Shown: in pieces, positions 1 through 64,000 of the stretch
Layout of the letters: every line of letters begins with the position of its first letter
How positions within the stretch are numbered: the first letter of the stretch is position 1
Source: Cyanosarcina radialis HA8281-LM2
Lineage (GTDB): Bacteria > Cyanobacteriota > Cyanobacteriia > Cyanobacteriales > CCAP-1448
DNA length: 64,000 bases
Reading direction: 5' to 3'
Assembly (NCBI GenBank): GCA_019359615.1
Contig: JAHHHA010000004.1
Coordinates: 124,001 to 188,000 of the forward strand
Made by a program: the position numbers and the translations under genes
Notes under the pieces: model-generated
What the model saw: only the letters and a program-made list of their open reading frames with translations
What the model was told of the DNA's origin: nothing
The model's database searches: none

Positions 1-315
1 ACTCGCATTGTCGATCTCGATCGATACCCGTTGCCCGATTTGGTAATTGAGGTGGCAGATGCGACGTTGAACGATGATATTGGCGAAAAACGCTTGCAGG
101 ATGAGGAACTGGGGATCTCAGAATATTGGGTTTGGGATGTTCGGGCTAGAAAAATTATTGCTTTCGCGATCGCTACCGATTGCAGTAGCCGTCGGATTCG
201 CGTTTCCGAAGTGCTGCCAGGATTCGATTTAAACTTGCTGGAAACCGCAATGCGTCGCAGTTGGCAATCCGACCAATCGGCGGTAGGGCAATGGCTGATG
301 GAACAGTGGCGATAA
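1..315 (+). CDS. Uma2 family endonuclease-like protein, 3' part
   Basis: The reading frame is open from base 1, so the gene starts outside the window; about 104 C-terminal residues are visible. The stretch PDLVIEVADATLNDD, then EKRL and the hydrophobic YWVWDVR strand, matches the PD-(D/E)xK core of Uma2 (DUF820) proteins, which are very abundant in cyanobacteria and have no settled function. The visible E in VIEV and the following K are candidate catalytic residues. TTG at 31 is an internal codon, not the start. Two more Uma2-type genes lie in this window (353-997 and 29406-30059). Confidence 0.8.
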   Translation, partial: TRIVDLDRYPLPDLVIEVADATLNDDIGEKRLQDEELGISEYWVWDVRARKIIAFAIATDCSSRRIRVSEVLPGFDLNLLETAMRRSWQSDQSAVGQWLMEQWR

Positions 316-352
316 TCGTTCCCCAAACATCACCGATAATTAAAGTCTTAAC

Positions 353-997
353 CTAGCTCCCCGCACCAAATGCCATAATTTGTTCTACCGTGAGGTTGAG
401 ATCTGGGAAGAAACTAGACTCAATGCGATCGCTTCCTGTATAACTCTTAAACTCGTATTCCCGTTCGACTAAAATGCCACGGGAAGCAACTAATTGTCCG
501 ATCGAAATCGTCGGTTCTTTAATTTTAGGATTCCTACGATTTGGATAGCGATCGACTGCAAGTAAGGGATCGACGATCCACAACTCGCTCACTCCAAAAG
601 CTGCATACCACAGGGGTTTGTTGCGATAGTCTTCTTCCCAATTCGTGCTGACAATTTCGATCGCCACGCTGGGTGGTTCTCTCAATACCGCTTCCGACTT
701 AGTTTGTCGATTCCAAGAATTTCGATCGATGACGATGAGATCGGGTTTACGAGTATCTCTAGGGCCTAACTCCAGCACGGGCTTCGGATGTACTAGCAGG
801 CCCAGTTGGCATCGCCTGCTTTCCATTCGCAGTTCTACCAAAAGTTCCGATCGCAGGTTCTCGTGTTCTCCTGAAGGTTTTGCCATAGGTACTATAATCC
901 CATTAACAAGCTCGTATTCGCGTCCTTCAGGTAAGTCTAAGTTGAGAAACTCTTCTACGGTATAGGTTTGGAATTGGACGGCAGCAACCATAATCAA
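353..997 (-). CDS. Uma2 family endonuclease-like protein
   Basis: This is a full-length Uma2 (DUF820) protein of 214 residues, close to the usual family length of about 190-220. The N-terminus FQTYTVEEFLNLDLPEGREYELVNG is split by family-typical positions (TVEEF and EYELVNG). The PD-(D/E)xK nuclease-like core follows as KPDLIVIDR, VAIEIVSTN and NKPLWYAAFGVSELWIVDP. The likely start is either ATG at 997 or the ATG two codons later at 991. It is convergent with the partial Uma2 gene upstream. Cellular role is unknown; nuclease activity is inferred from the fold only. Confidence 0.85.
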   Translation of the reverse strand: MIMVAAVQFQTYTVEEFLNLDLPEGREYELVNGIIVPMAKPSGEHENLRSELLVELRMESRRCQLGLLVHPKPVLELGPRDTRKPDLIVIDRNSWNRQTKSEAVLREPPSVAIEIVSTNWEEDYRNKPLWYAAFGVSELWIVDPLLAVDRYPNRRNPKIKEPTISIGQLVASRGILVEREYEFKSYTGSDRIESSFFPDLNLTVEQIMAFGAGS

Positions 998-1014
998 AGA
1001 AGTTCAGAATTCTC

Positions 1015-1434
1015 CTATATTCTTGGTGAAAGCGGAATGACTATTTGGTAAATTGCCATTAGTTTGAGGCGTACCTCGGTATTTTTCTCTCCATATACGT
1101 CTGTATGTGCCTGGTTGTTAAATTCTGGTTTAGGGGTATGCGTAACTGTTTGACCTGGAACTTGGCGTACTTCTTCACAAACAAGCTGAATAACAGCATT
1201 TTCTGATGGTTTTCTCGCTCTTTTTTGCGTCTCTTCTGGAGTGGAGTATTTCTCCCAATCAGTAGACATACCGCTTCCAGGTAGATCTTTTGGTAGATTG
1301 CGGAAAGCACCTGGCTTAAGTTTACCGTTTTCATCAATATTTTGACTATGCACTCGCATAAATAGCCTATCAGTATTGGGAATGTCTTCGCTTTCCCAGA
1401 TTTCTTCTATCCCATCTGCCATAGAAGTAACCAT
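1015..1434 (-). CDS. hypothetical protein, second gene of an overlapping pair
   Basis: This 139-residue protein is not recognised. It is soluble, with no signal peptide or membrane segment. The central part reads LKPGAFRNLPKDLPG and then MSTDWEKYSTPEETQKRA, and the C-terminal part has several His residues (TVTHTPKPEFNNQAHTDVYG). Its start overlaps the end of the upstream gene (1407-1814) by 28 bp on the same strand, so the two are probably co-translated. The overlap and tight pairing recall two-component modules such as toxin-antitoxin pairs, but no known toxin or antitoxin motif was seen. Confidence 0.7.
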   Translation of the reverse strand: MVTSMADGIEEIWESEDIPNTDRLFMRVHSQNIDENGKLKPGAFRNLPKDLPGSGMSTDWEKYSTPEETQKRARKPSENAVIQLVCEEVRQVPGQTVTHTPKPEFNNQAHTDVYGEKNTEVRLKLMAIYQIVIPLSPRI

Positions 1435-1814
1435 TCGTTTGGCTCGGACAGTTTTAGCATACCTTTTACTTCTCTCCCCAAAGAATCATAGCCATAGAAA
1501 TCAGCAAGTTTATTACGATCGGCAGGCACATTAATTAGTAGCTTTCGATTGTCTGTTTCCCAATATATGTCTATGCTGCCCTCTGGACCGTTATGAATTG
1601 CAGGTGCGGTAACGCAGAATCCTTTTTCTTGCCATAAAGAGACAGCATTTTCCAGTAGAAAAGTTACTGCTCGCTCCCAAGTTTGTTCTGAATAACCAGG
1701 GCTACCTTCATCATCCCAATCATCCTGAAGCTCTAGTATAGAGCGAGACTTTTCAACTATATCGGCCAGATAATTAAGTCGATCTGGAATTCTTATTGAA
1801 AGTTGGCGGAGCAT
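1407..1814 (-). CDS. hypothetical protein, first gene of an overlapping pair
   Basis: This 135-residue protein is not recognised. It is rich in Trp and acidic residues (LELQDDWDDEGSPGYSEQTW). It continues with an alternating strand pattern, IDIYWETDNRKLLINVPAD, that suggests a small alpha/beta domain. It has no signal peptide or membrane helix. The stop lies inside the start region of the next gene (1015-1434), a 28-bp overlap consistent with translational coupling. About 220 bp of AT-rich DNA upstream (1815-2034) separates it from the transporter gene and holds no further gene. Confidence 0.7.
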   Translation of the reverse strand: MLRQLSIRIPDRLNYLADIVEKSRSILELQDDWDDEGSPGYSEQTWERAVTFLLENAVSLWQEKGFCVTAPAIHNGPEGSIDIYWETDNRKLLINVPADRNKLADFYGYDSLGREVKGMLKLSEPNEWLLLWQMG

Positions 1815-2034
1815 ATGAAATTTTTTCCTGTTACATTCTGTAACACCTAACTAGCGAAGTAACTCAAGGTGTTTTCTCAATCTTAATAGCTTTGTACTCG
1901 ACAAAAATCGACAGCAGACTAAAACTTAGGATCGTCTCATAAGTAGTGTTTTTATAAATTTTGTTTCATAAAATCCACTACATATAGAGTAATTATCGAT
2001 CGAGCCTCAAATTAGATCGGTAGAATCTGCATAT

Positions 2035-3498
2035 CTAATCAGGTGACTCTTCTACCGTGGGCATTAGTTCCGGGACAAACTCCGGCACAAAAGGCTGGTT
2101 GCGGTGTTGGGCAACTGAAGACTGTACTTCCATGATGGGGGGAAAGTGGCGATCGCGAGGCAACTCCTGAGAAGTATCGCTTGGTAATTCTGCTTGCGGA
2201 TCTGCTTCTGGCAGCCAACCGAGAAAAGGTAAGGGTAGTAGAGTAGTGAGATTAGCTATAGTTACCAACAACCACAGGCGATCGAAGTTATGTTCTGAGA
2301 TCCCCAGCCAGTGAGTCAGCAAGGCTCCAGTTTCGTGAGATAACAGTCCGGCTAAGTTGAGGACTGACATTAACAGGGCAAACAAGGTGGCTTCGATGCC
2401 AGGGGGACACAGCCTAGCAGCTAGTACCAATACGGGCATGAAAGCAATTTGCCCCATGACGGTTAGAACTAAATTATCTCCCAAGCTAAACCAGCGATCG
2501 TCGATTCCTAGAAGGCGATTGGTGTGAGTGACTAGCAGTAGGGTGGTCATTCCTAAAGCTGCTGATAAGACAATAGACCAGCCAAAAATCTGCCGAAAAG
2601 GTACTGTTTTGAGAAAGCGTTGAAACAGCCAGACACCCAGCAAAGCAGCTAAACTGCTGACCAATCGCACCCGACCCAAAAATTCCGGACCGAATCCCAA
2701 TTCGTTGGTGGTGAAATAGAAAAACCCAGCTTCAGCGGTAGGAGTACATTGCCACAAAAACAGAAAAGCCGCAGGCATCCAAATAGTTTTTTGTTTGACC
2801 GCTTGCCACAACTGTTGCAACTGGCGACCGACTTGAGGCGCTTCAGAATTTTCCCCTGCTGGTTCCTCGGCAATCAGCCAAGCTACCCCAGAAACTATCA
2901 AAGGAAAAGCCGCGACGATCGCAAATACAGTGCGGGTATCGAGATGTTCTAAGAGATAGCCGCTAAAGTAAGCTGTCAGCAAGCCGCCTAAAGCCGAGGC
3001 TCCCCAACACAGGGATTGCAAAGACCCGGCTTCGCTAGCCGACTCTCCTCGGACTCGTTCGACTACCAGCGAGTCTACAATTACGTCGCTAACGGCTACT
3101 GACAGGGAACTAAGTGCGATCGCTAATGTTGCCGCCCAAGCACTATGTACTAAAGTGGCTAGGCACGTCCAAGCTGCTGCTCCCAGCAATCCCGATAAAA
3201 TCAGGTACGGCCGCCGCCTGTAGCCGAAAATGGGCAATCCATCTGAAATCAAGCCAAACAGGGGCTTGACTACCCAAGGCAAGGCAGCAATACCCATCAA
3301 GGCTGCTACCTGAGCCGGACTTAAAGCTAGATCGTCTTTGAGAAAAAAGCTAATTGCCAGTCGCGCCAGCCCCAAGATTCCCTGGACTATATAGACCGAC
3401 AAAATGCCGATTAACTCAGGAGTGGGCTGGTGTCCGAAAAACAGCTTTTCTACTACGGACTCTTTGATCTGGGATAAACCGGAGGGGGAAACAAACAT
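2035..3498 (-). CDS. BT1/FBT family folate-biopterin-type transporter (MFS)
   Basis: This is a polytopic membrane protein of 487 residues with about 12 hydrophobic segments. It matches the BT1 (folate-biopterin transporter) branch of the major facilitator superfamily that cyanobacteria share with plant plastids and trypanosomatids. Recognisable stretches are FFLKDDLALSPAQVAAL, PWVVKPLFGLISDGLPIFGYRRRPY and DVIVDSLVVERVRGES. The acidic/basic loop after helix 2 is typical of the family. The start at 3498 (MFVSPSGLSQ) is chosen because the in-frame extension upstream to 3609 is translated G-rich repeat DNA. The C-terminal 45 residues are a Pro/Glu-rich tail. Substrate is inferred from homology only. 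Confidence 0.85.
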   Translation of the reverse strand: MFVSPSGLSQIKESVVEKLFFGHQPTPELIGILSVYIVQGILGLARLAISFFLKDDLALSPAQVAALMGIAALPWVVKPLFGLISDGLPIFGYRRRPYLILSGLLGAAAWTCLATLVHSAWAATLAIALSSLSVAVSDVIVDSLVVERVRGESASEAGSLQSLCWGASALGGLLTAYFSGYLLEHLDTRTVFAIVAAFPLIVSGVAWLIAEEPAGENSEAPQVGRQLQQLWQAVKQKTIWMPAAFLFLWQCTPTAEAGFFYFTTNELGFGPEFLGRVRLVSSLAALLGVWLFQRFLKTVPFRQIFGWSIVLSAALGMTTLLLVTHTNRLLGIDDRWFSLGDNLVLTVMGQIAFMPVLVLAARLCPPGIEATLFALLMSVLNLAGLLSHETGALLTHWLGISEHNFDRLWLLVTIANLTTLLPLPFLGWLPEADPQAELPSDTSQELPRDRHFPPIMEVQSSVAQHRNQPFVPEFVPELMPTVEESPD

Positions 3499-3895
3499 TA
3501 GTAAAGAATCTTTAATAAATCTCAACTTTTCTTTATGATAGCGGCCAAAGAGGTGAGGGGGAAGGGGGAGAGAGGAGAAGCAGGGGAGGCAGGGGGAGCA
3601 GGGGAGCATTTAACACTCAACACTCAACACTCAACACTTCCTACAGCACTCCACATTTATTAAGCTCCGAACTCCGAACTCAATTCTCTTTCTTCCTGAG
3701 TTCTTCATTTTTTAGTTTTATTTTTAAAAGTAGAGCAGCCCAGCAGAGAATTTGATTTTAGTTGGTTAACTGAGTCGGTTGTCTGACAGGTTGAAAAAAT
3801 AGATTCACAAACTTTGCGGAATCTGCCCGCGCTTTTTTGAATCTATAGTCAACAGTTCAATATGGCATCTACTTACACTAACTGGAGAGAAAATT
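3499..3895. repeat. gene-free stretch with G-rich run, AACACTC heptamers and an inverted repeat
   Basis: About 400 bp without a gene. It holds a purine-rich G run (3552-3606), tandem AACACTC heptamers (3610-3637, the cyanobacterial STRR type) and repeats of CTCCGAA. A 9-bp inverted repeat ATAGATTCA/TGAATCTAT (3799-3807 and 3838-3846) lies 50-97 bp upstream of the first 31-residue peptide gene and may be part of its promoter or leader. Confidence 0.6.
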
Positions 3896-3991
3896 ATGCA
3901 CGCCGATCTGTGGTCGATCTTCACCGTTCTTTCAGTTCTGCCTTCTAGCATTGCGATGGCAATGGTCGTATTTTTCGCTCTCGAATCGTAG
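3896..3991 (+). CDS. 31-residue single-pass membrane peptide, copy 1
   Basis: This small gene encodes MHADLWSIFTVLSV and then a hydrophobic helix LPSSIAMAMVVFFALES. It has a GGAG ribosome binding site about 9 bases before the ATG. The decisive evidence that it is real is the second copy at 4045-4140. That copy encodes exactly the same 31 residues, while the DNA differs at synonymous third positions (leucine, serine and valine codons). The protein has one predicted transmembrane helix and a charged end. It resembles in size the small photosynthetic-complex subunits (PetL, PetN, PsbT class) but matches none that I recognise. Confidence 0.8.
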   Translation: MHADLWSIFTVLSVLPSSIAMAMVVFFALES

Positions 3992-4044
3992 GAATAATTA
4001 CTTAAACCTTAACTGCCAATATTATTTATATAGGAGAAAAAATT

Positions 4045-4140
4045 ATGCACGCCGATCTATGGTCTATCTTCACCGTTCTTTCGGTTCTACCTTCTAGCAT
4101 TGCGATGGCAATGGTAGTATTTTTCGCTCTCGAATCGTAG
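4045..4140 (+). CDS. 31-residue single-pass membrane peptide, copy 2
   Basis: The protein is identical to the one encoded at 3896-3991; every difference between the two genes is a silent codon change. An AGGAG ribosome binding site lies 9 bases upstream of the ATG, and the ATG context (AAAATT before the start) is shared with copy 1. The two genes are 53 bp apart and a hairpin terminator follows at 4209-4231, so they probably form one short transcript. Function unknown; location in the thylakoid or plasma membrane is inferred from the single hydrophobic helix. Confidence 0.8.
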   Translation: MHADLWSIFTVLSVLPSSIAMAMVVFFALES

Positions 4141-4208
4141 CAGTAGCTATGTCGATCGCGAAAATTCTCTAATCCAAATTACCTATTTGAAATTGCTTAA
4201 ATTTTTGT

Positions 4209-4231
4209 GGGGCTGGCATCTTGTCAGCCCC
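4209..4231 (+). terminator. hairpin after the twin peptide genes
   Basis: GGGGCTG and CAGCCCC form a perfect 7-bp stem around GCATCTTGT, followed by an AT-rich tract. The loop GCATCTTG also occurs in the hairpins at 10083-10100 and 10109-10131, so it belongs to a dispersed palindromic repeat family that here may serve as a terminator. Confidence 0.6.
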
Positions 4232-4305
4232 AATTTAATTATTAAACTACTAAAATTTAATTTCAACTTTCCGTCTTAATAAGTCTTGTAAGTTAAAATA
4301 GTCGA

Positions 4306-4743
4306 ATGATAAAATTTGTAGAATATAAAGGTTTAGGATATTTCATTTGGGATGATGAATACGATTGGTGGTCGTGTGAAATTGAGATCTTTCCAGGGCA
4401 AATAGTAGGGTTATCAGTCGATCCAGAAGAACCAGAAGAGATAGAAGAGTCAGTTGTTTTTGAACTGGCTAGCCGCACCCTTGCTCTAATTCGAGCTTCA
4501 GAAATTAATCTGCGCGATCGCGCTGCCGAGCGACTTTTAGAAACTCACAACACGAGTTGGAATCGCGATGCTCCGATCGATCGCCAGGAGTTTATCGATC
4601 GCATGACTCTTGAAGATATTACTATTTATGCTAATGGCAGAGCCAATCTTTCCTACGACGATGGAGATCTGTTTGGCGGTCATGCGATCGTTATCAATAT
4701 CGATCCCAATGGTTCGTTTGAAAATGTCAGCCTTTTTGGATAA
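4306..4743 (+). CDS. DUF2262-like protein
   Basis: This 145-residue soluble protein has the C-terminal signature NLSYDDGDLFGGHAIVINID, which matches the DUF2262 pattern (YDDGDLFxGH). It is preceded by an MTLEDITIYANGR strand. The N-terminal half is rich in Trp and acidic residues (WDDEYDWWSCEIEIFPGQ). Proteins of this type often occur beside polymorphic toxins as immunity-like proteins, but no toxin gene lies here. It is convergent with rtcA, with a 19-bp gap. Function is unknown. Confidence 0.7.
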   Translation: MIKFVEYKGLGYFIWDDEYDWWSCEIEIFPGQIVGLSVDPEEPEEIEESVVFELASRTLALIRASEINLRDRAAERLLETHNTSWNRDAPIDRQEFIDRMTLEDITIYANGRANLSYDDGDLFGGHAIVINIDPNGSFENVSLFG

Positions 4744-4762
4744 TCCCTTGAGAATTGCAATG

Positions 4763-5809
4763 TTACAGCTTAACTGGAGCGATCGCTACTTCTAGATCGG
4801 CTTCATCAATATCGATTTTCGCCAAGCCAAACTGTTCGATTACCCAAGCATTTGTAGTTAAGTGAGAGCTAATTTCAGCTACTCGATATTGACTGCTACT
4901 AGTAGCTAAAGCCGCAGGTAAAAGTAACTGGTCTGCTAAATGAACGTCTACAGGTGCGCCGCTTCGATCGAAGTCAAAAAATTCCCGACAAGCAATCTCG
5001 GCAACTTCTTCGGCTGGCAATCCTAGTTTGCCCAAAGCACTGAAACCCGCCCAGCTATGCTGGTATTCAGCCGTTAAGAAAATGCCTGCTCCCGCCCCTA
5101 TACCGCTTTCTCGCTGGGCTTGAATGGAAGACTTTAAATCGCGCTCTTGCAACAACTTTTCGGCACGATTAGCCATCCGTTGGGAAATCTGGGCGGGCAG
5201 TTTGGTAACTATTGCCAAACCTCCCACCTGCTGTAAGGTTCCCCGTTCTAGCAAATCTATACCCTGCAAGCGACTGTCACCTTTGACGTGCAATTCCACC
5301 TCTCCCCCGCCTTGAGGATACCAACCCCAAGCGTTTAACTTCACCTCAGCTTGGACTCCCATGCGCTTTAACATCGGCAAATAAACTCGATCGATGTAAG
5401 TCGTAGGAGGGCTAAAAGGAACGTGAGTTCCTCCCCGCAAGATAACTTGCGAATCTCCCCCTGCCAGTGCTAAGGGCAGAAGAACCGTCTGTAAAACCAA
5501 CATTGCCGCACCTGCCGAACCCCCAACTCGCGCAGCCGAGACATCAAAGGTGTAATTTCCGGCTTGGGTAGCACCACCGGGAGTAAATTCTAAAAACCTC
5601 GAACCCAAGCGATCGCCATACACTTTAGCTTGACAGATAGTTGCTGCCGCCTGCACCGCCGTTAAGTGTTGCGCTGCCAGTCCTGATTTTTTCCGTCCGG
5701 CACGAATATTATCGATAGTCAAAGGTTGACCCGTAATCGCAGCCAAACTGAGAGAGGTTCGCAGCACTTGACCGCCCCCTTCACCATAAGAACCGTCGAG
5801 GTAAATCAT
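4763..5809 (-). CDS. rtcA: RNA 3'-terminal phosphate cyclase
   Basis: RtcA converts RNA 3'-phosphate ends to 2',3'-cyclic phosphates using ATP, through an enzyme-AMP intermediate on a histidine. The 348-residue length is normal. Signatures seen are GSYGEGGGQVLRTSLSLAAI at the N-terminus, NIRAGRKKSGLAAQHLTAVQAA and the C-terminal VDVHLADQLLLPAAL, where His290 is the expected adenylated residue. The ATG at 5809 begins MIYLDGSYGEGGG, as in the family. No rtcB ligase or rtcR regulator is nearby. The region upstream is a CCCCATCT repeat run, so no clear promoter is visible. Confidence 0.95.
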   Translation of the reverse strand: MIYLDGSYGEGGGQVLRTSLSLAAITGQPLTIDNIRAGRKKSGLAAQHLTAVQAAATICQAKVYGDRLGSRFLEFTPGGATQAGNYTFDVSAARVGGSAGAAMLVLQTVLLPLALAGGDSQVILRGGTHVPFSPPTTYIDRVYLPMLKRMGVQAEVKLNAWGWYPQGGGEVELHVKGDSRLQGIDLLERGTLQQVGGLAIVTKLPAQISQRMANRAEKLLQERDLKSSIQAQRESGIGAGAGIFLTAEYQHSWAGFSALGKLGLPAEEVAEIACREFFDFDRSGAPVDVHLADQLLLPAALATSSSQYRVAEISSHLTTNAWVIEQFGLAKIDIDEADLEVAIAPVKL

Positions 5810-5884
5810 TTGAGAAGTTTAGGAGTTTGGGAGTCTAGGAGTTCAGAATATAAGAGCATTCTAAATTTAACTCCTCCCTTGTCC

Positions 5885-5949
5885 CCCTTGTCTCCCCATC
5901 TCCCCATCTCCCCATCTCCCCATCTCCCCATCTCCCCATCTCCCCATCT
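5885..5949. repeat. TCCCCATC tandem octamer run
   Basis: Seven to eight tandem copies of TCCCCATC lie between rtcA and speA. The same unit forms a run at 36263-36330 upstream of ycf54. It is a simple low-complexity repeat in intergenic DNA; translated on the other strand it reads GRWGDGEM repeats, which should not be taken as a gene. Confidence 0.85.
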
Positions 5950-6033
5950 TCCACTCTCCGGCCGATGCTCCATCAGATAGATAATGCGATAAACTGCGAA
6001 AAGCGTGCATTTTGATGGCGAGGTGAGACGAAA

Positions 6034-8052
6034 ATGGGTGTAGACCGCTCGCAATTATTAGCTGAAACCGAGAACTTAGAGACAGACGAACGGAGTGGGG
6101 CGATCGCCAAACACTCAAATAATTCAACGCGGTTGCAGCGGGCCGATTTCCCCAATCGAAATTGGACGATCGAGAAAAGCGAAAATCTCTACCGGATCGG
6201 GGGATGGGGGGAACCTTATTTCTCAATAAATGCTGCTGGTCACGTCACCGTTTCTCCTCAAGGCGATCGCGGCGGTTCTTTAGATTTGTTTGAATTGGTT
6301 AACGCCCTGCGGGAACGCAATCTCAGCTTGCCCCTACTAATTCGCTTCTCCGACATTTTAGAACACCGGATCGAGCGATTGAATGCCTGCTTTGCCAAAG
6401 CGATCGCTCGTTACAACTACGCTGGGACTTATCGGGGCGTATTTCCGGTGAAATGCAACCAGCAAAAGCATTTAGTGGCGGATATCGTCCGGTTTGGCAG
6501 ACCCTATCAATTCGGTTTAGAAGCTGGCTCGAAACCAGAACTGATGATCGCCCTAGCCATGCTAGATACTCTCGGTTCCCTATTGATCTGCAACGGCTAT
6601 AAAGACCGAGAATACATGGAAACAGCCATGCTCGCTCAAAGGCTCGGCCAGTGTCCGATCGTGGTTCTCGAACAGATTGAAGAATTACCGTTAGCGATCG
6701 AAGTCAGTCGATCGCTGGGAATAGAACCGATGTTAGGCGTGCGGGCCAAGCTGAGTGCCAGGGGAGTCGGTCGCTGGGGAACTTCTAGCGGCGATCGAGC
6801 CAAATTCGGCCTGACGATTCCAGAAATCATCGAAGTAGTCGATCGCTTGCGCTCGGAAGGGATGTTGGGTTCGTTGCAGTTATTGCACTACCACATCGGT
6901 TCGCAAATTTCCTCGATTAGCGTCATTAAAGAGGCGATCCAAGAAGCTAGCAAGATCTATGTCGAGTTGGCGCAGCTAGGGGCCAACATGAAATATCTCG
7001 ATGTCGGCGGTGGCTTGGGCGTAGATTATGACGGTTCCCAAACCAATTTCCACGCCTCAAAAAATTACACCCTGCAAAACTACGCTAACGATGTGATCGC
7101 AGAAGTTAAAGATGCTTGCGATGAACGTAACGTCCCAGTACCGATGCTGATCAGCGAAAGCGGCCGAGCAGTTTCTTCTCATCAATCGGTTTTGATCTTC
7201 GATGTCTTGAGTACCAGCGGCGTTCCGGCGGATTTACCAGCCATCGCTTCAGATCCAGAAGAAGAACATCCGATTATTCGCAACCTTTCGGAAACTTATA
7301 AATCGATTAGCGTTGAGAATTACCAAGAAGCTTTCCACGATGCCACTCAATTCAAAGAAGAGGCCCTGAGCCGCTTTAACTTTGGCTATCTGAGTTTGAC
7401 GCAACGAGCCAGCGCCGATCGCCTTTATTGGGCTTGTTGCAAGCGAATTTTAGAAATTGCCAGACAGCAAGAATACGTCCCCGACGATTTGGAAGACCTA
7501 GAAAAAATCATGGCATCGATTTACTACGTCAACCTGTCGGTATTTCAATCGGCCCCAGATAGTTGGGCGATCGATCAGTTATTTCCGATCATGCCCATTC
7601 ATCGCTTAGATGAAGAACCCACCGAACGGGGAATCATTGCCGATCTTACTTGCGATAGCGACGGTAAAATCGACCAGTTTATCGACTTGCGGGATGTCAA
7701 ACCCGTGTTGGAATTTCATCCCCTCAAATCGGGAGAACCCTATTATTTAGGTTTATTCCTTGGTGGTGCTTATCAAGAGATCATGGGCAATTTGCACAAC
7801 CTCTTTGGCGATACCAACGCAGTTCACATTCACTTGACACCCAAAGGCTATCAGATCGAACACGTCGTCAAAGGCGATACCATGACCGAAGTTCTCAGTT
7901 ACGTCCAGTACAATGCCGAGGATTTGGTAGAAAACATTCGCAGGCGATCGGAGCAAGCGTTGTTAGAAAAGCGAATTACCTTGCAAGAATCTCAACGATT
8001 GCTGCAAAACTACGAGCGCAGTTTGGGACGCTATACCTATTTATCTCCGTGA
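6034..8052 (+). CDS. speA: biosynthetic arginine decarboxylase
   Basis: SpeA is a PLP-dependent fold-III decarboxylase that makes agmatine from arginine, the first step of polyamine synthesis in cyanobacteria. At 672 residues it has the usual length. The PLP lysine is Lys140 in FPVKCNQQKHLV. HYHIGSQISSI, LDVGGGLGVDYDGS and the substrate-binding SESGRAVSSHQSV stretch are all present. The C-terminal PLP/dimer part includes QSAPDSWAIDQLFPIMPIHR. The gene stands alone between repeat-rich intergenic regions, with no other polyamine gene beside it. Confidence 0.96.
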   Translation: MGVDRSQLLAETENLETDERSGAIAKHSNNSTRLQRADFPNRNWTIEKSENLYRIGGWGEPYFSINAAGHVTVSPQGDRGGSLDLFELVNALRERNLSLPLLIRFSDILEHRIERLNACFAKAIARYNYAGTYRGVFPVKCNQQKHLVADIVRFGRPYQFGLEAGSKPELMIALAMLDTLGSLLICNGYKDREYMETAMLAQRLGQCPIVVLEQIEELPLAIEVSRSLGIEPMLGVRAKLSARGVGRWGTSSGDRAKFGLTIPEIIEVVDRLRSEGMLGSLQLLHYHIGSQISSISVIKEAIQEASKIYVELAQLGANMKYLDVGGGLGVDYDGSQTNFHASKNYTLQNYANDVIAEVKDACDERNVPVPMLISESGRAVSSHQSVLIFDVLSTSGVPADLPAIASDPEEEHPIIRNLSETYKSISVENYQEAFHDATQFKEEALSRFNFGYLSLTQRASADRLYWACCKRILEIARQQEYVPDDLEDLEKIMASIYYVNLSVFQSAPDSWAIDQLFPIMPIHRLDEEPTERGIIADLTCDSDGKIDQFIDLRDVKPVLEFHPLKSGEPYYLGLFLGGAYQEIMGNLHNLFGDTNAVHIHLTPKGYQIEHVVKGDTMTEVLSYVQYNAEDLVENIRRRSEQALLEKRITLQESQRLLQNYERSLGRYTYLSP

Positions 8053-8234
8053 GCATCGAAACGATTGTCAATTCGCAGTGCGCAATTCGCAATTGGTAAC
8101 TGCAAATTCTGGCGGTGGATATCGTCCCGATTCAACTAGGGGCCATGGTTTCTGGAATAGCTATCTCCAAAATCTAGGTTTTAAGCAACTGCTGCGATCT
8201 TGGCGATCGAAGTAAGGAAAATAGAAAAAGGTCG

Positions 8235-9338
8235 TTACTGTTTAATTTGCCCAAATCTGGCGAATAAATCTTCGATCGCTTCTAGCATTTGCTCTTGGCT
8301 CCAACCTTGGTAAAGATGAGCCGCGATCGCACTGGCCCCAGCGGCTACTCCTTCCTTGACGTATCCTCGTTCGTAAACCTGCAATTGGGGGTAACGAGAA
8401 TTGGCAAAACTCAACTGAGTTGCGATTAAAGGCACTCGTCCGATCGCCGTCGCTAGTCCTACCGTGTCTCCAGTGGGGTCTTCTGCTACCCAACGGGTAG
8501 TACCGACGACAATGTTTTCCGGTTGCCAGTCCCAACTATATTGCCGGACCAGAGCTTGCATCAAAGCATATACTGCCAGCATTTGAGTACCTCCAGCTAG
8601 CAAAACCCCAACCTTGCGACTAGCTGCGATCGCCATTCCTGCCACTACTACTTGCATCGGATCGCCGACTGCCGCGATTAGCTGTAGGGGAGAGAACACA
8701 TCCGCTAATATCTCTGCTTGCTTTAATCCTTCTTGTACTACTGCCCATTTTTGCTCGTGATTGCAATTAGGGTGAGAACTGTTGACTTTATCTGCGGCGG
8801 GAATGCCTAAACCAGTTAGCACTGCTAAGGCTGTAGTTGTTCCTCCCACGACGCACTCACCTAAGATTAGATAACCATCGGCTACTTCTGTAGCTAGTTT
8901 TTGCCCCCAATACAAACCTCGCTCTAGCAGATGGTTAACGGTAGCTAAAGGTAAGGCTGCCCCGGAAGTGAGACACTTAGCTGGCACTCCTCCTAAAGCG
9001 ATCGCTGGGACTGATGGCTGTAGGGGCAAGCCAGCATCAAATAAATAGATCGGTAGGTTTAAAGCTTCAACGATGGCGCGGGAAATTAGTACCGGAGAAG
9101 CACCAGCCACTAACGGCGGCAAAGGGTATTCTAAGTGGGGTTGGACACCTCGACTTAAAAATTCGGCATCGGCTACAGCCGTGTAGCGGCGATCGTCTGG
9201 AGTGAGTCCAGCGGCAGAAATTCCAGGAATCAAACAGGTATCGGTAAATCCTAGAACGCAAGCCAACACCCCTGGCTGTCCTCGGTATCTTTTGAGCCAC
9301 TGCTGTCCTCGTTCTAGCTGAGTATAGACCCGGATCAT
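8235..9338 (-). CDS. UPF0284 / CobT-like nicotinate-nucleotide phosphoribosyltransferase family protein
   Basis: This 367-residue protein is of the TIGR00303 (UPF0284) family found in cyanobacteria and archaea, related to CobT. CobT transfers phosphoribose from nicotinate mononucleotide to the lower-ligand base of cobalamin. Family-like stretches are GISAAGLTPDDRRYTAVADAE, GECVVGGTTTALAVLTGLG and AGGTQMLAVYALMQAL; the GGTTTALA region corresponds to the nucleotide-binding loop. The start ATG at 9338 begins MIRVYTQLERGQQWL. No other cobalamin gene is adjacent. True activity in cyanobacteria, which use pseudocobalamin, is not established. Confidence 0.88.
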   Translation of the reverse strand: MIRVYTQLERGQQWLKRYRGQPGVLACVLGFTDTCLIPGISAAGLTPDDRRYTAVADAEFLSRGVQPHLEYPLPPLVAGASPVLISRAIVEALNLPIYLFDAGLPLQPSVPAIALGGVPAKCLTSGAALPLATVNHLLERGLYWGQKLATEVADGYLILGECVVGGTTTALAVLTGLGIPAADKVNSSHPNCNHEQKWAVVQEGLKQAEILADVFSPLQLIAAVGDPMQVVVAGMAIAASRKVGVLLAGGTQMLAVYALMQALVRQYSWDWQPENIVVGTTRWVAEDPTGDTVGLATAIGRVPLIATQLSFANSRYPQLQVYERGYVKEGVAAGASAIAAHLYQGWSQEQMLEAIEDLFARFGQIKQ

Positions 9339-9378
9339 TTACTAAATTCTCAAGTTTTAGGCACAAACCGTATATGTA

Positions 9379-9428
9379 GTAGGGGCGCAATGCTGTTCCG
9401 TAGCTCTGCCGAAGGATTGCGCCCCTAC
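9379..9428. repeat. small palindromic element with 13-bp perfect inverted ends
   Basis: GTAGGGGCGCAAT (9379-9391) is inverted exactly as ATTGCGCCCCTAC (9416-9428). The same end sequence bounds the longer elements at 42321-42580 and 54885-55235 and occurs once at 10270-10290. This copy looks like an internally deleted member of that MITE-like family. Confidence 0.75.
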
Positions 9429-9611
9429 CCATGGTATATCACCCGTCGATTCGGAGTGGTACAAGCCAAGGTCAGAGGTGGATGAGGGTTGTGTTGTTTA
9501 ACAGTACGACCGTTGAGTGTAGGAGCGGTAGCCCATTTGAGAGAGGGATTTAAGGTGAGGGCGAATATTTGTGCGGAAGGTTTATTGTTGGTATATAAGC
9601 GGAGAATACTT

Positions 9612-10010
9612 ATGACAGAAGGTTCAGAAAATACTTTAAAAGTTGCTCGTCAGGCATTTGAAAACTTACAGCACGGTTTGGCCACAGAAGACTGGACTCC
9701 CCTGTTAGATCTGCTTACAGAAGACTTCAGTTTTTGGTTTCCCGTAGGCCCCTACCACGGATTCAATGTAGGCAAGGAGAAGGCTAAAGCCTTTTTCCAA
9801 TATGTCTCGGAAGTGTTCGGTAGAACCATTAAACTTACCAGCCTAGAGCGCGTTACCAGCAACGAGACTACAGTGGTGTTTGAGTTCCGCGATGAGGGCA
9901 TGATGTGGAACGAACCTTATAAAAATCGGATAGCCGTGTCCTTCGACGTGCGAGGAGATAAAATTTGCGGCTATCGAGAATACTTTGGCAGCGACGGTAA
10001 ATCGAATTGA
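9612..10010 (+). CDS. NTF2-like (SnoaL-type) fold protein
   Basis: This 132-residue protein has the cone-shaped NTF2/SnoaL pattern. An N-terminal helix (VARQAFENLQHG) precedes LTEDFSFWFPVGPYHGFNVGKEKAKAFFQYV. The C-terminal strands include TTVVFEFRDEGMMWNEPYKNRIAVSFDV and KICGYREYF. Such proteins are small-molecule enzymes, isomerases or binding proteins; no specific substrate can be assigned. The start at 9612 is chosen because GGAG lies 8 bases upstream; the frame stays open to 9489 but that part translates non-family sequence. Confidence 0.8.
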   Translation: MTEGSENTLKVARQAFENLQHGLATEDWTPLLDLLTEDFSFWFPVGPYHGFNVGKEKAKAFFQYVSEVFGRTIKLTSLERVTSNETTVVFEFRDEGMMWNEPYKNRIAVSFDVRGDKICGYREYFGSDGKSN

Positions 10011-10656
10011 AGGAATAAATGGACTAAATTGACCTCGGCTTAGTCCTCTAATGAAGGTTAACAATTAAATCCGGTAATTGTGGGCAGGCATCTTGCCTGC
10101 TCTCTTGTGGGGCGGGCATCTTGCCCGCCCCATTGGGACAGCCCAGAGGGCTATCCCACAAGAATTACCCAATTATTTTTTTAACTTCCATAAGAGGACT
10201 TTCGCTTTGAGACAGGGGTTTTGAACTCCTGTCGGAGCTAGTTTTTGACCGTTAAGTTGACGCGCATGAATGTATTGCGCCCCTACAGGGAATTGATATG
10301 TAATGTAAATCTCGTATCAGATCCAATCGAACAACCATAGAAGCCTTTCTCTATAACCCGTGCCGTCTGACCTTTGAAATTTTGTTGGCGTAGCCTGCGC
10401 TCGGCGCATACTCCAGAACTCCCATTCCCGTATTTGCACGGATAAAAAGACTTTGAAGCTAATTAAAAGCCGTATTTCCACCGTTCAATTATAGATAGTG
10501 CTTTATCTATTATCAGAATACAAACATTAATAGGTTCTTGCTAGATAACCACCTAAACAACTAACACCAGGAAACAAAAAAGCAGTAACCATTAGATTTT
10601 ATAGCAGCTATAAATTAGTTTAACTTTAATCTCGATCGGATATTTGGAGAATAACT
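10011..10656. repeat. gene-free stretch with palindromic repeats and one MITE-like end
   Basis: Three hairpins follow one another: GGCAGGCATCTTGCCTGC near 10083, GGGGCGGGCATCTTGCCCG near 10109, and a GGGACAGCCC/GGGCTATCCC palindrome at 10135-10159. After them comes the sequence block GAATTACCCAATTATTTTTT, which also occurs near 21984 in a decayed copy. 10193-10290 matches the right end of the 54885-55235 element. At 10491-10510 is a 7-bp inverted repeat, ATAGATA/TATCTAT. Upstream of the DUF11-like gene no clear promoter could be placed. Confidence 0.6.
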
Positions 10657-11202
10657 ATGAAACGTTCTTATCTTGTTGGTATCGGTGCTCTATGTATTCT
10701 GGGTACTATTGCTGTTGTGACTGAGATGCCAGGTTTAGCTAATCTGCCATTTAATAATTCGATCGCCAGAAGCTCGCAAACAAAACCCAGAGTTCAATTA
10801 AATTTAATCGCTCAAAAGAAAGTAGTTGAAAACAACCAATCGACCTGGAAATCTTTAGGAGATAATGTCGAAGTTAAACCTGGCGATTTTGTGCGTTACA
10901 ACTTAGTTGCCCAAAACAAAGGTAACAGTGCTGCTAAAAAACTAGTAGTGACTCAACCAATTCCTCAAGGAAGCGTCTATGTTCTCAATTATACTACTGA
11001 CGAAACAACTAAAGTTACTTTCAGCATTGATGGAGGCCAGACCTTTGTAGCTAACCCCACTGTTCGAGTTCAACTACCTGACGGTCGAGTGGAAACTCGT
11101 CCGGCTCCTGCCGAACTATACTCATACATTCGTTGGGATTTCGATCGCCAGATCGAGCCTCAATCTACTGTTAAAGCTTCTTATGAAGTTAAGATTCGCT
11201 AA
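10657..11202 (+). CDS. secreted DUF11-like repeat protein
   Basis: This 181-residue protein has an N-terminal signal peptide (MKRSYLVGIGALCILGTIAVV) with a cleavage region near residues 25-35. It is followed by a single beta-sandwich of the DUF11 / conserved-repeat type. The domain marks are VEVKPGDFVRYNLVAQNKGN, then VVTQPIPQGSVYV, and the final EPQSTVKASYEVKI. DUF11 domains are extracellular or cell-envelope modules of unknown ligand. GGAG 10 bases upstream supports the ATG. It precedes the signalling cluster but is separated from it by 100 bp. Confidence 0.8.
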   Translation: MKRSYLVGIGALCILGTIAVVTEMPGLANLPFNNSIARSSQTKPRVQLNLIAQKKVVENNQSTWKSLGDNVEVKPGDFVRYNLVAQNKGNSAAKKLVVTQPIPQGSVYVLNYTTDETTKVTFSIDGGQTFVANPTVRVQLPDGRVETRPAPAELYSYIRWDFDRQIEPQSTVKASYEVKIR

Positions 11203-11301
11203 TTAGCAGCGTCCAGGGGGCTAACGCCCCTCGATCGATAATTAAATTTCCTCCTTTGTTTGTTCGTTCGTTTCTCTCCCATATCCGGCAGGATAATTTT
11301 T

Positions 11302-13125
11302 ATGCGTAAATTCCCGTTTGTCGTTAATTCCATCAAAATCTTAATTGTTGATAGCGAGCCAGAAAATATTTGTTTTTTATCTCAGTTTTTGAGACATCAA
11401 GGATATGATATTAAAACTGCCAATAGCGGCAAATCTGCCTTGATGCAAGCTCAAGTTGAAACTCCCCATTTGATTTTGCTGGATGGCAAAATGCCAGATA
11501 TGGATGGCTATGAAATTTGTCGATCGCTAAAATCTTTACCGCTCACAGCCGAAATTCCTGTAGTGTTCTTTTGCCATCAAGAAGAATTAGTAGATAGAGC
11601 GAGAATCTTTGACGTAGGAGGAGCAGATTATTTACCTTTACCATTTCACTTACCAGAAGTTTTAGCAAGAATAGAAAACCAATTAGTTTTAAATGCAAAA
11701 ATCCGAACTCGCGGTAACTCAGATAAAGATTTAGAGCGCCGAGGTAAACTATTATTTATTACCGATCGCGCCCTGAGAAAGACAGTTAAAAAACGCCATC
11801 ATTTGCGAGATTCGAGCGACGATATTGCTCGCTACGATCGCCTAACGCATCTCCCCAATCAAAGTTGGTTTGTCGATCGCCTGCATCAGAGAATTATCGG
11901 CAAACAATCGGCTTCAGGCAATTCCTACGCCGTGCTGTTTTTAGACTGCGATCGCTTCAAATTAATTAATAACTCTTTCGGTCATCAGTTAGGCGATCGC
12001 TTGCTAGTGGCGGTGGCGCGGCGATTGGAATCTTGTCTGCGTGCTAATGATGCGATCGCTCGGTTTGGCGGTGACGATTTTACTATTCTGCTGGAAGGAG
12101 TTAGAGATGTCGAACACGCTATCATAGCAGCTAAAAGAATTCATCAGCATCTAACTGCACCATTTATCATTGACAACCATCAGATCTTTCTCAATATTTG
12201 TATCGGTATTGTTTTGGGTAACTCCGATTATCATTATCCCGAAACAATTTTGCGCGACGCTGATACTGCCATGCACGCAGCTAAAAGAAAAGGCACGTTC
12301 TGCGAAGTATTTTCTTCAGAGATGTACGATCTGGCCCGGAATACTTTAGAACTAGAAAACAATCTGCGTTTAGCTTTAGAACGTCAAGAACTGTCCGTTC
12401 ACTACCAACCGATATTATCGCTAACCACGGGTGAAATTAGCGGATTTGAGGCTCTAATTCGCTGGTATCGTCCCGATGAAGGTTTTATTTCGCCAGCTAA
12501 TTTTATTCCGATCGCCGAAGAAACTGGTTTAATCGTGCCCATTGGTACGTGGATATTGCGGGAAGCTTGCCGACAGTTTCGCGTTTGGCTGAACCAAAAA
12601 TCGGTCAAATCGTCAGCTAGAATTAGCATTAATCTCTCGGTCAAGCAGTTTTATCAGCCGGATTTAATCGAGCAGATCGATAACATTCTGCAAGAAACCG
12701 ATCTGTCAGGACATAATTTAAATCTAGAAATCACTGAAAGCGTCTTGCTCGATCGAGACGAATCGGCCATGAAGATTATCGAGCAACTCAGAGAACGCCA
12801 AATTCACTTAAGCATTGATGATTTTGGCACTGGTTATTCATCTTTAAGCTATCTTTATCGGCTGCCCGTTAATGCTTTGAAGATCGATCGCTCTTTCATT
12901 ATGAGAATTAGCGAAAATAATAAAAACTTGGAGATCGTCAAAACCATTATTAACTTGGCCCACCACTTAGGAATGACGGTTACGGCTGAAGGCATAGAAA
13001 CTGACCACCAAGCTACTCAACTGAAATCTCTAAAATGCGAATTTGCCCAAGGATTTTTCTTTTACAAACCACTTGATAGCAAACGGGTTGAAGAGATCTT
13101 TGAGCTTCATAAAGCGGCTACCTAG
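11302..13125 (+). CDS. response regulator with GGDEF and EAL domains
   Basis: This 607-residue cyclic-di-GMP turnover protein has an N-terminal REC domain with phosphoacceptor Asp61 (ILLDGKMPDMDGYE), a GGDEF domain and an EAL domain. The GGDEF active site reads GGDDF (from residue 256) and is preceded by an RAND inhibitory-site motif. The EAL domain starts at Glu383 in FEALIRWYRP and has the loop DFGTGYSSLSYLYRLP with KIDRSFI. The EAL site looks intact, so phosphodiesterase activity is likely; GGDDF is a permitted variant whose cyclase activity is uncertain. ATG at 11302 with AGGA upstream is preferred over 11260. It heads a row of four co-directional signalling genes. Confidence 0.92.
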   Translation: MRKFPFVVNSIKILIVDSEPENICFLSQFLRHQGYDIKTANSGKSALMQAQVETPHLILLDGKMPDMDGYEICRSLKSLPLTAEIPVVFFCHQEELVDRARIFDVGGADYLPLPFHLPEVLARIENQLVLNAKIRTRGNSDKDLERRGKLLFITDRALRKTVKKRHHLRDSSDDIARYDRLTHLPNQSWFVDRLHQRIIGKQSASGNSYAVLFLDCDRFKLINNSFGHQLGDRLLVAVARRLESCLRANDAIARFGGDDFTILLEGVRDVEHAIIAAKRIHQHLTAPFIIDNHQIFLNICIGIVLGNSDYHYPETILRDADTAMHAAKRKGTFCEVFSSEMYDLARNTLELENNLRLALERQELSVHYQPILSLTTGEISGFEALIRWYRPDEGFISPANFIPIAEETGLIVPIGTWILREACRQFRVWLNQKSVKSSARISINLSVKQFYQPDLIEQIDNILQETDLSGHNLNLEITESVLLDRDESAMKIIEQLRERQIHLSIDDFGTGYSSLSYLYRLPVNALKIDRSFIMRISENNKNLEIVKTIINLAHHLGMTVTAEGIETDHQATQLKSLKCEFAQGFFFYKPLDSKRVEEIFELHKAAT

Positions 13126-13143
13126 CCAGCATTATCTTGACTT

Positions 13144-13170
13144 GTGGGATAGCCCTCTGGGCTGTCCCTC
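13144..13170. repeat. GGGATAGCCC palindromic repeat
   Basis: GGGATAGCCC and GGGCTGTCCC form a hairpin with a TCT loop. Related palindromes occur at 10135-10159, 23563-23589 and 53430-53456. It lies between the first two signalling genes and could end transcription, but no U tract follows. Confidence 0.7.
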
Positions 13171-13194
13171 TAGAGCTACAACTTTATATAAACT

Positions 13195-16152
13195 ATGAGC
13201 TTTAAATTAACTTCATTATTATTTAAACGCAAAAATCAAGACCGAGTTTTGCCAGGTGGCTCGCTCGGACGCGATACCATAATTAATATGGGAGCGCGGG
13301 TAGCAGCAGTAATATTCGTCGTATCTGGACTGAGCTATATGCACTTTTTGCTCCGGCTCGATACCGATTTAAAAGGACGTTTAACCAAGTATATTACCGA
13401 GAGAGGAAAGCGAGAAGTAACTATCTTTGTAACAGCAGAAAAAAATCACAAAATTCTGCAACAGCAAGTTCGCAAACAGTTAAAAACTATTTCTGATAAG
13501 AGTGCTGCCACTACTTTTAAGCAAATTTTTTTCCAGTGGTCGGACGGTACGGTAAGAAATGCCCCCCAAGGTACGCCACCGGAGCGATTTAATACTGAGG
13601 AGTTCGCTAGCGCCTTTATCGGAAGAGGAGTGAAGCTAGATGCCGATTTCCAAAAGCGAATGGTGACATTTTACCAGCTGGTAGAGAAATTCGGTCCTGG
13701 ATGGCGAAACAACTTTTTAGATACTTATATCAGCTTGCCCGAAGGAGCGATCGCAATTTTTTGGCCGGGGGCGGCTTGGGCGATCGATGCTAGCCCGACA
13801 CTAGATATTACTAAGGAAGAGTGGGCTTATTTGGGAACTAAAAAACACAATCCCCAGCGTAAAACCATGTGGACGGGGGTATATGCCGATCCTGTAACCC
13901 AAGATTGGATGGTGTCAGCAGAAACTCCCATTGATGACGAAACAGGCAGGCATATCGGTACGATCGGGCATGATGTGATTTTGACAGATTTGCTCCAGCG
14001 GACGATTTCCGATCGTATGGAAGGAACTTATAACTTGCTAGTGCGAGCGGACGGACAACTGATTGCCCACCCTCAACTGATGAACCAAATTCAAACAGCA
14101 GGGGGTAAATTTACCGTCAAAGATGCCAACAATAGCAATCTCCAGCGCCTCTTCAATTTAGTCAAACAAAATCCTACCGGACAACACGTTATCTATAATG
14201 CCGTCGATCGAGAATATCTGGCTGTCGTCAAACTAACTGGCCCTGACTGGTATTTAATCTCAGTCTACCCAGAATCCTTACTGCAAGAGCAAGCGATGGA
14301 TGCTACCAAATTTATTGTGCTCCTTGGCAGCATATCTTTGTTGGTAGAAATTATTTTATTGCTATTAGTTTTGCGCCAAAAAGTTGCTAATCCATTAGAT
14401 CGACTATTACTCGCTACTAACCAGATTATGGCAGGTAAGTTTGATGTCGATCTAGATCGCGAACGTCGCGACGAACTAGGGCAACTAGCTACGGCTTTTA
14501 CTCGAATGACAGAACAATTGCAAGAGTCATTCTATACACTAGAGCGAAGAGTTGCAGAACGTACTCTTGAGTTAGAGCAAGCCAAAGAACAAGCAGAAGT
14601 TGCCAGCCAGGCCAAGAGCGAATTCCTAGCTAATATGAGTCATGAGTTACGAACTCCTCTCAATGGAATTTTGGGTTACGCTCAAATTTTGCGACAGTCA
14701 AAAAATATAACAGAAAGAGAAAAAAAAGGTATCGAAATTATCAATCAATGCGGCTCGCATCTTTTGACTTTAATTAACGATATTCTCGATCTTTCCAAGA
14801 TCGAAGCTCAGAAAATGGAATTAAATCCGACTAATTTTCATTTTCCCCCTTTCTTACAAGAAGTAGCAGAAATTTGTCAGATCAAAGCCGAACAGAAAGG
14901 AATTGAATTTGTATATCAAGAGGGCGATCGCTTGCCAAATGGCATTCAAGCCGATGAAAAGCGATTGCGACAAGTATTGATGAACTTGCTGAGCAATGCA
15001 ATTAAATTTACTGAAATTGGCCGAGTGACGTTTACCGTCAAGATTTTAGAGCAGTGGGAGAGCGATCGAGCAAAACTTGCAGGTGATGACCCAGATAAAT
15101 TAACCAGAACAGACTTATTATCTAAAAACTCAATTCTCCAAACTCTGCCCTTCAATGTAGATGAAGTTCAGCTTTCAGATAATTCTACAAATAACAATAC
15201 TAAACAGTATTATTCCCTACGCTTTCAAGTTGAAGATAGTGGAATCGGTATTAGCAGCGAACATTTAGAAAAAATATTTTCCCCCTTCGAGCAAGTGGGT
15301 AACGCTAACAAACAAGCTGAGGGGACGGGTTTAGGATTAGCTATCAGTCAAAGAATTGTCAGTTTAATGGGTAGCAGTTTGAACGTTCACAGCCAACTTG
15401 GTAAAGGCAGTGTTTTTTGGTTTGATGTCGAACTACCAGCCGCTCAGGAATGGTCGGTAAAGTTACCAGCTGCTCAACAGGGTAATATTATTGGCTTTAA
15501 AGGGGAAAAGATAAAAATATTGGTAGTAGACGATCGCTTAGAAAATCGGTCGGCGATCGCAGATTTACTCTCACCTCTAGGTTTTACAATTCGAGAAGCT
15601 ACTAACGGTGTAGAAGGCTTAGAGAAAGCTATAAAATGGCAACCAGATTTGGTTATTACCGATTTATCGATGCCAGTAATGAACGGCTATGAAATGCTTG
15701 TCAAGTTACGTCAAGAAGCCCAATTGTCAGATTTAGTAGCGATTGCTTCTTCAGCTAGCGTGTTTGAGAGCGATCGACAAAATAGTTTGACCGCAGGTGC
15801 TAATGAATTTCTACCCAAACCGATGCAAGTTGAGACTTTATTAGCTACTTTGGAAAAATATCTAAAATTAGAATGGCTTTATGAAGAAAGCAAAACTGTA
15901 AAATTAGAACGAGCGGAAAATAAAGTAGAAATATCTGCATCTGAGATCTTACCGCCACCGCCCGATAAATTAAATCTACTTTTGGATCTAAGTCGCAAAG
16001 GTTTAGTTAACAATTTACTTCAAGAACTTGAAATAATTGAAAATATAGATCCTCAATTTATTCCTTTTTCCGATCGTATTCGTCAATTAGCTAAAGGCTT
16101 TCAAATCAAGCAAATTCGCTTATTTATCGAACAGTATACGATCGCTAAGTGA
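13195..16152 (+). CDS. Cache-HAMP hybrid histidine kinase with C-terminal receiver
   Basis: A 985-residue membrane sensor. After an N-terminal helix (about residues 30-50), a large extracytoplasmic dCache-type sensor domain (about 55-375) ends at a second helix (FIVLLGSISLLVEIILLLLV). HAMP follows (about 395-450), then HisKA with His483 in [21 protein letters not shown]. The ATPase has N box LLSNAIKF, G1 DSGIGI and G2 GTGLGLAIS. The receiver has Asp823 in VITDLSMPVMNGYE. The last 80 residues (LPPPPDKLN to FQIKQIRLFIEQ) are shared with the C-terminus of the kinase at 16759. The ligand of the sensor domain is unknown. Confidence 0.93.
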   Translation: MSFKLTSLLFKRKNQDRVLPGGSLGRDTIINMGARVAAVIFVVSGLSYMHFLLRLDTDLKGRLTKYITERGKREVTIFVTAEKNHKILQQQVRKQLKTISDKSAATTFKQIFFQWSDGTVRNAPQGTPPERFNTEEFASAFIGRGVKLDADFQKRMVTFYQLVEKFGPGWRNNFLDTYISLPEGAIAIFWPGAAWAIDASPTLDITKEEWAYLGTKKHNPQRKTMWTGVYADPVTQDWMVSAETPIDDETGRHIGTIGHDVILTDLLQRTISDRMEGTYNLLVRADGQLIAHPQLMNQIQTAGGKFTVKDANNSNLQRLFNLVKQNPTGQHVIYNAVDREYLAVVKLTGPDWYLISVYPESLLQEQAMDATKFIVLLGSISLLVEIILLLLVLRQKVANPLDRLLLATNQIMAGKFDVDLDRERRDELGQLATAFTRMTEQLQESFYTLERRVAERTLELEQAKEQAEVASQAKSEFLANMSHELRTPLNGILGYAQILRQSKNITEREKKGIEIINQCGSHLLTLINDILDLSKIEAQKMELNPTNFHFPPFLQEVAEICQIKAEQKGIEFVYQEGDRLPNGIQADEKRLRQVLMNLLSNAIKFTEIGRVTFTVKILEQWESDRAKLAGDDPDKLTRTDLLSKNSILQTLPFNVDEVQLSDNSTNNNTKQYYSLRFQVEDSGIGISSEHLEKIFSPFEQVGNANKQAEGTGLGLAISQRIVSLMGSSLNVHSQLGKGSVFWFDVELPAAQEWSVKLPAAQQGNIIGFKGEKIKILVVDDRLENRSAIADLLSPLGFTIREATNGVEGLEKAIKWQPDLVITDLSMPVMNGYEMLVKLRQEAQLSDLVAIASSASVFESDRQNSLTAGANEFLPKPMQVETLLATLEKYLKLEWLYEESKTVKLERAENKVEISASEILPPPPDKLNLLLDLSRKGLVNNLLQELEIIENIDPQFIPFSDRIRQLAKGFQIKQIRLFIEQYTIAK

Positions 16153-16758
16153 CGAACGCTTAAATTAGTGTAACGCGACTAAAATGGTGCGTCATGATGA
16201 AGATTATTAGCCGGAGGTTGGGGGAAGGATAGGAAAACCAACTAACCCAATCATAATGCCTCATTTGTTTTATTAAAGATCGGTAAATTTACAGAGTAAG
16301 TCTCTGTCATTTTATCTTGCAATTTAGGGAATTATAGATAAAGTTGTAACGCCATAATAGCCTCGCCAATGAAGACGATCGCCATAAATCCTTAGTTAAG
16401 TACAAACCAGGTGAATGAATGAGATCTATTCCAAATCGCTCAGGCACTAACTGAGGAGGCGGTCGCTCTTCAATGCGATCGCTAAAAAAGTTTAGAGGTT
16501 GGCGGTAACAACTTTTTGCCCAAGCCAAATTCTGCCTGACGCTTGATTAATTTTATTACAGACACATCTCCAATTAAAATGGATATACGAACAGAGTCAA
16601 CCAGCAGAGTCAAATCAGGTATAAAATCAGACCAAGCCTATAGCAGGTCAAATTATCCTTCTGTCCGTTGAAGATTTAGCTTTACTCTTAGCTCTAACTC
16701 GCAAATCGAACGATATCTATAAGCAGTCAAAAGTCAAAAGTTATTGGTGCGGCAAACT
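16153..16758. other. gene-free stretch between two kinase genes
   Basis: About 600 bp with no gene I can support. Small frames here lack a ribosome binding site and a recognisable product. A short AGTCAAA heptamer duplication lies just before the next gene (16727-16741). The promoter of the second kinase is expected here but no clear element was seen. Confidence 0.5.
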
Positions 16759-18843
16759 ATGATTTCAATTCCAGGCGGTCAAACCATCTTAATAGTCGAT
16801 GATAATCCTACTAACTTAGAGGTGCTGTCAGAAACTTTGACTGGTGCCGGATTGTCAGTGTCAGTAGCCATTGATGGCGAAAGCGCGATCGAGCAAGTAG
16901 AGTATCATCAACCAGAGCTAATCTTGTTAGATGTGATGATGCCTGGAATTGACGGCTTTGAAACCTGCCAGCGCCTCAAAGCTAACTCCATAACAGCAGA
17001 GATTCCTGTCATTTTTATGACGGCTTTATCCGATACCGAGCATAAAGTCAAAGGTCTGTCTTATGGAGCGGTGGACTATATTTCTAAACCCTTTCAGCAA
17101 GAAGAAGTGCTAGCGAGGGTAAGAGTACACTTGCAGTTGCGCCACCTCGCCAGAACTCTCAAAGAGCAAAATCAAAAGCTGACAACTGAAGTTCAAAAGC
17201 GCCAGCAAGCAGAATTAGCTTTACAGCAATTAAACCAAAAATTAGAGCAACGAGTCGAAGAACGCACCGCTGTTTTATCTAAAGTCTTGCAAAAGCTCAG
17301 GCAAGCTCAAGTGCAACTGCTACAACATAATGAAGAATTAGAAAGGCGCGTGGCAGATCGCACCGCTCAACTTAATGAAGCTAAAGAGGCGGCTGAGGGT
17401 GCAAACAAAGCTAAAAGCGAATTTATTGCTAATATGAGCCACGAAATTCGGACTCCGCTCAATGGTATTCTCGGCTACGCCCAAATCTTGCAATCATCGA
17501 GAAATCTCACCGAAAAAGAACGCAAGGGAATCAACATCATTCACCAATGCGGTACTCACTTATTGACTTTAATTAACGATATTCTCGATATTGCCAAAAT
17601 CGAAGCTCGGAAGATGGAAGTTTATCCGAGCAATTTTCATTTTCCTTCTTGCTTGCAAAGTATTGTCGAAATCTTTAGTATTAGAGCCGAACAGAAAAAG
17701 ATCGGTTTTATTTATCAAGCAGATCCGCACTTGCCCAGTGGCGTTTATGCTGACGAAAAGCGCCTGCGGCAAGTTTTAATCAACCTGATTGGCAATGCCG
17801 TTAAATTTACCGATCGCGGTGCAGTAACTTTCAAAGTCAAGATTCTCGATCGAGAAAAAAATCCTGAAAGCGGCGATCGCTCTTCTAAAATTAAAATTCG
17901 CTTCCAAATTGAAGATACAGGAACCGGGATTAGCGCCGACTATCTCAAAAAGATATTCAGACCGTTCGAGCAAGTAGGCGAAACTAGATTGCAATCTCAA
18001 GGTACTGGATTAGGGCTGACGATCAGCCAAAAAATCTTAGCTTTGATGAACAGCCAAATTCAAGTTAGTAGCGAACCAGGACATGGGAGTATTTTTTGGT
18101 TCGATCTAGAACTTCAAGAATCGTCTGAATGGGCCCAGTCAATGAGAGTCTCTACCCATGGAAATATTATCGGTTTCCACGGCGACAAACGGAAAATACT
18201 GATAGTAGACGATCGCTGGGAAAATCGATCGGTAATCGTTAATTTGCTCGGCGAGCTTGGCTTTGATGTCGCTGAAGCTATGGACGGGCAAGAAGGTTTG
18301 GAAAAAGTCGATCGATTCCAGCCAGATTTAGTCATTGCCGACTTAGTAATGCCAGTAATGGATGGGTTTGAAATGATCAGGCGGCTGCGCCAATCACCTC
18401 AATTGGAAAACTTATCGATTATTGTCTCTTCTGCTAGCGTATTTGAATCGGATCAGTATGAAAGTTTAGCCGCTGGCGCTGACGACTTTCTACCGAAGCC
18501 AATCTCGGCAGAAAAATTATTGGAAATGCTCCAGTCGCTTTTACACGTGCAATGGATTTATGAAATTCCAGATACTCAGAAGACCGAGCCAGAAAATTCA
18601 CTGAAAGCCGAAGATGAAAGCGCTGAAACTTCAGTGGAAATACTTCCACCTTCGCCCGAAATACTTGCTAAATTATATAGTCAGGTGAAGAAAGGAGATT
18701 TAGACGGAGCGGTCGAAGAAGCTAACAAGTTGAGACAGCAAGATGAAAAATTTAAACCATTTGCTCAACAGCTTTGTCAGCTAGCAGAAAGCTTCCAAGT
18801 CAAACAACTCCAAACTTTTATTCAACAGTTTATTGAAGAGTAG
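16759..18843 (+). CDS. REC-histidine kinase-REC hybrid protein
   Basis: This is a soluble hybrid kinase of 694 residues with no membrane helix. Receiver 1 has Asp58 in [16 protein letters not shown] coiled coil follows (about 130-215), containing two RVxxRTAxL heptad blocks. HisKA has His228 in [21 protein letters not shown]. The ATPase has [14 protein letters not shown] and GTGLGLTIS. Receiver 2 has Asp528 in [14 protein letters not shown]. The C-terminal 65 residues share LPPSPEIL and [13 protein letters not shown] with the preceding kinase. The start is uncertain: ATG at 16759 is chosen, GTG at 16747 and TTG at 16744 are alternatives, and none has a good ribosome binding site. Confidence 0.92.
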
Positions 18844-18854
18844 GAGTGTAGGAG

Positions 18855-18906
18855 TTCGGAAGTCAGAAGTCAGAAGTCAGAAGTCAGGAGTCAGGAGTCA
18901 GGAGGT
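18855..18906. repeat. GTCAGAA/GTCAGGA heptamer run
   Basis: About six tandem heptamers of the form AGTCAGA then AGTCAGG, typical short tandem repeats of cyanobacterial intergenic DNA. A CCCTCTCCGCC run follows at 18934-18970 before the next gene. Confidence 0.8.
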
Positions 18907-19001
18907 AAGAGTTCGGAATTAATAAATTATCTTCCCTCTCCGCCCTCTCCGCCCTCTTCTCCCTCTCCCCTGCACCTGTCCTTATAATTAAAAAACTATT
19001 T

Positions 19002-20012
19002 ATGAATATGCAAGAGATCGGCGCTATATTAATTGTTGATGACAATCCCACTAATTTATCGGTATTGTCTCAAACTTTGAAATCGGCTGGCTTCAAAGTA
19101 CGAGTAGCTATGGATGGCGAAAGTGCGATCGAGCAAGTACGAGAAGAACTGCCAGAACTGATTCTATTAGACGTTCAAATGCCAGGAATTGATGGTTTTG
19201 AAACTTGTTCTAGAATCAAAGCCGATCCTCTTACTAGCGAGTTGCCGATTATTTTTATCACTGCTAAAGCTGATGTCGAGAGCAAAATTCAAGGGCTATC
19301 GGCTGGGGCTGTAGATTACGTGACGAAGCCATTTCAATATGAAGAGGTGTTAGCTAGAGTTAGGGTACACCTGCAACTGCGGTTTTTAACTCGGAAAGTT
19401 CAAGAGCAAGCAGTCGCCCTGCAACAAGCTAACCACGAGTTACAACGCCTTGCCCACCTCGATGGTTTAACTCAAGTGGCAAATCGCCGCCAATTCGATC
19501 GATATTTTGCCCAAGAGTGGTGGCGGCTAGCGCGAGAGCAACAACCCCTCTCTTTGATCTTGTGCGATATCGACTACTTTAAGACCTATAACGATTACTA
19601 CGGCCATCAAGCCGGGGATGCTTGTTTGCGTCAAGTCGCCCAAATGCTCAACCAAACCGTCAGACGACCGGCCGATTTAGTCGCTCGTTATGGCGGCGAA
19701 GAATTTGCGATCGTTCTGCCTAATACTCCCGCTGAAGGGGCGGTTCGCGTTTGTCAAATGCTACAGTCGGCGATCTCTAACTTAGAAATCGTCCACGGCA
19801 GATCGCCCATCAGTCCTTATGTTACCGTCAGTTTGGGAGTTAGCAGTCGAGTTCCCACTCACGATGTTGAAGCTGCATCCTTAATTGCCGTAGCGGATCG
19901 CGCCCTTTATGCTGCTAAAGCTCAAGGTCGAAATCATTATTGCGTGGAAGCATTTCCCTCAGAAATGGCTTGCGAACCCTCTAAGTTATTGGTGAAGAAT
20001 ATGGGAATTTAA
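19002..20012 (+). CDS. response regulator diguanylate cyclase (REC-GGDEF)
   Basis: A 336-residue protein with a receiver (Asp57 in [15 protein letters not shown], conserved TAK and KPFQYEE) joined by a short coiled coil to a GGDEF domain. The active site is GGEEF in VARYGGEEFAIVLPNT, with an RPAD inhibitory-site motif five residues before it. It is therefore expected to make cyclic-di-GMP when phosphorylated and to be product-inhibited. The receiver is closely similar to receiver 1 of the kinase at 16759 (same [10 protein letters not shown] and [10 protein letters not shown]), suggesting duplication within the locus. It is the last of the four signalling genes. Confidence 0.94.
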   Translation: MNMQEIGAILIVDDNPTNLSVLSQTLKSAGFKVRVAMDGESAIEQVREELPELILLDVQMPGIDGFETCSRIKADPLTSELPIIFITAKADVESKIQGLSAGAVDYVTKPFQYEEVLARVRVHLQLRFLTRKVQEQAVALQQANHELQRLAHLDGLTQVANRRQFDRYFAQEWWRLAREQQPLSLILCDIDYFKTYNDYYGHQAGDACLRQVAQMLNQTVRRPADLVARYGGEEFAIVLPNTPAEGAVRVCQMLQSAISNLEIVHGRSPISPYVTVSLGVSSRVPTHDVEAASLIAVADRALYAAKAQGRNHYCVEAFPSEMACEPSKLLVKNMGI

Positions 20013-20064
20013 CCCTCAGCTTGGGGTCGATCGAGATCCGATCGTCAACCGTCCAAGTTCGATC

Positions 20065-20178
20065 TCAAACGGCAACCGGAGCGAGCGCTACTAACCAAGC
20101 TATGACTACCAAAATCAAAAAGGCAATTTTGATGAGTAGGTAAATACCGCTATCTGGAAACAGAACAGGGCGTATCAT
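20065..20178 (-). CDS. 37-residue membrane peptide
   Basis: A near-perfect Shine-Dalgarno GGAGGTG lies 6 bases before the ATG at 20178. The product is MIRPVLFPDSGIYLL followed by IKIAFLILVVIAWLVALAPVAV, a single transmembrane helix. It is too short for routine gene finders. It is the last small gene on the minus strand of the peptide cluster, 104 bp downstream of the Gly-Gly precursor gene at 20282, and convergent with the diguanylate cyclase gene. It has no Gly-Gly leader, so it is not a precursor of the same type; a role as an immunity or accessory membrane peptide would be inference. Confidence 0.6.
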   Translation of the reverse strand: MIRPVLFPDSGIYLLIKIAFLILVVIAWLVALAPVAV

Positions 20179-20281
20179 CGCTTTCACCTCCATCCTTGTT
20201 AGCTAATTCTATTTTCTCCTAAAAATTAGGAGGCGTGGTAACTTTTTAACTAAGTGTCACATCAAGCAATTTTGACAGACT

Positions 20282-20476
20282 TTAGAAAGTTTTATTCTCC
20301 GGTTTAGGCTTAGAAGAAGAACGAGCGCCAGTTTGAGGCGAGTTAGAAGCCCCCTCAATATTGGTAACAGGCTCAGATTTAGGATGTGAAATCGTTCCCC
20401 CCATAACTGTTTCTAACTCGGTTTCAGCTATTTCGGTTTCGATCGCCGCTTGAATTTGATCGTATTTAGCACACAT
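20282..20476 (-). CDS. double-glycine leader precursor peptide (64 residues)
   Basis: A 27-residue leader ending IAETELETVMGG is followed by a 37-residue core rich in Ser, Thr, Pro, Lys and Asn and lacking Cys. The leader aligns without gaps with those of the four peptides at 20824-21633 (same length, with Gln9, Ile12, Glu15, ELE at 20-22, Val24 and GG at 26-27 conserved). This marks a bacteriocin-type or secreted-peptide leader cleaved by a C39-type peptidase. GAGGAG 8 bases before the ATG at 20476 fixes this start over the longer frame to 20569. Four 10-bp direct repeats lie upstream (20617-20653). Processing and modification are unknown. Confidence 0.75.
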   Translation of the reverse strand: MCAKYDQIQAAIETEIAETELETVMGGTISHPKSEPVTNIEGASNSPQTGARSSSKPKPENKTF

Positions 20477-20616
20477 GAGATTGCTCCTCGATTTAGTTGG
20501 TGTTGAAAAGGCAGTTACAGTTGTCGATCCCCAGAAAGTCGATCGATACCGATCTGGAATCGTCAGCATAATTTTTAGCTGTGAATCAAGATTAAATTAT
20601 TAGTTAAGATTTAGCG

Positions 20617-20653
20617 GTCAGATAAAGTCAGATAAAGTCAGATAAAGTCAGAT
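20617..20653 (-). promoter_or_regulatory. four GTCAGATAAA direct repeats upstream of the 64-residue precursor gene
   Basis: GTCAGA recurs at 20617, 20627, 20637 and 20647, an exact 10-bp period (TCTGACTTTA on the gene's strand), 141-177 bp before the ATG. A one-turn period of direct repeats is typical of OmpR-type response regulator sites. A similar pair lies upstream of the four-peptide unit at 21772-21791. Confidence 0.5.
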
Positions 20654-20767
20654 ATTTTTCAAAATAGCATCTGTCTGCCTCACGGGTTTGAGAAGGCAGA
20701 AGTAGTTAGAGTAAAGTTTTTAGTAATAATTTATACAGTTTTTATTCTTGCTGCCAAATCCGATCGA

Positions 20768-20813
20768 GACGTGCGATCCGCACTACGGGCAGGCTACGCC
20801 AACGCACGTCTCG
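20768..20813. repeat. inverted repeat GAGACGTGCG/CGCACGTCTC
   Basis: GAGACGTGCG near 20768 is inverted as CGCACGTCTC near 20804, with an internal GTGCGATCCGCAC palindrome. It lies just downstream (minus strand) of the first arginine-rich peptide gene and may act as its transcript end, though it also resembles dispersed repeats. Confidence 0.55.
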
Positions 20814-20823
20814 ACCCTAAATA

Positions 20824-20976
20824 TTAACGATGATGGCGACCGCGAAAACGACGACGGCGACGGCGGTGATGACCTTTAAACTTAAAATGGGAACTTCCTC
20901 CCGTTACTCCTTCCAATTCCAAATCGGAAAGTTCGCCATCGATGAGAGTTTGCATTTCTTGATTTTCAGTAAACAT
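20824..20976 (-). CDS. double-glycine precursor with His/Arg-rich core, copy A1
   Basis: A 50-residue product with a 27-residue leader (MFTENQEMQTLIDG, then ELSDLELEGVTGG). The 23-residue core begins SSHFKFKGHH, continues with six consecutive arginines and ends FRGRHHR. The core has 10 Arg and 5 His, no Cys and no acidic residue, so it is extremely basic. AAGGAG lies 7 bases before the ATG. The leader is almost identical to that of the Cys-containing peptides beside it and ends in the Gly-Gly site of bacteriocin-type leaders. No biosynthetic enzyme or transporter is adjacent. The core is an antimicrobial or nucleic-acid/metal-binding candidate (inference). Confidence 0.75.
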   Translation of the reverse strand: MFTENQEMQTLIDGELSDLELEGVTGGSSHFKFKGHHRRRRRRFRGRHHR

Positions 20977-21052
20977 GGTTGTTCTCCTTGAATTTGGTGT
21001 AAATCGAGTTATTCATCTAGCAATTGCTAGAGGTAAGTTATTACCTGAGAAA

Positions 21053-21208
21053 TTAACGGCGACGACGGGAAGAGCAATAGCGCTTACCATTTTTGTAGTA
21101 ACAGTACCTGTAATAACGTTTGTGTCCGCCTCCAGATACTCCTTCCAATTCCAAATCGGAAAGTTCGCCATCGATGAGATTTTGCATTTCTTGATTTTCG
21201 TTAGACAT
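21053..21208 (-). CDS. double-glycine precursor with Tyr/Arg/Cys core, copy B1
   Basis: A 51-residue product with a 27-residue leader (MSNENQEMQNLIDG, then ELSDLELEGVSGG) and a 24-residue core. The core begins GHKRYYRYCYYKNG and ends KRYCSSRRRR. Two cysteines nine residues apart could form one disulphide or a thioether; the core has 6 Tyr and 8 Arg. AAGGAG lies 7 bases before the ATG. The leader differs from the A peptides at only a handful of positions, so A and B probably share processing machinery while delivering different cores. Precursor status is inferred from the leader and the conserved Gly-Gly site. Confidence 0.75.
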   Translation of the reverse strand: MSNENQEMQNLIDGELSDLELEGVSGGGHKRYYRYCYYKNGKRYCSSRRRR

Positions 21209-21248
21209 GGTTGTTCTCCTTCAATTTGTTATTAATCGACCCTAAATA

Positions 21249-21401
21249 TTAACGATGATGGCGACCGCGAAAACGACGACGGCGACGGCGGTGATGACCT
21301 TTAAACTTAAAATGGGAACTTCCTCCCGTTACTCCTTCCAATTCCAAATCGGAAAGTTCGCCATCGATGAGAGTTTGCATTTCTTGATTTTCAGTAAACA
21401 T
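21249..21401 (-). CDS. double-glycine precursor with His/Arg-rich core, copy A2
   Basis: This is the second copy of the 50-residue precursor at 20824-20976, shifted by 425 bp, with no difference noted in the coding sequence or ribosome binding site. The strict conservation of both copies suggests either a very recent duplication or selection for dosage. Confidence 0.75.
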   Translation of the reverse strand: MFTENQEMQTLIDGELSDLELEGVTGGSSHFKFKGHHRRRRRRFRGRHHR

Positions 21402-21477
21402 GGTTGTTCTCCTTGAATTTGGTGTAAATCGAGTTATTCATCTAGCAATTGCTAGAGGTAAGTTATTACCTGAGAAA

Positions 21478-21633
21478 TTAACGGCGACGACGGGAAGAGC
21501 AATAGCGCTTACCATTTTTGTAGTAACAGTACCTGTAATAACGTTTGTGTCCGCCTCCAGATACTCCTTCCAATTCCAAATCGGAAAGTTCGCCATCGAT
21601 AAGATTTTGCATTTCTTGATTTTCGTTAGACAT
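21478..21633 (-). CDS. double-glycine precursor with Tyr/Arg/Cys core, copy B2
   Basis: This is the second copy of the 51-residue precursor at 21053-21208. The protein is identical; a Leu codon differs silently (CTT for CTC). The AAGGAG site is kept while the bases around it differ. It is the first gene of the four-gene minus-strand unit B2-A2-B1-A1. Its upstream region carries a 10-bp-spaced pair of GTCAGA repeats at 21772-21791. Confidence 0.75.
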   Translation of the reverse strand: MSNENQEMQNLIDGELSDLELEGVSGGGHKRYYRYCYYKNGKRYCSSRRRR

Positions 21634-21771
21634 TATTGTTCTCCTTAAATTTGGTGTTGGTGCGAATTGAAAACTAGTAATTGCGAATTAAATTTATTCA
21701 TCTCGTTTACCAGTGATTTTCAACTCTGCATCTAATCTAAATTACAAATTTGAGTTCGCCTGCATGAAAAA

Positions 21772-21791
21772 GTCAGAAAACGTCAGATGTT
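21772..21791 (-). promoter_or_regulatory. 10-bp-spaced GTCAGA pair upstream of the four-peptide unit
   Basis: GTCAGA occurs at 21772 and 21782, exactly 10 bp apart, and is followed by TGTTTTCC. The first peptide ATG lies about 140 bp downstream on the minus strand, the same distance as for the array at 20617-20653. The shared spacing and sequence suggest the two transcripts are co-regulated. Confidence 0.45.
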
Positions 21792-21833
21792 TTCCTAATA
21801 TTTTCTCGATCGCTCGTCATTAAAGGTAGTAAA

Positions 21834-22340
21834 AGGTCAGATTGAAGGGCTTGAAAGTAGCGTTGGTGCTAGAAAGCAGGGCGTTAGCACGTATCCGCCC
21901 TCAATCCGGTAATTGTAGGATTGCTCTTTGCATGGGACAGCCCAGAGGGCTACAGTTCGACAAGCTCACCGCAAGTCCCACAAGAATTAGCCAATTATTT
22001 TTTTACTTCCATAGAAGGGGAACTTTGAGAAGCAAGCTGCACGGTGAGGAAACCTCCGGCTCCAGCCCTCCAGACCGCGACCTCTTGCATCCGCTCGATC
22101 TGGCAGGGATTGGGCATCAAAACTAGAGATGTGTATACGCGGTAGCCCGTACAGATAAGGTCTACAGGTCATTCTCATTATTTTTAGATTTTGCTCTATT
22201 AAATAAATAGATTTATATAAACGCTGATTAACATTGGTATTTAAGATTTAAATCGTCTCATTCGAGGGAATTCCAGCATTCCAGCCACGATCTATGAATA
22301 CAATAAAAGTTAATGAATACTATAGATACTACTCTCACTT
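21834..22340. repeat. gene-free stretch with decayed repeat copy
   Basis: About 500 bp without a supportable gene. 21900-22020 is a degenerate copy of the 10068-10205 repeat block (CCGGTAATTGT, GGGACAGCCCAGAGGGCTA, then GAATTAGCCAATTATTTTTT) with an insertion in the palindrome. The small frame at 21842-22126 runs across these repeats and is not considered a gene. Confidence 0.6.
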
Positions 22341-23039
22341 ATGCTAAGAATTATCACTGACTTTGACGGTCCAATAATGGATGTCTCGGAGCGATACTAC
22401 CAGACTTACAAGCTTTGCCTGGAACAGACTCGCTTGCCAGAGCAACCAGTACGGCAATTAACTAAAGCAGACTTTTGGAACTATAAGCGATCGCGCACTC
22501 CCGAACAGGAAATCGCCATCGCCTCTGGCTTAGATCGAAAGCAAGCTAGAGAATTCGCTCACTTGCGGCGGCAAAGCGTCCACCAACTGGCCAATCTAGC
22601 CTACGATCGACTCATTCCAGGTGCGATCGAGGCTTTAAAAACAGCACGACGCGCCAAGGTAGATCTAGCCGTGATGACCATGCGGCGGGAAGTCGAGCTA
22701 GAGTATGCGTTTGAGTCTTACGATTTAGGGCAATTCTTCCCTAGCGATCGCTGCTACTGTTTGGCTAACGATTACCACAAAACTCGCGATATCGACGATA
22801 AGCCTTTGTTGATGAAAAAAGCTCTAGCTGAGTTACCCCCCGCTGCCGACGTGTGGATGGTTGGAGATACGGAAGCAGATATCGTGGCGGCAAAAAGATC
22901 GGGAGTCAAGGTCATCGGGATTTTATCTGGAATTCGCGATCGCGCTCAACTAGAACTATTCCAACCCGATCTAATTTTGAATAACCTCAGCGACGCAGTT
23001 AATTTCATCTTGCGTGAGTCTGCACTCCAAGCAGCGTAA
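22341..23039 (+). CDS. HAD family hydrolase
   Basis: This 232-residue haloacid dehalogenase-superfamily protein is probably a phosphatase. Motif I is ITDFDGPIMD with the nucleophilic Asp in DFDG, motif II lies at LAVMTM, a conserved Lys follows in the DDKPLLMKKAL region, and motif IV is VGDTEADIVAAKRSG. An alpha-helical cap lies between motifs I and II (residues about 15-95). The substrate cannot be told from the sequence. It is followed 18 bp later by a convergent acetyltransferase gene. Confidence 0.88.
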   Translation: MLRIITDFDGPIMDVSERYYQTYKLCLEQTRLPEQPVRQLTKADFWNYKRSRTPEQEIAIASGLDRKQAREFAHLRRQSVHQLANLAYDRLIPGAIEALKTARRAKVDLAVMTMRREVELEYAFESYDLGQFFPSDRCYCLANDYHKTRDIDDKPLLMKKALAELPPAADVWMVGDTEADIVAAKRSGVKVIGILSGIRDRAQLELFQPDLILNNLSDAVNFILRESALQAA

Positions 23040-23057
23040 GAATTAGGCGTGCCTATT

Positions 23058-23537
23058 TTAATTGCGAATTGACAATTGCGAATTGACAATTGTTTTGGTC
23101 ATCACTTGGCGATCGTCGCAGCGTAAAGACAGCCCACAGCGATGATAGAGAGATTTAGCAGCTAGATTGTCTTCCCCAACTTCAACCCCTACCGCTAGCG
23201 CCCCGTGCCGCTGGCACTCTGCTAATAAAGCCTTTACTAATTCCATCCCCACGCCCGACCGCCTATACTCAGGACGAACGAATAGGTCGTCGATCGCCCC
23301 TGCCATGCCACCGTATTCCATACTGAAGTGTAGGGTAAGCACGACGTAACCAGCAACGTTACCATCGACTCGTGCCAGCCAGACGCTGCCCCAGCTTGGA
23401 TTAGCTAAGAGGGCTGAGAAGCTGTTGGCAGCCCAATCTCGATCTAAAGTAAAACCCGACTCAGCATAGAACTCTGCCATCAGATCGACCAGAGATAGGA
23501 AATCTGCGGCTGTAGCAGTGCTAATAGTAACTGTCAT
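23058..23537 (-). CDS. GNAT family N-acetyltransferase
   Basis: This 159-residue protein has the GNAT fold. The order is an N-terminal TISTATAADFLSLVDLMAEFYAES, the strand GYVVLTLHFS, then IDDLFVRPEYRRSGVGMELVKALL, where RRSGVG is the acetyl-CoA pyrophosphate loop, and AVGVEVGEDNLAAKSLYHRCG. The last seven residues are translated from an AATTGACAATTGCG-type intergenic repeat, so the natural end may have been extended. The acceptor substrate is unknown. Confidence 0.88.
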   Translation of the reverse strand: MTVTISTATAADFLSLVDLMAEFYAESGFTLDRDWAANSFSALLANPSWGSVWLARVDGNVAGYVVLTLHFSMEYGGMAGAIDDLFVRPEYRRSGVGMELVKALLAECQRHGALAVGVEVGEDNLAAKSLYHRCGLSLRCDDRQVMTKTIVNSQLSIRN

Positions 23538-23562
23538 TAACTATAGCCATCCTCAATAAGTT

Positions 23563-23589
23563 GTGGGATAGCCGTCCCGGCTGTCCCAC
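23563..23589. repeat. GTGGGATAGCC/GGCTGTCCCAC palindrome
   Basis: An 11-bp-arm inverted repeat of the same family as 10135-10159, 13144-13170 and 53430-53456; it lies between the acetyltransferase and the giant kinase gene. Confidence 0.75.
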
Positions 23590-23753
23590 ATCCCCAAGAA
23601 ATTTCATCAACTTTCATACTGGAGGTACGATCGATATTATTCGATATTTTGCCGAGCGATCGCCTGTTCGCTATCTTTCGCGATCGGTGCTAGATTTAAC
23701 TGTTTTATGGGCAATTCGATCGAGAATTATTGACATATACAACTTGGGGATAG

Positions 23754-26700
23754 ATGATTACCATTCCTGGCTATCAAACTGTTGCTCAGATTTATCAAAG
23801 CGCCAATTCTCTCGTGTACCGGGCATTGAGAGAGCACGACGAACAAAAAGTAATTCTCAAGTTGCTCAGGCAAGATTATCCGACACCTGCCGAACTGACT
23901 CGCTACAAACAAGAGTATGAAATTACTCATGACCTCAAGTTAGCAGGTGCGATCGAAGCCTATAGCTTAGAAAAATATCAAAATACTTTGGTAATCGTCT
24001 TTGAAGATTTTGGCGGTGAGTCTTTGAGGATGTGGTGCGATCGGCAAAAATTAGATATTAAAGCTTTTTTGCGCGTTGCCATCAAAATTACTGAAGCATT
24101 AGGTAATATCCACGATCGCCACATTATTCACAAGGATATTAATCCTTCTAATATCGTTTTCAATGCCACTACAGGGCAACTAAAAATTATTGACTTTGGG
24201 ATCTCTACAGTTCTCACTCAAGAAAACCCTATATTCAAAAATCCCCAGGTTTTAGAAGGAACTTTAGCTTACGTTTCTCCAGAGCAAACTGGGAGAATGA
24301 ACCGCTTCCTAGATTACCGCACTGATTTTTATTCCCTTGGGGTCACGTTTTACGAGTTACTGACTAACCAGCTACCATTTACAGCTACCGATCCCTTGGA
24401 ATTAGTACATTGCCACATTGCCAAACAACCGATTCCACCTCATCTAGCGCTCGAAGAAGAAAATTGCCCTCAACCTATCTCACAAATTGTGATGAAATTG
24501 ATGGCAAAAACGGCCGAAGAACGCTATCAAAGTGCTTGGGGAATTCAAGCAGATTTAGTAGAATGTTTGGCTCAATTAGAAGATTGCGGACAGATATCTC
24601 AAATCGATCTCGGTGCTGAAGATATCGCTAACAAATTTCAAATCCCTCAAAAACTCTATGGGAGAGAGCGAGAAATTGAGAAGCTACTAGCAGCATTCGA
24701 TAGAGTCATTGGGGTAGAGGAGGAACAATCCAAAATCCAAAATCCAAAATCCAAAATCCAAGTAATGCTGATATCTGGCTATTCTGGAATTGGCAAGTCA
24801 GCCTTAGTTAAGCAAATTTACCAACCTGTTACCCAATGTCAAGGTTATTTTATTTCAGGCAAATTCGACCAGTATCAGCGCGATATTCCTTACTACGCAG
24901 TCGTCCAAGCATTGCGAGAATTAGTCAAGCAATTGCTAACTGAAACTGAATCTCAAATCAAAACCTGGAGAGATAAACTTCAGGCAGCGTTGGGGACAAA
25001 CGGACGAGTAGTTGTTGAGGCAATTCCAGAATTAGAACTGATTATTGGCGAGCAACCTTCTATCCCTGAATTACCAGGGCAAGAAGCACAAAACCGCTTC
25101 AATCTAGTATTTCAAAATTTCATCAGTGCGATCGCTCGACCGGAACATCCCCTAGTTATTTTTATTGACGATCTCCAGTGGGCAGATCTTGCCAGCCTGA
25201 AATTGATGCAACTTCTAGTAAATGCTTCAGAGATTCGATCGCTGTTTTTAATTGGAGCTTATAGAGATAATGAAGTGAGTGCAGTTCATCCCTTAATGCT
25301 AACGCTAGAAGAGATGAAACAAGCCGGAGTAGCGATCGATTCGATTTCTCTTTCACCTCTAACTTTAGAAGATACCAATCGATTACTGTCAGATGCGCTT
25401 AAATCTTCTCCAGAAATGACGCGATCGCTTGCCGAACTAGTCCATGTTAAAACTGGAGGAAACCCCTTCTTTTTACGAGAGTTTTTGGAATCTTTGGTTG
25501 ACGAAAAATCGATCGAGTTCGACCTAAAAACTCGTAAATGGCTGTGGGATATCGAGCAAATTAAACGACGAAGTTTTACTGATAATGTGGTGGAATTGAT
25601 GAGTAACAAAATTCAAAGATTGTCATCACCTACGCAAGAAGTTTTAAAGCTAGCAGCTTGTATTGGCAATCAGTTTGAGTTGCGACATTTAGCAATTGTT
25701 TTAGAACGATCTCTACAATCGATTGCGCTGTTACTGCGGGAAGCAATGCAGGACGATTTAGTTTTACCGTTAAGCGCAAATCACAAGTTCGTCGAACTCG
25801 TTAGCGAAGCAGAATCTGCTCGACTAATAACCAATAACCAACAATCTACCATCGTTAGTTATAAATTCGTTCACGATCGAATTCAACAAGCTGCTTATGC
25901 TCTAATTCCAGAGGAAGGGAAACCAGATTTACACCTAAAAATTGGACGACTGCTCTGGCAAAATACTTCATCTGAGGAACAAGAGGAGAAAATCTTCGAT
26001 ATTGTCAATCAAATGAATTTTGCCATCGAGCGAATTGACTCTGAATCCGAACGAGAACGACTGGCTCAACTCAACTTAATAGCTGGCAATAAAGCCATCA
26101 GATCGGCTGCTTATGGGTCAGCATTGAAATATTTGCAAGTTGGGCAAGAACTTATACCTAAAAATAGCTGGGTTAACTATTACGAGCTAACATTAAATTT
26201 ATTTAATTCAGCCGCAGAATCCGCCTATCTAACTGGTGATTTTGAGCGGATGGATAATTTGGTACGGGTAATTTTGAAAGAAGCTGTAACCTTACTCGAT
26301 CGAGTTAAAGCTTATGAGATCGAAATTCGAGCTTATATTGCCCAAAATAATCTATTACAGGCAGCAACTACTGGATTGAGATTGCTTAAACTTTGGGGGA
26401 TAAGCTTTCCTAAAAATCCGAATCAATTAGATGTTTTATTAGCACTGATAAAAACCAAGTTAATTTTAGTGGGTAAAACGCCAACAAGCTTACTCGATTT
26501 ACCAACTATGACCGATTTTAATAAAATCTCTGCGATGAAAATCTTAGCTTTGATTACTCCTGCTGTTTATTCGACAATTCCTACATTACTACCTTTGCTC
26601 ATTCTTAAACAAGTTAATTTGTCAGTTAAATATGGAAATACCAGCATTTCTGCTTATACTTATGCTAGTTATGGAGTAATTTTGTGCGGGATAGTAGGAG

Positions 26701-29384
26701 ATGTTGAAACAGGATATGAATTCGGCCAATTAGCTTTAAAAATGGTATCAAAATCTAATATTCAAGAAATTAAAGCCAGGACTTTATTGGCAATAAATGG
26801 TTTTATCAAACACCGAAAAGAACATTTGAATCGCATATTTAAACCTTTACTAGAAGCATATCAAACTGGATTAGAAACTGGTGAATGGGATTCGGCAGCT
26901 ATCTGCTTGACGTTTTGCTGTAGCACTTATCTAATGTTAGGCAACGATTTGAAATCGCTCGATCGAGAAATAGTAGAATATATTAACAAGGTGACGCAGA
27001 TCCAGCAGCTAACTTATCTGACTTATCTAAAATTAGATCGACAATTTGTCTTGAACTTAATGGGAATGTCTAAGCTCCCTTGGCAACTAAAAGGTAAAGC
27101 TTATGATGAAGAATTTATGTCGATGCGATCGCTAGAATTAGATAATAAATCGACCACCTTTCATTTTAATTTTAATAAAACACTTCTTTATTATCTTTTC
27201 GGCCAATACGATCGAGCGATCGCTAGCGCCGAACTAGCAAAAAAATATTCTACTTTAGGAATATCAGGTGTTGCTATATTATCTCTCTACGATTCCTTGG
27301 CCAGGTTGGCGATTTATCAAGATAGCGAAAAAACACAACAAAAAATCTTGCTTCGTCAAGTTCAAGCTAATCAAAAAAAGCTGAAGAAATGGGCAGATGA
27401 TGCCCCAATGAATTTCTTACATAAGTTTTATTTAGTTGAAGCCGAACGATATCGAGTGCTGGGAAAATATGCCGAAGCGATAGACTCATACGATCGTGCC
27501 ATTAATCTAGCTCACGAAAACGAATATCTCAACGAGGAAGCCCTAGCCTACGAACTAGCAGCTAAGTTTTATCTAGCCAAAGGTAACATCAAAGTTGCAG
27601 AGACTTACATGAGACAAGCGCGATATTGTTATCTGAAATGGGGGGCGATGGCTAAAGTCAAAGATCTCGATACCAAATATCCCGAATTACTCTCTACTAT
27701 CTCTCAACCGCCAACCACATCAGAAACCACTCAAAGGCAACTGACGACTACCGGGAAAACCAGTCAACAATTACTCGACTTAAACACCTTAATCAAAACC
27801 TCAAAAGCCCTCTCGCAAGAAACCGATCTAGATAAACTGCTATCAGACCTAATGAAATTTGCGATCGAGAATGCTGGAGCAGAAAGAGGGTTTCTGCTGT
27901 TAGCCAAAGACAAACAATTAACGGTGGAAACTGAAGGCTCGATCGACTTAGGAATTACCACCGAAAGATCCCCCACAATTCAAACCAACGATCGCCTGTC
28001 AACTACTATTATTAACTACGTCTATAGAACCCAAGAAAATCTGGTGTTGAGCGATGCCAGTGCGATGGGGTTATTTACTAACGACGATTACATCAAAACC
28101 CATCAAATCAAATCGGTTTTATGCCTGCCAATTCTCAGCCAAGGAAAAGCTATTGGCATCCTTTACCTCGAAAATAACTTAGCAGTTAATGCCTTTACCG
28201 ACGAACGATTAGAGATCTTGAAGCTGATCTCATCTCAAGCTGCTATTTCTTTAGAGAATGCCCTGTTGCGCCAAACAGAAAAAACCGCCGATTTTGAATA
28301 TCAAGTGGGGGGATGTCTGACAACTGATGCCCCAACTTACGTTATCAGACAAGCAGACATTGACCTCGATCGCAACCTCAAAACCGGACATTTTTGTTAC
28401 ATTCTCAATTCTCGCCACATGGGGAAATCTAGCTTGCGGGTGCGAGCCACGAATAGATTGCAAGCTGAAGGTATTATCTGTGCCTCGGTCGATCTTACCA
28501 GTATCGGCAGCAAGAATATTTCTGTGGAGCAATGGTATGCCGGAGTAATTTACTCTCTAGTAAATAGCTTGCAACTTACCGATAAATTTGACTTTCGCAG
28601 TTGGTGGCGCAGTCTAGATTTTCTCTCTCCCGTTCAAAAGTTCAGCGAGTTTATTCAACAGATAGTTCTCCGGGAGATTTCAGGTAAAATTGTCATTTTT
28701 ATTGACGAGATCGATAGCACGTTGGGGTTAAATGCCAACATGGACGATTTTTTTGCTGCCATCCGTGCCTGCTACAACTATCGCGCCGAAAATCCCGAAT
28801 ACAAGCGTCTTACTTTCGTCCTCTTAGGTGTTGCCAGTCCGTCGAGTTTAGTACAGGATAAAAATTGTACTCCCTTTAATATTGGCACGGCGATCGCCCT
28901 CCAAGGCTTTCAATTGCATGAAGTGCAGCCGTTGATGCAAGGAATCGCAGCCAAAGCTATTAATGCTCAAGCCGTCCTCCAAGAAGTTTTAGCCTGGACG
29001 GGAGGACAACCGTTTCTGACGCAAAAGATTTGTAACTTAATTGTCGAATCGCAGACCCCAATTTTAGAAGGTAAAGAAGCCCAGTGGGTAGCCGATTTAA
29101 TCCAAACAGAGGTTATAGAGAATTGGGAAGCTAAAGACGATCCAGAACACCTCAAAACCATTCGCAATCGGTTGTTAAAAAGCGAATCGTCGGCTCCTCG
29201 GTTGCTGGAGTTGTATGGGCAAATATTAGAGCGAGGGGAAATTGCCGCTGACGATAGCCCGGAGCAAATGGAATTGCTGTTGTCGGGATTAGTTATCAAA
29301 CAACCAGGGAGATTAAAGGTGTATAACCGCATTTATCAAACGGTGTTCGATCGCGATTGGATTGCCAACAACTACCTAGTTTAG
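23754..29384 (+). CDS. giant Ser/Thr kinase-AAA ATPase-GAF-AAA-like fusion protein
   Basis: A 1,876-residue protein. Residues 1-265 form a Ser/Thr kinase (IHKDINPSNIVF catalytic loop, KIIDFGIST, APE replaced by SPE in YVSPEQTGRM). About 295-600 is an AAA_16-type ATPase with Walker A SGYSGIGKSALVKQ and Walker B FIDDLQWAD. A long helical-repeat region follows to about 1330, then GAF (about 1335-1500). Residues 1512-1876 are an AAA-like (PF14516-type) ATPase with RHMGKSSLRV. In the known cyanobacterial HstK-type proteins a histidine kinase follows GAF; here the AAA-like domain takes that place. A CCAAAAT repeat (24729-24759) is translated in frame as linker. Confidence 0.9.
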   Translation: MITIPGYQTVAQIYQSANSLVYRALREHDEQKVILKLLRQDYPTPAELTRYKQEYEITHDLKLAGAIEAYSLEKYQNTLVIVFEDFGGESLRMWCDRQKLDIKAFLRVAIKITEALGNIHDRHIIHKDINPSNIVFNATTGQLKIIDFGISTVLTQENPIFKNPQVLEGTLAYVSPEQTGRMNRFLDYRTDFYSLGVTFYELLTNQLPFTATDPLELVHCHIAKQPIPPHLALEEENCPQPISQIVMKLMAKTAEERYQSAWGIQADLVECLAQLEDCGQISQIDLGAEDIANKFQIPQKLYGREREIEKLLAAFDRVIGVEEEQSKIQNPKSKIQVMLISGYSGIGKSALVKQIYQPVTQCQGYFISGKFDQYQRDIPYYAVVQALRELVKQLLTETESQIKTWRDKLQAALGTNGRVVVEAIPELELIIGEQPSIPELPGQEAQNRFNLVFQNFISAIARPEHPLVIFIDDLQWADLASLKLMQLLVNASEIRSLFLIGAYRDNEVSAVHPLMLTLEEMKQAGVAIDSISLSPLTLEDTNRLLSDALKSSPEMTRSLAELVHVKTGGNPFFLREFLESLVDEKSIEFDLKTRKWLWDIEQIKRRSFTDNVVELMSNKIQRLSSPTQEVLKLAACIGNQFELRHLAIVLERSLQSIALLLREAMQDDLVLPLSANHKFVELVSEAESARLITNNQQSTIVSYKFVHDRIQQAAYALIPEEGKPDLHLKIGRLLWQNTSSEEQEEKIFDIVNQMNFAIERIDSESERERLAQLNLIAGNKAIRSAAYGSALKYLQVGQELIPKNSWVNYYELTLNLFNSAAESAYLTGDFERMDNLVRVILKEAVTLLDRVKAYEIEIRAYIAQNNLLQAATTGLRLLKLWGISFPKNPNQLDVLLALIKTKLILVGKTPTSLLDLPTMTDFNKISAMKILALITPAVYSTIPTLLPLLILKQVNLSVKYGNTSISAYTYASYGVILCGIVGDVETGYEFGQLALKMVSKSNIQEIKARTLLAINGFIKHRKEHLNRIFKPLLEAYQTGLETGEWDSAAICLTFCCSTYLMLGNDLKSLDREIVEYINKVTQIQQLTYLTYLKLDRQFVLNLMGMSKLPWQLKGKAYDEEFMSMRSLELDNKSTTFHFNFNKTLLYYLFGQYDRAIASAELAKKYSTLGISGVAILSLYDSLARLAIYQDSEKTQQKILLRQVQANQKKLKKWADDAPMNFLHKFYLVEAERYRVLGKYAEAIDSYDRAINLAHENEYLNEEALAYELAAKFYLAKGNIKVAETYMRQARYCYLKWGAMAKVKDLDTKYPELLSTISQPPTTSETTQRQLTTTGKTSQQLLDLNTLIKTSKALSQETDLDKLLSDLMKFAIENAGAERGFLLLAKDKQLTVETEGSIDLGITTERSPTIQTNDRLSTTIINYVYRTQENLVLSDASAMGLFTNDDYIKTHQIKSVLCLPILSQGKAIGILYLENNLAVNAFTDERLEILKLISSQAAISLENALLRQTEKTADFEYQVGGCLTTDAPTYVIRQADIDLDRNLKTGHFCYILNSRHMGKSSLRVRATNRLQAEGIICASVDLTSIGSKNISVEQWYAGVIYSLVNSLQLTDKFDFRSWWRSLDFLSPVQKFSEFIQQIVLREISGKIVIFIDEIDSTLGLNANMDDFFAAIRACYNYRAENPEYKRLTFVLLGVASPSSLVQDKNCTPFNIGTAIALQGFQLHEVQPLMQGIAAKAINAQAVLQEVLAWTGGQPFLTQKICNLIVESQTPILEGKEAQWVADLIQTEVIENWEAKDDPEHLKTIRNRLLKSESSAPRLLELYGQILERGEIAADDSPEQMELLLSGLVIKQPGRLKVYNRIYQTVFDRDWIANNYLV

Positions 29385-29405
29385 AAGCAAATAGCGATCG
29401 CGCCT

Positions 29406-30059
29406 CTATACTTGCTCTGGATCGATACCCATGGCTCGCAATCTTTCTGCTAATCTTTCGGCTCTTTGTTCGGCAACTTCTCTTTGCCTATCTAATTCCA
29501 CATAACTGAGAAACCGCTCGCCATCTGGACGATAAAGCTGCAATTCGCCATCTACTAATTCAAATCGCACCCCCAACAGCGGACTCACCCAACCTCGAAT
29601 CGATTCAATTTCATTGAGATTTTCCCCAGTACGCACCCACCCAGTTAATTCGCCTTTCTCTGGATCGTAAAGGTAATATTCCTCTACCCCATATCGCTCG
29701 TAAAACCGGAATTTCTTCAGCATTTCCCCAAAGCGATTGCCTGGGGATACGACTTCAAACACTACTTGGGGAGCAATATTGTCCTCTCGCCACTGCTGGT
29801 AAGAACCCCGTTGTCCTTTGGGTCTGCCGAACACCACCATGACATCAGGGGCGATGCGAATGGTGTTGTCTCCTTCCACTGGATACCACAGCAAATCGCC
29901 AGCGACAAACACGTCCGGACGATCTTTATATAAAGCGTCAAATCCACCCTGAATAGTGACGATCCAGCGAAATTGCTCGGTATTATCTGCCATCGGTTGA
30001 CCGTCGCTGTCTGGATAGATAACTGGCGATTTCTCTAGCGGTGGGACTGATGCGGTCAC
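29406..30059 (-). CDS. Uma2 family endonuclease-like protein
   Basis: A 217-residue Uma2 (DUF820) protein of the longer subtype. The conserved parts are LLWYPVEGDNTIRIAPDVMVVF, PQVVFEVVSPGNRFGEM, KFRFYERYGVEEYYLYDPEKG and a C-terminal charged coiled coil (DRQREVAEQRAERLAERLRAMG). Asp in APDVMV, Glu in VFEVVSP and the Lys in the KKFRFYE helix fit the PD-(D/E)xK site. It lies between two genes that both carry AAA-like ATPase domains. Function unknown. Confidence 0.88.
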   Translation of the reverse strand: MTASVPPLEKSPVIYPDSDGQPMADNTEQFRWIVTIQGGFDALYKDRPDVFVAGDLLWYPVEGDNTIRIAPDVMVVFGRPKGQRGSYQQWREDNIAPQVVFEVVSPGNRFGEMLKKFRFYERYGVEEYYLYDPEKGELTGWVRTGENLNEIESIRGWVSPLLGVRFELVDGELQLYRPDGERFLSYVELDRQREVAEQRAERLAERLRAMGIDPEQV

Positions 30060-30089
30060 GATCTCCCTCCATTTATTGCTCCTTTTACC

Positions 30090-31424
30090 TTAGCCGATCG
30101 CAGCCAAGCGATCGCCAAAAAACTGACGGTACAATTGGCAGCGGGGAGTAACTTCGTTGCCTTGCAGGTTGACTAACCCCATGCTGTGCAACTTAAACAT
30201 CTCTACCGACTCCAATCTCACTGGCGAGGAAGTCTCTAGTACCATTTTCATCGCGGCTGCGAGATTCGACTGTTGTTGCAAGTTTCCTAAGTGTCGGCGG
30301 AGATGATCGCTAAAAGAACCTGCTTCTGTAGGTGCATCGTGCAATAGTTCTTCTAAAGTGGCGTTCTGTTGGACTAGATGGTAAAGTGCCACCCGTACTA
30401 AATAAGGATGCCCTCCAATCGTCTCCATTAATTTCTCGACCTCTTCTCGATTCCAGTCGAGTCCGTGACGGCGAGCTAAATCTTCTACCTGAGATGGGGT
30501 AAACTCTGGCAGTTCCACTGCTAGCCCAACATTAAACGGCGATTGATTGATATTGAGCGGGATATAAACTTCTGTAGAATGAGCCAAGACTAATCGCAGC
30601 TTTTGCCAAACTTCGCTGTTCTTAGCCTCTTCGTGCCAAGAACGCAACAGGGAAAAGAAATCGTCAGAGAGGTCAGGATGGGGAAAAATATAGTCCACCT
30701 CTTCTAATGCTAGTACCAGGGGTTGGTCGAGTTTAGCTAGCAGATAACGCTCGAAGTAATCTTTGCAACTAGTTTTGGCCCCAAAAATGTCGTCCCAGTA
30801 GTCGGCGACCTGACTGGGCAATTCTAGGTTGCGGCTGATGGTGGCGCAAAACCATTTGAGCAATCGATCTAAGTCAGCGAAAATCTTGCTATCTGCTAGC
30901 TGAAAATTTACGGTGGCAGTGCGATATCCTTGTTGGGCGGCGTGGTGGAGAACTCTGACCATCAACGAACTCTTGCCCATCTGCCTGGGGGCTTTGATCC
31001 GAATCAGAGATCCAGGCTTGACCAACGTTTGATAGCAGCGAGATTCGATCGGGGGCCGCTCCATGTAAAATTTAGACCCTAGCTGCACTTGACCTTCTGG
31101 CAACTCTAGATCGATCGCACCCTCAACTCCCGCAGACAAAGTTCCATGTACAGCAGTAACGGCGATATCGGTTCGGCGCTCGAAAGCCGCTCGAAAGTTT
31201 TTCTTTCCGACTTTTTCTTCTAATCCTTGGGAAAGCAGTTCCCAAAGTTCTGCGCCCACCATCTTGACGTGAACATCAGAGCAGTAGCACTCTTCCGCGA
31301 TCTCTTCATATCGTTGTCCCGACCATGCCCCTCGAAATATAGAGGTTTGTAGGGTACTGAAGTGCTTGCCCGTCTTAGCAAAAACCAGAGCATCAGCGAT
31401 CGCTAGTGCTTCCTCAACCCCCAT
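30090..31424 (-). CDS. AAA-like domain protein with N-terminal vMAP-type HTH
   Basis: A 444-residue protein. The N-terminal 85 residues (MGVEEALAIADALVF, then TSIFRGAWSGQRYEEIAEE) match the helix-turn-helix domain described for vWA-MoxR associated proteins. Residues about 115-440 form an AAA-like (PF14516) ATPase with Walker A APRQMGKSSLMVR, Walker B LVLALEEVDYIF, and the GHPYLVRVALYHL helix. The ATPase is homologous to the C-terminal domain of the giant kinase gene at 23754-29384. This domain pairing is common in cyanobacteria next to signalling or conflict modules; the partner here is unclear. Confidence 0.82.
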   Translation of the reverse strand: MGVEEALAIADALVFAKTGKHFSTLQTSIFRGAWSGQRYEEIAEECYCSDVHVKMVGAELWELLSQGLEEKVGKKNFRAAFERRTDIAVTAVHGTLSAGVEGAIDLELPEGQVQLGSKFYMERPPIESRCYQTLVKPGSLIRIKAPRQMGKSSLMVRVLHHAAQQGYRTATVNFQLADSKIFADLDRLLKWFCATISRNLELPSQVADYWDDIFGAKTSCKDYFERYLLAKLDQPLVLALEEVDYIFPHPDLSDDFFSLLRSWHEEAKNSEVWQKLRLVLAHSTEVYIPLNINQSPFNVGLAVELPEFTPSQVEDLARRHGLDWNREEVEKLMETIGGHPYLVRVALYHLVQQNATLEELLHDAPTEAGSFSDHLRRHLGNLQQQSNLAAAMKMVLETSSPVRLESVEMFKLHSMGLVNLQGNEVTPRCQLYRQFFGDRLAAIG

Positions 31425-31445
31425 AGATTTTCGTACTCCGAGTTT

Positions 31446-31480
31446 CCTACTTCCTACTTAATCATACTTAATCATACTCG
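31446..31480. promoter_or_regulatory. 10-bp direct repeats CTACTTAATCAT
   Basis: CCTACTTAAT, CATACTTAAT and CATACTCGAT follow one another at an exact 10-bp period. The array lies 22 bp upstream of the ATG of the AAA-like gene (minus strand) and also faces the 31500-31740 interval. The C/T-A-C-T-T core resembles the arrays at 31544-31576 and 31811-31834. Confidence 0.45.
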
Positions 31481-31543
31481 ATCGTAACTTTTGCATCTTT
31501 GGTTTCAAAACTGGAAACTTTTAGTCTCAAATGTCATACTCGG

Positions 31544-31576
31544 ATTTCATACTTTTTCATAATTTTTCAGACTGAG
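31544..31576 (+). promoter_or_regulatory. 10-bp direct repeats TTTCATACTT
   Basis: TTCATACTTT, TTCATAATTT and TTCAGACTGA lie in tandem with an exact 10-bp period (TCA at 31547, 31557 and 31567). This is consistent with several contiguous sites for an OmpR-type regulator. Confidence 0.45.
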
Positions 31577-31579
31577 AGA

Positions 31580-31742
31580 TCGAAAAATATTATTTATAGT
31601 GGTGGAGCACCAAAATATAACTCGATCGGGAGACAGAATAAGATCGAAAAAGTCTTTCTGTTCGATCGAGATATTAGTCTGCGTAAAATAAATAAGCTCA
31701 TCCGCCAAGATGCTTTACATAAAAGCATCTTGGCTATTTTTG
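31580..31742 (+). ncRNA. candidate short transcript ending in a strong terminator
   Basis: No convincing gene is present, yet a perfect terminator (31704-31734 plus T tract) ends this interval in the plus direction, and 10-bp repeat arrays stand before it. The only frame, 31499-31780, would read through the terminator stem and has no ribosome binding site, so a small RNA or leader is more plausible. The 5' end is not defined. Confidence 0.3.
31704..31740 (+). terminator. strong intrinsic terminator
   Basis: GCCAAGATGCTTT (31704-31716) pairs perfectly with AAAGCATCTTGGC (31722-31734) around a 5-base loop and is followed by TATTTTT. The U tract fits the plus direction, although the neighbouring annotated gene upstream is on the minus strand. 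Confidence 0.8.
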
Positions 31743-31810
31743 CCATTAATTTTGGTTTAAGCAAATCATACTTTTTATAACCGCTTTTAGAAAAATAATT
31801 TGAAGAGCAA

Positions 31811-31834
31811 CTTACTTTTTATTACTTTTTCATG
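31811..31834 (+). promoter_or_regulatory. 10-bp direct repeats TTACTTTTTA upstream of DUF4278 gene
   Basis: CTTACTTTTT and ATTACTTTTT followed by CATGC repeat with an exact 10-bp period, 115-137 bp before the ATG at 31948. The pattern resembles the RpaB HLR1 arrangement (two direct repeats one turn apart), though the sequence is not the HLR1 consensus. Confidence 0.45.
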
Positions 31835-31947
31835 CTGTGCAAGCCGAAGGGTTATAGCAAGATATAAATGTGCAAAACAAAAAGCCAAGTCAAAAGATTA
31901 GCATCTAACACTTTTCTCAACCTTTTCATTTAATAAGGAGTCTTCTG

Positions 31948-32214
31948 ATGTTTCAACTCACCAATGGTACTCAAGTTCCCTCTGCTGCTAAGAAGTCCAT
32001 TTCATCGAAATCTACTTACGCTCTCGCTTATCGCGGCACCAGCTATGAAGCGCCAAAAAATCAAATCTCAGAAACAACCGATCGCTCGATCGACCAGAAA
32101 TTAATTTATCGCGGTGCTAAATATGCGATCGATCGCGAAGTCGTTTTATCTCCTCTCAAGTCCGGCCGGTATTTAACCTATCGGGGTGCAAATTACGCGA
32201 TCGCTGATGCCTAA
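31948..32214 (+). CDS. DUF4278 domain protein
   Basis: A small basic protein of 88 residues with three copies of the DUF4278 core: LAYRGTSYE (about residue 26), LIYRGAKYA (about 51) and LTYRGANYA (about 77). DUF4278 repeats (YRGxxY) are nearly confined to cyanobacteria and have no known function; such small proteins are often stress-induced. AAGGAG lies 8 bases before the ATG. A long AT-rich upstream region with 10-bp direct repeats suggests strong regulation. Confidence 0.85.
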   Translation: MFQLTNGTQVPSAAKKSISSKSTYALAYRGTSYEAPKNQISETTDRSIDQKLIYRGAKYAIDREVVLSPLKSGRYLTYRGANYAIADA

Positions 32215-32402
32215 TTTCATACCATTTCGCCTGATGTATGCGATGGGGTTATCGGTGTGGCAGGGTGGGTTTGATTTGACATTAACGATCTACCGACAAC
32301 ATTACTGGCAAAACCCGCCCCTACAACCTGCCTCGTTTCTACCATTCACATTTACCAGGGTTTGTGTTGATATCGATATTTCATTAAAGAAGGGCGATCG
32401 CT

Positions 32403-32714
32403 ATGTTGTATTACCTAGATTTTCAAGTAGAGTATCCGGCGGGAATGTCTCAACCAGAACTGTTTAAGATCTGGGCTGAAGAAGCTGATGCGGCATTAGA
32501 TGCCAAAAAGCAAGGAATTGTCGTTAATTTATGGAAGTGCGTTGGCACGCGCCGAGTGATTGCGATCGTTGATGTTCCCGATCCCGATACGCTCGATCGA
32601 ATTTTGTTTGACTTACCCATTATGCAAAAGCAGGGGCAGCACGTTCGAGTTGCTGTTACTCCCCTGAGAAGATATGAAGATTTCGCAACCGATGTGAAAT
32701 CGAGAATTGCCTGA
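32403..32714 (+). CDS. muconolactone delta-isomerase family protein
   Basis: A 103-residue protein with the ferredoxin-like fold of muconolactone isomerase. The N-terminal strand YYLDFQVEYPAGMSQPEL, the WAEEADAAL helix and the WRKCVG-equivalent LWKCVGTRRVIAIVDVPD are characteristic, as is LPIMQKQGQHVRVAVTPLRRY. The classical enzyme acts in catechol degradation, but no other gene of that pathway is nearby, so a different small-molecule role is likely. The neighbour 63 bp downstream is a methyltransferase on the same strand and may share the transcript. Confidence 0.85.
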   Translation: MLYYLDFQVEYPAGMSQPELFKIWAEEADAALDAKKQGIVVNLWKCVGTRRVIAIVDVPDPDTLDRILFDLPIMQKQGQHVRVAVTPLRRYEDFATDVKSRIA

Positions 32715-32777
32715 AAAACCAATTCGCAATTCGCAATTCACAATTCACCTACCCAAATCTCAAGCGAGGACAAATTC

Positions 32778-33407
32778 ATGCTGGCAACACAAATCAGCAA
32801 TCCAACTATAGAGCAACGTCTGACAGGAACATCTATGCCCGATCGCGACTGGTGGGAAACTTTGTGGTCGCAACCGAAAAGAACGCTGCAAGCATTGGGA
32901 CTAAAAAAAGGAATGTCGGTGCTGGATTTAGGATGCGGTTACGGCCATTTCACCATTCCAGCGGCGCAGATCGCCAAGTCGTCCCCCGTCATCGGAATTG
33001 ACGTTGACGTTCCCATCCTGGCAGAAGCGAAGAAATCCGGGGCCAGATTCGCAAATTGTCTGTGGATGAACCAAGATTTTCTCGCACTTCCCGATCTCAT
33101 GGTGAGCAAATTCGATTACGTGATGATGCACAGTACCTTTTACGGCTTGAGCGATCGAATCGAGTTTGTTCGGAGTGTAGTAAAACTGCTAAATCCTGGT
33201 GGCTACTTTTCGGCCATCAATTGGCTGCTCCTCCCTCGCGAGAATACTATCTGGATGGGCAAGCCGCGCGGCCCGAAGACGGAGATGCGTTTATCAGTCG
33301 ATCGGTTTTTGCAGATCGTAGGACTAGCAACGCCTCAATTGGTGCCCGTGCAACAAGTTATCCTTCCTCCCTATCACTATGGCGTAACCTTTCAGCTTCG
33401 TCCTTAG
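32778..33407 (+). CDS. class I SAM-dependent methyltransferase
   Basis: A 209-residue Rossmann-fold methyltransferase. Motif I is VLDLGCGYGHFTIPAA (SAM glycine loop), motif II is VIGIDVDVPIL, and the post-I strand is KFDYVMMHSTFYGL, followed by LLNPGGYFSAINW. GAGGAC 8 bases upstream supports the ATG. The substrate is not identifiable. It follows the muconolactone isomerase-like gene; a joint small-molecule pathway is possible but unproven. Confidence 0.85.
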   Translation: MLATQISNPTIEQRLTGTSMPDRDWWETLWSQPKRTLQALGLKKGMSVLDLGCGYGHFTIPAAQIAKSSPVIGIDVDVPILAEAKKSGARFANCLWMNQDFLALPDLMVSKFDYVMMHSTFYGLSDRIEFVRSVVKLLNPGGYFSAINWLLLPRENTIWMGKPRGPKTEMRLSVDRFLQIVGLATPQLVPVQQVILPPYHYGVTFQLRP

Positions 33408-33560
33408 TCCGGCGGTTGAAACCGCGACTATACAAACAAAGTCCGCCTGCGCGGACTGAAGAATCAACGGTGTTTTGAAACCATGAATCCAACCCTCACC
33501 CCCTTCCCCTCTCCCAAGCTTGGGAGAGGGGAAGGGGGCGGGGTGAGGGCAAGCCAACCG
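33408..33560. repeat. dispersed palindromes downstream of the methyltransferase gene
   Basis: AGTCCGGCGGTTGAAACCGC and AGTCCGCCTGCGCGGACT palindromes are followed by CCCCTCTCCCAAGCTTGGGA extending to GAGGGG, a 24-bp palindrome. This last type recurs at 40535-40738, 57405-57531, 58585-58640 and 59750-59902. Confidence 0.75.
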
Positions 33561-33622
33561 GATTTTGTATTACTCATCTTTCTATTCCAATTCAATTTTG
33601 CTATTTCAAGAAGAAACAAACC

Positions 33623-34282
33623 ATGCAACTCAAAAAGCACGCAACTTTAGCAACAGCGATCGCTATTGCTCTGGGCAGCTTGGCCGCACTGCCGCAGTCA
33701 GCCATAGCAGCAACCAATATCAATACTTGCACTACTATTAGTACGCCTGGCTCCTATATAGTGACTCAAAATCTGAAAGCTAACGGTAACTGTATACTCA
33801 TTAATACCAGTTTTGTAACTATTGACCTGGGCGGCCATACTTTGACGGGTAACGGTACAGGTTTTGGTATTAGTGCGTCATCTACTACATCTTTTAACAA
33901 CGCCCATCAAGGGATTAAAATCCGTAATGGTACTATCACTAACTTTCAAATTGGCATTAACTTTTTTACCTCTGCGGCCAGAAGTGTAGTAGTAGAGGAA
34001 ACGATCGTCGTTGCTAATAAAAGTATTGGCATCGCCGTAGATCGAGGAGCCACCGTGCGCGGAAACACTGTATCGGGAAATGGCGATCGAGGAATTTTGG
34101 CCAAATCTAGTCTGATAATCGAAAACAACGTCAGCCAAAATGGTACTTTTGGAATTGACGCTCCCTGCCCTAGCAATGTAATTGGCAATATATCTATTCT
34201 CAACAACCAATCTAGAACTGGTGGTGCCAATCTAATTACTGGTACTTCTGGCTGCACCAATGCTCTCAATAATGCACCTTAA
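33623..34282 (+). CDS. secreted right-handed beta-helix protein
   Basis: A 219-residue protein with a Sec signal peptide (KKHATLATAIAIALGSLAAL, cleavage near AIAATN) and a parallel beta-helix made of about eight coils. The repeats are visible as VTIDLGGHTLTGNGTGFGI, HQGIKIRNGTITNFQIGI, VEETIVVANKSIGIAV and GNTVSGNGDRGI. This is the NosD/CASH-type carbohydrate-binding or polysaccharide-acting fold. No catalytic residue can be pointed out. It is probably an exported envelope or sheath protein. Confidence 0.8.
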   Translation: MQLKKHATLATAIAIALGSLAALPQSAIAATNINTCTTISTPGSYIVTQNLKANGNCILINTSFVTIDLGGHTLTGNGTGFGISASSTTSFNNAHQGIKIRNGTITNFQIGINFFTSAARSVVVEETIVVANKSIGIAVDRGATVRGNTVSGNGDRGILAKSSLIIENNVSQNGTFGIDAPCPSNVIGNISILNNQSRTGGANLITGTSGCTNALNNAP

Positions 34283-34389
34283 TTAATTTTGCTTGAAGCA
34301 GTAGCGATCGCATTTCCTCTCTTAGTGGGGCTATGCTTTACCCACATCCGATCGAATCCTTACCTCTGCTTGCCTTCCACCGCCGAATT

Positions 34390-34510
34390 AATTCAGCGAA
34401 ACCCAAGCTAAAGTCAGTTTTAACGGACTGCAAAGAGAGGATTTTTAGTCGGTTTTAACCGACTTGAGCTATTAGACAGGGGTTTTCAACCCCTGGCGGT
34501 TCAAGGGGAA
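34390..34510. repeat. dispersed repeat block (AGTCGGTTTTAACCGACT, CAGGGGTTTTCAACCCCTG)
   Basis: Two palindromes, AGTCGGTTTTAACCGACT near 34448 and CAGGGGTTTTCAACCCCTG near 34477, match parts of the interior of the MITE-like elements at 42321-42580 and 54885-55235. This copy has no terminal inverted repeats and looks like an internal fragment. Confidence 0.65.
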
Positions 34511-34548
34511 AACAGTTCTTCTTAAAAGGCGATCGCTCTCATTTTTAA

Positions 34549-35247
34549 TCTGGTAAATGCTGGGCGATAGCGATTGAGATTAACTTCGTTGCGGCTCACC
34601 CCAGTTACGGCCACGAACTATGGAAGAGCGATGGCACTGCGGCTGGTACGGTTCTGATAAAAGACATCAATCGTGGAAGCGGAAATGCTTCTATATCGCA
34701 GTTCACTAACGTCAATGGCACAGTATATTTTAGGGCTGATGATGGTAGTCACGGATACGAACTGTGGAGAACTAACGGCACGACTGCTGGCACTTTTATG
34801 GTGGCAGATATCAATTATGGCAGTGGCAATTCTTCTCCATATAATCTCACCAATATCAACGGCACTTTATACTTTGGCGCTTATAACGGCAGACAGGGTT
34901 ACGAACTGTGGAGAACTAACGGCTCTTATACTGACACTTTTATGGTCAAAGATATCTATCTTGGAGTTAATAGTTCCGAGCCACTTGAGTTGACGAATAT
35001 TAATGGCACTCTTTACTTTCGCGCCAACAATGGCAGTCAGGGAAGAGAATTGTGGAAGAGTAACGGCACTACTGCTGGTACGGTGTTAGTCAAAGATATC
35101 ATTCCTGGAATTGGTAGTTCCAAACCGTCAAATATCACTAATGTTAATGGGACAGCGTACTTTGCGATCGACAGTAACGGCAACAACGTCTACGAACTGT
35201 GGAAAAGTAATGGTACGGCGACTGGTACTGTCAAGGTTTATCCTTAG
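34549..35247 (+). pseudogene. 5'-truncated ELW-repeat protein gene
   Basis: Tandem repeats of about 47 residues with the ELWKSDGTxxGTxxxKDI signature (ELW..DGT or hyalin-like family of extracellular proteins) run from 34609 to the stop at 35247, giving about five units. The frame is open back to a stop at 34546-34548 but contains no ATG, GTG or TTG before 34798, which falls inside the third unit. There is no signal peptide. The 5' part therefore appears lost. The upstream DNA (34283-34548) contains dispersed repeats, which may mark the break point. The visible repeats themselves are undamaged. Confidence 0.65.
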
Positions 35248-35457
35248 TAACCAGTTAGGTTGAGCAAGTAGCGATCGCAGGTATCACCTCTCCCCTAGCC
35301 CCTCTCAGATCCCCCTGACCCCCTTAAAAAGGGGGTCAGGGGAATCGACTCTTAAATAAAGCGATCGCCCCTCAACAAAAAAATCTACAGTTGAGGTGGA
35401 ACCCTTTCGATTAAGATAAGTAACGGACAACTCTAGGCAAAAAGGAGGAGCGCCAAA

Positions 35458-36180
35458 TTGCCTACGCTGGGAGTTAACATCGATCACATTGCCACGATCA
35501 GGCAAGCGCGGCAGACGGTAGAACCAGATCCGATCGCAGCAGCAGTGCTGGCAGAACTAGGCGGTGCCGATGGTATTACCATGCACCTGCGAGAAGATCG
35601 CCGTCACATCCAAGAACGCGACGTGCGGTTGCTGCGTCAGATAGTGCGCACCCATCTCAACTTAGAAATGGCAGCCACAGAAGAAATGCTAGCGATCGCC
35701 CTCGATATTAAACCCGATTACGTCACCCTCGTCCCCGAACGGCGCGAAGAAGTCACCACCGAAGGGGGATTAGATGTCTCAAGTAACATTGCCAGACTCA
35801 AAGACGTAGTAGATCGATTGCAAAGTAACGGCATCCCGGTAAGCCTATTTATCGATCCGGAACTGTATCAAGTAATGGCAGCGGCTAATTTGAAGGCCCA
35901 GTTTGTTGAATTCCACACCGGGCGCTATGCCGAAGCCACTAACGAAGCCACTCGGCAAAAAGAACTAGAAGTATTAGCTAAAGGAGCCAAACAAGCGATC
36001 GCTGCTGGCTTAAGAGTCAATGCCGGACACGGTTTGACTTACTGGAACGTTTACCCCGTTGCCTGCATCGAAGGCATGGAAGAACTCAACATCGGTCATA
36101 CTATTGTTAGCCGAGCCGCCCTCGTCGGCATGGAACGAGCCGTTCGCGAAATGAAACAAGCAATCCGGGGCAATGGATAA
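35458..36180 (+). CDS. pdxJ: pyridoxine 5'-phosphate synthase
   Basis: PdxJ condenses 3-amino-1-hydroxyacetone 1-phosphate with deoxyxylulose 5-phosphate to pyridoxine phosphate, the last step of the DXP-dependent vitamin B6 route. The 240-residue TIM barrel has [54 protein letters not shown] and GHGLTYWNV, all typical. The start is TTG at 35458: AGGAGG lies 8 bases before it and the product begins [10 protein letters not shown] as in the family, with no ATG nearby. Confidence 0.95.
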
Positions 36181-36262
36181 GAATTTAGAAGTTCAGGAGT
36201 TTAGGAGTTTAGGAGTCAGTAGTCAATTGTCAGCGATCGATGGTCAGTAGTTAAATTTCTTC

Positions 36263-36330
36263 CCTGCTCGCCCCATCTCCCCATCTCCCCATCTCCCCAT
36301 CTCCCCATCTCCCCCTCTCCCCCTCTCCCC
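36263..36330. repeat. TCCCCATC tandem octamer run
   Basis: About five copies of TCCCCATC followed by TCCCCCTC variants lie between pdxJ and ycf54. It is the same simple repeat as at 5885-5949. Confidence 0.85.
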
Positions 36331-36338
36331 TCGAACAT

Positions 36339-36665
36339 ATGAAAACTTACTACTACCTTTTAGCCAGCCAACATTTTTTAGTGGAAGAAGAACCGCTAGA
36401 AGAAGTGCTGCGGGAACGCACCCGCAATTACCACGAACAGGAAAAAGAGATTGACTTTTGGTTGGTGAAACAGCCTGCTTTTTTAGAAGCACCAGCAATG
36501 GCAGACATTAAAGCTAAGTGCCCCCAGCCAGCAGCAGCTATAATTTCAACCGATCGCCAATTTATTACCTGGTTGAAACTGCGCTTAGAATTTGTGATTA
36601 CTGGAGAATTTACCGCTCCTACGACCGAAATTCCCGATCCCATTGCTTCTCTAGCCTCTGTTTGA
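36339..36665 (+). CDS. ycf54: Ycf54 family protein (Mg-protoporphyrin ester cyclase complex)
   Basis: The 108-residue protein begins TYYYLLASQHFLVEEEPLEE and has EKEIDFWLVKQPAFLEAP, hallmarks of Ycf54 (DUF2488). Known family members are needed for assembly or activity of the aerobic Mg-protoporphyrin IX monomethyl ester cyclase (AcsF/CycI) in chlorophyll synthesis. The conserved Asp-Phe-Trp motif is present. The last 20 residues are less conserved. A CCCCATCT repeat directly precedes the gene, so the promoter position is unclear. Confidence 0.9.
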   Translation: MKTYYYLLASQHFLVEEEPLEEVLRERTRNYHEQEKEIDFWLVKQPAFLEAPAMADIKAKCPQPAAAIISTDRQFITWLKLRLEFVITGEFTAPTTEIPDPIASLASV

Positions 36666-37017
36666 AGAGGAGCGCTAGCAACGCGATGGCGATCGCTTGG
36701 GCGTGATATAATTGGAAATCGTGCCTCATCAGCACTGAGTCCGAAAAATCGAGGTAAGCTATACTGGAGGGAACTAAAAGCATTACCGATCGATTAGTTT
36801 TCCAGCGGTCAAACTTTAAAATTTGCCATTACAGTTAGCAACCTCCAAATAACTATAGACCTTTTTCTCTAGTAGGAACTATTATAAGCTGCCGATCGCC
36901 GAGCAGTTACAATGGTGTCTTTCCAGTAAAATTAGTTTGTATGGGTGTGAGTATATTGCAGAAAAAACTCATTTGTTAGATATTTAGTGGCTGAATTAAG
37001 CGGAGAGATAAAGAACT
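36666..37017. other. gene-free region upstream of secE
   Basis: About 350 bp with no gene or tRNA seen. It is AT-rich and should hold the promoter and leader of the secE-nusG-rplK operon, but I cannot place a specific promoter. A possible ribosome binding site GGAG lies about 11 bases before the GTG start. Confidence 0.4.
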
Positions 37018-37242
37018 GTGGCTAAGAAAAATGAAGCAGAAGCAGAAGAAAAAAGTTCTGGTGTAAACGCCCTTAACTTCTTTGAAGAAACTAAAGAAGA
37101 ACTCAATAAAGTTGTTTGGCCGAGCCGACAACAATTGATTAGCGAATCAGCCGCCGTGATTTTGATGGTATCTTTATCCGCCACGATAATTTATTTAGTT
37201 GAAGAATTATTTAAGTGGATGGCAGGGAAGGTGTTTATATGA
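37018..37242 (+). CDS. secE: preprotein translocase subunit SecE
   Basis: A 74-residue one-helix SecE of the short bacterial type. It has the conserved amphipathic stretch FFEETKEELNKVVWPSRQQL followed by the transmembrane helix AAVILMVSLSATIIYLVEELF. SecE clamps SecY in the plasma and thylakoid membranes. The start is GTG at 37018. The stop overlaps the nusG start by 4 bp (ATGA), indicating translational coupling in the usual secE-nusG-rplK-rplA order. Confidence 0.93.
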   Translation: MAKKNEAEAEEKSSGVNALNFFEETKEELNKVVWPSRQQLISESAAVILMVSLSATIIYLVEELFKWMAGKVFI

Positions 37243-37865
37243 CTTTTACGTCAGACGAACTACATGAAGAAACTCCATCTCCAGAAACAGAGTCCGCGCC
37301 TGTCGATACTGGTTGGTATGTAGTGCAGGTAGCCTCTGGCTGCGAGAAACGGGTAAAGAGCAATTTGCAACAGCGGGTGCAATCTTTCGATGTGAGCGAT
37401 CGCATTTTTCAAGTGGAAATTCCCAAAACCCCCACCGTGAAAATCCGCAAAGATGGCTCCAGACAGCACTCAGAAGAAAAAGTCTTTCCCGGTTACGTGC
37501 TAGTGCAAATGATCATGGACGACGAAACTTGGCAGGTAGTAAAAAATACCCCCAACGTGATCAACTTTGTCGGTTCGGAACAAAAACGCGGCTACGGACG
37601 CGGGCGCGGACACGTCAAACCCATGCCCCTAAGTTGGAACGAAGTCCAACGAATCTTTAAACAAACTACAGAGCAAGAACCTGTGGTCAAAACTTATTTG
37701 GCAGCAGGAGACAAAATTATGGTACTCTCAGGCCCGTTTAAAGATTTTGAAGGCGAAGTAATTGAAGTTAGCCCCGAAAGGAGCAAACTCAAGGCATTGT
37801 TATCCATTTTCGGTCGGGATACCCCAGTGGAATTGGAGTTCAATCAGGTTCAGAAACAAAGTTAA
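37239..37865 (+). CDS. nusG: transcription termination/antitermination protein NusG
   Basis: A 208-residue NusG. An acidic N-terminal extension precedes the NGN domain ([22 protein letters not shown]), then [18 protein letters not shown] and a C-terminal KOW domain ([18 protein letters not shown]). NusG binds RNA polymerase and couples it to Rho or ribosomes. The chosen ATG overlaps the secE stop. A GYGRGRGH insertion between NGN and KOW resembles other cyanobacterial NusG proteins. Confidence 0.96.
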
Positions 37866-37872
37866 ATCACAG

Positions 37873-38298
37873 ATGGCCAAGAAAGTTGTCGCAATCATTA
37901 AATTAGCCCTCAATGCCGGAAAAGCTAACCCCGCACCGCCAGTAGGACCTGCACTAGGTCAGCATGGCGTTAACATCATGGCATTTTGCAAGGAATACAA
38001 CGCCCGCACTGCCGACCAGGTGGGAACGGTAATTCCGGTAGAAATTTCGGTTTATGAAGACCGCAGTTTTACCTTCGTTCTCAAAACTCCTCCAGCTTCA
38101 GTTTTAATTACTAAAGCAGCAGGAATCGAGAGAGGTTCTAGCGAACCGAATAAAAAGAAAGTTGGCTCGATTACCAAAGATCAACTGCGGGAAATCGCCC
38201 AAACCAAAATGCCCGACCTCAATGCTAACGACATTGAAGCAGCGATGAAAATCGTCGCGGGGACAGCGAAAAACATGGGCGTGAGTATTACGGACTAG
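37873..38298 (+). CDS. rplK: 50S ribosomal protein L11
   Basis: A 141-residue L11 that begins [20 protein letters not shown] and has [22 protein letters not shown] and the C-terminal [13 protein letters not shown], all diagnostic. It binds the GTPase-associated centre of 23S rRNA. The gene starts 7 bp after the nusG stop. Confidence 0.97.
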
Positions 38299-38480
38299 GA
38301 GAGAGCGGAGAGGGCGGAGAGGGCGGAGAATGGTTAACTCGACACTCCAAACTTCTCACTATCTTGTACAGACGCGAGATCTTGCGTCTCTACCTGCTGA
38401 ACTTCTCACTCAACACTCAACACTCAACACTATTTAAAGGGGGAGAGGCGCAGCTTCGTTATTGACCCCAGGAGGAAAAA
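38299..38480. repeat. repeat-filled spacer between rplK and rplA
   Basis: GGCGGAGA tandem units (about 38303-38328), an inverted repeat AGACGCGAGATCTTGCGTCT (38371-38390) flanked by GTAC/CTAC, and AACACTC heptamers (38396-38430) occupy a spacer that is normally short in this operon. AGGAGG 7 bases before rplA is intact. Confidence 0.75.
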
Positions 38481-39197
38481 ATGACAAAGAAAGGATCGCG
38501 CAGATTTCAAGAACTGCAAAAAAAAGTTGAAGACAGGGCTTACTCGCCTTCAGACGCACTGAACCTATTAAAGGAAACAGCGACAGCTAAATTTCCCGAA
38601 TCAGCCGAGGCTCACGTTCGCTTGGGGATCGACCCTAAATACACCGACCAACAGTTGCGGACGACGGTAGTATTGCCTAAAGGTACGGGCCAAACCAAAA
38701 AGGTAGCTGTAATTGCCAAAGGCGAAAAAGTTACCGAAGCTAGCAATAACGGGGCGGATTTAGTCGGCTCTGAAGAACTGATAGACGAAATCCAAAAAGG
38801 CATGATGGATTTCGATGTTTTGATCGCTACCCCAGATATGATGCCTCAAGTGGCAAAGCTGGGACGGATGCTGGGTCCGCGCGGTTTGATGCCATCTCCT
38901 AAAGGCGGGACGGTAACGTTCGATTTGACTCAGGCGATCGCCGAATTTAAAGCTGGTAAGCTAGAATTTAGGGCCGATCGCACGGGTATCGTTCATGTTA
39001 TGTTTGGTAAGGCAACCTTCACCACCGAAGATTTGCTAACGAACCTGAAGGCATTGCAGGAAACAATCGATCGCAATCGCCCTGCGGGAGCCAAAGGACG
39101 CTATTGGCGCAGCATTTATGTATCTGCCACCATGGGGCCTGCAATTCAACTTGATATCAACGCCCTGCGCGACCTGAAACTGACTGAAACAGCCTAA
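38481..39197 (+). CDS. rplA: 50S ribosomal protein L1
   Basis: A 238-residue L1 with typical stretches: [53 protein letters not shown] and [16 protein letters not shown]1 forms the ribosomal stalk near the E site and can repress its own operon by binding mRNA. AGGAGG before the ATG is a strong ribosome binding site. The spacer on either side is unusually repeat-rich. Confidence 0.97.
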
Positions 39198-39340
39198 TAT
39201 AAAGTGTTGAGTGTTGAGTGTTAAGTGTTGAGTTGGTAAAGATGACAACTGACAATTAACCACTAACCGCTAACTACTGACAACTGGCAACTAACAACTA
39301 ACCAAAGACAGCAGGCGCTAACAGCTTAATATCCTGCCGA
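39198..39340. repeat. GTGTTGA and CTAACAACT-type repeats between rplA and rplJ
   Basis: Tandem GTGTTGA heptamers (39205-39233) are followed by repeated TGACAACT/CTAACCACTAA units to about 39302. They insert roughly 100 bp ahead of the rplJ leader. Confidence 0.75.
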
Positions 39341-39478
39341 GGTTAAAGCCAAAAACATTTACTGTCGTCTCATTCCCTGCAAGGAGTGGAGAAGCATTTT
39401 GAATGTGAAGCTGACCCCGGCAAAATATCCGGGGTTTTTTTGTGGCTGCGTACTTCTAAATTAAGGAGGTGATACTAG
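39340..39478 (+). promoter_or_regulatory. rplJ (L10) leader with attenuator
   Basis: The 140 bp before rplJ fits the position of the L10 ribosomal protein leader, where L10(L12)4 binds its own mRNA. The region contains TGCAAGGAGTGGAGAAGC and then a terminator hairpin at 39415-39441. Secondary structure was judged by eye only, so the match to the Rfam L10 leader is inferred. Confidence 0.5.
39415..39441 (+). terminator. intrinsic terminator/attenuator between rplA and rplJ
   Basis: CCCCGG (39415-39420) pairs with CCGGGG (39429-39434) around an AT-rich loop and is followed directly by seven T residues. It lies 38 bp before the rplJ ATG, in the right place to attenuate rplJL expression. Confidence 0.8.
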
Positions 39479-40018
39479 ATGGGTAGAACGCGGGAAAACA
39501 AACAAGAAATTATCGACCAACTCAAGCAAAGCTTGAGCGAATCTCAGCTAGCTGTGGTGATTGATTACCAAGGGCTATCTGTGGCGGAAATTACCGACTT
39601 GCGCCGCCGCCTCAGACCAAAAGGTGCGGTTTGTCAGGTAACTAAGAACACATTGATGCGAATTGCGGTTGAGGAAGACCAAAAATGGCAACCGATGACC
39701 GAATTCCTCAAAGGTTCTTCTGCCTTCGTGCTAGTCAAAGAAGACATCAGCGGCGCGATTAAGGCCTATCAAGAATTCCAAAAAGCCTCCAAGAAGACCG
39801 AACTTCGCGGTGGCGTAATGGAAGGTCGAGCCTTGAAACAAGCTGAAGTCAAGGCCATTGGAGACTTACCCTCCAAAGAACAACTCATGGCTCAAATTGC
39901 TGGTGCGCTCAACGCTGTGGCCACCAAGATTGCCGTGGGAATCAACGAAGTCCCTGCTTCCTTGGCTAGAGGACTCAAGGCTTATGCCGAGAAAACCGAA
40001 GGCGATACCGCTGATTAG
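39479..40018 (+). CDS. rplJ: 50S ribosomal protein L10
   Basis: A 179-residue L10 starting [19 protein letters not shown] and containing [21 protein letters not shown] and [11 protein letters not shown] in the rRNA-binding domain, then the C-terminal helix that binds L7/L12. GGAGGTGATACTAG before the ATG gives a strong ribosome binding site. Organised with rplL as the stalk operon. Confidence 0.97.
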
Positions 40019-40121
40019 AGAGTGCGAGAGTGCGGGAGAGCGAGAAATTTATCTTTTCTCACCCTAGCCTCTTTATCCTCTTCAAAAATTCCAACACTAG
40101 AAATATAAGGAGTTGAAATCC

Positions 40122-40514
40122 ATGTCTGCTACTGATGAAATTTTGGAAAAATTGAAATCCCTAACTTTGCTAGAAGCATCCGAACTGGTCAAGCAAATTG
40201 AGGAAACTTTTGGCGTGAGTGCTGCTGCACCTGTCGGTGGAATGATGATGATGCCAGGTGGTGGTGGAGGTGCTGCACCTGCTGAAGAAGCCGAAGTTCA
40301 AACTGAATTCAGCGTGATTCTAGATGAAGTTCCAGCCGATAAGAAGATTGCGGTTCTGAAGATCGTGCGGGAGTTAACTGGTCTAGGTTTGAAGGAAGCC
40401 AAAGATTTGGTGGAATCTACGCCTAAGCCAGTGAGAGAAGGCGTTCCTAAAGAAGCCGCTGAAGATACCAAGAAGCAATTGGAAGCTGCTGGCGCTAAAG
40501 TGAGCGTGAAGTAA
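40122..40514 (+). CDS. rplL: 50S ribosomal protein L7/L12
   Basis: A 130-residue L7/L12 with an N-terminal dimer domain ([25 protein letters not shown]), a Gly/Met/Ala-rich hinge ([18 protein letters not shown]) and the C-terminal factor-binding domain ([24 protein letters not shown]). The start at 40122 is supported by AGGAG 8 bases upstream. Confidence 0.97.
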
Positions 40515-40534
40515 TAGCGGAGATCGCCCTCACC

Positions 40535-40738
40535 CTAAATCCCTCTCCCACGGGAGAGGGACTTTGACCCTGACTTACCTTATCTTCATCTTTTACTTTT
40601 CTTGCCGTTCCCCTTCTGGCTCCCTCTCCTGCGGGAGAGGGACTTTGACCCTGGCTTACCTTATCTTCATCTTTTACTTCTCTTGCCGTTCCCCTTCTGG
40701 CTCCCTCTCCTGCGGGAGAGGGCTGGGGTGAGGGCAAG
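40535..40738. repeat. tandem ~93-bp repeat built on a CCCTCTCC(T/C)GCGGGAGAGGG palindrome
   Basis: The palindrome CCCTCTCCTGCGGGAGAGGG and the intervening block GACTTTGACCCTG...CTTACCTTATCTTCATC are repeated about 2.2 times at about 93 bp. The frame on the minus strand (40495-40755) is only translated repeat. Confidence 0.85.
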
Positions 40739-40741
40739 CCT

Positions 40742-42157
40742 TCAATTACGGGCACTGAGCCGATCGAATACTAAACGAGACATTTGGGGTAAGATGCTAC
40801 CGTTGCCAGCATAGCTGCCGTCGTCACCCAAGACCACTAGCACGTAGGCAGTTTTGTCGTCGGGAGTGGCCACAAAAGCGGCATCGTGGCGATCCGTAGA
40901 AGTACCGCCAGCTTTAGAGGCAAACTTGAGATCGGTGTTGGGAAAAGCTTCGCCTAACAACCCATAAATCGGGTGAAAACCGCCAGCTTGAGCCTGTTTT
41001 TTCCAAGCTTCTGGCTTTAAATCTCTAGTTAATACTTGACACATCTTTTCGCTAGCTGCGGGGGAAACGGCTTGCTTGGTAAAGCAAACTTCGTACATCA
41101 GCCTAGCAGCATGATAAGAGCTAATTTGATTGGCGAGAGGCAGTCCTGGAACTCGTCTGATTTGCAGGTCGCTCCCCCTCGGAGTCGGCAGATTTATCGA
41201 GTAAACCGGATAGGCTTTTTGATTGATATTAATTTTCTCGTAGCCTGCTTTGGCAAAAAATTGATTGACTGTTAAACGCTTATTCAACCACACCTTAAAT
41301 TTTTCGTCGCTCAGAGTTGGCTGAGATTTGGTATCTGTAATGCGATCGAGTACAAATGCTGCCGAATCGTTGTCAGAGTTTTTAATCATTTTCTCGACTT
41401 CGGCTTGTAACTCTTTGCTATCCGACACCAGACCGTTTTCTAGTTGGGCGTATAAAGCCACCAACCAAAACATCTTAACCACGCTAGCAGGATATCTCAA
41501 TTCGTCTTGTTGATAACCAGCTATTTCGCCTCTTTTGGCATCGATTAAAGTAATGGATAAACGCTCGGTCGGTAAGTTTTTGCTGCGAGCCAGAGCGACC
41601 AGTTCGTCTACAACTGCTTGCAACTCCTCACTATTTTTCAGGTCGGGCGGTGTAGTAACGTTATAAACCAGCGTAGAGCGATCGACTGGGGTTTGGACGT
41701 TGGAGCTTGAGGACGTATTGGGAGGATTTTGGTTAGCAGGTGAAGAGAGCGAGCCTGTAGGGGCTGGTTTAGTTCCAGAGTTGCTGGCAAGGCGATTGAA
41801 GAGCAGCGTGGCGGCAAAGCTGATGCCAGCAAAACCAACAAATAGAGCAATAGCCAACAGAGCCAGTCTTCTCAGCCAAAAACGATTGGTAGCGCGGCGT
41901 TTAATTATGCGCCTGCGTTTCATCGGTGCATCTAGTTGGCGCTGAGGAGAAGTTTTGGTGCGAGACTGAGGAATTCTATCCATTAATGCTGTTGGCTGAC
42001 GACTGTGACGATTCTCTAGATAAGAAACTCGACTTTGCAGTTGATAATTTTTCTGCTTGAGCTTTTCAACCAGTTTATGGGCGCGATGAAGTTCTGCTTC
42101 CAGTTTGGCAGTTTCTTGGTTTTGCTTGCCTGGTTCTGGTTGTTGTTTCTTAGTCAC
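40742..42157 (-). CDS. membrane-anchored class A beta-lactamase-fold serine hydrolase
   Basis: A 471-residue protein. It has a cytoplasmic N-terminal coiled coil (ETAKLEAELHRAHKLVEKLKQK), a transmembrane helix (about residues 95-118) and a Pro/Ser-rich linker, then a beta-lactamase-like domain. Active-site motifs are SVVK (from PASVVKMFW), SDN (KNSDNDSAAF) and KAGGTS in place of KTG. The acyl-enzyme residue is the Ser of SVVK. Class A proteins in cyanobacteria may be true lactamases or peptidoglycan-linked enzymes. A paralogue follows on the same strand at 42597-43736. Confidence 0.85.
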   Translation of the reverse strand: MTKKQQPEPGKQNQETAKLEAELHRAHKLVEKLKQKNYQLQSRVSYLENRHSRQPTALMDRIPQSRTKTSPQRQLDAPMKRRRIIKRRATNRFWLRRLALLAIALFVGFAGISFAATLLFNRLASNSGTKPAPTGSLSSPANQNPPNTSSSSNVQTPVDRSTLVYNVTTPPDLKNSEELQAVVDELVALARSKNLPTERLSITLIDAKRGEIAGYQQDELRYPASVVKMFWLVALYAQLENGLVSDSKELQAEVEKMIKNSDNDSAAFVLDRITDTKSQPTLSDEKFKVWLNKRLTVNQFFAKAGYEKININQKAYPVYSINLPTPRGSDLQIRRVPGLPLANQISSYHAARLMYEVCFTKQAVSPAASEKMCQVLTRDLKPEAWKKQAQAGGFHPIYGLLGEAFPNTDLKFASKAGGTSTDRHDAAFVATPDDKTAYVLVVLGDDGSYAGNGSILPQMSRLVFDRLSARN

Positions 42158-42320
42158 GATCTACTCCTGCTTGCTGTTTTCCCTGTATCTCATCTAGCTC
42201 GAAGCCGATCCCGTAGTTTTGAATAGAGTATAACCCCGACGATCGAAAAAATCGTATTATTTTTAATATTCTGCGATTAAGAAAAGTTATCGACCAGGCA
42301 GAAATTGCAGAGAAGCACCA

Positions 42321-42580
42321 TATGTAGTAAGGGCGCAATGCTTTCATGTGCGTCAAATTAAAGGTCAAAAGCTTCATCCGTCAGGGGTTTTCAACCCCTG
42401 CCTCATAGCTAAAGTCCTCTAAAGAGGACTAAACTGAGGTCAAGTTAGTCCATTTTAATGGACTTGTGCTTAAGCTGTGGGGTTTTGAACCCCTGGCAGT
42501 TGGCGCTGAAGATCGAGGCCCAGCAATGGCTCTAGCATTAACTGGACACCGATGAATGCTTTGCGCCTCTACAGAGGGTA
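42321..42580. mobile_element. MITE-like element with inverted ends (GTAAGGGCGCAATGC...)
   Basis: The left end TAAGGGCGCAATGCTTTCAT and the right end, read on the other strand, TAGAGGCGCAAAGCATTCAT match imperfectly over about 34 bp. The interior carries CAGGGGTTTTCAACCCCTG, an AGTCCTCT/AGAGGACT palindrome and GGGTTTTGAACCCCTG. No transposase is encoded. The same ends and interior occur at 54885-55235, and an end-only copy lies at 9379-9428. The element lies between the two beta-lactamase-fold genes. Confidence 0.7.
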
Positions 42581-42596
42581 TACAAGCCAAATAATA

Positions 42597-43736
42597 TCAA
42601 TTCCTAACTGTCAGGCGATCGAATACTATCCGCGACATCTGAGGAAAAATTTGACCGTCACCAGCATAGGCGCGGCTGTCGCCAAATACAGACAACACAT
42701 AAGCGGTTTGACCGTCTGTAGTAGTGACAAAGGCGGCTTCTCCTCTAGTAGAGGAAGTCCACCCAGCTTTAGAAGCAAAGATAACATTATCCTTGGTTAA
42801 AGCCTGACCGAAAAACCCTCTAACTGGATTGAACCCGCGATAGTTAGGTTGATTCCAGGCTTCTGGACGCAAATCCCTGGTGAGTAATTTTTGCATGATT
42901 TCATTAGCCGCTGGCGATCCGGCTCGGCCGTTAAAAATTTCATAGATCAGTCTGGCAGATCGATCGCTGCTAATTTGGTTGCGAATCGGAGTTTTAGGAT
43001 CGCCTCGCATCTGCAAGTCAGTCCCTTGCGGTCTTGACATCGAGCCAACCGGAAAAGTTTTTTGATTTATATTAATGTCTGAATAACCTGCTTGTTGGAA
43101 AAAACGATTGACTCGATCGCGTTTGTTGAACCAGATTTTAAATTCTTCGGCACTCAATTTTCCTTGAGATTTAGTATCGGTAATTCGATCGAGAATGAAG
43201 CCAGCCGCATTATTGTCAGACTGCTGAACCATCTTGGCAACGTAGGGCAGATCGTTATTGTATTCTGCACTTTCTGGCTGGGTGTAGCGACCGAAGAAAG
43301 CCACCATCCAAAACATCTTGACTACGCTGGCGGGATATCTAGGAACGTTCGATTGATATTCGGCAATTTCACCAGTTTTGACATCGATCAAGGTAATCGA
43401 TAAAGGTTGCGTCGATAAACCTTTAGCCGTAGCGGTATCGACTAATTCATTAACGATGCGATCGAGTCTGGCGCTTGGTTTGAAACTGGGAGGAGTAGTA
43501 ACGTTATAAATTGCTTCAGAATTTTCTCGGCCGATTTCAGGAGCTTGCGCTCTATCGGTGTCAGCGACAGCCGAGGAATTGAGAGCAGTCGATTCAGCGG
43601 CACTCGATTTAGGAGATGAAGCCGTCGAATTGCGATCGCCAATTCGACTCACCGCCAACCCAGCAATAGTTAATGTTGTAGCTAGAGCGATCGCTATTCC
43701 CACTACTGGTTTAGCAGTATTTTTTTTCCGAGCCAT
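42597..43736 (-). CDS. class A beta-lactamase-fold serine hydrolase, paralogue
   Basis: A 379-residue protein with an N-terminal membrane helix (VVGIAIALATTLTIAGLAV), a Ser/Ala-rich linker and a beta-lactamase-like domain. The motifs are PASVVKMFWMV (SVVK), QQSDNNAAGFILD (SDN) and ASKAGWTSSTRG (KAG). The lactamase domain is closely similar to that of 40742-42157 (shared YNVTTPP, ITLIDxKxGEIAxYQ, SxxxARLxYE), so the two are tandem duplicates with different N-terminal parts. The intervening MITE-like element may have arrived after duplication. Confidence 0.85.
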   Translation of the reverse strand: MARKKNTAKPVVGIAIALATTLTIAGLAVSRIGDRNSTASSPKSSAAESTALNSSAVADTDRAQAPEIGRENSEAIYNVTTPPSFKPSARLDRIVNELVDTATAKGLSTQPLSITLIDVKTGEIAEYQSNVPRYPASVVKMFWMVAFFGRYTQPESAEYNNDLPYVAKMVQQSDNNAAGFILDRITDTKSQGKLSAEEFKIWFNKRDRVNRFFQQAGYSDININQKTFPVGSMSRPQGTDLQMRGDPKTPIRNQISSDRSARLIYEIFNGRAGSPAANEIMQKLLTRDLRPEAWNQPNYRGFNPVRGFFGQALTKDNVIFASKAGWTSSTRGEAAFVTTTDGQTAYVLSVFGDSRAYAGDGQIFPQMSRIVFDRLTVRN

Positions 43737-43849
43737 AAAGATTTTAATGTAACAAGTTAAATTAACCGACGTTTAGTTCGAGGGCGGATTGTGTAGGTTG
43801 GGTTGAACGCAGTGAAACCCCACATTCACTAAATTTATTGGGATCGAAT

Positions 43850-44317
43850 TTAATATCGTTTGAGGGCGCGTTCCATTTCCCGTTTGTCTTGCTTCTGTTT
43901 CAAATCTTCCCGCTTATCGTGCAATTTCTTGCCTTTGCCAAGTCCAATAGTCACCTTCACCAAGCCATTTTTCAGATACATTTTCAAGGGAACCAGGGTT
44001 AAGCCTTTTTGTTCCACTTTACCGATGAGTTTGCGGATTTCCTGTTTGTGCAAGAGCAACTTGCGGGTGCGGCGCGGATCGTGATTGAAATATTGACTGG
44101 CAGTGGAATGGTGGGAGACGTGGACGTTCAACAACCATGCTTCCCCGTTGCGGATCAGGGCATAACCATCTCGTAAGTTAGCCCTACCTGCCCGGATCGA
44201 CTTGACCTCAGTTCCTTTTAGTTCTACACCTGCCTCGTAAGTTTCGAGGATCTCGTAGAGAAAACGGGCCTGACGATTATCGCTGACAACTTTAAAACTT
44301 TCACTCTTATCGCTCAT
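43850..44317 (-). CDS. smpB: SsrA-binding protein SmpB
   Basis: A 155-residue SmpB, which escorts tmRNA to stalled ribosomes. Signatures are [70 protein letters not shown], and the basic C-terminal tail [24 protein letters not shown]. No tmRNA gene was seen in this window. The neighbouring DNA carries a GTAGGTTGGGTTGAAC dispersed repeat at about 43793. Confidence 0.96.
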
Positions 44318-44421
44318 ACTTTCACTCTAACAACTCAACCAAAGATAGTCGATCTGCTCCTGAGTCTTTACCATACTAGGTATGATTATCTATAGATTAG
44401 GTAAAAAGATTGAATTTACTA

Positions 44422-44781
44422 ATGTTTGAAGCTCTGTGTGAATTTTCCCGCGATCGCTGCATTGCGATTTGTGCCTTTCTGGTGCCAGCCAATCTGCTGG
44501 TAACTTCGCTAACGATGATTTTTACAGGACTACAGCGCCCGCGAACCCAGATCTGGCAAACAACAGCTATTGCCAACATTTTAGCTGTGACGATGATCTT
44601 TCACGTCTTTACTTGGTTCGCTATTGGGGTGGTAATGGCTCCGACGTTCATCTTGCTGTTTTTGGGGTGTACTTGTTTGAGCATTAATTTGTGGGCCATA
44701 GTGCATCCCAGCAGCCTAGCAAGATGCCTGAGATTTCCTTTATCGCTACTACAACGCTGGAGCGATCGCTTGGCGATTTAA
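44422..44781 (+). CDS. small multi-pass membrane protein, unknown
   Basis: A 119-residue protein with three hydrophobic segments: [43 protein letters not shown] and [23 protein letters not shown]. It is not recognised but has the look of a conserved cyanobacterial membrane protein. Its stop overlaps the purQ stop by 4 bp in convergent orientation. The ATG at 44422 is preferred over TTG at 44410. Confidence 0.65.
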
Positions 44782-45491
44782 GCTTCCACAAACTCTTGAT
44801 GAGATAGCCGACGTTGGGCATAAGCGTTAGCCGTTGCTGCCAAGATGCCCTCGAACAAATCCATGCCGTCGGTGTTGCCTAGCGCCGGATCTGAGGCTCT
44901 TTCTGGGTGGGGCATCATGCCCAGAACGTTGCCCTGAAGGTTGCAGATCCCAGCAATATTGTTGAGGGAACCGTTGGGGTTTTCTCGGTGATAGCGAAAG
45001 ACAACTTGACCGTTATCTTCTAACTTCGCTAAGGTGTCGGCATCGGCATAGTAGCGCCCTTCGCCGTGAGCGATCGGCAAGGTGATTACTTGATAAGCTC
45101 GATAGGCTTGCGTCCAAGGTAGGTTGGTACGCTCGACGGAAATGGGAGAGCGATCGCAAATAAAGTGCAAATCCCGATTGCGGATTAATGCCCCTGGCAA
45201 CAGTCCTACTTCGGTGAGGATTTGAAAGCCGTTGCAGATTCCTAAGACCAATTTCCCTTTTTGGGCGTGGCTGATGACTTGTGGCATGACGGGAGAAAAC
45301 CTGGCGATTGCTCCACACCGCAAATAATCGCCGTAGCTAAAGCCGCCTGGAATTACTATTACATCTAAGTCAGAAATATCGGTTTCTTCGTGCCAAACCA
45401 TCCGGGTTGGTACTGATAGCAAATCGCGGGTGACATAGGCGACATCGCGATCGCAGTTGGAACCTGGAAAGACGATAACTCCAAATTTCAT
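44778..45491 (-). CDS. purQ: phosphoribosylformylglycinamidine synthase subunit PurQ
   Basis: The glutaminase subunit of the three-part FGAM synthase (PurL-PurQ-PurS), step four of purine synthesis. The 237-residue protein has the class I amidotransferase triad: the Cys in [16 protein letters not shown] and the His/Glu in MMPHPERA. The N-terminus [22 protein letters not shown] and [19 protein letters not shown] are typical. It lies downstream of purS on the same strand; purL is not in the window. Confidence 0.96.
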
Positions 45492-45577
45492 GCTCGAATT
45501 TCTCTATATTGATTTTGAGGAGTGCTGCTAATTTTGGAAGAGCGAACGATCCTACGTCCCGATTAAATAATTGTTTT

Positions 45578-45624
45578 TTAACGCAAAGGAGCGCAAAGGT
45601 AAGCGCAAAGGTTCGCAGAGGTAA
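45578..45624. repeat. ACGCAAAGG-type short repeats between purS and purQ
   Basis: ACGCAAAGGAGCGCAAAGGT and variants (GCGCAAAGG, GTTCGCAGAGG) repeat about four times in the 170-bp purS-purQ spacer, separating two genes that usually sit close together. Confidence 0.75.
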
Positions 45625-45664
45625 GAGTGAATATTAGATAATTGATTCACTTTGAGAGCCGATT

Positions 45665-45946
45665 TTATTTATTGATGCTCGGTTGTTGTTCGAGTAAATC
45701 GAAGCGATAATTTTCAATGACGGTGTTAGCTAATAGGCGATCGCACATCCGATCTACTTGTTCCTTCGCTTCATGTTCGCTGGCAGCACTTACAGTCAGT
45801 TCGATGTATTTGCCAATTCTTACTTGCTCTACATTATCATAGCCTAAGTGTTGCAATCCCGACTGGACGGCGGTTCCGGCTGGATCTAAGACTGAAGGAC
45901 GGAGGGTGACATAGATCTGCGCTTGATAGATGAGTTTTTCTGTCAT
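45665..45946 (-). CDS. purS: phosphoribosylformylglycinamidine synthase subunit PurS
   Basis: The 93-residue small subunit of the three-part FGAM synthase, which bridges PurQ and PurL and helps channel ammonia. It reads YQAQIYVTLRPSVLDPAGTAVQSGLQHLGY, then VRIGKYIEL and a terminal FDLLEQ, as in the family. The ATG at 45946 gives the expected N-terminus; the longer frame to 46009 is not family-like. purQ lies 173 bp downstream. Confidence 0.93.
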   Translation of the reverse strand: MTEKLIYQAQIYVTLRPSVLDPAGTAVQSGLQHLGYDNVEQVRIGKYIELTVSAASEHEAKEQVDRMCDRLLANTVIENYRFDLLEQQPSINK

Positions 45947-46080
45947 CGTTAGGTTGAGCTTCAATATCATTCTCTTATTTTGCAGAAATGGTAGTCTAAA
46001 AGTAAACAAGATCCTAAATTCAAGCCCTGTTTGGCGCTGGATTGTGCGCTAGCACGTATCGCTCTCGAACGATCTACTGC

Positions 46081-46497
46081 ATGAAAACTCAACGCACTCG
46101 CTCCTCGAACCGTATTTTGAACTTGCTGAAAACTTTAAACCGAGGAATTTCGGCGCAAGAGATTTATCTGGAATTGCGTCAGAGCAGTCAAAGTATGGGT
46201 TTGGCAACAGTTTACCGCGCTCTGGAGGCGCTGAAACTTGAAGGCGCAATTCAAGCGCGGACTTTAGCTAACGGCGAATCTCTCTATAGCTGCGTTCAGG
46301 AAGATAAACACCATCTGACGTGCTTGCAGTGTGGAGTATCGATCGCCATCCATCAATGTCCGGTACACGAACTAGAGACTCAATTGCAAAAATCTCACCA
46401 ATTTAAGATTTATTACCACACTTTAGAGTTTTTTGGCTTGTGCGATCGCTGCACTGAAGCTCAAGCTGTTAGCGATGAAATCAATGTCGATATCTAG
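46081..46497 (+). CDS. zur: zinc-responsive Fur family regulator (Zur/FurB)
   Basis: A 138-residue Fur-family repressor. The winged helix reads RILNLLKTLNRGISAQEIYLELRQSSQSMGLATVYRALEALKLEG. The structural and regulatory zinc ligands are HHLTCLQCG, CPVHELE, YYHTLEFFGLCDRC. The MKTQRTRS start and the FGLCDRC end are closest to cyanobacterial Zur (FurB) rather than FurA or PerR. It would repress zinc-uptake genes when zinc is sufficient. No zinc transporter is adjacent. The ATG at 46081 is chosen; the frame is open to 46042. Confidence 0.85.
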   Translation: MKTQRTRSSNRILNLLKTLNRGISAQEIYLELRQSSQSMGLATVYRALEALKLEGAIQARTLANGESLYSCVQEDKHHLTCLQCGVSIAIHQCPVHELETQLQKSHQFKIYYHTLEFFGLCDRCTEAQAVSDEINVDI

Positions 46498-46731
46498 AGG
46501 AAAATAATTATTTATTCTATATCCTTTAGCCAAAATTTCTGTCAGAACCTACCGAGTTAAGTTGTTAGTTTACGATCCATTTCAGGAGGCGATCGTCCAA
46601 TAGAACGATTAGAACGTTATCGACAAGTCATATCAAATCCGGTCGCTCGGCCGTAATTAATGTAGGTTGGGTTGAGCGATAGCGAAACCCAACACACCAC
46701 AAGTGTTGGGTTTCTGCGATCGCTCTCGATC
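46498..46731. repeat. spacer with GTAGGTTGGGTT repeat downstream of zur
   Basis: GTAGGTTGGGTTGAGCGATA and the inverted CCCAACACACCACAAGTGTTGGG hairpin (46687-46711, split here by description: CCCAACAC and GTGTTGGG arms) form a dispersed cyanobacterial repeat. It lies between the convergent zur and HtrA genes and could terminate either. Confidence 0.6.
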
Positions 46732-47997
46732 CTAAGACGGCTGCACTGGGAATTGCCCAGTTTGGACGTTCAGGGTTACAGTTTGTCCTTGACGGCGCAA
46801 TTCCAGTGGTAAATTGCTGCCCACCTTGAGATCTCGGACAATTTGTTGCAGTCGATCGACATCTGTAATCGATTCGCCATTGATTTTGACGATCGCATCT
46901 CCAGAACGCAGTCCGGCTCTAGCCGCTGGTGAATTAGGCACGACCCGCACGACCAAAACACCTCGCTCCTCATCGATCCTGACATCGGAATTAGGATTGC
47001 TATTTAGCTCTTGTTTTAGCTCTGGGGTGATGGTTGCCATCTGAATGCCTAAGTAAGCGTGTTCTGCCTTGCCATTCTTGACTAATTCGTCGGCAATGTC
47101 TTTGGCGGTATTAATCGGAATCGCAAAACCCAGTCCTTGCGCTCGTTGAATAATCGCCGTATTCATGCCGATGGCTTCACCTGAAGAATTGAGCAACGGC
47201 CCCCCAGAATTACCGGGGTTGATGGCAGCATCGGTTTGAATGAAGCTGACTCGTTTATCGGGGATGCCCACCAGACCGCTATTACGACCCGTACCGCTGA
47301 TAATCCCCGTAGTGACGGTATTATCTAAACCGAGGGGATTGCCGATCGCGATCGCCCATTCTCCAGATCTGAGTCGATCTGAATCGCCCAAAGCTACAGT
47401 GGGAAGATTGTTAGCCTCAATTTTGACTACGGCTACATCTGTTAGTGGATCTGCACCCAAAACTCGACCTGTCAAGCTGCGGCCGTCTTTGAGAATCACC
47501 CTAACTGTATCGGCCCCAGCTACTACGTGGGCGTTAGTCAGAATTTGACCGTTGGCATTGATGATGAAGCCAGAACCAGTACCGCGTTCGATCTGTCTTT
47601 CTGGGCGTGAAGGCAAAGCGTCGCCAAAAAATTCGCGGAACATAGGATCGTCAAACCCTTGTCGTCCCCGATTTACGATCGTGCGGGAAGACTCAATCCT
47701 TACTACTGCCGGACCGACTTTATCGACTACATTGGTGACAAAGTTTTGATTTAGTCCAGCTTCAAGTGGCGAAGCTGGAGTGGGTGCAGCCACAGCTACA
47801 TCACTAATACCCCCAGCTAATGACAGTGATGGTCGATCTCTACTTCCTAGATAACTGCCGGAAAACCCGATACCAGCACCTACTAGCACTAGGGAAAGAT
47901 AAGTAAATCCTCGTTGCCAAATTCTAGCAATAGGCTTGGGCGATTTAACAGCTAGGTTATCTTGAGGTTTTACTATATTAGGATTTCGATCTAGCAT
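46732..47997 (-). CDS. HtrA/DegP-type serine protease with PDZ domain
   Basis: A 421-residue envelope protease. An N-terminal membrane anchor (RGFTYLSLVLVGAGIGFSGSYLG) precedes a trypsin-like domain with a complete triad: His in LTNAHVVAGADTV, Asp in DPLTDVAVVKIEA and Ser in INPGNSGGPLLNSSGEAIG. A single C-terminal PDZ follows (RGVLVVRVVPNSPAARAGLRSGDAIVKINGESI). It degrades or refolds damaged periplasmic or thylakoid-lumen proteins; the cyanobacterial members are HtrA, HhoA and HhoB, which cannot be told apart here. The start at 47997 (MLDRNPN) is preferred; the longer frame to 48156 is not family-like. Confidence 0.93.
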   Translation of the reverse strand: MLDRNPNIVKPQDNLAVKSPKPIARIWQRGFTYLSLVLVGAGIGFSGSYLGSRDRPSLSLAGGISDVAVAAPTPASPLEAGLNQNFVTNVVDKVGPAVVRIESSRTIVNRGRQGFDDPMFREFFGDALPSRPERQIERGTGSGFIINANGQILTNAHVVAGADTVRVILKDGRSLTGRVLGADPLTDVAVVKIEANNLPTVALGDSDRLRSGEWAIAIGNPLGLDNTVTTGIISGTGRNSGLVGIPDKRVSFIQTDAAINPGNSGGPLLNSSGEAIGMNTAIIQRAQGLGFAIPINTAKDIADELVKNGKAEHAYLGIQMATITPELKQELNSNPNSDVRIDEERGVLVVRVVPNSPAARAGLRSGDAIVKINGESITDVDRLQQIVRDLKVGSNLPLELRRQGQTVTLNVQTGQFPVQPS

Positions 47998-48175
47998 ATA
48001 CAGCGTCTCGGTAGATATTACATCTAAATCTAGACATCGTTTATGACTTCTTTGTGACAAATCTGTTGCTAGGGTGTGAAAATTTGCCTCTAGAGCTAGC
48101 CATAGCCGAATCGAGCCATGAAAATTATCAACTTCGCGATCGAGTACATCTCGCATTTTCTGGTAAGATGTAAAG

Positions 48176-48281
48176 AAATGTAACCCGCTGGCGGATGGGA
48201 ACGCACAGACAGGGTTTCCTCGAACTTAAACGACAACTTAAGTACGAAATAGCATCAGACCAGCGATCGCTGGTCTTTTTA
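48176..48281 (+). ncRNA. candidate small RNA with three hairpins (Yfr2/Cyano-1-like)
   Basis: In the 560-bp gap between htrA and clpP a compact series of hairpins ends in a perfect intrinsic terminator. GGGAAC (48197-48202) pairs with GTTTCC (48214-48219) around GCACAGACAGG. CTTAA (48225-48229) then pairs with TTAAG (48238-48242), and GACCAGCGA/TCGCTGGTC with a T tract closes the series. TAAGAT (48164-48169) could be its -10 box. The GGGAACGCACAGACAGGGTT segment is reminiscent of the Yfr2 (Cyano-1) family, but I cannot confirm that by alignment. Confidence 0.5.
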
Positions 48282-48282
48282 T
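48258..48282 (+). terminator. intrinsic terminator with HIP1 core
   Basis: GACCAGCGATCGCTGGTC is an 18-bp perfect palindrome followed by TTTTTATTT; its centre is the cyanobacterial GCGATCGC octamer. Confidence 0.8.
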
Positions 48283-48558
48283 TTGGCAACTTGGCAAGGT
48301 ACAGCGATCGGCAAGTCAAAAATCTGAAATCCCCGTAAACCCTAAGTCCGTCTGGTCTTGACACGGCAAGGGTAATACCTGTTAAATTGTTCGCAGCTTA
48401 TGGGTTCTCCCTAACTCGATCGAGAGGATTCATCTGTGGGGTGTCAGCGCGTCCCCTGCAATGTCTGTATGGCCTGTTTGAAAGTTCGGCGATCGCCCAT
48501 AGAGAAAACTCTCAAAGTCGCTAAAATCAAAAAAGAAATATCAGGATCGGCAACCTCA

Positions 48559-49167
48559 ATGATTCCTACCGTAATCGAACAATCTGGTCGCGGCGAACGC
48601 GCCTTTGATATCTACTCTCGACTGCTGCGAGAGCGCATAGTATTTTTGGGTCAACAGGTAGATTCTGACCTCGCTAACCTCATCGTTGCCCAACTGCTGT
48701 TTCTCGAAGCTGAAGATCCAGAGAAAGATATTTATTTATATATCAACTCTCCTGGCGGTTCGGTCACTGCTGGTATGGGCATTTTCGACACCATGAATCA
48801 AATTCGCCCGGATGTCAGCACGATCTGCGTGGGACTCGCTGCTAGTATGGGCGCTTTTCTGCTCAGTGCTGGTGCTAAAGGCAAGCGCATGAGTCTGCCT
48901 AACTCTCGAATTATGATCCACCAACCTCTGGGCGGCGCTCAAGGGCAGGCAACCGATATCGAGATTCAAGCTAAGGAAATTCTCTATCACAAACGTCGCT
49001 TGAACGAGTGGTTAGCCCAACACACCGGACAACCTTTAGAGAGAATCGAACAGGATACCGAGCGCGACTTCTTTATGTCAGCAGAAGAATCGAAAGAATA
49101 CGGACTGATCGACCAAGTGATCGATCGCCGTCCTTCTGCCACTCGCGTACCAGCAGAGGTGGCGTAA
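48559..49167 (+). CDS. clpP: ATP-dependent Clp protease proteolytic subunit
   Basis: A 202-residue ClpP with the full triad: Ser96 in [13 protein letters not shown], His121 in [13 protein letters not shown] and Asp170 in TERDFFMS. The family starts [23 protein letters not shown] and has [21 protein letters not shown] at 48559 is the right start; the open frame back to 48436 is not conserved. Cyanobacteria carry several clpP genes (ClpP1, P2, P3) and the paralogue number is not assigned here. No clpX neighbour is in the window. Confidence 0.95.
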
Positions 49168-49198
49168 TATCGTTTCTCTCTAATTTTGCTACAGATGG

Positions 49199-49272
49199 CA
49201 AGCAGGGGGAGCAAGGGAGCAGGGGAGTAGGGGGAGCGTTCTTCACTCAACACTCAACACTCCACACTTCCA
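49199..49272. repeat. G-rich and AACACTC short repeats after clpP
   Basis: GCAGGGGGAGCAAGGGAGCA-type units and AACACTC heptamers, as at 3552-3637. Confidence 0.7.
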
Positions 49273-49287
49273 AAGCTCCTAAACTCC

Positions 49288-49494
49288 TCAATCGTTTAAA
49301 TCGTTTGGTGAAGATTGCAATTCTAAATACTTCAGAAATTGCTGCAATTGTAGATCGGTTAATTCCGATCGCTTTTGCTTGCCATAGGTCACTTGCAAAT
49401 ACTCGTTACCTTGCTTATTGCTCCAGCCCAGACGCTTGACTTCAATAGTAGTGCGGGCAAAAATTTCCTCTCGATTTAAATTTTTTTCATCCAT
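49288..49494 (-). CDS. 68-residue protein duplicating the C-terminal domain of its neighbour
   Basis: The product MDEKNLNREEIFARTTIEVKRLGW continues NKQGNEYLQVTYGKQKRSELTD and ends FLKYLELQSSPNDLND. This matches the last 60 residues of the upstream protein (49487-50227: IIARTDIEIKRLGW, YLQATYGKKVRSELTD, FLDYLELQPSPNELND). The start overlaps the upstream stop by 8 bp. The domain was thus duplicated as a stand-alone gene. It resembles small helical C-terminal domains of ssDNA-annealing proteins, but that is inference. Confidence 0.75.
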   Translation of the reverse strand: MDEKNLNREEIFARTTIEVKRLGWSNKQGNEYLQVTYGKQKRSELTDLQLQQFLKYLELQSSPNDLND

Positions 49495-50227
49495 CGTTCA
49501 ACTCGTTTGGTGAAGGTTGTAATTCTAGATAATCTAAGAATTCCTGTAATTCTCGATCGGTCAGTTCCGATCGAACTTTTTTGCCGTAGGTCGCTTGCAA
49601 ATAGTCGCTACCTTGCTGACGACTCCAGCCCAGACGCTTGATTTCAATGTCTGTTCTGGCAATAATTTGTTTTGGACTCAATTTTTCTTCTAAGATAGCA
49701 GTCTTCTTGGGCGATGACCCTTTGGCAGCGGGTTCGAGTTCGGACTTGGGAGAGGTAAAGGTCGGTAGCTCCAAGGACAAATTATTTTGGGGTGCGGGCA
49801 TCTCTGCTTCCTGAGAAGTCAGATCGTCAGCAAAGGGAATTGCATCGACCTCAGAGAATTTTGGCTGACTAAAAGTAGGGGGAGCAACCTCAACCTGGGG
49901 AATTTCTGGTAAAACCTCGTGCTGGTAATTCTGGCTGGCGGTAGCTGGCGATATCGGGGTTGACGGTTGAAGAGTGATGCTGGGAGAAACTGAGGGAGTT
50001 TCTCGATCGTCAGGAACTCCGGAGGCAAGAAGACCTAAAACTGCTAAAGCTCTGCTTCTAGCCCGGTCTTCGGCGATTTCAATATTGTCGTCTGCGGCCA
50101 AACCAGTAGCTAGAGTCGCGCCTTCGACTTGCACCAAGGCTTGTACTACATAATTGCCGTTTTCTATCCTGAGCAACTTGCTAATCAGACAACCTTGAGG
50201 ATAACGAACTCGAAATCGATCGAACAT
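49487..50227 (-). CDS. hypothetical two-domain protein, Rad52-like N-terminus suggested
   Basis: A 246-residue protein. The N-terminal 70 residues (RVRYPQGCLISKLLRI, then YVVQALVQVEGATLATGLAA and EDRARSRALAVLG) look like a compact alpha/beta fold in which the LAADDNIEIAEDRARSRAL part recalls the annealing proteins of the Rad52 superfamily. A long Pro/Ser/Thr-rich linker follows (about 75-180), then a helical C-terminal domain (about 185-246) ending LELQPSPNELNDG. The linker looks disordered. The next gene repeats the C-terminal domain. A role in DNA repair or ssDNA binding is only a hypothesis. Confidence 0.65.
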   Translation of the reverse strand: MFDRFRVRYPQGCLISKLLRIENGNYVVQALVQVEGATLATGLAADDNIEIAEDRARSRALAVLGLLASGVPDDRETPSVSPSITLQPSTPISPATASQNYQHEVLPEIPQVEVAPPTFSQPKFSEVDAIPFADDLTSQEAEMPAPQNNLSLELPTFTSPKSELEPAAKGSSPKKTAILEEKLSPKQIIARTDIEIKRLGWSRQQGSDYLQATYGKKVRSELTDRELQEFLDYLELQPSPNELNDG

Positions 50228-51020
50228 AATCTTGCAGCGATAGACGATTTACATTCCCATCTAATCTAACAGTTAAGACCAAAACGCGAGAGAGCCACAA
50301 AGATCGCGGCTAGTCCTGATACAATTGCATTAACCGATCGAAACGCTGCGTTCGGCTTTGCCGTCTCGAAGAGAATCGTTCCCCGACCTCTTAAAAGTTG
50401 GGAACCTCCTGGTTCGTGCCATGGCACTTCTAGAAGGTTGAATAAACTGAAAGCTTGGCGAGCGAATTAGCAACTACAAATGTAGCTCGGTCAACCTCAA
50501 AGTAGACTTGATGGGAAAACTGCCCAACAAGTAACGGCTATTTAACTAAAGAAGTTTGAAGGTTGTACGCCAAGCTTACTGAAGGATAGGCTGAACAAAC
50601 GGTAATTTCATCCTTCACCTTTCATCCTTCTTTCCTTCAGTTGACTTAGCTGAAAAAGACTGATCCAGGGCGGTTAGTGCCCCTATAAGTCAGTTTTAAA
50701 AGTCTCTTTGGTCGATCGATCGCTCCCGATCCAGGCGGTATTCCAGAAAATTTCTGGTTCTTCGCAGATGAATAAGAAGAATACAGGAGTTCGGGAGTAC
50801 CTTACTCTTCGAGAAGCCTATCGGCTACGGGAAGGCTTAGCCTACAGGAGTTCGGGAGAATCCTCAACTGAGAACGAACTAAAGTCCTGACAGCCGAGAG
50901 GGATTGAGGGTCGCAGAGCCTCTCACTGAAATTCGTTCCTTGGCTACCGTTCGGGTAGAGTTACAATCCCCATTCTGTGCCCGCAGCGTTTCCGCTCTTA
51001 ACTCGTTTCAAATAACCAAT
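50228..51020 (+). other. long structured leader region upstream of zam
   Basis: About 790 bp without a supportable gene. Several palindromes stand out: GTGCCATGGCAC (about 50417-50428), CTACAAATGTAG, and a long-range 10-bp stem AAGCTTGGCG (50451-50460) with CGCCAAGCTT (50568-50577). Inside it TCAACCTCAAAG can pair with TTTGAAGGTTG. The 50770-50880 part has duplicated ACAGGAGTTCGGGAG units around TATCGGCTACGGGAAGGCTT. The region may hold a small RNA or a regulatory 5' UTR; no known class was recognised. Confidence 0.4.
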
Positions 51021-53318
51021 ATGGAACTTTCAATCGCTACACTGCTTTCTAACTTCACAGATGATAAATTAGTCGCTCCTAAAGTTTTGGAGAAAAAACT
51101 GGGCTGTAACGACGAACTCAGTTTGAAGAAACTAGAAATTGTCTTGGATGCTTTAGAGAAAATCGGGATTTTAGTCAAGGAACGCGGCAAGTATAAACGG
51201 ATCGAAGAAGAAGATGTCGTCGAAGCCAAACTGCGTTGCTCTAGTAAAGGATTTTGTTTTGCCATTCAAGATGCCGAGCAATCGGAGGATATTTACATCC
51301 GAGAGAGTCACTTGAGTAATGCTTGGAATGGCGATCGCGTTTTGGTCAGAATCACTAAAGAAGGCAGCCGCCGTCGCAGCCCTGAAGGGGAAGTGCGGTT
51401 GATTCTAGAGCGGGCTAATCCTTCGGTGCTAGCGAGAGTAAAATCGAGCGAAACTGGTTTTAGTGCCGTGCCTTTAGACGATCGACTATTATTTGAACTC
51501 AACCTCCAAGCAAATGGCGAAAATCTCGAAAAGGCGATCGATCATCTCGTTCACGTCGAAGTCTTGCGCTACCCCATAGCTCAACATCCACCCATGGGCA
51601 AAGTGGCGCGGGTTCTCGGTAGCGATGCGGAAGCCGCAGATGAAAAAGAAATAGTTTGTTGCAAGCACGATTTGCGTCGGGTCTTTCCAGCAGAAGTGCT
51701 TAAAGCTGCCGATGGTTTACCCAAAAAACTGGGTAAAACTTCAGGGCGAATGGACTTGCGCCAGTTATTTACAGTGACGTTTAGCAGCGAAACCGCCGCC
51801 GAAGACAACCAACCCGCGATCGTCGAGAACGCCCTGACTTTAGAAAAAACTCCCACTGGAGCTTGGCAGGTAGGAATCCACACGACAGATGTGGCCCATT
51901 ACATTCAACCCGATACGCCCTTAGATCGAGAGGCTAAAAGAAGAGGCACTGCTGCCTATTTGGGAGATACTTGTCTGCCATTGCTGCCAGAAGCTCTCAC
52001 TCGCTTGTGTTCCCTGGTTCCCGGTCAAGACCGATTGGCGATCTCAATTCTGTTGACTTTAGACGATATCGGTCAGGTAGTCGAGTTTGAAATTCAACCA
52101 ACTACAATTCAGGTAGATGCTGGGCTGACTTACCAGCAACTCCAGTCGATGCTGGAGGCGAAATCGACTCAAGAGGCAGAAGCAAGCCATCCAGATTTAG
52201 CCCCAGCTACGGTGGAAATGCTCAAGCAGATCGTTAACTTAAGCGTATCTGCCAGGGTGCAAAGGCTACAGCGGGGGGCTTTTGAACTGCGTTTGCCCGA
52301 ACCAGTTTCACCGTTCCCCGATGAAGGCAGACTGGGAGCGTTAACGGTTTCAGTAGCAAATGGAGATTCGATCGCCTCTTCTCCTCTATCCCGCGCTCTC
52401 TTGAAAGAGTTATTCATTTTAGCCAATCAAGCTGTAAGTTCTCATTTACTAGCCTTGTCGCTGCCAGGAATCTATTGCCTGCAAAAAGCTCCTCATCCAG
52501 ACGAACTTGAGGATCTGCTCAAACTAGCCAGCCATTTGCAGCTTAATTGGCAGCTAGAACAGGAAGATGAAGTTCGTCCTTCTGACTTCCAACGGTTCAT
52601 CCAGATCTGCGCTGAATCCGATGCAGCCGAGGTGTTGAATTACTTATTAAAGTCGGCCTTGAAACCATTCGGCTATGGCAAAGCTCCCGGCCCCCACTTC
52701 GGACTGTCTTATGCCAATGGCTACACTCACTGCATATCGCCGATGCAGCGTTACGCCGATCTGCTCGTCCAAAGGGTGTTGGCTACCATGTTTGAAAAAG
52801 GACGCGATCGCCGTTCTACCAAAGCCAAAGATAGCGTCAACCTGCGTCACAGTAGCTCTCACGGGCAAATCAACTGGAACGTTTTGCCCCCAAATCTCGC
52901 CGAAGATTTAGAGAGTCAGTTGGCTTCGGTTATTCCCCTGCTCAACGAGCGAGAAAAAATTGCCATGGATGCCGAAGCCGATTTTATCGGTTTAAAGAAA
53001 GCCGAAATGGTAAAAGAGCGCACGGGCGAAGTATTTCAGGGGATGATTACTGGGGTGCAATCTTACGGTTTCTTTGTAGAAATTGAAGATTTGCTGGTCG
53101 AGGGATTGGTTCACGTCAGTTCTCTCAAAGATGACTGGTATGAATTTCGTTCGCGCCACGCCTGTTTGGTGGGCAGAAAAAATCGAATTGCTTATCGATT
53201 AGGCGATCGCGTCGAAGTTCAAGTTAAAAGCGTCGATTACTATCGCCAGCAAATCGATCTCGTTACGGTTGGTGGTGGTAGCGAAGCCAACAACGAAGAT
53301 ATGGAAACTGAGGAATAA
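51021..53318 (+). CDS. zam: RNase II/R family protein Zam, with altered active site
   Basis: A 765-residue RNB-family protein: N-terminal winged-helix/cold-shock part (about 1-200), RNB domain (about 235-600) and S1 domain (about 685-745, GEVFQGMITGVQSYGFFVEIED). The start MELSIATLLSNFTDDKLVAPK resembles cyanobacterial Zam, named for acetazolamide resistance. The metal-binding cluster of RNase R (TIDxxDAxDxDDA) is replaced by TFSSETAAEDNQPA around residues 262-275, so all four catalytic aspartates appear changed. The rest of the fold is kept (LTYQQLQSML, HFGLSYANGYTHCISPMQRYADL). Exonuclease activity is therefore doubtful; RNA binding may remain. Confidence 0.8.
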   Translation: MELSIATLLSNFTDDKLVAPKVLEKKLGCNDELSLKKLEIVLDALEKIGILVKERGKYKRIEEEDVVEAKLRCSSKGFCFAIQDAEQSEDIYIRESHLSNAWNGDRVLVRITKEGSRRRSPEGEVRLILERANPSVLARVKSSETGFSAVPLDDRLLFELNLQANGENLEKAIDHLVHVEVLRYPIAQHPPMGKVARVLGSDAEAADEKEIVCCKHDLRRVFPAEVLKAADGLPKKLGKTSGRMDLRQLFTVTFSSETAAEDNQPAIVENALTLEKTPTGAWQVGIHTTDVAHYIQPDTPLDREAKRRGTAAYLGDTCLPLLPEALTRLCSLVPGQDRLAISILLTLDDIGQVVEFEIQPTTIQVDAGLTYQQLQSMLEAKSTQEAEASHPDLAPATVEMLKQIVNLSVSARVQRLQRGAFELRLPEPVSPFPDEGRLGALTVSVANGDSIASSPLSRALLKELFILANQAVSSHLLALSLPGIYCLQKAPHPDELEDLLKLASHLQLNWQLEQEDEVRPSDFQRFIQICAESDAAEVLNYLLKSALKPFGYGKAPGPHFGLSYANGYTHCISPMQRYADLLVQRVLATMFEKGRDRRSTKAKDSVNLRHSSSHGQINWNVLPPNLAEDLESQLASVIPLLNEREKIAMDAEADFIGLKKAEMVKERTGEVFQGMITGVQSYGFFVEIEDLLVEGLVHVSSLKDDWYEFRSRHACLVGRKNRIAYRLGDRVEVQVKSVDYYRQQIDLVTVGGGSEANNEDMETEE

Positions 53319-53429
53319 AAGGGTATGGGCTTCGGCAGGCTCAGCCGAGCGGGCATAGGGCATTGAGAATGTTCTACTGGTTCTAAATCCTTGTGGAAAT
53401 TTCTTGTGGAGCAGGCAGAAAAGCCTGCC

Positions 53430-53456
53430 GTGGGACAGCCGGGACGGCTATCCCAC
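53430..53456. repeat. GTGGGACAGCC/GGCTATCCCAC palindrome
   Basis: An inverted repeat with 11-bp arms around GGGAC, the same family as 23563-23589. It abuts the truncated duplicate at 53458-53583 and a GGCAGGCTTTTCTGCC-like hairpin. Confidence 0.75.
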
Positions 53457-53457
53457 G

Positions 53458-53583
53458 CTAGCCTTGCAGGAGATCGAGATCGTCGCCAAATGAATCTACT
53501 AAGTAGGTTTCATCGGCTGCCGCTGGATCGGATCGAGTGGCTAGATATGCTTGCCAGTATAGTTTTACTCGATCGTCATTCAT
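53458..53583 (-). pseudogene. truncated duplicate of the start of the ASCH-kinase gene
   Basis: On the minus strand this encodes MNDDRVKLYWQAYLATRSDP, AAADETYLVDSFGDDLDLL and stops. It is clearly homologous to the first 38 residues of the protein at 53729-54688 (MNDDRLKQYWQAYLATRSEG, VDETYEADTFGDYPDL). The DNA matches as well. The similarity stops at a palindromic repeat, so the rest was lost. It lies 145 bp downstream of the complete gene on the same strand. Confidence 0.75.
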
Positions 53584-53728
53584 GGGGTTGAATCATCGAT
53601 CGAGTTTCTCTAGCTCTAATGGGATAGAGCCAGCTTGCTAAAAGTCCATAATTAGGCGTTTGTAGTTCATAATCTCACCTCAACTAACAAGATTGTTGAG
53701 ACAATTGCCGATCGAATTTTACTCAAGC

Positions 53729-54688
53729 TTAACTAAGGCGCAACGATTCGATGACTTTGAGAATTTCTTCATTTGTAACTAGAGCATTGTTATCTACGAT
53801 CGCATCCCAGACATGATGGACGCTAGTAGCTATTTTGTTGTATTCTTCGACTTTTTCATCCGAAACTGGAATATGCTCTGAATTGTCTCGATTTTTTACT
53901 CGTTTCAAACACTCTGCTAAATCGGTATAGACTTTGATTCGCTTGACATTGTATTTTGTCATTAGAGAAGCATGAAAGCGATCGAATCCATCTCCAGCAC
54001 CTAAGCTTTCGATCGCGACTTCATCATGTTGTTGAAAGGCTCGATCGATTGCTTTCTCGACGGCTTCCCAACCATTTTCACCGGGAGCTAATTTGAGCCA
54101 GATTGGTTCTACTCTGATAAATTGAATAGTTGTGTGTCGAGCGATCTGAGTTCCAATGTGAGTTTTGCCTGCACCTTTTGGACCGATTAAGATATACAGT
54201 GTTTTCTGCCGATTCACGGCTTTCAAATTGGGATGAACGACCTGAAACCGCTCGCAAACTAACGGCATTTCTGGCGTAGGTTCTTTGCCAATTTGGGGAA
54301 GAACGCGGGCAAAATACTTCCAGTGTTCTGTTTGCCAAGATTCCAGGGAGCGATCGTCCTCGCCTTCCTCATAAGCAAACTCAGCATCTACTTCGTTGAA
54401 GGGGCAAATCGTGACTTCGGTTGTTTCAATGATACAAACTGGTTGGCGATCGCCATTGAGGACGATCGTCTTTAATCCAACTGAAGGTAGAGGACTGCCT
54501 TCTGCCTCCCATTCCCACAAAGCCGAACAGGTAGCTATTTTCACTCCCAACAGCACTAATCGAGCCAGTCGGTTTGCTAGATCGGGATAATCGCCAAATG
54601 TATCTGCTTCGTAGGTTTCATCGACTGTACCCTCAGATCGAGTTGCTAGATATGCTTGCCAGTATTGTTTGAGGCGATCGTCGTTCAT
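53729..54688 (-). CDS. ASCH domain-P-loop kinase fusion protein
   Basis: A 319-residue protein. Residues about 1-150 form an ASCH (PUA-like, RNA/nucleotide-binding) domain: ETYEADTFGDYPDLANRLARLVLLGVKIATCSALW, then VCIIETTEVTICPFNEVDAEFAYEEGEDDRSLESWQ. Residues about 165-319 form a P-loop kinase-like domain with Walker A IGPKGAGKTHIG, VAIESLGAGDGFD and KVYTDLAECLKRVKNRD, which resembles small nucleoside or shikimate-type kinases. Fusions of ASCH with a kinase are not familiar to me. The ATG overlaps the stop of a 50-residue gene by 4 bp. Confidence 0.75.
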   Translation of the reverse strand: MNDDRLKQYWQAYLATRSEGTVDETYEADTFGDYPDLANRLARLVLLGVKIATCSALWEWEAEGSPLPSVGLKTIVLNGDRQPVCIIETTEVTICPFNEVDAEFAYEEGEDDRSLESWQTEHWKYFARVLPQIGKEPTPEMPLVCERFQVVHPNLKAVNRQKTLYILIGPKGAGKTHIGTQIARHTTIQFIRVEPIWLKLAPGENGWEAVEKAIDRAFQQHDEVAIESLGAGDGFDRFHASLMTKYNVKRIKVYTDLAECLKRVKNRDNSEHIPVSDEKVEEYNKIATSVHHVWDAIVDNNALVTNEEILKVIESLRLS

Positions 54689-54837
54689 TGGCTTTTACCT
54701 GTCGATCGAGCTTTTACATTGACTTGTTCTATCAATTTTTTTGAGAATAATGTCGAGGAAAGTTTGGTTTCAAAAATCAGCGAGTCGCGTTTTTTTCGGT
54801 TTTGATAAACTGCTGCTAAAGCGCAGATTTGACACAT
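54685..54837 (-). CDS. 50-residue hypothetical protein coupled to the ASCH-kinase gene
   Basis: The product starts MCQICALAAVYQNRKKRDSL and is basic with two Cys near the N-terminus. AAGGAAA lies about 7 bases before the ATG. Its stop overlaps the next start as ATGA, the classic translational coupling arrangement, which is the main reason to accept it. No family was recognised. The longer frame up to 54915 runs into the repeat element and is not used. Confidence 0.5.
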   Translation of the reverse strand: MCQICALAAVYQNRKKRDSLIFETKLSSTLFSKKLIEQVNVKARSTGKSQ

Positions 54838-54884
54838 AGTTGTTTTCCTTTTATACGAAATTCGATTAGTTGCAACATATTTGA

Positions 54885-55235
54885 GGTAGGGGCGCAAGGC
54901 ATTCATTGGTGTCAACTTAGAGCCATTTTTGGGCCACGAGTTTCAGCGCCAACCGCCAGGGGTTCAAAACCCCACAGCTTAAGCACAAGTCCACGCTCAG
55001 TGGACTAAATTTACCAGAATCGATCCCAATGCTCAAAAATAACTGGGGTCTTAGTTGATATAGATGCTCGATCTAGCGTTATTTGAGAGTTTCGATCTAT
55101 TGAACCAGTTTTGAGAATTACTATTAGTCCTCGTTTAGAGGACTTTCGCTATGAGGCAGGGGTTTTCAACCCTTGCCGGATCGAGGTTTCGACGTTAAGT
55201 TGACGCTGACGCAATGCCTTGCGCCCCTACACAGA
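54885..55235. mobile_element. MITE-like element, about 350 bp, with ~35-bp inverted ends
   Basis: The left end GTAGGGGCGCAAGGCATTCA (then TTGGTGTCAACTTAG) is inverted at the right end, which reads GTAGGGGCGCAAGGCATTGC (then GTCAGCGTCAACTTAAC) on the other strand. The interior holds GGGGTTCAAAACCCC, AGTCCACGCTCAGTGGACT, AGTCCTCGTTTAGAGGACT and CAGGGGTTTTCAACCC palindromes. It has no coding capacity. Related copies are 42321-42580, 9379-9428 and fragments at 10193-10290 and 34390-34510. Confidence 0.75.
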
Positions 55236-55274
55236 ATTCGTGTGTAGCAGGTATGCGAGCAAAATGGTATGAGA

Positions 55275-56339
55275 TTACTTCTTTTGCACGATGTAATAGT
55301 CATTGACAAAATCGAGATCGAGTTCCTTAATTTCTACGCTGCCGAATCCAGCGGCTGCGAGCATTTCTAAAGCCTTTTCTCGACCCCACACCGTTCCCAA
55401 TCCCATGCCGCCGGATGAGAGAGATACCGTCATGCAGTGCAAGCAAGATATGGTATAGAGCCAAGGTCCGAGCGGATGCTCCAGATTGTTATTTACTTGA
55501 CTGGATGCCCGAATCTCTTGCATGAGATAAATCCCGTTGGGGCGCAAGGCTTGGTGAATACCATGCAATACCAAATCCGGGCGTGCTTGGTCGTGAATGG
55601 CATCGAAGGTGCAAATTAAGTCATATTGCTCTACTTCCTCTAGTTGGGCAGCATCTTTAACTTGAAACTGGACGTTGGTTAAATTGCGATCGCTTGCTTC
55701 GGCTTGGGCAACGGCGATCGTTTCTTCGGAAAAGTCATACCCAGTAAACCGACTGTTGGGGAATCTCTGTGCCATGGTATTGACGGCCCGACCGCAACCG
55801 CAACCGACATCTAAAACATCAATTCCCCGTTCCAAAGCTGCTACTAGATCGGGAATTAGAGGCAAAACTGCTGCTTCTAAACCCGCAACCACCGATTGAC
55901 CGCTCTCTTCTGCCATGACTTGATGGAAGCGATCGTAGGCAGAGTAGGGAACGCCCCCGCCTTGGTAGAAGCAGTCGATGACTCGATCTTCAACTCCTGC
56001 TAACACGGGAATAAATTGAGCCGTCACTGCAATGTTTTGGGGACTGGTTCGGGTCAGCCAGGCGGCGTGTTCGGGAGGCAAAAAGTAATTGCCCGTCGCC
56101 GGATCGTAATCGATAAAACTGCTCGTCACCATTGTTCCCAACCATTCCCGCACGTATCGCTCGTTTAATCGCGCAGCGGTGGCAATTTGTTGGCTGGTAG
56201 AGGGTGGCAAACTAGCCATCGTATCGAATAATCCGGTGCGGTGGCCGATCGAGGTCATAATAGCGATCGCGCCACTATTGAGTACGTCTAGCATCCGTCC
56301 GGCGAACGCTTCTGATTTTTCTAGATCTAGGGTTTCCAT
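55275..56339 (-). CDS. class I SAM-dependent methyltransferase with dimerisation domain
   Basis: A 354-residue methyltransferase. An N-terminal winged-helix-like domain (GRMLDVLNSGAIAIMTSIGHRTGLFDTMA, STSQQIATAARLNERYVREWL) is followed by a Rossmann domain with VLDVGCGCGRAVNTMA, FTGYDFSEETI and LICTFDAIHDQARPD. The layout resembles O-methyltransferases and Rv2258c/SmtA-like proteins. The ATG at 56339 begins METLDLEKSEAF and leaves a 43-bp gap to the upstream homocysteine S-methyltransferase gene on the same strand, so the pair probably forms an operon. Substrate unknown. Confidence 0.85.
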   Translation of the reverse strand: METLDLEKSEAFAGRMLDVLNSGAIAIMTSIGHRTGLFDTMASLPPSTSQQIATAARLNERYVREWLGTMVTSSFIDYDPATGNYFLPPEHAAWLTRTSPQNIAVTAQFIPVLAGVEDRVIDCFYQGGGVPYSAYDRFHQVMAEESGQSVVAGLEAAVLPLIPDLVAALERGIDVLDVGCGCGRAVNTMAQRFPNSRFTGYDFSEETIAVAQAEASDRNLTNVQFQVKDAAQLEEVEQYDLICTFDAIHDQARPDLVLHGIHQALRPNGIYLMQEIRASSQVNNNLEHPLGPWLYTISCLHCMTVSLSSGGMGLGTVWGREKALEMLAAAGFGSVEIKELDLDFVNDYYIVQKK

Positions 56340-56382
56340 AGTTGTTATCTTTGATAGGGCGATGGTTGACGATTCGGGGTTT

Positions 56383-57360
56383 TTAAAATGGGAGTGGAGA
56401 TGAAAGGTACGTCCACAAAACGGGCAAGCAAGCTTTACAGATAGCTGCGACGTGGCGATCGTCTGTGCCGCAACAACCACCTAAGATGTTGAACTGGGGA
56501 AATTTATCTCGCAGTTGGCGATACTGACTCCCAAGTTCGGCTGGATTGCCATCGTCGAGGGTTTCCGACTCGTTGAGTTCGGCGTGGCTTTTGGTGGAAG
56601 CATTGGCCCGGATGGCGCGAATGCGCTCCAACCAAGGCTCGCCAGCCTTGAGTACCCCTGCAAAATGATTGGGATGAGCGCAGTTAATCCCGTAGTAGAC
56701 AGGCGCATTGTTGGTGACAGCATCAACCCGATCGATCGCCTCTTGCAAACTCTGTCCCGTAGGCAACTTGCCATCGGTTTCCACGGTAAAAGAAATTACT
56801 ACGGGCATCCCCACAGCTTGGGCCGCCAGGGTAATACCGATCGCTTCTTCGACGTAGTTCATGGTAATTGCAGTCACTAAGTCGGCATCAGCATCCCGAA
56901 AAACTTCAATTTGGGGGCGGTGATAGGCTGCTGCTTCATCTACTGTCATGGCATTGGCGGGAATGTACCCATCGCCACGGGGACCGATGCAGCCGCTGAT
57001 GGGCATCGGACTTCGTTCGGTTTCGTATTCTTGGCGAATATCGTGGAGGAGAGCGATCGCTTTCCGATTCATCTCTGCTAAGGCAGTGCTAGAGTAGCCC
57101 AACTTAGTCGCCCAGTCGGGATTTGCCCGCCAGGTGGCACTCTCTAGAATGAATCCCACTTGATTTTCCTTGGCGATACTGGCATAGGTGCGAAAGTATT
57201 TCTGAAGCGATCGATAACCTGCGTCATGCTTCAACAAATCGAAGGCAGCAAACTCAGGTAAATCCAGTCCTTCGAGAAAAATGAGTGTAGTTTCTAACCC
57301 GCCATCGGTGAGGAATAAATTGCTCGATCGTTGGGGTAAATTGTTTCTATATCTCGCCAT
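56383..57360 (-). CDS. homocysteine S-methyltransferase family protein
   Basis: A 325-residue TIM barrel of the Pfam S-methyl_trans family (MmuM/BHMT type) that moves a methyl group to a thiol such as homocysteine. The N-terminus FLTDGGLETTLIFLEGLDLP, the middle ISGCIGPRGDGYIP and the zinc ligands are seen: Cys in GINCAHPNHF and the Cys pair in LGGCCGTDDRHVAAI. The start at 57360 (MARYRNNLPQRSSNLFL) is preferred over 57402. It lies directly upstream of a SAM methyltransferase on the same strand, suggesting linked methyl transfer. Confidence 0.88.
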   Translation of the reverse strand: MARYRNNLPQRSSNLFLTDGGLETTLIFLEGLDLPEFAAFDLLKHDAGYRSLQKYFRTYASIAKENQVGFILESATWRANPDWATKLGYSSTALAEMNRKAIALLHDIRQEYETERSPMPISGCIGPRGDGYIPANAMTVDEAAAYHRPQIEVFRDADADLVTAITMNYVEEAIGITLAAQAVGMPVVISFTVETDGKLPTGQSLQEAIDRVDAVTNNAPVYYGINCAHPNHFAGVLKAGEPWLERIRAIRANASTKSHAELNESETLDDGNPAELGSQYRQLRDKFPQFNILGGCCGTDDRHVAAICKACLPVLWTYLSSPLPF

Positions 57361-57404
57361 TATTTTTATCCTTTTAGGTGTCATACCAAATCCGCTCAGC
57401 AAAG

Positions 57405-57531
57405 GTTGGTTTCCCCTCTCCCAAGGGAGCCGGAGTCGAACCAGTTCGGATTCAACCGCTAGAAATTCTCCCCGGCCAATTCTGGTGGTTAAAGTCCCTC
57501 TCCCGTGGGAGAGGGATTTAGGGTGAGGGCA
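57405..57531. repeat. dispersed repeat CCCCTCTCCCAAGGGAGCCGG...
   Basis: A 125-bp block beginning CCCCTCTCCCAAGGGAGCCG and ending CCCTCTCCCGTGGGAGAGGG, then ATTTAGGGTGAGGGC, is repeated with changes at 59760-59902; the left part alone is at 58597-58640. The right-hand palindrome also occurs at 40535-40560. Confidence 0.8.
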
Positions 57532-57534
57532 AAC

Positions 57535-58065
57535 TTACTCAGTTACGACGTAGGTTCCAACTCCAGTACGAGCAGGTAGATTGCAACGGATTTCGTAAGC
57601 GCCACCAGGGGTTTGCTGAACCCGGCCGTCGAAGAAGAGCGAGGACTTCCCAGGAGTGCCAGGTGCACCGCCGCTGACAACTTTGGTTAATCGCTGAAAC
57701 TGAGCGCCTGTTGGTCCTAGCTGATTGACCCCATAGGCTCGCAAGTCGCATTCAAGGGTGGTGCTAGCAGCATTGTTGTTATATACGTGAACTAAAGCCG
57801 TCGGGCCGACTTTACCGTTTTCAGTGCCACCAGTGATATCCCGCACGACCGGACAATTCACTTCCACAGTGGAATTACTGACGTTAATGACTTGTCCGCC
57901 AAATAGCTGGATACTCCCAATGTTGCTAGCAGTGGGGTTGGCCAGATAACATTGGCTACCAGGATAGACCTTGGCATCGCCAGCAAAAGCGGCGCTAGAG
58001 ATGGCAGTGGTAGACATTAAAGTTGTTAGAGCAACTAGAGCTTTGAGTTGATTTTTAGAATTCAT
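57535..58065 (-). CDS. secreted protein, unknown
   Basis: A 176-residue protein with a clear Sec signal peptide (LKALVALTTLMSTTAISSAAFA, cleavage after AFA). The mature part is about 147 residues and mainly beta, with four Cys (SQCYLAN, VNCPVV, LECDLRA, EIRCNLP) that could make two disulphides. It has stretches VHVYNNNAASTTLECDLRAYG and TPGGAYEIRCNLP. I do not recognise the family. A 10-bp-period repeat array lies 67-92 bp upstream, similar to the arrays before the Gly-Gly peptide genes. Confidence 0.75.
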   Translation of the reverse strand: MNSKNQLKALVALTTLMSTTAISSAAFAGDAKVYPGSQCYLANPTASNIGSIQLFGGQVINVSNSTVEVNCPVVRDITGGTENGKVGPTALVHVYNNNAASTTLECDLRAYGVNQLGPTGAQFQRLTKVVSGGAPGTPGKSSLFFDGRVQQTPGGAYEIRCNLPARTGVGTYVVTE

Positions 58066-58131
58066 GATTTACCTCGGTTTGGGTGTGAATTTCATCATGT
58101 ATTCACTTTAAGAAAATACCAAGATGTTGTC

Positions 58132-58157
58132 AGTAAGAAAAAGTCTGAAAAAGTAGG
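58132..58157 (-). promoter_or_regulatory. 10-bp direct repeats upstream of the secreted-protein gene
   Basis: GTAAGAAAAA (58133), GTCTGAAAAA (58143) and GTAGG (58153) repeat at an exact 10-bp period; on the gene strand this reads CTACTTTTTCAGACTTTTTC. The unit closely resembles TTACTTTTT before the DUF4278 gene and TCTGACTTT before the Gly-Gly precursor genes. Confidence 0.45.
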
Positions 58158-58214
58158 TTGTTTTTATAAAAAATCAGAATTAAAATTTAGAGCGATCGCG
58201 ACAATAATTAGCAG

Positions 58215-58249
58215 CAAAAAAGTCAGAGTATTAAAAATAATACTCTGAC
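58215..58249 (-). terminator. perfect hairpin with T tract on the minus strand
   Basis: GTCAGAGTATTA (58222-58233) pairs with TAATACTCTGAC (58238-58249) around four A residues. On the minus strand the stem is followed by six T residues. The nearest minus-strand gene upstream ends at 58801, so either a long 3' region or an unannotated transcript ends here. Confidence 0.65.
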
Positions 58250-58800
58250 AAATTAATTTATGGCTATAGCAATCAGTTCTATAAAGCCATATTTACTGAG
58301 ACATAAAGGCTATAGCATATGGATTGCGAAGTAAAAATTTAAGAAAAATACATATTATTGAATCTCCGTTATCTACGCGATTAGTAGATCCCACATATCG
58401 TTAATTAATCCTTAATTTTTACGGCGTTGCATGAAGTCAAATATGGCGATCGATCGCCATATTTGCTAGACAATTTTGTAATTTCAGTAAAAGGATAAAG
58501 GCAAAAGTTAGTAAATCTACTTTGCCCTTATCCGTAACTCAACCAAATAAAAGAAGCCATACCAAATCCAGTTCTCATACCATCCATTGCTGCCCTCACC
58601 CCCAACCCCTCTCCCAAGGGAGAGGGGAGCCGGAGTCGGGGCGAGGTCAAGACGGTTTTGTAAACCGGATTTGGGATCGATTTGCTTGCTTAACTCAAGC
58701 AAGTTGTTTTCAATGAACTTAAATCTAAGGTAACGAGTGCAGCGATCCGAAACCGTTCCCAAAGCGTTCCGAGTGCGTTCCGTTTTCCTGAAGCGTTTTG
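58250..58800. other. gene-free stretch with repeats
   Basis: About 550 bp with no supportable gene. It contains an ATATGGCGATCGATCGCCATAT-type palindrome near 58441-58462 (written in two halves, ATATGGCGATC and GATCGCCATAT) and a partial copy of the CCCCTCTCCCAAGGGAG repeat at 58597-58640. GCGTTCC repeats lie near 58765-58785. Confidence 0.5.
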
Positions 58801-59541
58801 CTAGCTCATACCATTGCCCGCTGCCATTGCCCTACCCATGTATTCCATCACAGAGGAGTCGATCGCACCTCGACTGGCAACTTCGGCTCCTTCTTGCTGG
58901 TACATCTGGTTGAGCGATCGCTCGATTCCAGGATCTCCCCCAGTAAATTCTTGAATGAGGGCTTGCCCGCGTCGAGCTAATGCTTGCACGGCTTCACTGC
59001 TCGGATCGATGCCGTTTTGCATAGCGGTTCGGGCTTGCTCGATTAGTTCTTGCCATTCAGATTGGACTCGCTCGATCCTCTCCGGGCCGATGGTTTGCGC
59101 TCTTTCTTTGAGATAGTTTATCTGTTGTGGGGTGTAATATTTTTCGATCGTCATGGTGGCCTCAATTAATTGCAGGAATTCTTCTAGGGAAACTGTTTGA
59201 GCCGATCGCAGATGAGCGGCTATAGCTTCTAGTCGGGCAGAGAGCTTTTGCTGTAATTCCATCTGCTGCTGCAACCGAGAAAGGTGCAGTTGTACGACGT
59301 GGTGAGGAGAAAATCGATCTCGATCGAGGCATTGGCGAATTTGTTCGAGGGAAAACCCGATTTGCCGCAACGAAACGATTTGCTGCAAGCGGATGATGTC
59401 ATCTTTGACATACAAGCGGTAGCCGTTTTCCAGCCGTTGAGAGGGCGCTAGCAGCCCGATTTCGTCGTAATAGTGCAACGTCCGCACGGAAACACCCGTC
59501 TGTTTTGCCAGATCGCCAACTTTGATTGCCGTAGCTTGCAT
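58801..59541 (-). CDS. MerR family regulator, TipA-like
   Basis: A 246-residue regulator. The N-terminal MerR winged helix reads IKVGDLAKQTGVSVRTLHYYDEIGLLAPSQR, with NGYRLYVKDDIIRLQQI and the coiled coil to about residue 110. The C-terminal part (from about 125, TIEKYYTPQQINYLKERA through DPGIERSLNQMYQQEG) matches the TipAS drug-sensing domain. TipA proteins bind thiopeptide-like compounds or related ligands and activate multidrug genes; no efflux gene is adjacent. GGAG 8 bases before the ATG at 59541 sets the start. Confidence 0.87.
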   Translation of the reverse strand: MQATAIKVGDLAKQTGVSVRTLHYYDEIGLLAPSQRLENGYRLYVKDDIIRLQQIVSLRQIGFSLEQIRQCLDRDRFSPHHVVQLHLSRLQQQMELQQKLSARLEAIAAHLRSAQTVSLEEFLQLIEATMTIEKYYTPQQINYLKERAQTIGPERIERVQSEWQELIEQARTAMQNGIDPSSEAVQALARRGQALIQEFTGGDPGIERSLNQMYQQEGAEVASRGAIDSSVMEYMGRAMAAGNGMS

Positions 59542-59922
59542 GGCTTTTCTCCTTGCCACTCCCAAACAGTTTCGGTTATGAATTCATGCTAAGAGCCTCA
59601 CGTAACGTCAGAGTCAAGAGGAAAGGGAAAAAAATTATACTTCTTATCCCAAATCCAGCCCTCACCCCAACCCCTCTCCACCTCACCCTACCCTCTCCTA
59701 CAAGGCTACCGTGTATACATAAGTCCCCCAGAGCTTTGCTAGACGCGGCTTGCCCTCATCCCCCAACCCCTTCTCCCCAGGGAGAAGGGGAGCCGGAGTC
59801 AAGCCAGTTTCCAGTTCAGTCGCCAGCAATTCTCCATGACCAATTCAGGCGGTTAGAGTCTTTCGTCCCTCTCCCGTGGGAGAGGGATTTAGGGTGAGGG
59901 CGAGATGTGTATACACCGTAGC
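59542..59922. repeat. gene-free stretch with dispersed repeats
   Basis: 59655-59690 has CCCTCACCCCAACCCCTCTC; 59760-59902 is a copy of the 57405-57531 block, from CTTCTCCCCAGGGAGAAGGGG to CCCTCTCCCGTGGGAGAGGG. TGTGTATACA-like TGTATACA motifs flank them. No gene is seen. Confidence 0.7.
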
Positions 59923-60303
59923 CTACAAGGAGAGGGGAAAGGAAGTTTCTGTTTGCTGGAGAGGGGCTTTCATTCTTGATTTTTCGTTTGGTTCTAGACA
60001 ATCGCCTGCCCGCCAGCCTTGCGTACCGATCGTCCCTCGATCGTCTATTACTACTGGTTCCAACACATCCACTGTCCACACGCGGGCAAACGGCAAACCG
60101 ACTTTGCGAAACGATCGCCTCACGGTTTCTGCATCTGGGGCTTCAAATTCGCAGATGACCCTAGAGCGATCGCGCGACATCATCGATCGAATCCAACGGA
60201 CATCATGAGCATTGTGGCATGGTATCGCCTGCTTGACATCTTGATTCCACTTTTCCTCGCTGATGGGTGGATCGAAGATTTTTTCAACTAGAATTCGCGC
60301 CAT
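59923..60303 (-). CDS. DUF4242 (nickel-binding-like) protein
   Basis: A 126-residue protein with one DUF4242 ferredoxin-like domain: ILVEKIFDPPISEEKWNQDV, then WIRSMMSRDRSRVICEFEAPDAETVRRSFRKVGLPFARVW. The DAExVR and the CEFEAPD strand recur in the two-domain neighbour at 60359-60883. One actinobacterial family member is reported to bind nickel; function here is unknown. The C-terminal 40 residues are translated from less conserved sequence. Part of a minus-strand group with the BTAD regulator. Confidence 0.82.
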   Translation of the reverse strand: MARILVEKIFDPPISEEKWNQDVKQAIPCHNAHDVRWIRSMMSRDRSRVICEFEAPDAETVRRSFRKVGLPFARVWTVDVLEPVVIDDRGTIGTQGWRAGDCLEPNEKSRMKAPLQQTETSFPLSL

Positions 60304-60358
60304 AGTTCTCTCCCAATTTATCGGAAATTAAAGACTCTCTGTTCTCTCCCGATCCCTC

Positions 60359-60883
60359 TTACGGTTTGAGGATCGTTGCCGACCAAACGCGATCGAAGGC
60401 AACTCCAACTCTATACTGAGCTTCTCGAACAGACTCGGCATCGGGGGCATTCAGTTCGCAAATCAGGCGAGTGCGATCGAGCGACAGGTAAGATTGAATC
60501 CACTCAATCCCTTGCTGGGTGTAACAACTCAACATTTTACTGCTGACCTCGTTCAACTCTTCCTCTCCAATTGGGGGATAGGTGCCCTCAATTACCACCA
60601 GCAGAGATGGATGGCGCTCTGGTTGAAGGCCCTCTGGCTTCAGCAATTCCCCAGCCCAGATCCGACTGAATCCGGCTCCACCTTTACGATAAGACTCTCG
60701 CACGGATTCGGCATCGGGAGCATCAAAGGTACAAATCATGCGATGGCGATCGCTCGACAGCAGCGAATAACGCCAGGTGGCGTGGCGTTCTGCCAAGCAA
60801 TCCAAAACTCGAAGACTAATATCGTTCGGTTCCTCTGGATTGAGGGGAAAGTCTGAGAGGGTTTCGACGATCGCAATAGTCAT
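60359..60883 (-). CDS. tandem DUF4242 protein
   Basis: A 174-residue protein made of two DUF4242 domains: residues about 1-85 (MTIAIVETLSDFPLNPEEPN, MICTFDAPDAESVRESYRKGG) and about 90-174 (LLVVIEGTYPPIGEEELNEV, LICELNAPDAESVREAQYRVG). The internal repeat arose by duplication. The start at 60883 begins at the domain edge; the longer frame upstream is not family-like. It follows the large BTAD regulator gene by 38 bp on the same strand, so it is likely its co-transcribed partner. Confidence 0.82.
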   Translation of the reverse strand: MTIAIVETLSDFPLNPEEPNDISLRVLDCLAERHATWRYSLLSSDRHRMICTFDAPDAESVRESYRKGGAGFSRIWAGELLKPEGLQPERHPSLLVVIEGTYPPIGEEELNEVSSKMLSCYTQQGIEWIQSYLSLDRTRLICELNAPDAESVREAQYRVGVAFDRVWSATILKP

Positions 60884-60921
60884 AGGGCATGGGGCATGGG
60901 GGAGAGAGGGAAAAATTATGG

Positions 60922-63900
60922 CTATTCCAATGGCTGGCACGTAGCAGGGATGCCTGCCTGCATTTGTTGGATTGCCCGATCGATCGCTGACTGAGCCGAG
61001 AAACTCAAATCGTAATGCTCGATGCTCTGTTGTAGCAGTTCCAGTTGAGCCATCGCTCTTTGTCTTTCTCCCAACACCAACAATCCCTGAATCAAAATTG
61101 CCCACGAGAGCGAAATTTCGCTGGGATGATTGACGATTTGGGCGTTTTTGAGAGCGACTTCGGCCCGATCGATTGCTAACTGGGGTCGATCGCGACTCAG
61201 ATCGAATTCGGCAGCACCAGTTAGGACGTAGGATACCATTCGTTTGGCATCCATCTGTTGCAGGGTAGCGATCGCCTCAGTCAACTCTATTTCTGCGTCG
61301 GGCAGATCGAGGCAATAGCGAGCTAATGCTTTCAAAGCCATGGCAACTGCTGCTTCGCTCCCCTCCCCTTGAATTTTGGCCGCCACCACCAACATTTCAT
61401 CGCAGTAAGGTAACGCTGCCATCGGCTCGCCCGCCTCCAACTCAGTCATTGCCAGATAGCTGAGATAGCTAAATTCCCGCCAGTGGTCTTTCTGCGCTCG
61501 CGTCAGTTGCCATCCCTGTTGGAGATGCGATCGAGCTTCAGCATAGTCTCCGCGATGGCGACGCACGCATCCCAATCCACCCAAAATATCTCCCATCTCT
61601 AAACCCACCCTAGCTGCCAGGGATTGCGCTTCCAACAGCAGGGCTTCTGCCCGCGCCATCTCTCGGCCGATTTCTGCCAAACAGGAACCGCTCAATGCCA
61701 GCATCCGGGCGGCTGTTGCCGGACTGGCAAACTGACTGGCAGCAGCTTGCAGGGAATGCTGGTGGACGCTGGTAAAGTTGCCGCGATCGAACTGTAAGAT
61801 CGTCAAGGCTTCGAGAGCGATCGCTTCGGCCTCGCTCGAACCTAAAGATTTGGCTTCAGAGAGCAGTTGTTGGATCTCCGTTTCTAGTAGAGCGGCGCTC
61901 TCTCCGGTTACGCCTGCAAAGACGCAAACCCTCAGCAATCCGGCATGAAGGGAAATTCGAGTTTCGGGTTCGAGAAATCGACCGTGCTGGATGCCTTGCT
62001 CGGCTAACTCTAAAGCTTCAGTATAAGCAAACAATTTCAGGCAGCGTTCGGCAGCGGCTAAGGCGGTCGATGCCGCTAAAGCGCGATCGCCTCCTAAAGA
62101 GGCATGGTAGGCAATATCGCTAGCGAGGGAATCGTCGGTAGCAAAAGATTTTTGCAGCGTCCGGGCTATTTGCAGGTGTACTAAGCGACGGCGGGCAGTC
62201 GATAGCTGGTTGTAGGCCACTTGACGCACGATGTCATGCACGAAGTCGTATGGCGTTTCGCCTTCGCTCGCTGCTGCCGGACGCACGATCCCTTCTTGTT
62301 CTAGTTCCTCGATCGCTAAGAGCAGTTGGTGAATCGGACAATCGGCAATCTGGGCGATGGTGGTCGGGTCGAAACTGCGACCGAGCGCCGCTGCCCACAG
62401 CATTAGTTCTCGCGTCGATCGATCTAGTTGCTGTAGTCGATCCTGAATCAATGCTTCTAAGTTGTCCGAACTAGCCGTGCCGTGCTGAGAGATGGCGCGG
62501 GCGATTTCTAGAGCTAACAAGGGGTTGCCCCCGCTGTCAGCAAATACTCGATCGACTGCGATCCCCCCTGCCCCCCTTAAAAAGGGGGGTGGGATAGATG
62601 TATCCGCTTCTTCGGCACGCCCTTTTTGCTCGATCGCACGCACCAGTTCCCCAATCTGCTCTCGATCGAGTAGTGGCAGTTCCAGAGTTTGCAAGCGGCG
62701 ATCGCGCCGGAGGGCTGATACCAATTTACTCGCAGGTCGATCTCGCTCCAACTCGCGAGGACGGGCAGCACAGGCAAACCGCACCGTAGTTCGGCCGAGT
62801 AAGCGTGCCGCATAATGCAGGAGGGCGGTTGAGGCTTCGTCTAACCACTGGATGTTGTCGAAAATGACAACTGTTAAAGTCCGATCTTCCGATCGCCCAG
62901 ACAAGAGACGAACTACTGCATCGAACAGCCGACCGCGATCGGCTGGTGCTTCTGGTTGAGGGGAAACTTCGGGGAAAAGCGATCGCAACTCTATAGGTAA
63001 GTCAGCTAGAGATGGTTGGGGCAGCGTTGGCGTAGCCTGTTGGGAAGCAACGTATCTGATCGCATCGATCCAAACACCATAGGGTCTGAGCATTTCAGCT
63101 TCAAAGGCGCATCCCCAAAGCACCTGACCGTTTCGATCGCGAACGGCGGTGGCTAGTTCTTCTAACAGGCGAGTTTTACCAATTCCAGCTTCTCCCAGCA
63201 GCAGCAGGATTTCTGAGGTGCTGGTTTCTGGAGTAGCGACCAACCAGTCGTGGAGGACTTGCAATTCGCGATCGCGCCCTACTAAGGGAAGAGACGGCGA
63301 GAGCGGGAGAGCGCGAGAGGGCGGAGAGGGCGGAGGAGCAGCGGAGCAGAGAGGAGGTAAATCCTTGAAGAGCGACGGTTCGTCTTCATTTAATATCCGT
63401 TGGTAGAGATTTCTAGTAGCCAAACTCGGATCGACACCCAACTCTTCTCGCAGTACGGTCATGCACTGGTAGTAAACTTGGAGGGCATTGGCACGATCGC
63501 CGCTCAGTCCGTGTAATTGCATCAAGGCAGCATAAGTTCCCTCGTTCAGCGGCTCGATCCTTAATAGTTGTTGAGCGTAGCCGATGGCAGTTCGATAGTC
63601 TTGGCGCTTTTGCAGCACTTCGATCGATTCCTCCAACGCTCTGACTCTCATTTGCGCCAGTCGTTCTCTTTCTGGGACGATCCACTCATCCTCGCAGCTT
63701 GGTAATAAGTCGCCACCGTACAACTTTAGAGCTAGATCGAGATGCGATCGCGTTTTGTCCAGGTCAGTCGTTTGCCCTGCGGCTTTGACAGACTCTTCAA
63801 ATTCCATTACGTCTAGGGTGAAGGGAGCCGTTAGCGACCATTGCAGGGTTTTGGATTCAATTAGGAGAAATCGATCGGATTCTGGTAAATCGCGCCTCAG

Positions 63901-64000
63901 ATAGCTCAACTCCTTGCGGAGGTTGGTACGGGCTTGAGGGTCCGTCGAGTCGGCCCAAAGGGCAAAGGCAATCCGCTGACGAGATTGGGCAACTTGGCGA
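60922..64000 (-). CDS. BTAD-ATPase-TPR regulator (AfsR/SARP-like), 5' end outside window
   Basis: The frame is open to the edge of the window; the TTG at 63909 is internal, since the preceding codons give SRQRIAFALWADSTDPQART, the usual family N-terminal part. The visible 1,025 residues show a BTAD domain (GGDLLPSCEDEWIVPERERL, LGVDPSLATRNLYQRIL) and an AAA_16-type ATPase (GRDRELQVLHDWL; Walker A GEAGIGKTRLLEEL). TPR-like helices run to the C-terminus; no LuxR-type HTH is present. A GGGGGGTGGGA palindromic repeat (62566-62595) is inserted in frame as SIPPPFLRGAGG. Likely controls the two DUF4242 genes that follow (inference). Confidence 0.88.
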   Translation of the reverse strand, partial: RQVAQSRQRIAFALWADSTDPQARTNLRKELSYLRRDLPESDRFLLIESKTLQWSLTAPFTLDVMEFEESVKAAGQTTDLDKTRSHLDLALKLYGGDLLPSCEDEWIVPERERLAQMRVRALEESIEVLQKRQDYRTAIGYAQQLLRIEPLNEGTYAALMQLHGLSGDRANALQVYYQCMTVLREELGVDPSLATRNLYQRILNEDEPSLFKDLPPLCSAAPPPSPPSRALPLSPSLPLVGRDRELQVLHDWLVATPETSTSEILLLLGEAGIGKTRLLEELATAVRDRNGQVLWGCAFEAEMLRPYGVWIDAIRYVASQQATPTLPQPSLADLPIELRSLFPEVSPQPEAPADRGRLFDAVVRLLSGRSEDRTLTVVIFDNIQWLDEASTALLHYAARLLGRTTVRFACAARPRELERDRPASKLVSALRRDRRLQTLELPLLDREQIGELVRAIEQKGRAEEADTSIPPPFLRGAGGIAVDRVFADSGGNPLLALEIARAISQHGTASSDNLEALIQDRLQQLDRSTRELMLWAAALGRSFDPTTIAQIADCPIHQLLLAIEELEQEGIVRPAAASEGETPYDFVHDIVRQVAYNQLSTARRRLVHLQIARTLQKSFATDDSLASDIAYHASLGGDRALAASTALAAAERCLKLFAYTEALELAEQGIQHGRFLEPETRISLHAGLLRVCVFAGVTGESAALLETEIQQLLSEAKSLGSSEAEAIALEALTILQFDRGNFTSVHQHSLQAAASQFASPATAARMLALSGSCLAEIGREMARAEALLLEAQSLAARVGLEMGDILGGLGCVRRHRGDYAEARSHLQQGWQLTRAQKDHWREFSYLSYLAMTELEAGEPMAALPYCDEMLVVAAKIQGEGSEAAVAMALKALARYCLDLPDAEIELTEAIATLQQMDAKRMVSYVLTGAAEFDLSRDRPQLAIDRAEVALKNAQIVNHPSEISLSWAILIQGLLVLGERQRAMAQLELLQQSIEHYDLSFSAQSAIDRAIQQMQAGIPATCQPLE
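62566..62597. repeat. repeat inserted within the BTAD regulator coding sequence
   Basis: CCCCCCTGCCCCCCTTAAAA followed by AGGGGGGTGGGA is a dispersed palindrome of the type seen at 35310-35341 (CCCCCTGACCCCCTTAAAAA). It is translated in frame, adding about 12 residues to a loop of the ATPase region without a frameshift. Confidence 0.7.

Follow-up and report, generated by a model that had tools for sequence, protein, structure and literature searches.

To their authors' knowledge, as one passage of a 2026 review puts it, beta-hairpin antimicrobial peptides occur only in animals and plants (PMC13001179). Within this class, the cited part of a study on N6, a one-disulfide analogue of arenicin-3, indicates that the same eight-residue ring suffices for activity (PMC5469750). 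For peptides with a double-glycine (Gly-Gly) leader, the section of one survey consulted here gives 290 predicted precursors (PMC3140520). The function of such precursors is described as unexamined before the work on EbfG1-4 of S. elongatus, four Gly-Gly proteins that are required for biofilm and need the C39 transporter PteB for efficient secretion, according to an excerpt of that study (PMC4997328). Here we describe a block of Gly-Gly precursor genes in a stretch of 64,000 nucleotides (the window) from the cyanobacterium Cyanosarcina radialis HA8281-LM2, and compare it with these systems.

The gene block and its duplication

The block comprises five precursor genes, a small membrane open reading frame and a tandem duplication.

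20065..20178, minus strand: single-span membrane open reading frame of 37 aa behind gene 1, read from the second ATG, with GGAGGTG 7-8 nt before the ATG
20282..20476, minus strand: gene 1 (P0001), related leader 20396-20476, Ser/Pro/Lys-rich core 20285-20395
20811..21235, no strand: copy A of the 425-bp tandem duplication (genes 2 and 3), from sequence comparison
20824..20976, minus strand: gene 2, peptide identical to that of gene 4 (open reading frame list, sequence comparison)
21053..21208, minus strand: gene 3, peptide identical to that of gene 5 (open reading frame list, sequence comparison)
21236..21660, no strand: copy B of the duplication (genes 4 and 5), from sequence comparison
21249..21401, minus strand: gene 4 (P0002), leader 21321-21401, core SSHFKFKGHHRRRRRRFRGRHHR 21252-21320 (open reading frame list, model)
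21478..21633, minus strand: gene 5 (P0003), leader 21553-21633, core GHKRYYRYCYYKNGKRYCSSRRRR 21481-21552 (open reading frame list, hairpin model)

The five genes are real. All five minus-strand frames of the original prediction were found where it had placed them, and the acidic leaders of 27 residues, ending ELExVxGG, align without gaps as it had claimed. Its good ribosome binding sites are likewise present, as GAGGAG for gene 1 and AAGGAG for genes 2-5, 7 nt before the ATG. A short leader with an ELxxxE...GG pattern, which characterises double-glycine precursors in the cited portion of PMC3140520, is found in all five genes. Leader identity is 23/27 residues between genes 5 and 4 and 10/27 between genes 1 and 5, the BLOSUM62 score of the latter pair being reached by 0 of 20,000 shuffles. 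The proposed combination of conserved leader and divergent core is borne out at the DNA level: in an ungapped comparison of genes 5 and 4, the leader is identical at 73 of 81 positions and the core at 27 of 72, with identity breaking off sharply right after the Gly-Gly. Plus-strand open reading frames antisense to the block (20975-21235 and 21400-21648) were rejected as genes; their layout mirrors the repeat, and they do not follow the leader and ribosome binding site logic.

Five genes had been taken to mean five precursors; the gene count holds, but there are only three distinct peptides, because genes 2+3 and 4+5 form a 425-bp tandem duplication. The two copies are identical at 417 of 425 positions, 365 nt of which form an uninterrupted stretch. 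One 50-aa peptide is encoded twice, by genes 2 and 4, and one 51-aa peptide likewise by genes 3 and 5, whose coding sequences differ by a single synonymous Leu codon. The description of the cores as extremely basic applies to genes 2/4 (+11, 23 aa) and 3/5 (+10, 24 aa; charge as K/R minus D/E), but not to gene 1, at only +2. Core masses are 3.1-3.9 kDa.

No immunity gene was identified for the block. The 42-aa form of the membrane open reading frame behind gene 1 gave 0 Pfam or NCBIfam matches, and its 37-aa form could possibly be an immunity or accessory peptide. Sensor and GGDEF genes adjoin the block.

Promoter element

Repeats of CTGACTTTTT in 10-bp phase stand ahead of genes 1 and 5.

20617..20652, minus strand: TCTGACTTTATCTGAC in three overlapping copies ahead of gene 1, with an R1 match at 20632-20660 (E 0.0014)
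21727..21740, minus strand: -10-like TTAGATTAGATGCA, lying downstream of R1 and aligned across seven promoters
21756..21795, minus strand: promoter element R1 upstream of gene 5 (E 2.1e-9), including TCTGACGTTTTCTGAC at 21772-21787

R1 was built from 10 sites, with the gene 5 site among them and the gene 1 site not, and TTAGATTAGATGCA may serve as the -10. Across its own genome, R1 recurs at 22 places at E<=0.001 and at 26 places, within 24 promoter regions, at E<0.01; exact TCTGACNTTNTCTGAC occurs 9 times against 0 for the reversed pattern. The element is common to the sister genus, where 6 of 10 sites stand ahead of relatives of targets in this genome. Over the remaining 194 genomes the exact pattern occurs about as often as expected by chance (9 matches in 8 genomes vs 7 matches in 7 genomes for the reversed pattern). 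A sigma-70 and terminator scan gave site counts no higher than in shuffles.

The targets include other Gly-Gly precursors, apparently Sec-secreted proteins (as judged by eye from their N-termini) and some unrelated genes. At C2, a radical SAM/SPASM gene that neighbours Nif11-type precursors has the same promoter type. Several R1 places (C50, C15, C34 and C64:100.8k) have no clear gene downstream. The element cannot be read as a specific mark of peptides or bacteriocins, because it also stands ahead of NblA, a LuxR-type regulator, DUF4278, an FAD oxidoreductase and an MFS transporter, and because 4 of 9 one-mismatch sites lie inside long open reading frames.

HLR1 also has repeats with a period of 10 bp, and the Pho box and the NtcA site were considered as further candidates for the identity of the element. 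The RpaB-bound HLR1 is, like the element, a short direct-repeat cyanobacterial promoter element, but the sites printed in the cited part of PMC6331805 are of TTACA type, whereas the half-site here is CTGAC or CTTAC followed by a T-run, and HLR1/RpaB was not adopted as its identity.

Leader resemblance and search for homologues

The leader is not of an undescribed kind, because its end resembles those of CTB leaders (below cut-off) and Nif11/NHLP-type leaders. The cyanobacterial CTB bacteriocin model NF038167 matched the leaders at 16.1 and 14.5 bits (E 0.0094 and 0.029; cut-off of 32 not reached), over approximately the first 30-34 residues, with no match to P0001. TIGR03798 (Nif11-type) gave no match to P0001-P0003 at E<=10, and in the same type of search a C2 precursor scored 37.1 bits, above the cut-off of 32.3. 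Three further Gly-Gly peptides of the same genome share the leader end strongly in a joint profile, itself built from those six sequences.

A different reading of the block is that its genes encode RiPP precursors, whose cores a remote enzyme (a lanthipeptide synthetase, for example, or the radical SAM protein at C2) would modify ahead of export through C39. A passage of PMC3140520 speaks of remote precursors, and the radical SAM/SPASM gene shares its promoter type with the block. The leader of P0003 also weakly resembles the type A lantibiotic model PF04604, but at 15.9 bits, under the cut-off of 21.7. With no tailoring enzyme noticed by eye in the open reading frame list of the window, and a gene 2/4 core that has no Cys or Thr and two Ser, we consider such modification improbable.

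Searches with P0003 found no core homologue in the other genomes among 291 of the order, in the genome contigs or in the plasmids. P0003 gave 0 tblastn matches against plasmids, and the 97 stretches that fitted pattern A2 in genome contigs yielded 0 confirmed cases. Four of the 291 genomes, the organism's own included, had a match to P0003 at E<=0.01. The match in G145 runs across three stop codons and that in G110 corresponds to the end of the leader in a Nif11/NHLP-like precursor of 111 aa, and both were discounted; that in G120 falls in a minus-strand frame open for 288 codons. A leader profile (A1) matched 11 of 60 genomes at E<=0.1, again including the own genome. Among the 14 non-own places, the seven on the plus strand were read: six are precursors of the Nif11/NHLP-like type, in which the match covers the end of the leader and the cores are unrelated, and one (L016) is an unrelated protein. 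Conservation of the core instead of the leader was not seen in the few relatives read.

A search for the HAD hydrolase encoded next to the block gave hits in 165 of 243 genomes (E<=1e-20), and 80 were kept from 195 named relatives. At 109 HAD loci (29 unnamed and the 80 named; flanks of ~1.5 and up to 5 kb), neither the Gly-Gly leader pattern nor tblastn of the three precursors (E<=1) found anything, so no ancestor is visible by synteny. The lack of homologues would suit young or decaying genes without function, with the tandem repeat as recent noise, or as an assembly error, which a near-perfect duplicate could be. This is extremely improbable, however, given ribosome binding sites that are intact in five of five genes, related leaders in genes 1-5, promoter elements ahead of genes 1 and 5, and a sole coding difference within the duplicate that is synonymous.

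Proposed export in trans

The genome does not lack C39 peptidases: it has seven PF03412 places, all on other contigs, in keeping with the claim that the window itself holds no C39 transporter. The C39 ABC transporter and HlyD protein that the original prediction proposed to look for are both present at C7, in a locus with a C39-ABC protein (PF03412, 116.5 bits), HlyD (PF13437, 83.9 bits) and CTB precursors, two of them above cut-off; this supports its view that the machinery acts in trans. The similarity of the window leaders to the C7 leaders was 36/33/32, and to leaders beside three other C39 proteins at most 23, in a comparison that took in four of the seven C39 proteins, the other three having no leader to compare. 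C21a tied between C7 and C54, and the C2 leader preferred C27. Export in trans is plausible because the leaders of C7, with its HlyD and CTB precursors, are the most similar among the four compared; the assignment of the block to the C7 exporter is itself tentative.

Pheromones too travel through C39 exporters, as noted in part of PMC10986499, and together with the adjoining sensor and GGDEF genes this would accommodate a signalling function, with the peptides perceived by the producing cells or by their neighbours. It is a very improbable role for these genes, since duplication raises dose and not specificity, cores with six Arg or a +10 hairpin would be unusual receptor ligands, and no receptor was identified.

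Predicted structure of the cores

For genes 3/5, the core GHKRYYRYCYYKNGKRYCSSRRRR is predicted to form a beta-hairpin with its turn at Asn-Gly and two opposed Cys; this prediction and the shared promoter element go beyond the original prediction. The AF2 model of P0003 (single sequence, mean pLDDT 65.6, pTM 0.28) has strands at 32-39 and 42-49, with block pLDDT of 80 and 78. The core contains exactly two Cys, and these face each other in the model register (36+45=81). In 647 of 400,000 shuffles Asn-Gly falls at the exact midpoint between the Cys, a test picked after the pattern was seen. Beta-hairpin antimicrobial peptides are defined in PMC13001179 as short and cationic, with one pair of antiparallel strands and one or more intramolecular disulfides; with 24 residues and +10, the core is short and cationic, and the strands and the disulfide are predicted. 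Its best sequence match in the PDB was the arenicin-3-derived part of 6k4v (E 0.33, not significant), and a Foldseek search with the P0003 model also ranked the arenicin-3-derived 6k4v first (E 1.6, not significant) among 18 matches, 0 of which reached E<=0.001.

The gene 2/4 core, SSHFKFKGHHRRRRRRFRGRHHR, has a run of six Arg plus His. In the P0002 model a helix forms in the leader only and the core has no secondary structure; its composition may fit it for binding polyanions.

Proposed function

One alternative is that the block encodes matrix peptides of the EbfG kind, which are exported by C39 transporters and contribute to forming or inducing biofilm instead of killing; the basic cores would bind anionic polysaccharide, DNA or cell surfaces. 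The promoter element stands ahead of apparently secreted proteins without a known toxin type as well. EbfG precursors are 9-10 kDa, however, and the mature proteins 6-7 kDa (the relevant part of PMC4997328), well above the core masses here, and a predicted two-Cys hairpin with a central turn would be unexpected for mere glue. A matrix role is unlikely in our judgement.

Our preferred reading is that the products of the block are bacteriocin-like peptides destined for secretion, of which two are strongly cationic. Its promoter type, CTGACTTTTT repeats with a TTAnnTTAnAT region ~20 nt further on, would drive genes 5-4-3-2, while gene 1 has its own copy of the repeats ahead of it. Through their acidic leader of 27 residues, the precursors would be guided to a C39-peptidase ABC exporter and HlyD encoded elsewhere, most likely those of C7, and cleavage after the Gly-Gly would free the cores. 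The gene 3/5 core would become a single-disulfide (Cys36-Cys45), Tyr-rich, +10 beta-hairpin of the arenicin-3 kind, with its turn at Asn40-Gly41, acting on bacterial envelopes and presumably killing. The Arg6/His core of genes 2/4 could be the partner of the hairpin or a second membrane- or polyanion-binding peptide, and the duplication would keep the two cores at 1:1. For co-regulated, C39-exported, bacteriocin-like peptides of this description, we judge the case evenly balanced.

A broader reading is possible but doubtful: that a cyanobacterial family has its own disulfide beta-hairpin antimicrobials, sent out by two routes, Gly-Gly/C39 in this genome and Sec both here and in the sister genus, each with a Gly-containing turn exactly midway between the Cys. 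One new promoter type, which drives other exported peptides, would then govern the Gly-Gly hairpin of this genome as well as the Sec hairpin found in the sister genus, and the former would pair 1:1 with the Arg6/His peptide. If true, bacteria would have their own equivalent of the host-defence peptides of arenicin and tachyplesin type, and a ribosomal, Gly-Gly-exported bacterial hairpin would widen the beta-hairpin antimicrobial class. The predicted hairpin core is a small, easily synthesised test molecule, and the promoter element offers a handle on when cyanobacteria deploy Gly-Gly precursors far from transporters.

Comparison with known systems

The leader end is of the ELSxxxExxxGG type seen in the CTB family (NF038167), true members of which stand with C39-ABC and HlyD genes in the same genome; the cores here, however, are unrelated, much shorter and without an adjacent transporter. 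Nif11/NHLP Gly-Gly precursors (TIGR03798; PMC3140520, in the part cited) share the leader end GELSxxELExVxGG, but their leader is long, whereas that of the block has 27 residues only. Compared by description, the EbfG1-4/PteB system is similar in passing small Gly-Gly-motif proteins through a C39 transporter (PMC4997328, same excerpt), and both kinds of gene are present in this genome.

The class IId bacteriocin bactofencin A is likewise bacterial, highly cationic and held by a single disulfide, which in our core is predicted. It differs in its large Cys7-Cys22 loop and in having transporter and immunity genes in its own operon, in the portion of PMC5465099 cited, whereas the block has no adjacent transporter. 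In ring size and turn, the core matches the inner ring of lugworm arenicin-3: it shares C-x-Y-[RK]-N-G-x-R-x-C, with eight residues between the Cys, the Asn-Gly turn and a basic tail (PMC7311426 and PMC5469750, in part). Arenicin-3 has a second disulfide, whereas the core has two Cys only, and it is an animal peptide released from a BRICHOS proprotein (a family covered in a section of PMC13001179), whereas the core follows a bacterial Gly-Gly leader; we describe a likeness and make no claim of homology.

Precursor genes and leaders

The peptide block lies in a 6.5-Mb genome (G000) that is cyanobacterial going by its relatives; the window there is C37:124001-188000. Five short minus-strand open reading frames had been predicted there, and all are present between two plus-strand genes:

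Genes of the peptide block and its borders (window coordinates)
19002-20012, plus strand, GGDEF response-regulator gene bordering the block on one side
20282-20476, minus strand, gene 1
20824-20976, minus strand, gene 2
21053-21208, minus strand, gene 3
21249-21401, minus strand, gene 4
21478-21633, minus strand, gene 5
22341-23039, plus strand, HAD-type hydrolase gene bordering the block on the other side

The common 27-residue leader aligns without gaps across genes 1-5, and the ribosome-binding site expected for every gene is found as GAGGAG or AAGGAG, 7 nt 5' of each ATG. Leader identity is 23 of 27 residues between genes 4 and 5 and 10 of 27 between gene 1 and either, the gene 1 score being reached by none of 20000 shuffles. 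By computed pI, the leaders are acidic (4.05) and the cores basic (9.5, 12.0 and 10.5), that of gene 1 with a charge of only +2. The contrast of constant leader and divergent core extends to the DNA: between genes 4 and 5, 73 of 81 leader bases are identical vs 27 of 72 core bases, and likeness ends at the Gly-Gly, a break that at the sequence level has the pattern of a leader cassette supplied with new cores.

The five genes do not make five distinct peptides, as had been supposed, but three (gene 2 matches gene 4 and gene 3 matches gene 5). A 425-bp unit, holding one gene of either strongly basic type, stands twice in tandem with 417 of 425 positions identical and one exact run of 365 nt. 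Such a near-perfect tandem may be an assembly error; unequal exchange would be favoured by the repeated leader and ribosome-binding segments (a 111-nt family).

Directly behind gene 1, at 20065-20178 (minus strand), is a 37-aa single-span membrane reading frame with a strong ribosome-binding site, which could encode an immunity or accessory peptide. Four large sensor/response-regulator type reading frames in a row (11260-20012, plus strand; typed by eye as GGDEF/EAL and hybrid histidine kinases) adjoin the block.

In NCBIfam, the CTB family bacteriocin model (NF038167) matched genes 3/5 at 16.1 bits and genes 2/4 at 14.5 bits, below the 32-bit cut-off for CTB membership, and did not match gene 1; the sole Pfam match was a lantibiotic leader, below threshold. 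Because this CTB-like end also closes the leaders of Nif11/NHLP-like precursors in other genomes, the window leader is by sequence of a known kind. A profile of the window leaders (A1) found none of the window precursors in the sister genus, G015.

Candidate export machinery in trans

The original prediction placed the export machinery elsewhere in the genome, and this is supported: the C39 peptidase domain (PF03412) occurs at seven places, none of them on the window's contig (C37), and a 726-aa C39-ABC transporter and a 596-aa HlyD protein stand together on C7, with CTB precursors around them, two above the cut-off. In an ungapped comparison of the last 16 residues with leaders encoded next to four of the seven C39 proteins, the window leaders are most similar to those of C7 (36, 33 and 32; next best 19, 19 and 23). 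This is a weak measure for assigning an exporter: C7 is also the best match for the C21b and C21c leaders, C54 scores as high as C7 for C21a, and for the C2 leader C27 comes first.

Other double-glycine (GG) precursors distant from C39 genes are three peptides at C21:245.9-246.8 kb and two of Nif11 type at C2:39.6-40.6 kb, beside a radical SAM/SPASM gene; cyanobacterial precursors remote from transporters are mentioned in PMC3140520. At the C2 locus (L067, G000:C2:38298-40624, minus strand) the two Nif11-type precursors are near-identical, each has CTGAC repeats 5' of it, and the radical SAM/SPASM gene follows; these genes probably form a RiPP cluster of their own, with a promoter of the type seen at the window block. 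A 65-aa GG precursor (L050, G000:C27:69954, minus strand), with a core made up of a (Lys-Ser)n run that ends in SGSGSGCCYCH, lies near the gene for a 714-aa C39-ABC transporter.

A recurrent promoter element

The pattern TCTGACNTTNTCTGAC stands 5' of gene 5 and, in three overlapping copies, 5' of gene 1. Genome-wide it has nine exact and nine one-mismatch matches, vs none for the reversed pattern; the exact sites form six clusters, upstream of GG precursors (two on C37, one each on C21 and C2) or of Sec-secreted-looking proteins (C5, C46). Among 195 genomes of the order, nine have any exact match, this one included, and the other eight hold at most two each, the level of the reversed control (seven genomes, one each).

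A sequence-only model of the element and its 10-bp-phased repeats (R1) was built from 10 sites, with that of gene 5 and without that of gene 1, whose promoter scored E 0.0014. At E<=0.001, R1 has 22 places in this genome, 10 in G015 (the sole other family member searched), six in G024 and one or two in 11 further genomes, with none in 134 of 148. Among its targets here are secreted-looking proteins (C5, C7, C29, C33, C46 and window 57535-58065), together with NblA, a DUF4278 gene and the genes for an MFS transporter and a LuxR-type response regulator; several places lack a clear gene. The element has phylogenetic support, because six of the 10 G015 sites precede relatives of these targets (93% over 176 aa, 67% over 387, 64% over 211, 46% over 99 with a gene at 80% over 102 next to it downstream, 46% over 54, and a sixth alike only in a 41-residue stretch); most of their counterparts here were in the building set, and the G015 sites lay outside it. 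Two elements in the window precede genes whose counterparts in G015 also lie behind R1:

R1 elements with counterparts in G015 (window coordinates)
31802-31841, plus strand, before a DUF4278 gene (31948-32214)
58127-58166, minus strand, before the gene for a secreted-looking 176-aa protein (57535-58065)

Seven promoters align across repeats, spacer and TTAnnTTAnAT. The direct repeats, with a period of about one helical turn, point to a regulator of OmpR or SARP type. SARP/BTAD-AAA-type regulators bind direct repeats, and a large protein at 60922-64000 (minus strand), which resembles one by eye, is one candidate regulator. In another genome of the order (G089; L244/L258, C1:2258645-2258939) a pair of R1 elements point towards each other across about 230 nt, and a gene resembling, by eye, an ECF-type sigma factor follows one of the pair after about 100 nt.

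A predicted beta-hairpin and its possible action

In the Tyr/Cys core of genes 3/5, GHKRYYRYCYYKNGKRYCSSRRRR, eight residues separate the two Cys and Asn-Gly lies at the exact midpoint, an arrangement reached by 647 of 400000 core shuffles in a test picked after the pattern was seen. AlphaFold2, given the precursor alone (P0003), placed strands at 32-39 and 42-49 with block pLDDT of 80 and 78 for residues 31-50 (overall mean pLDDT 65.6, pTM 0.28); strand partners sum to 81, which sets Cys36 opposite Cys45. The core is accordingly modelled, and predicted, as a beta-hairpin.

One G015 R1 site lies before the gene for a 77-aa protein that looks secreted and ends in KFKKLRCYKKRFYYRGHYIYKTFCFKH. 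Downstream of its repeats this promoter is also similar to the gene 5 promoter, with a score of 39 that none of 500 shuffles reached (maximum 34). The window's own genome has relatives at two loci, C10:36047 and C28:13.5-14.4 kb, the latter with three copies in tandem; within the stretches searched there, R1 gave no match at E<=1.

Loci of secreted-looking basic two-Cys peptides
G000:C28:13485-14406 (L289), plus strand, three tandem copies
G000:C10:36047-36295 (L290), plus strand
G015:C148:2001-2234 (L271), plus strand

In the four forms compared (turns Asn-Gly, Arg-Gly, His-Gly and Ala-His-Gly; loops of 8, 16, 26 and 27) the Gly turn is exactly central between two Cys, a likeness for which we claim no homology to the window core.

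The Arg6/His core of genes 2/4, SSHFKFKGHHRRRRRRFRGRHHR, has a charge of +11 and five His, and no secondary structure was predicted in its model (P0002). As the duplication holds its gene 1:1 with the hairpin gene, two-peptide action is possible. The original observation is confirmed and sharpened, and its interpretation as exported peptides is supported in part. Starting from the observed leader, duplication, promoter recurrence and C39/HlyD genes, we propose that the promoter element would drive the precursors, that a C39 exporter would cleave and export them in trans, and that basic peptides would result outside the cell. The predicted hairpin would then probably act there by disturbing bacterial envelopes, either alone or together with the Arg6 peptide; the conditional steps are the cleavage, the target and the partnership. 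The main rival is a role in biofilms instead of killing, as for EbfG (PMC4997328). Nutrient stress may be the condition of use, the hints being that Nodularia CTB bacteriocin genes go up under phosphate limitation (PMC9846622) and that an R1 site here precedes NblA.

Comparison with known peptides

A PDB sequence search for the Tyr/Cys core and a Foldseek search with the precursor model (P0003) both ranked the chimeric peptide 6k4v first (E 0.33 and 1.6, neither significant alone). The match falls on WNVCVYRNGVRVCHRR, the portion corresponding to the arenicin-3 variant N6, whose sequence is given in PMC5469750. In arenicin-3 a type I' turn falls on Asn11-Gly12, and disulfides join Cys7 to Cys16 and Cys3 to Cys20 (PMC7311426); an analogue keeping only Cys7-Cys16, a bond termed indispensable, had activity like the parent (PMC5469750), and the window core carries exactly such a ring. 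Beta-hairpin antimicrobial peptides are, to the knowledge of the authors of one review (PMC13001179), confined to animals and plants, and our literature searches, with most subscription literature outside their reach, found no bacterial beta-hairpin. A specialist would find the hairpin core and its promoter surprising. The nearest cationic one-disulfide bacteriocin in those searches was bactofencin A; they also gave the actifensins, which are defensin-like.
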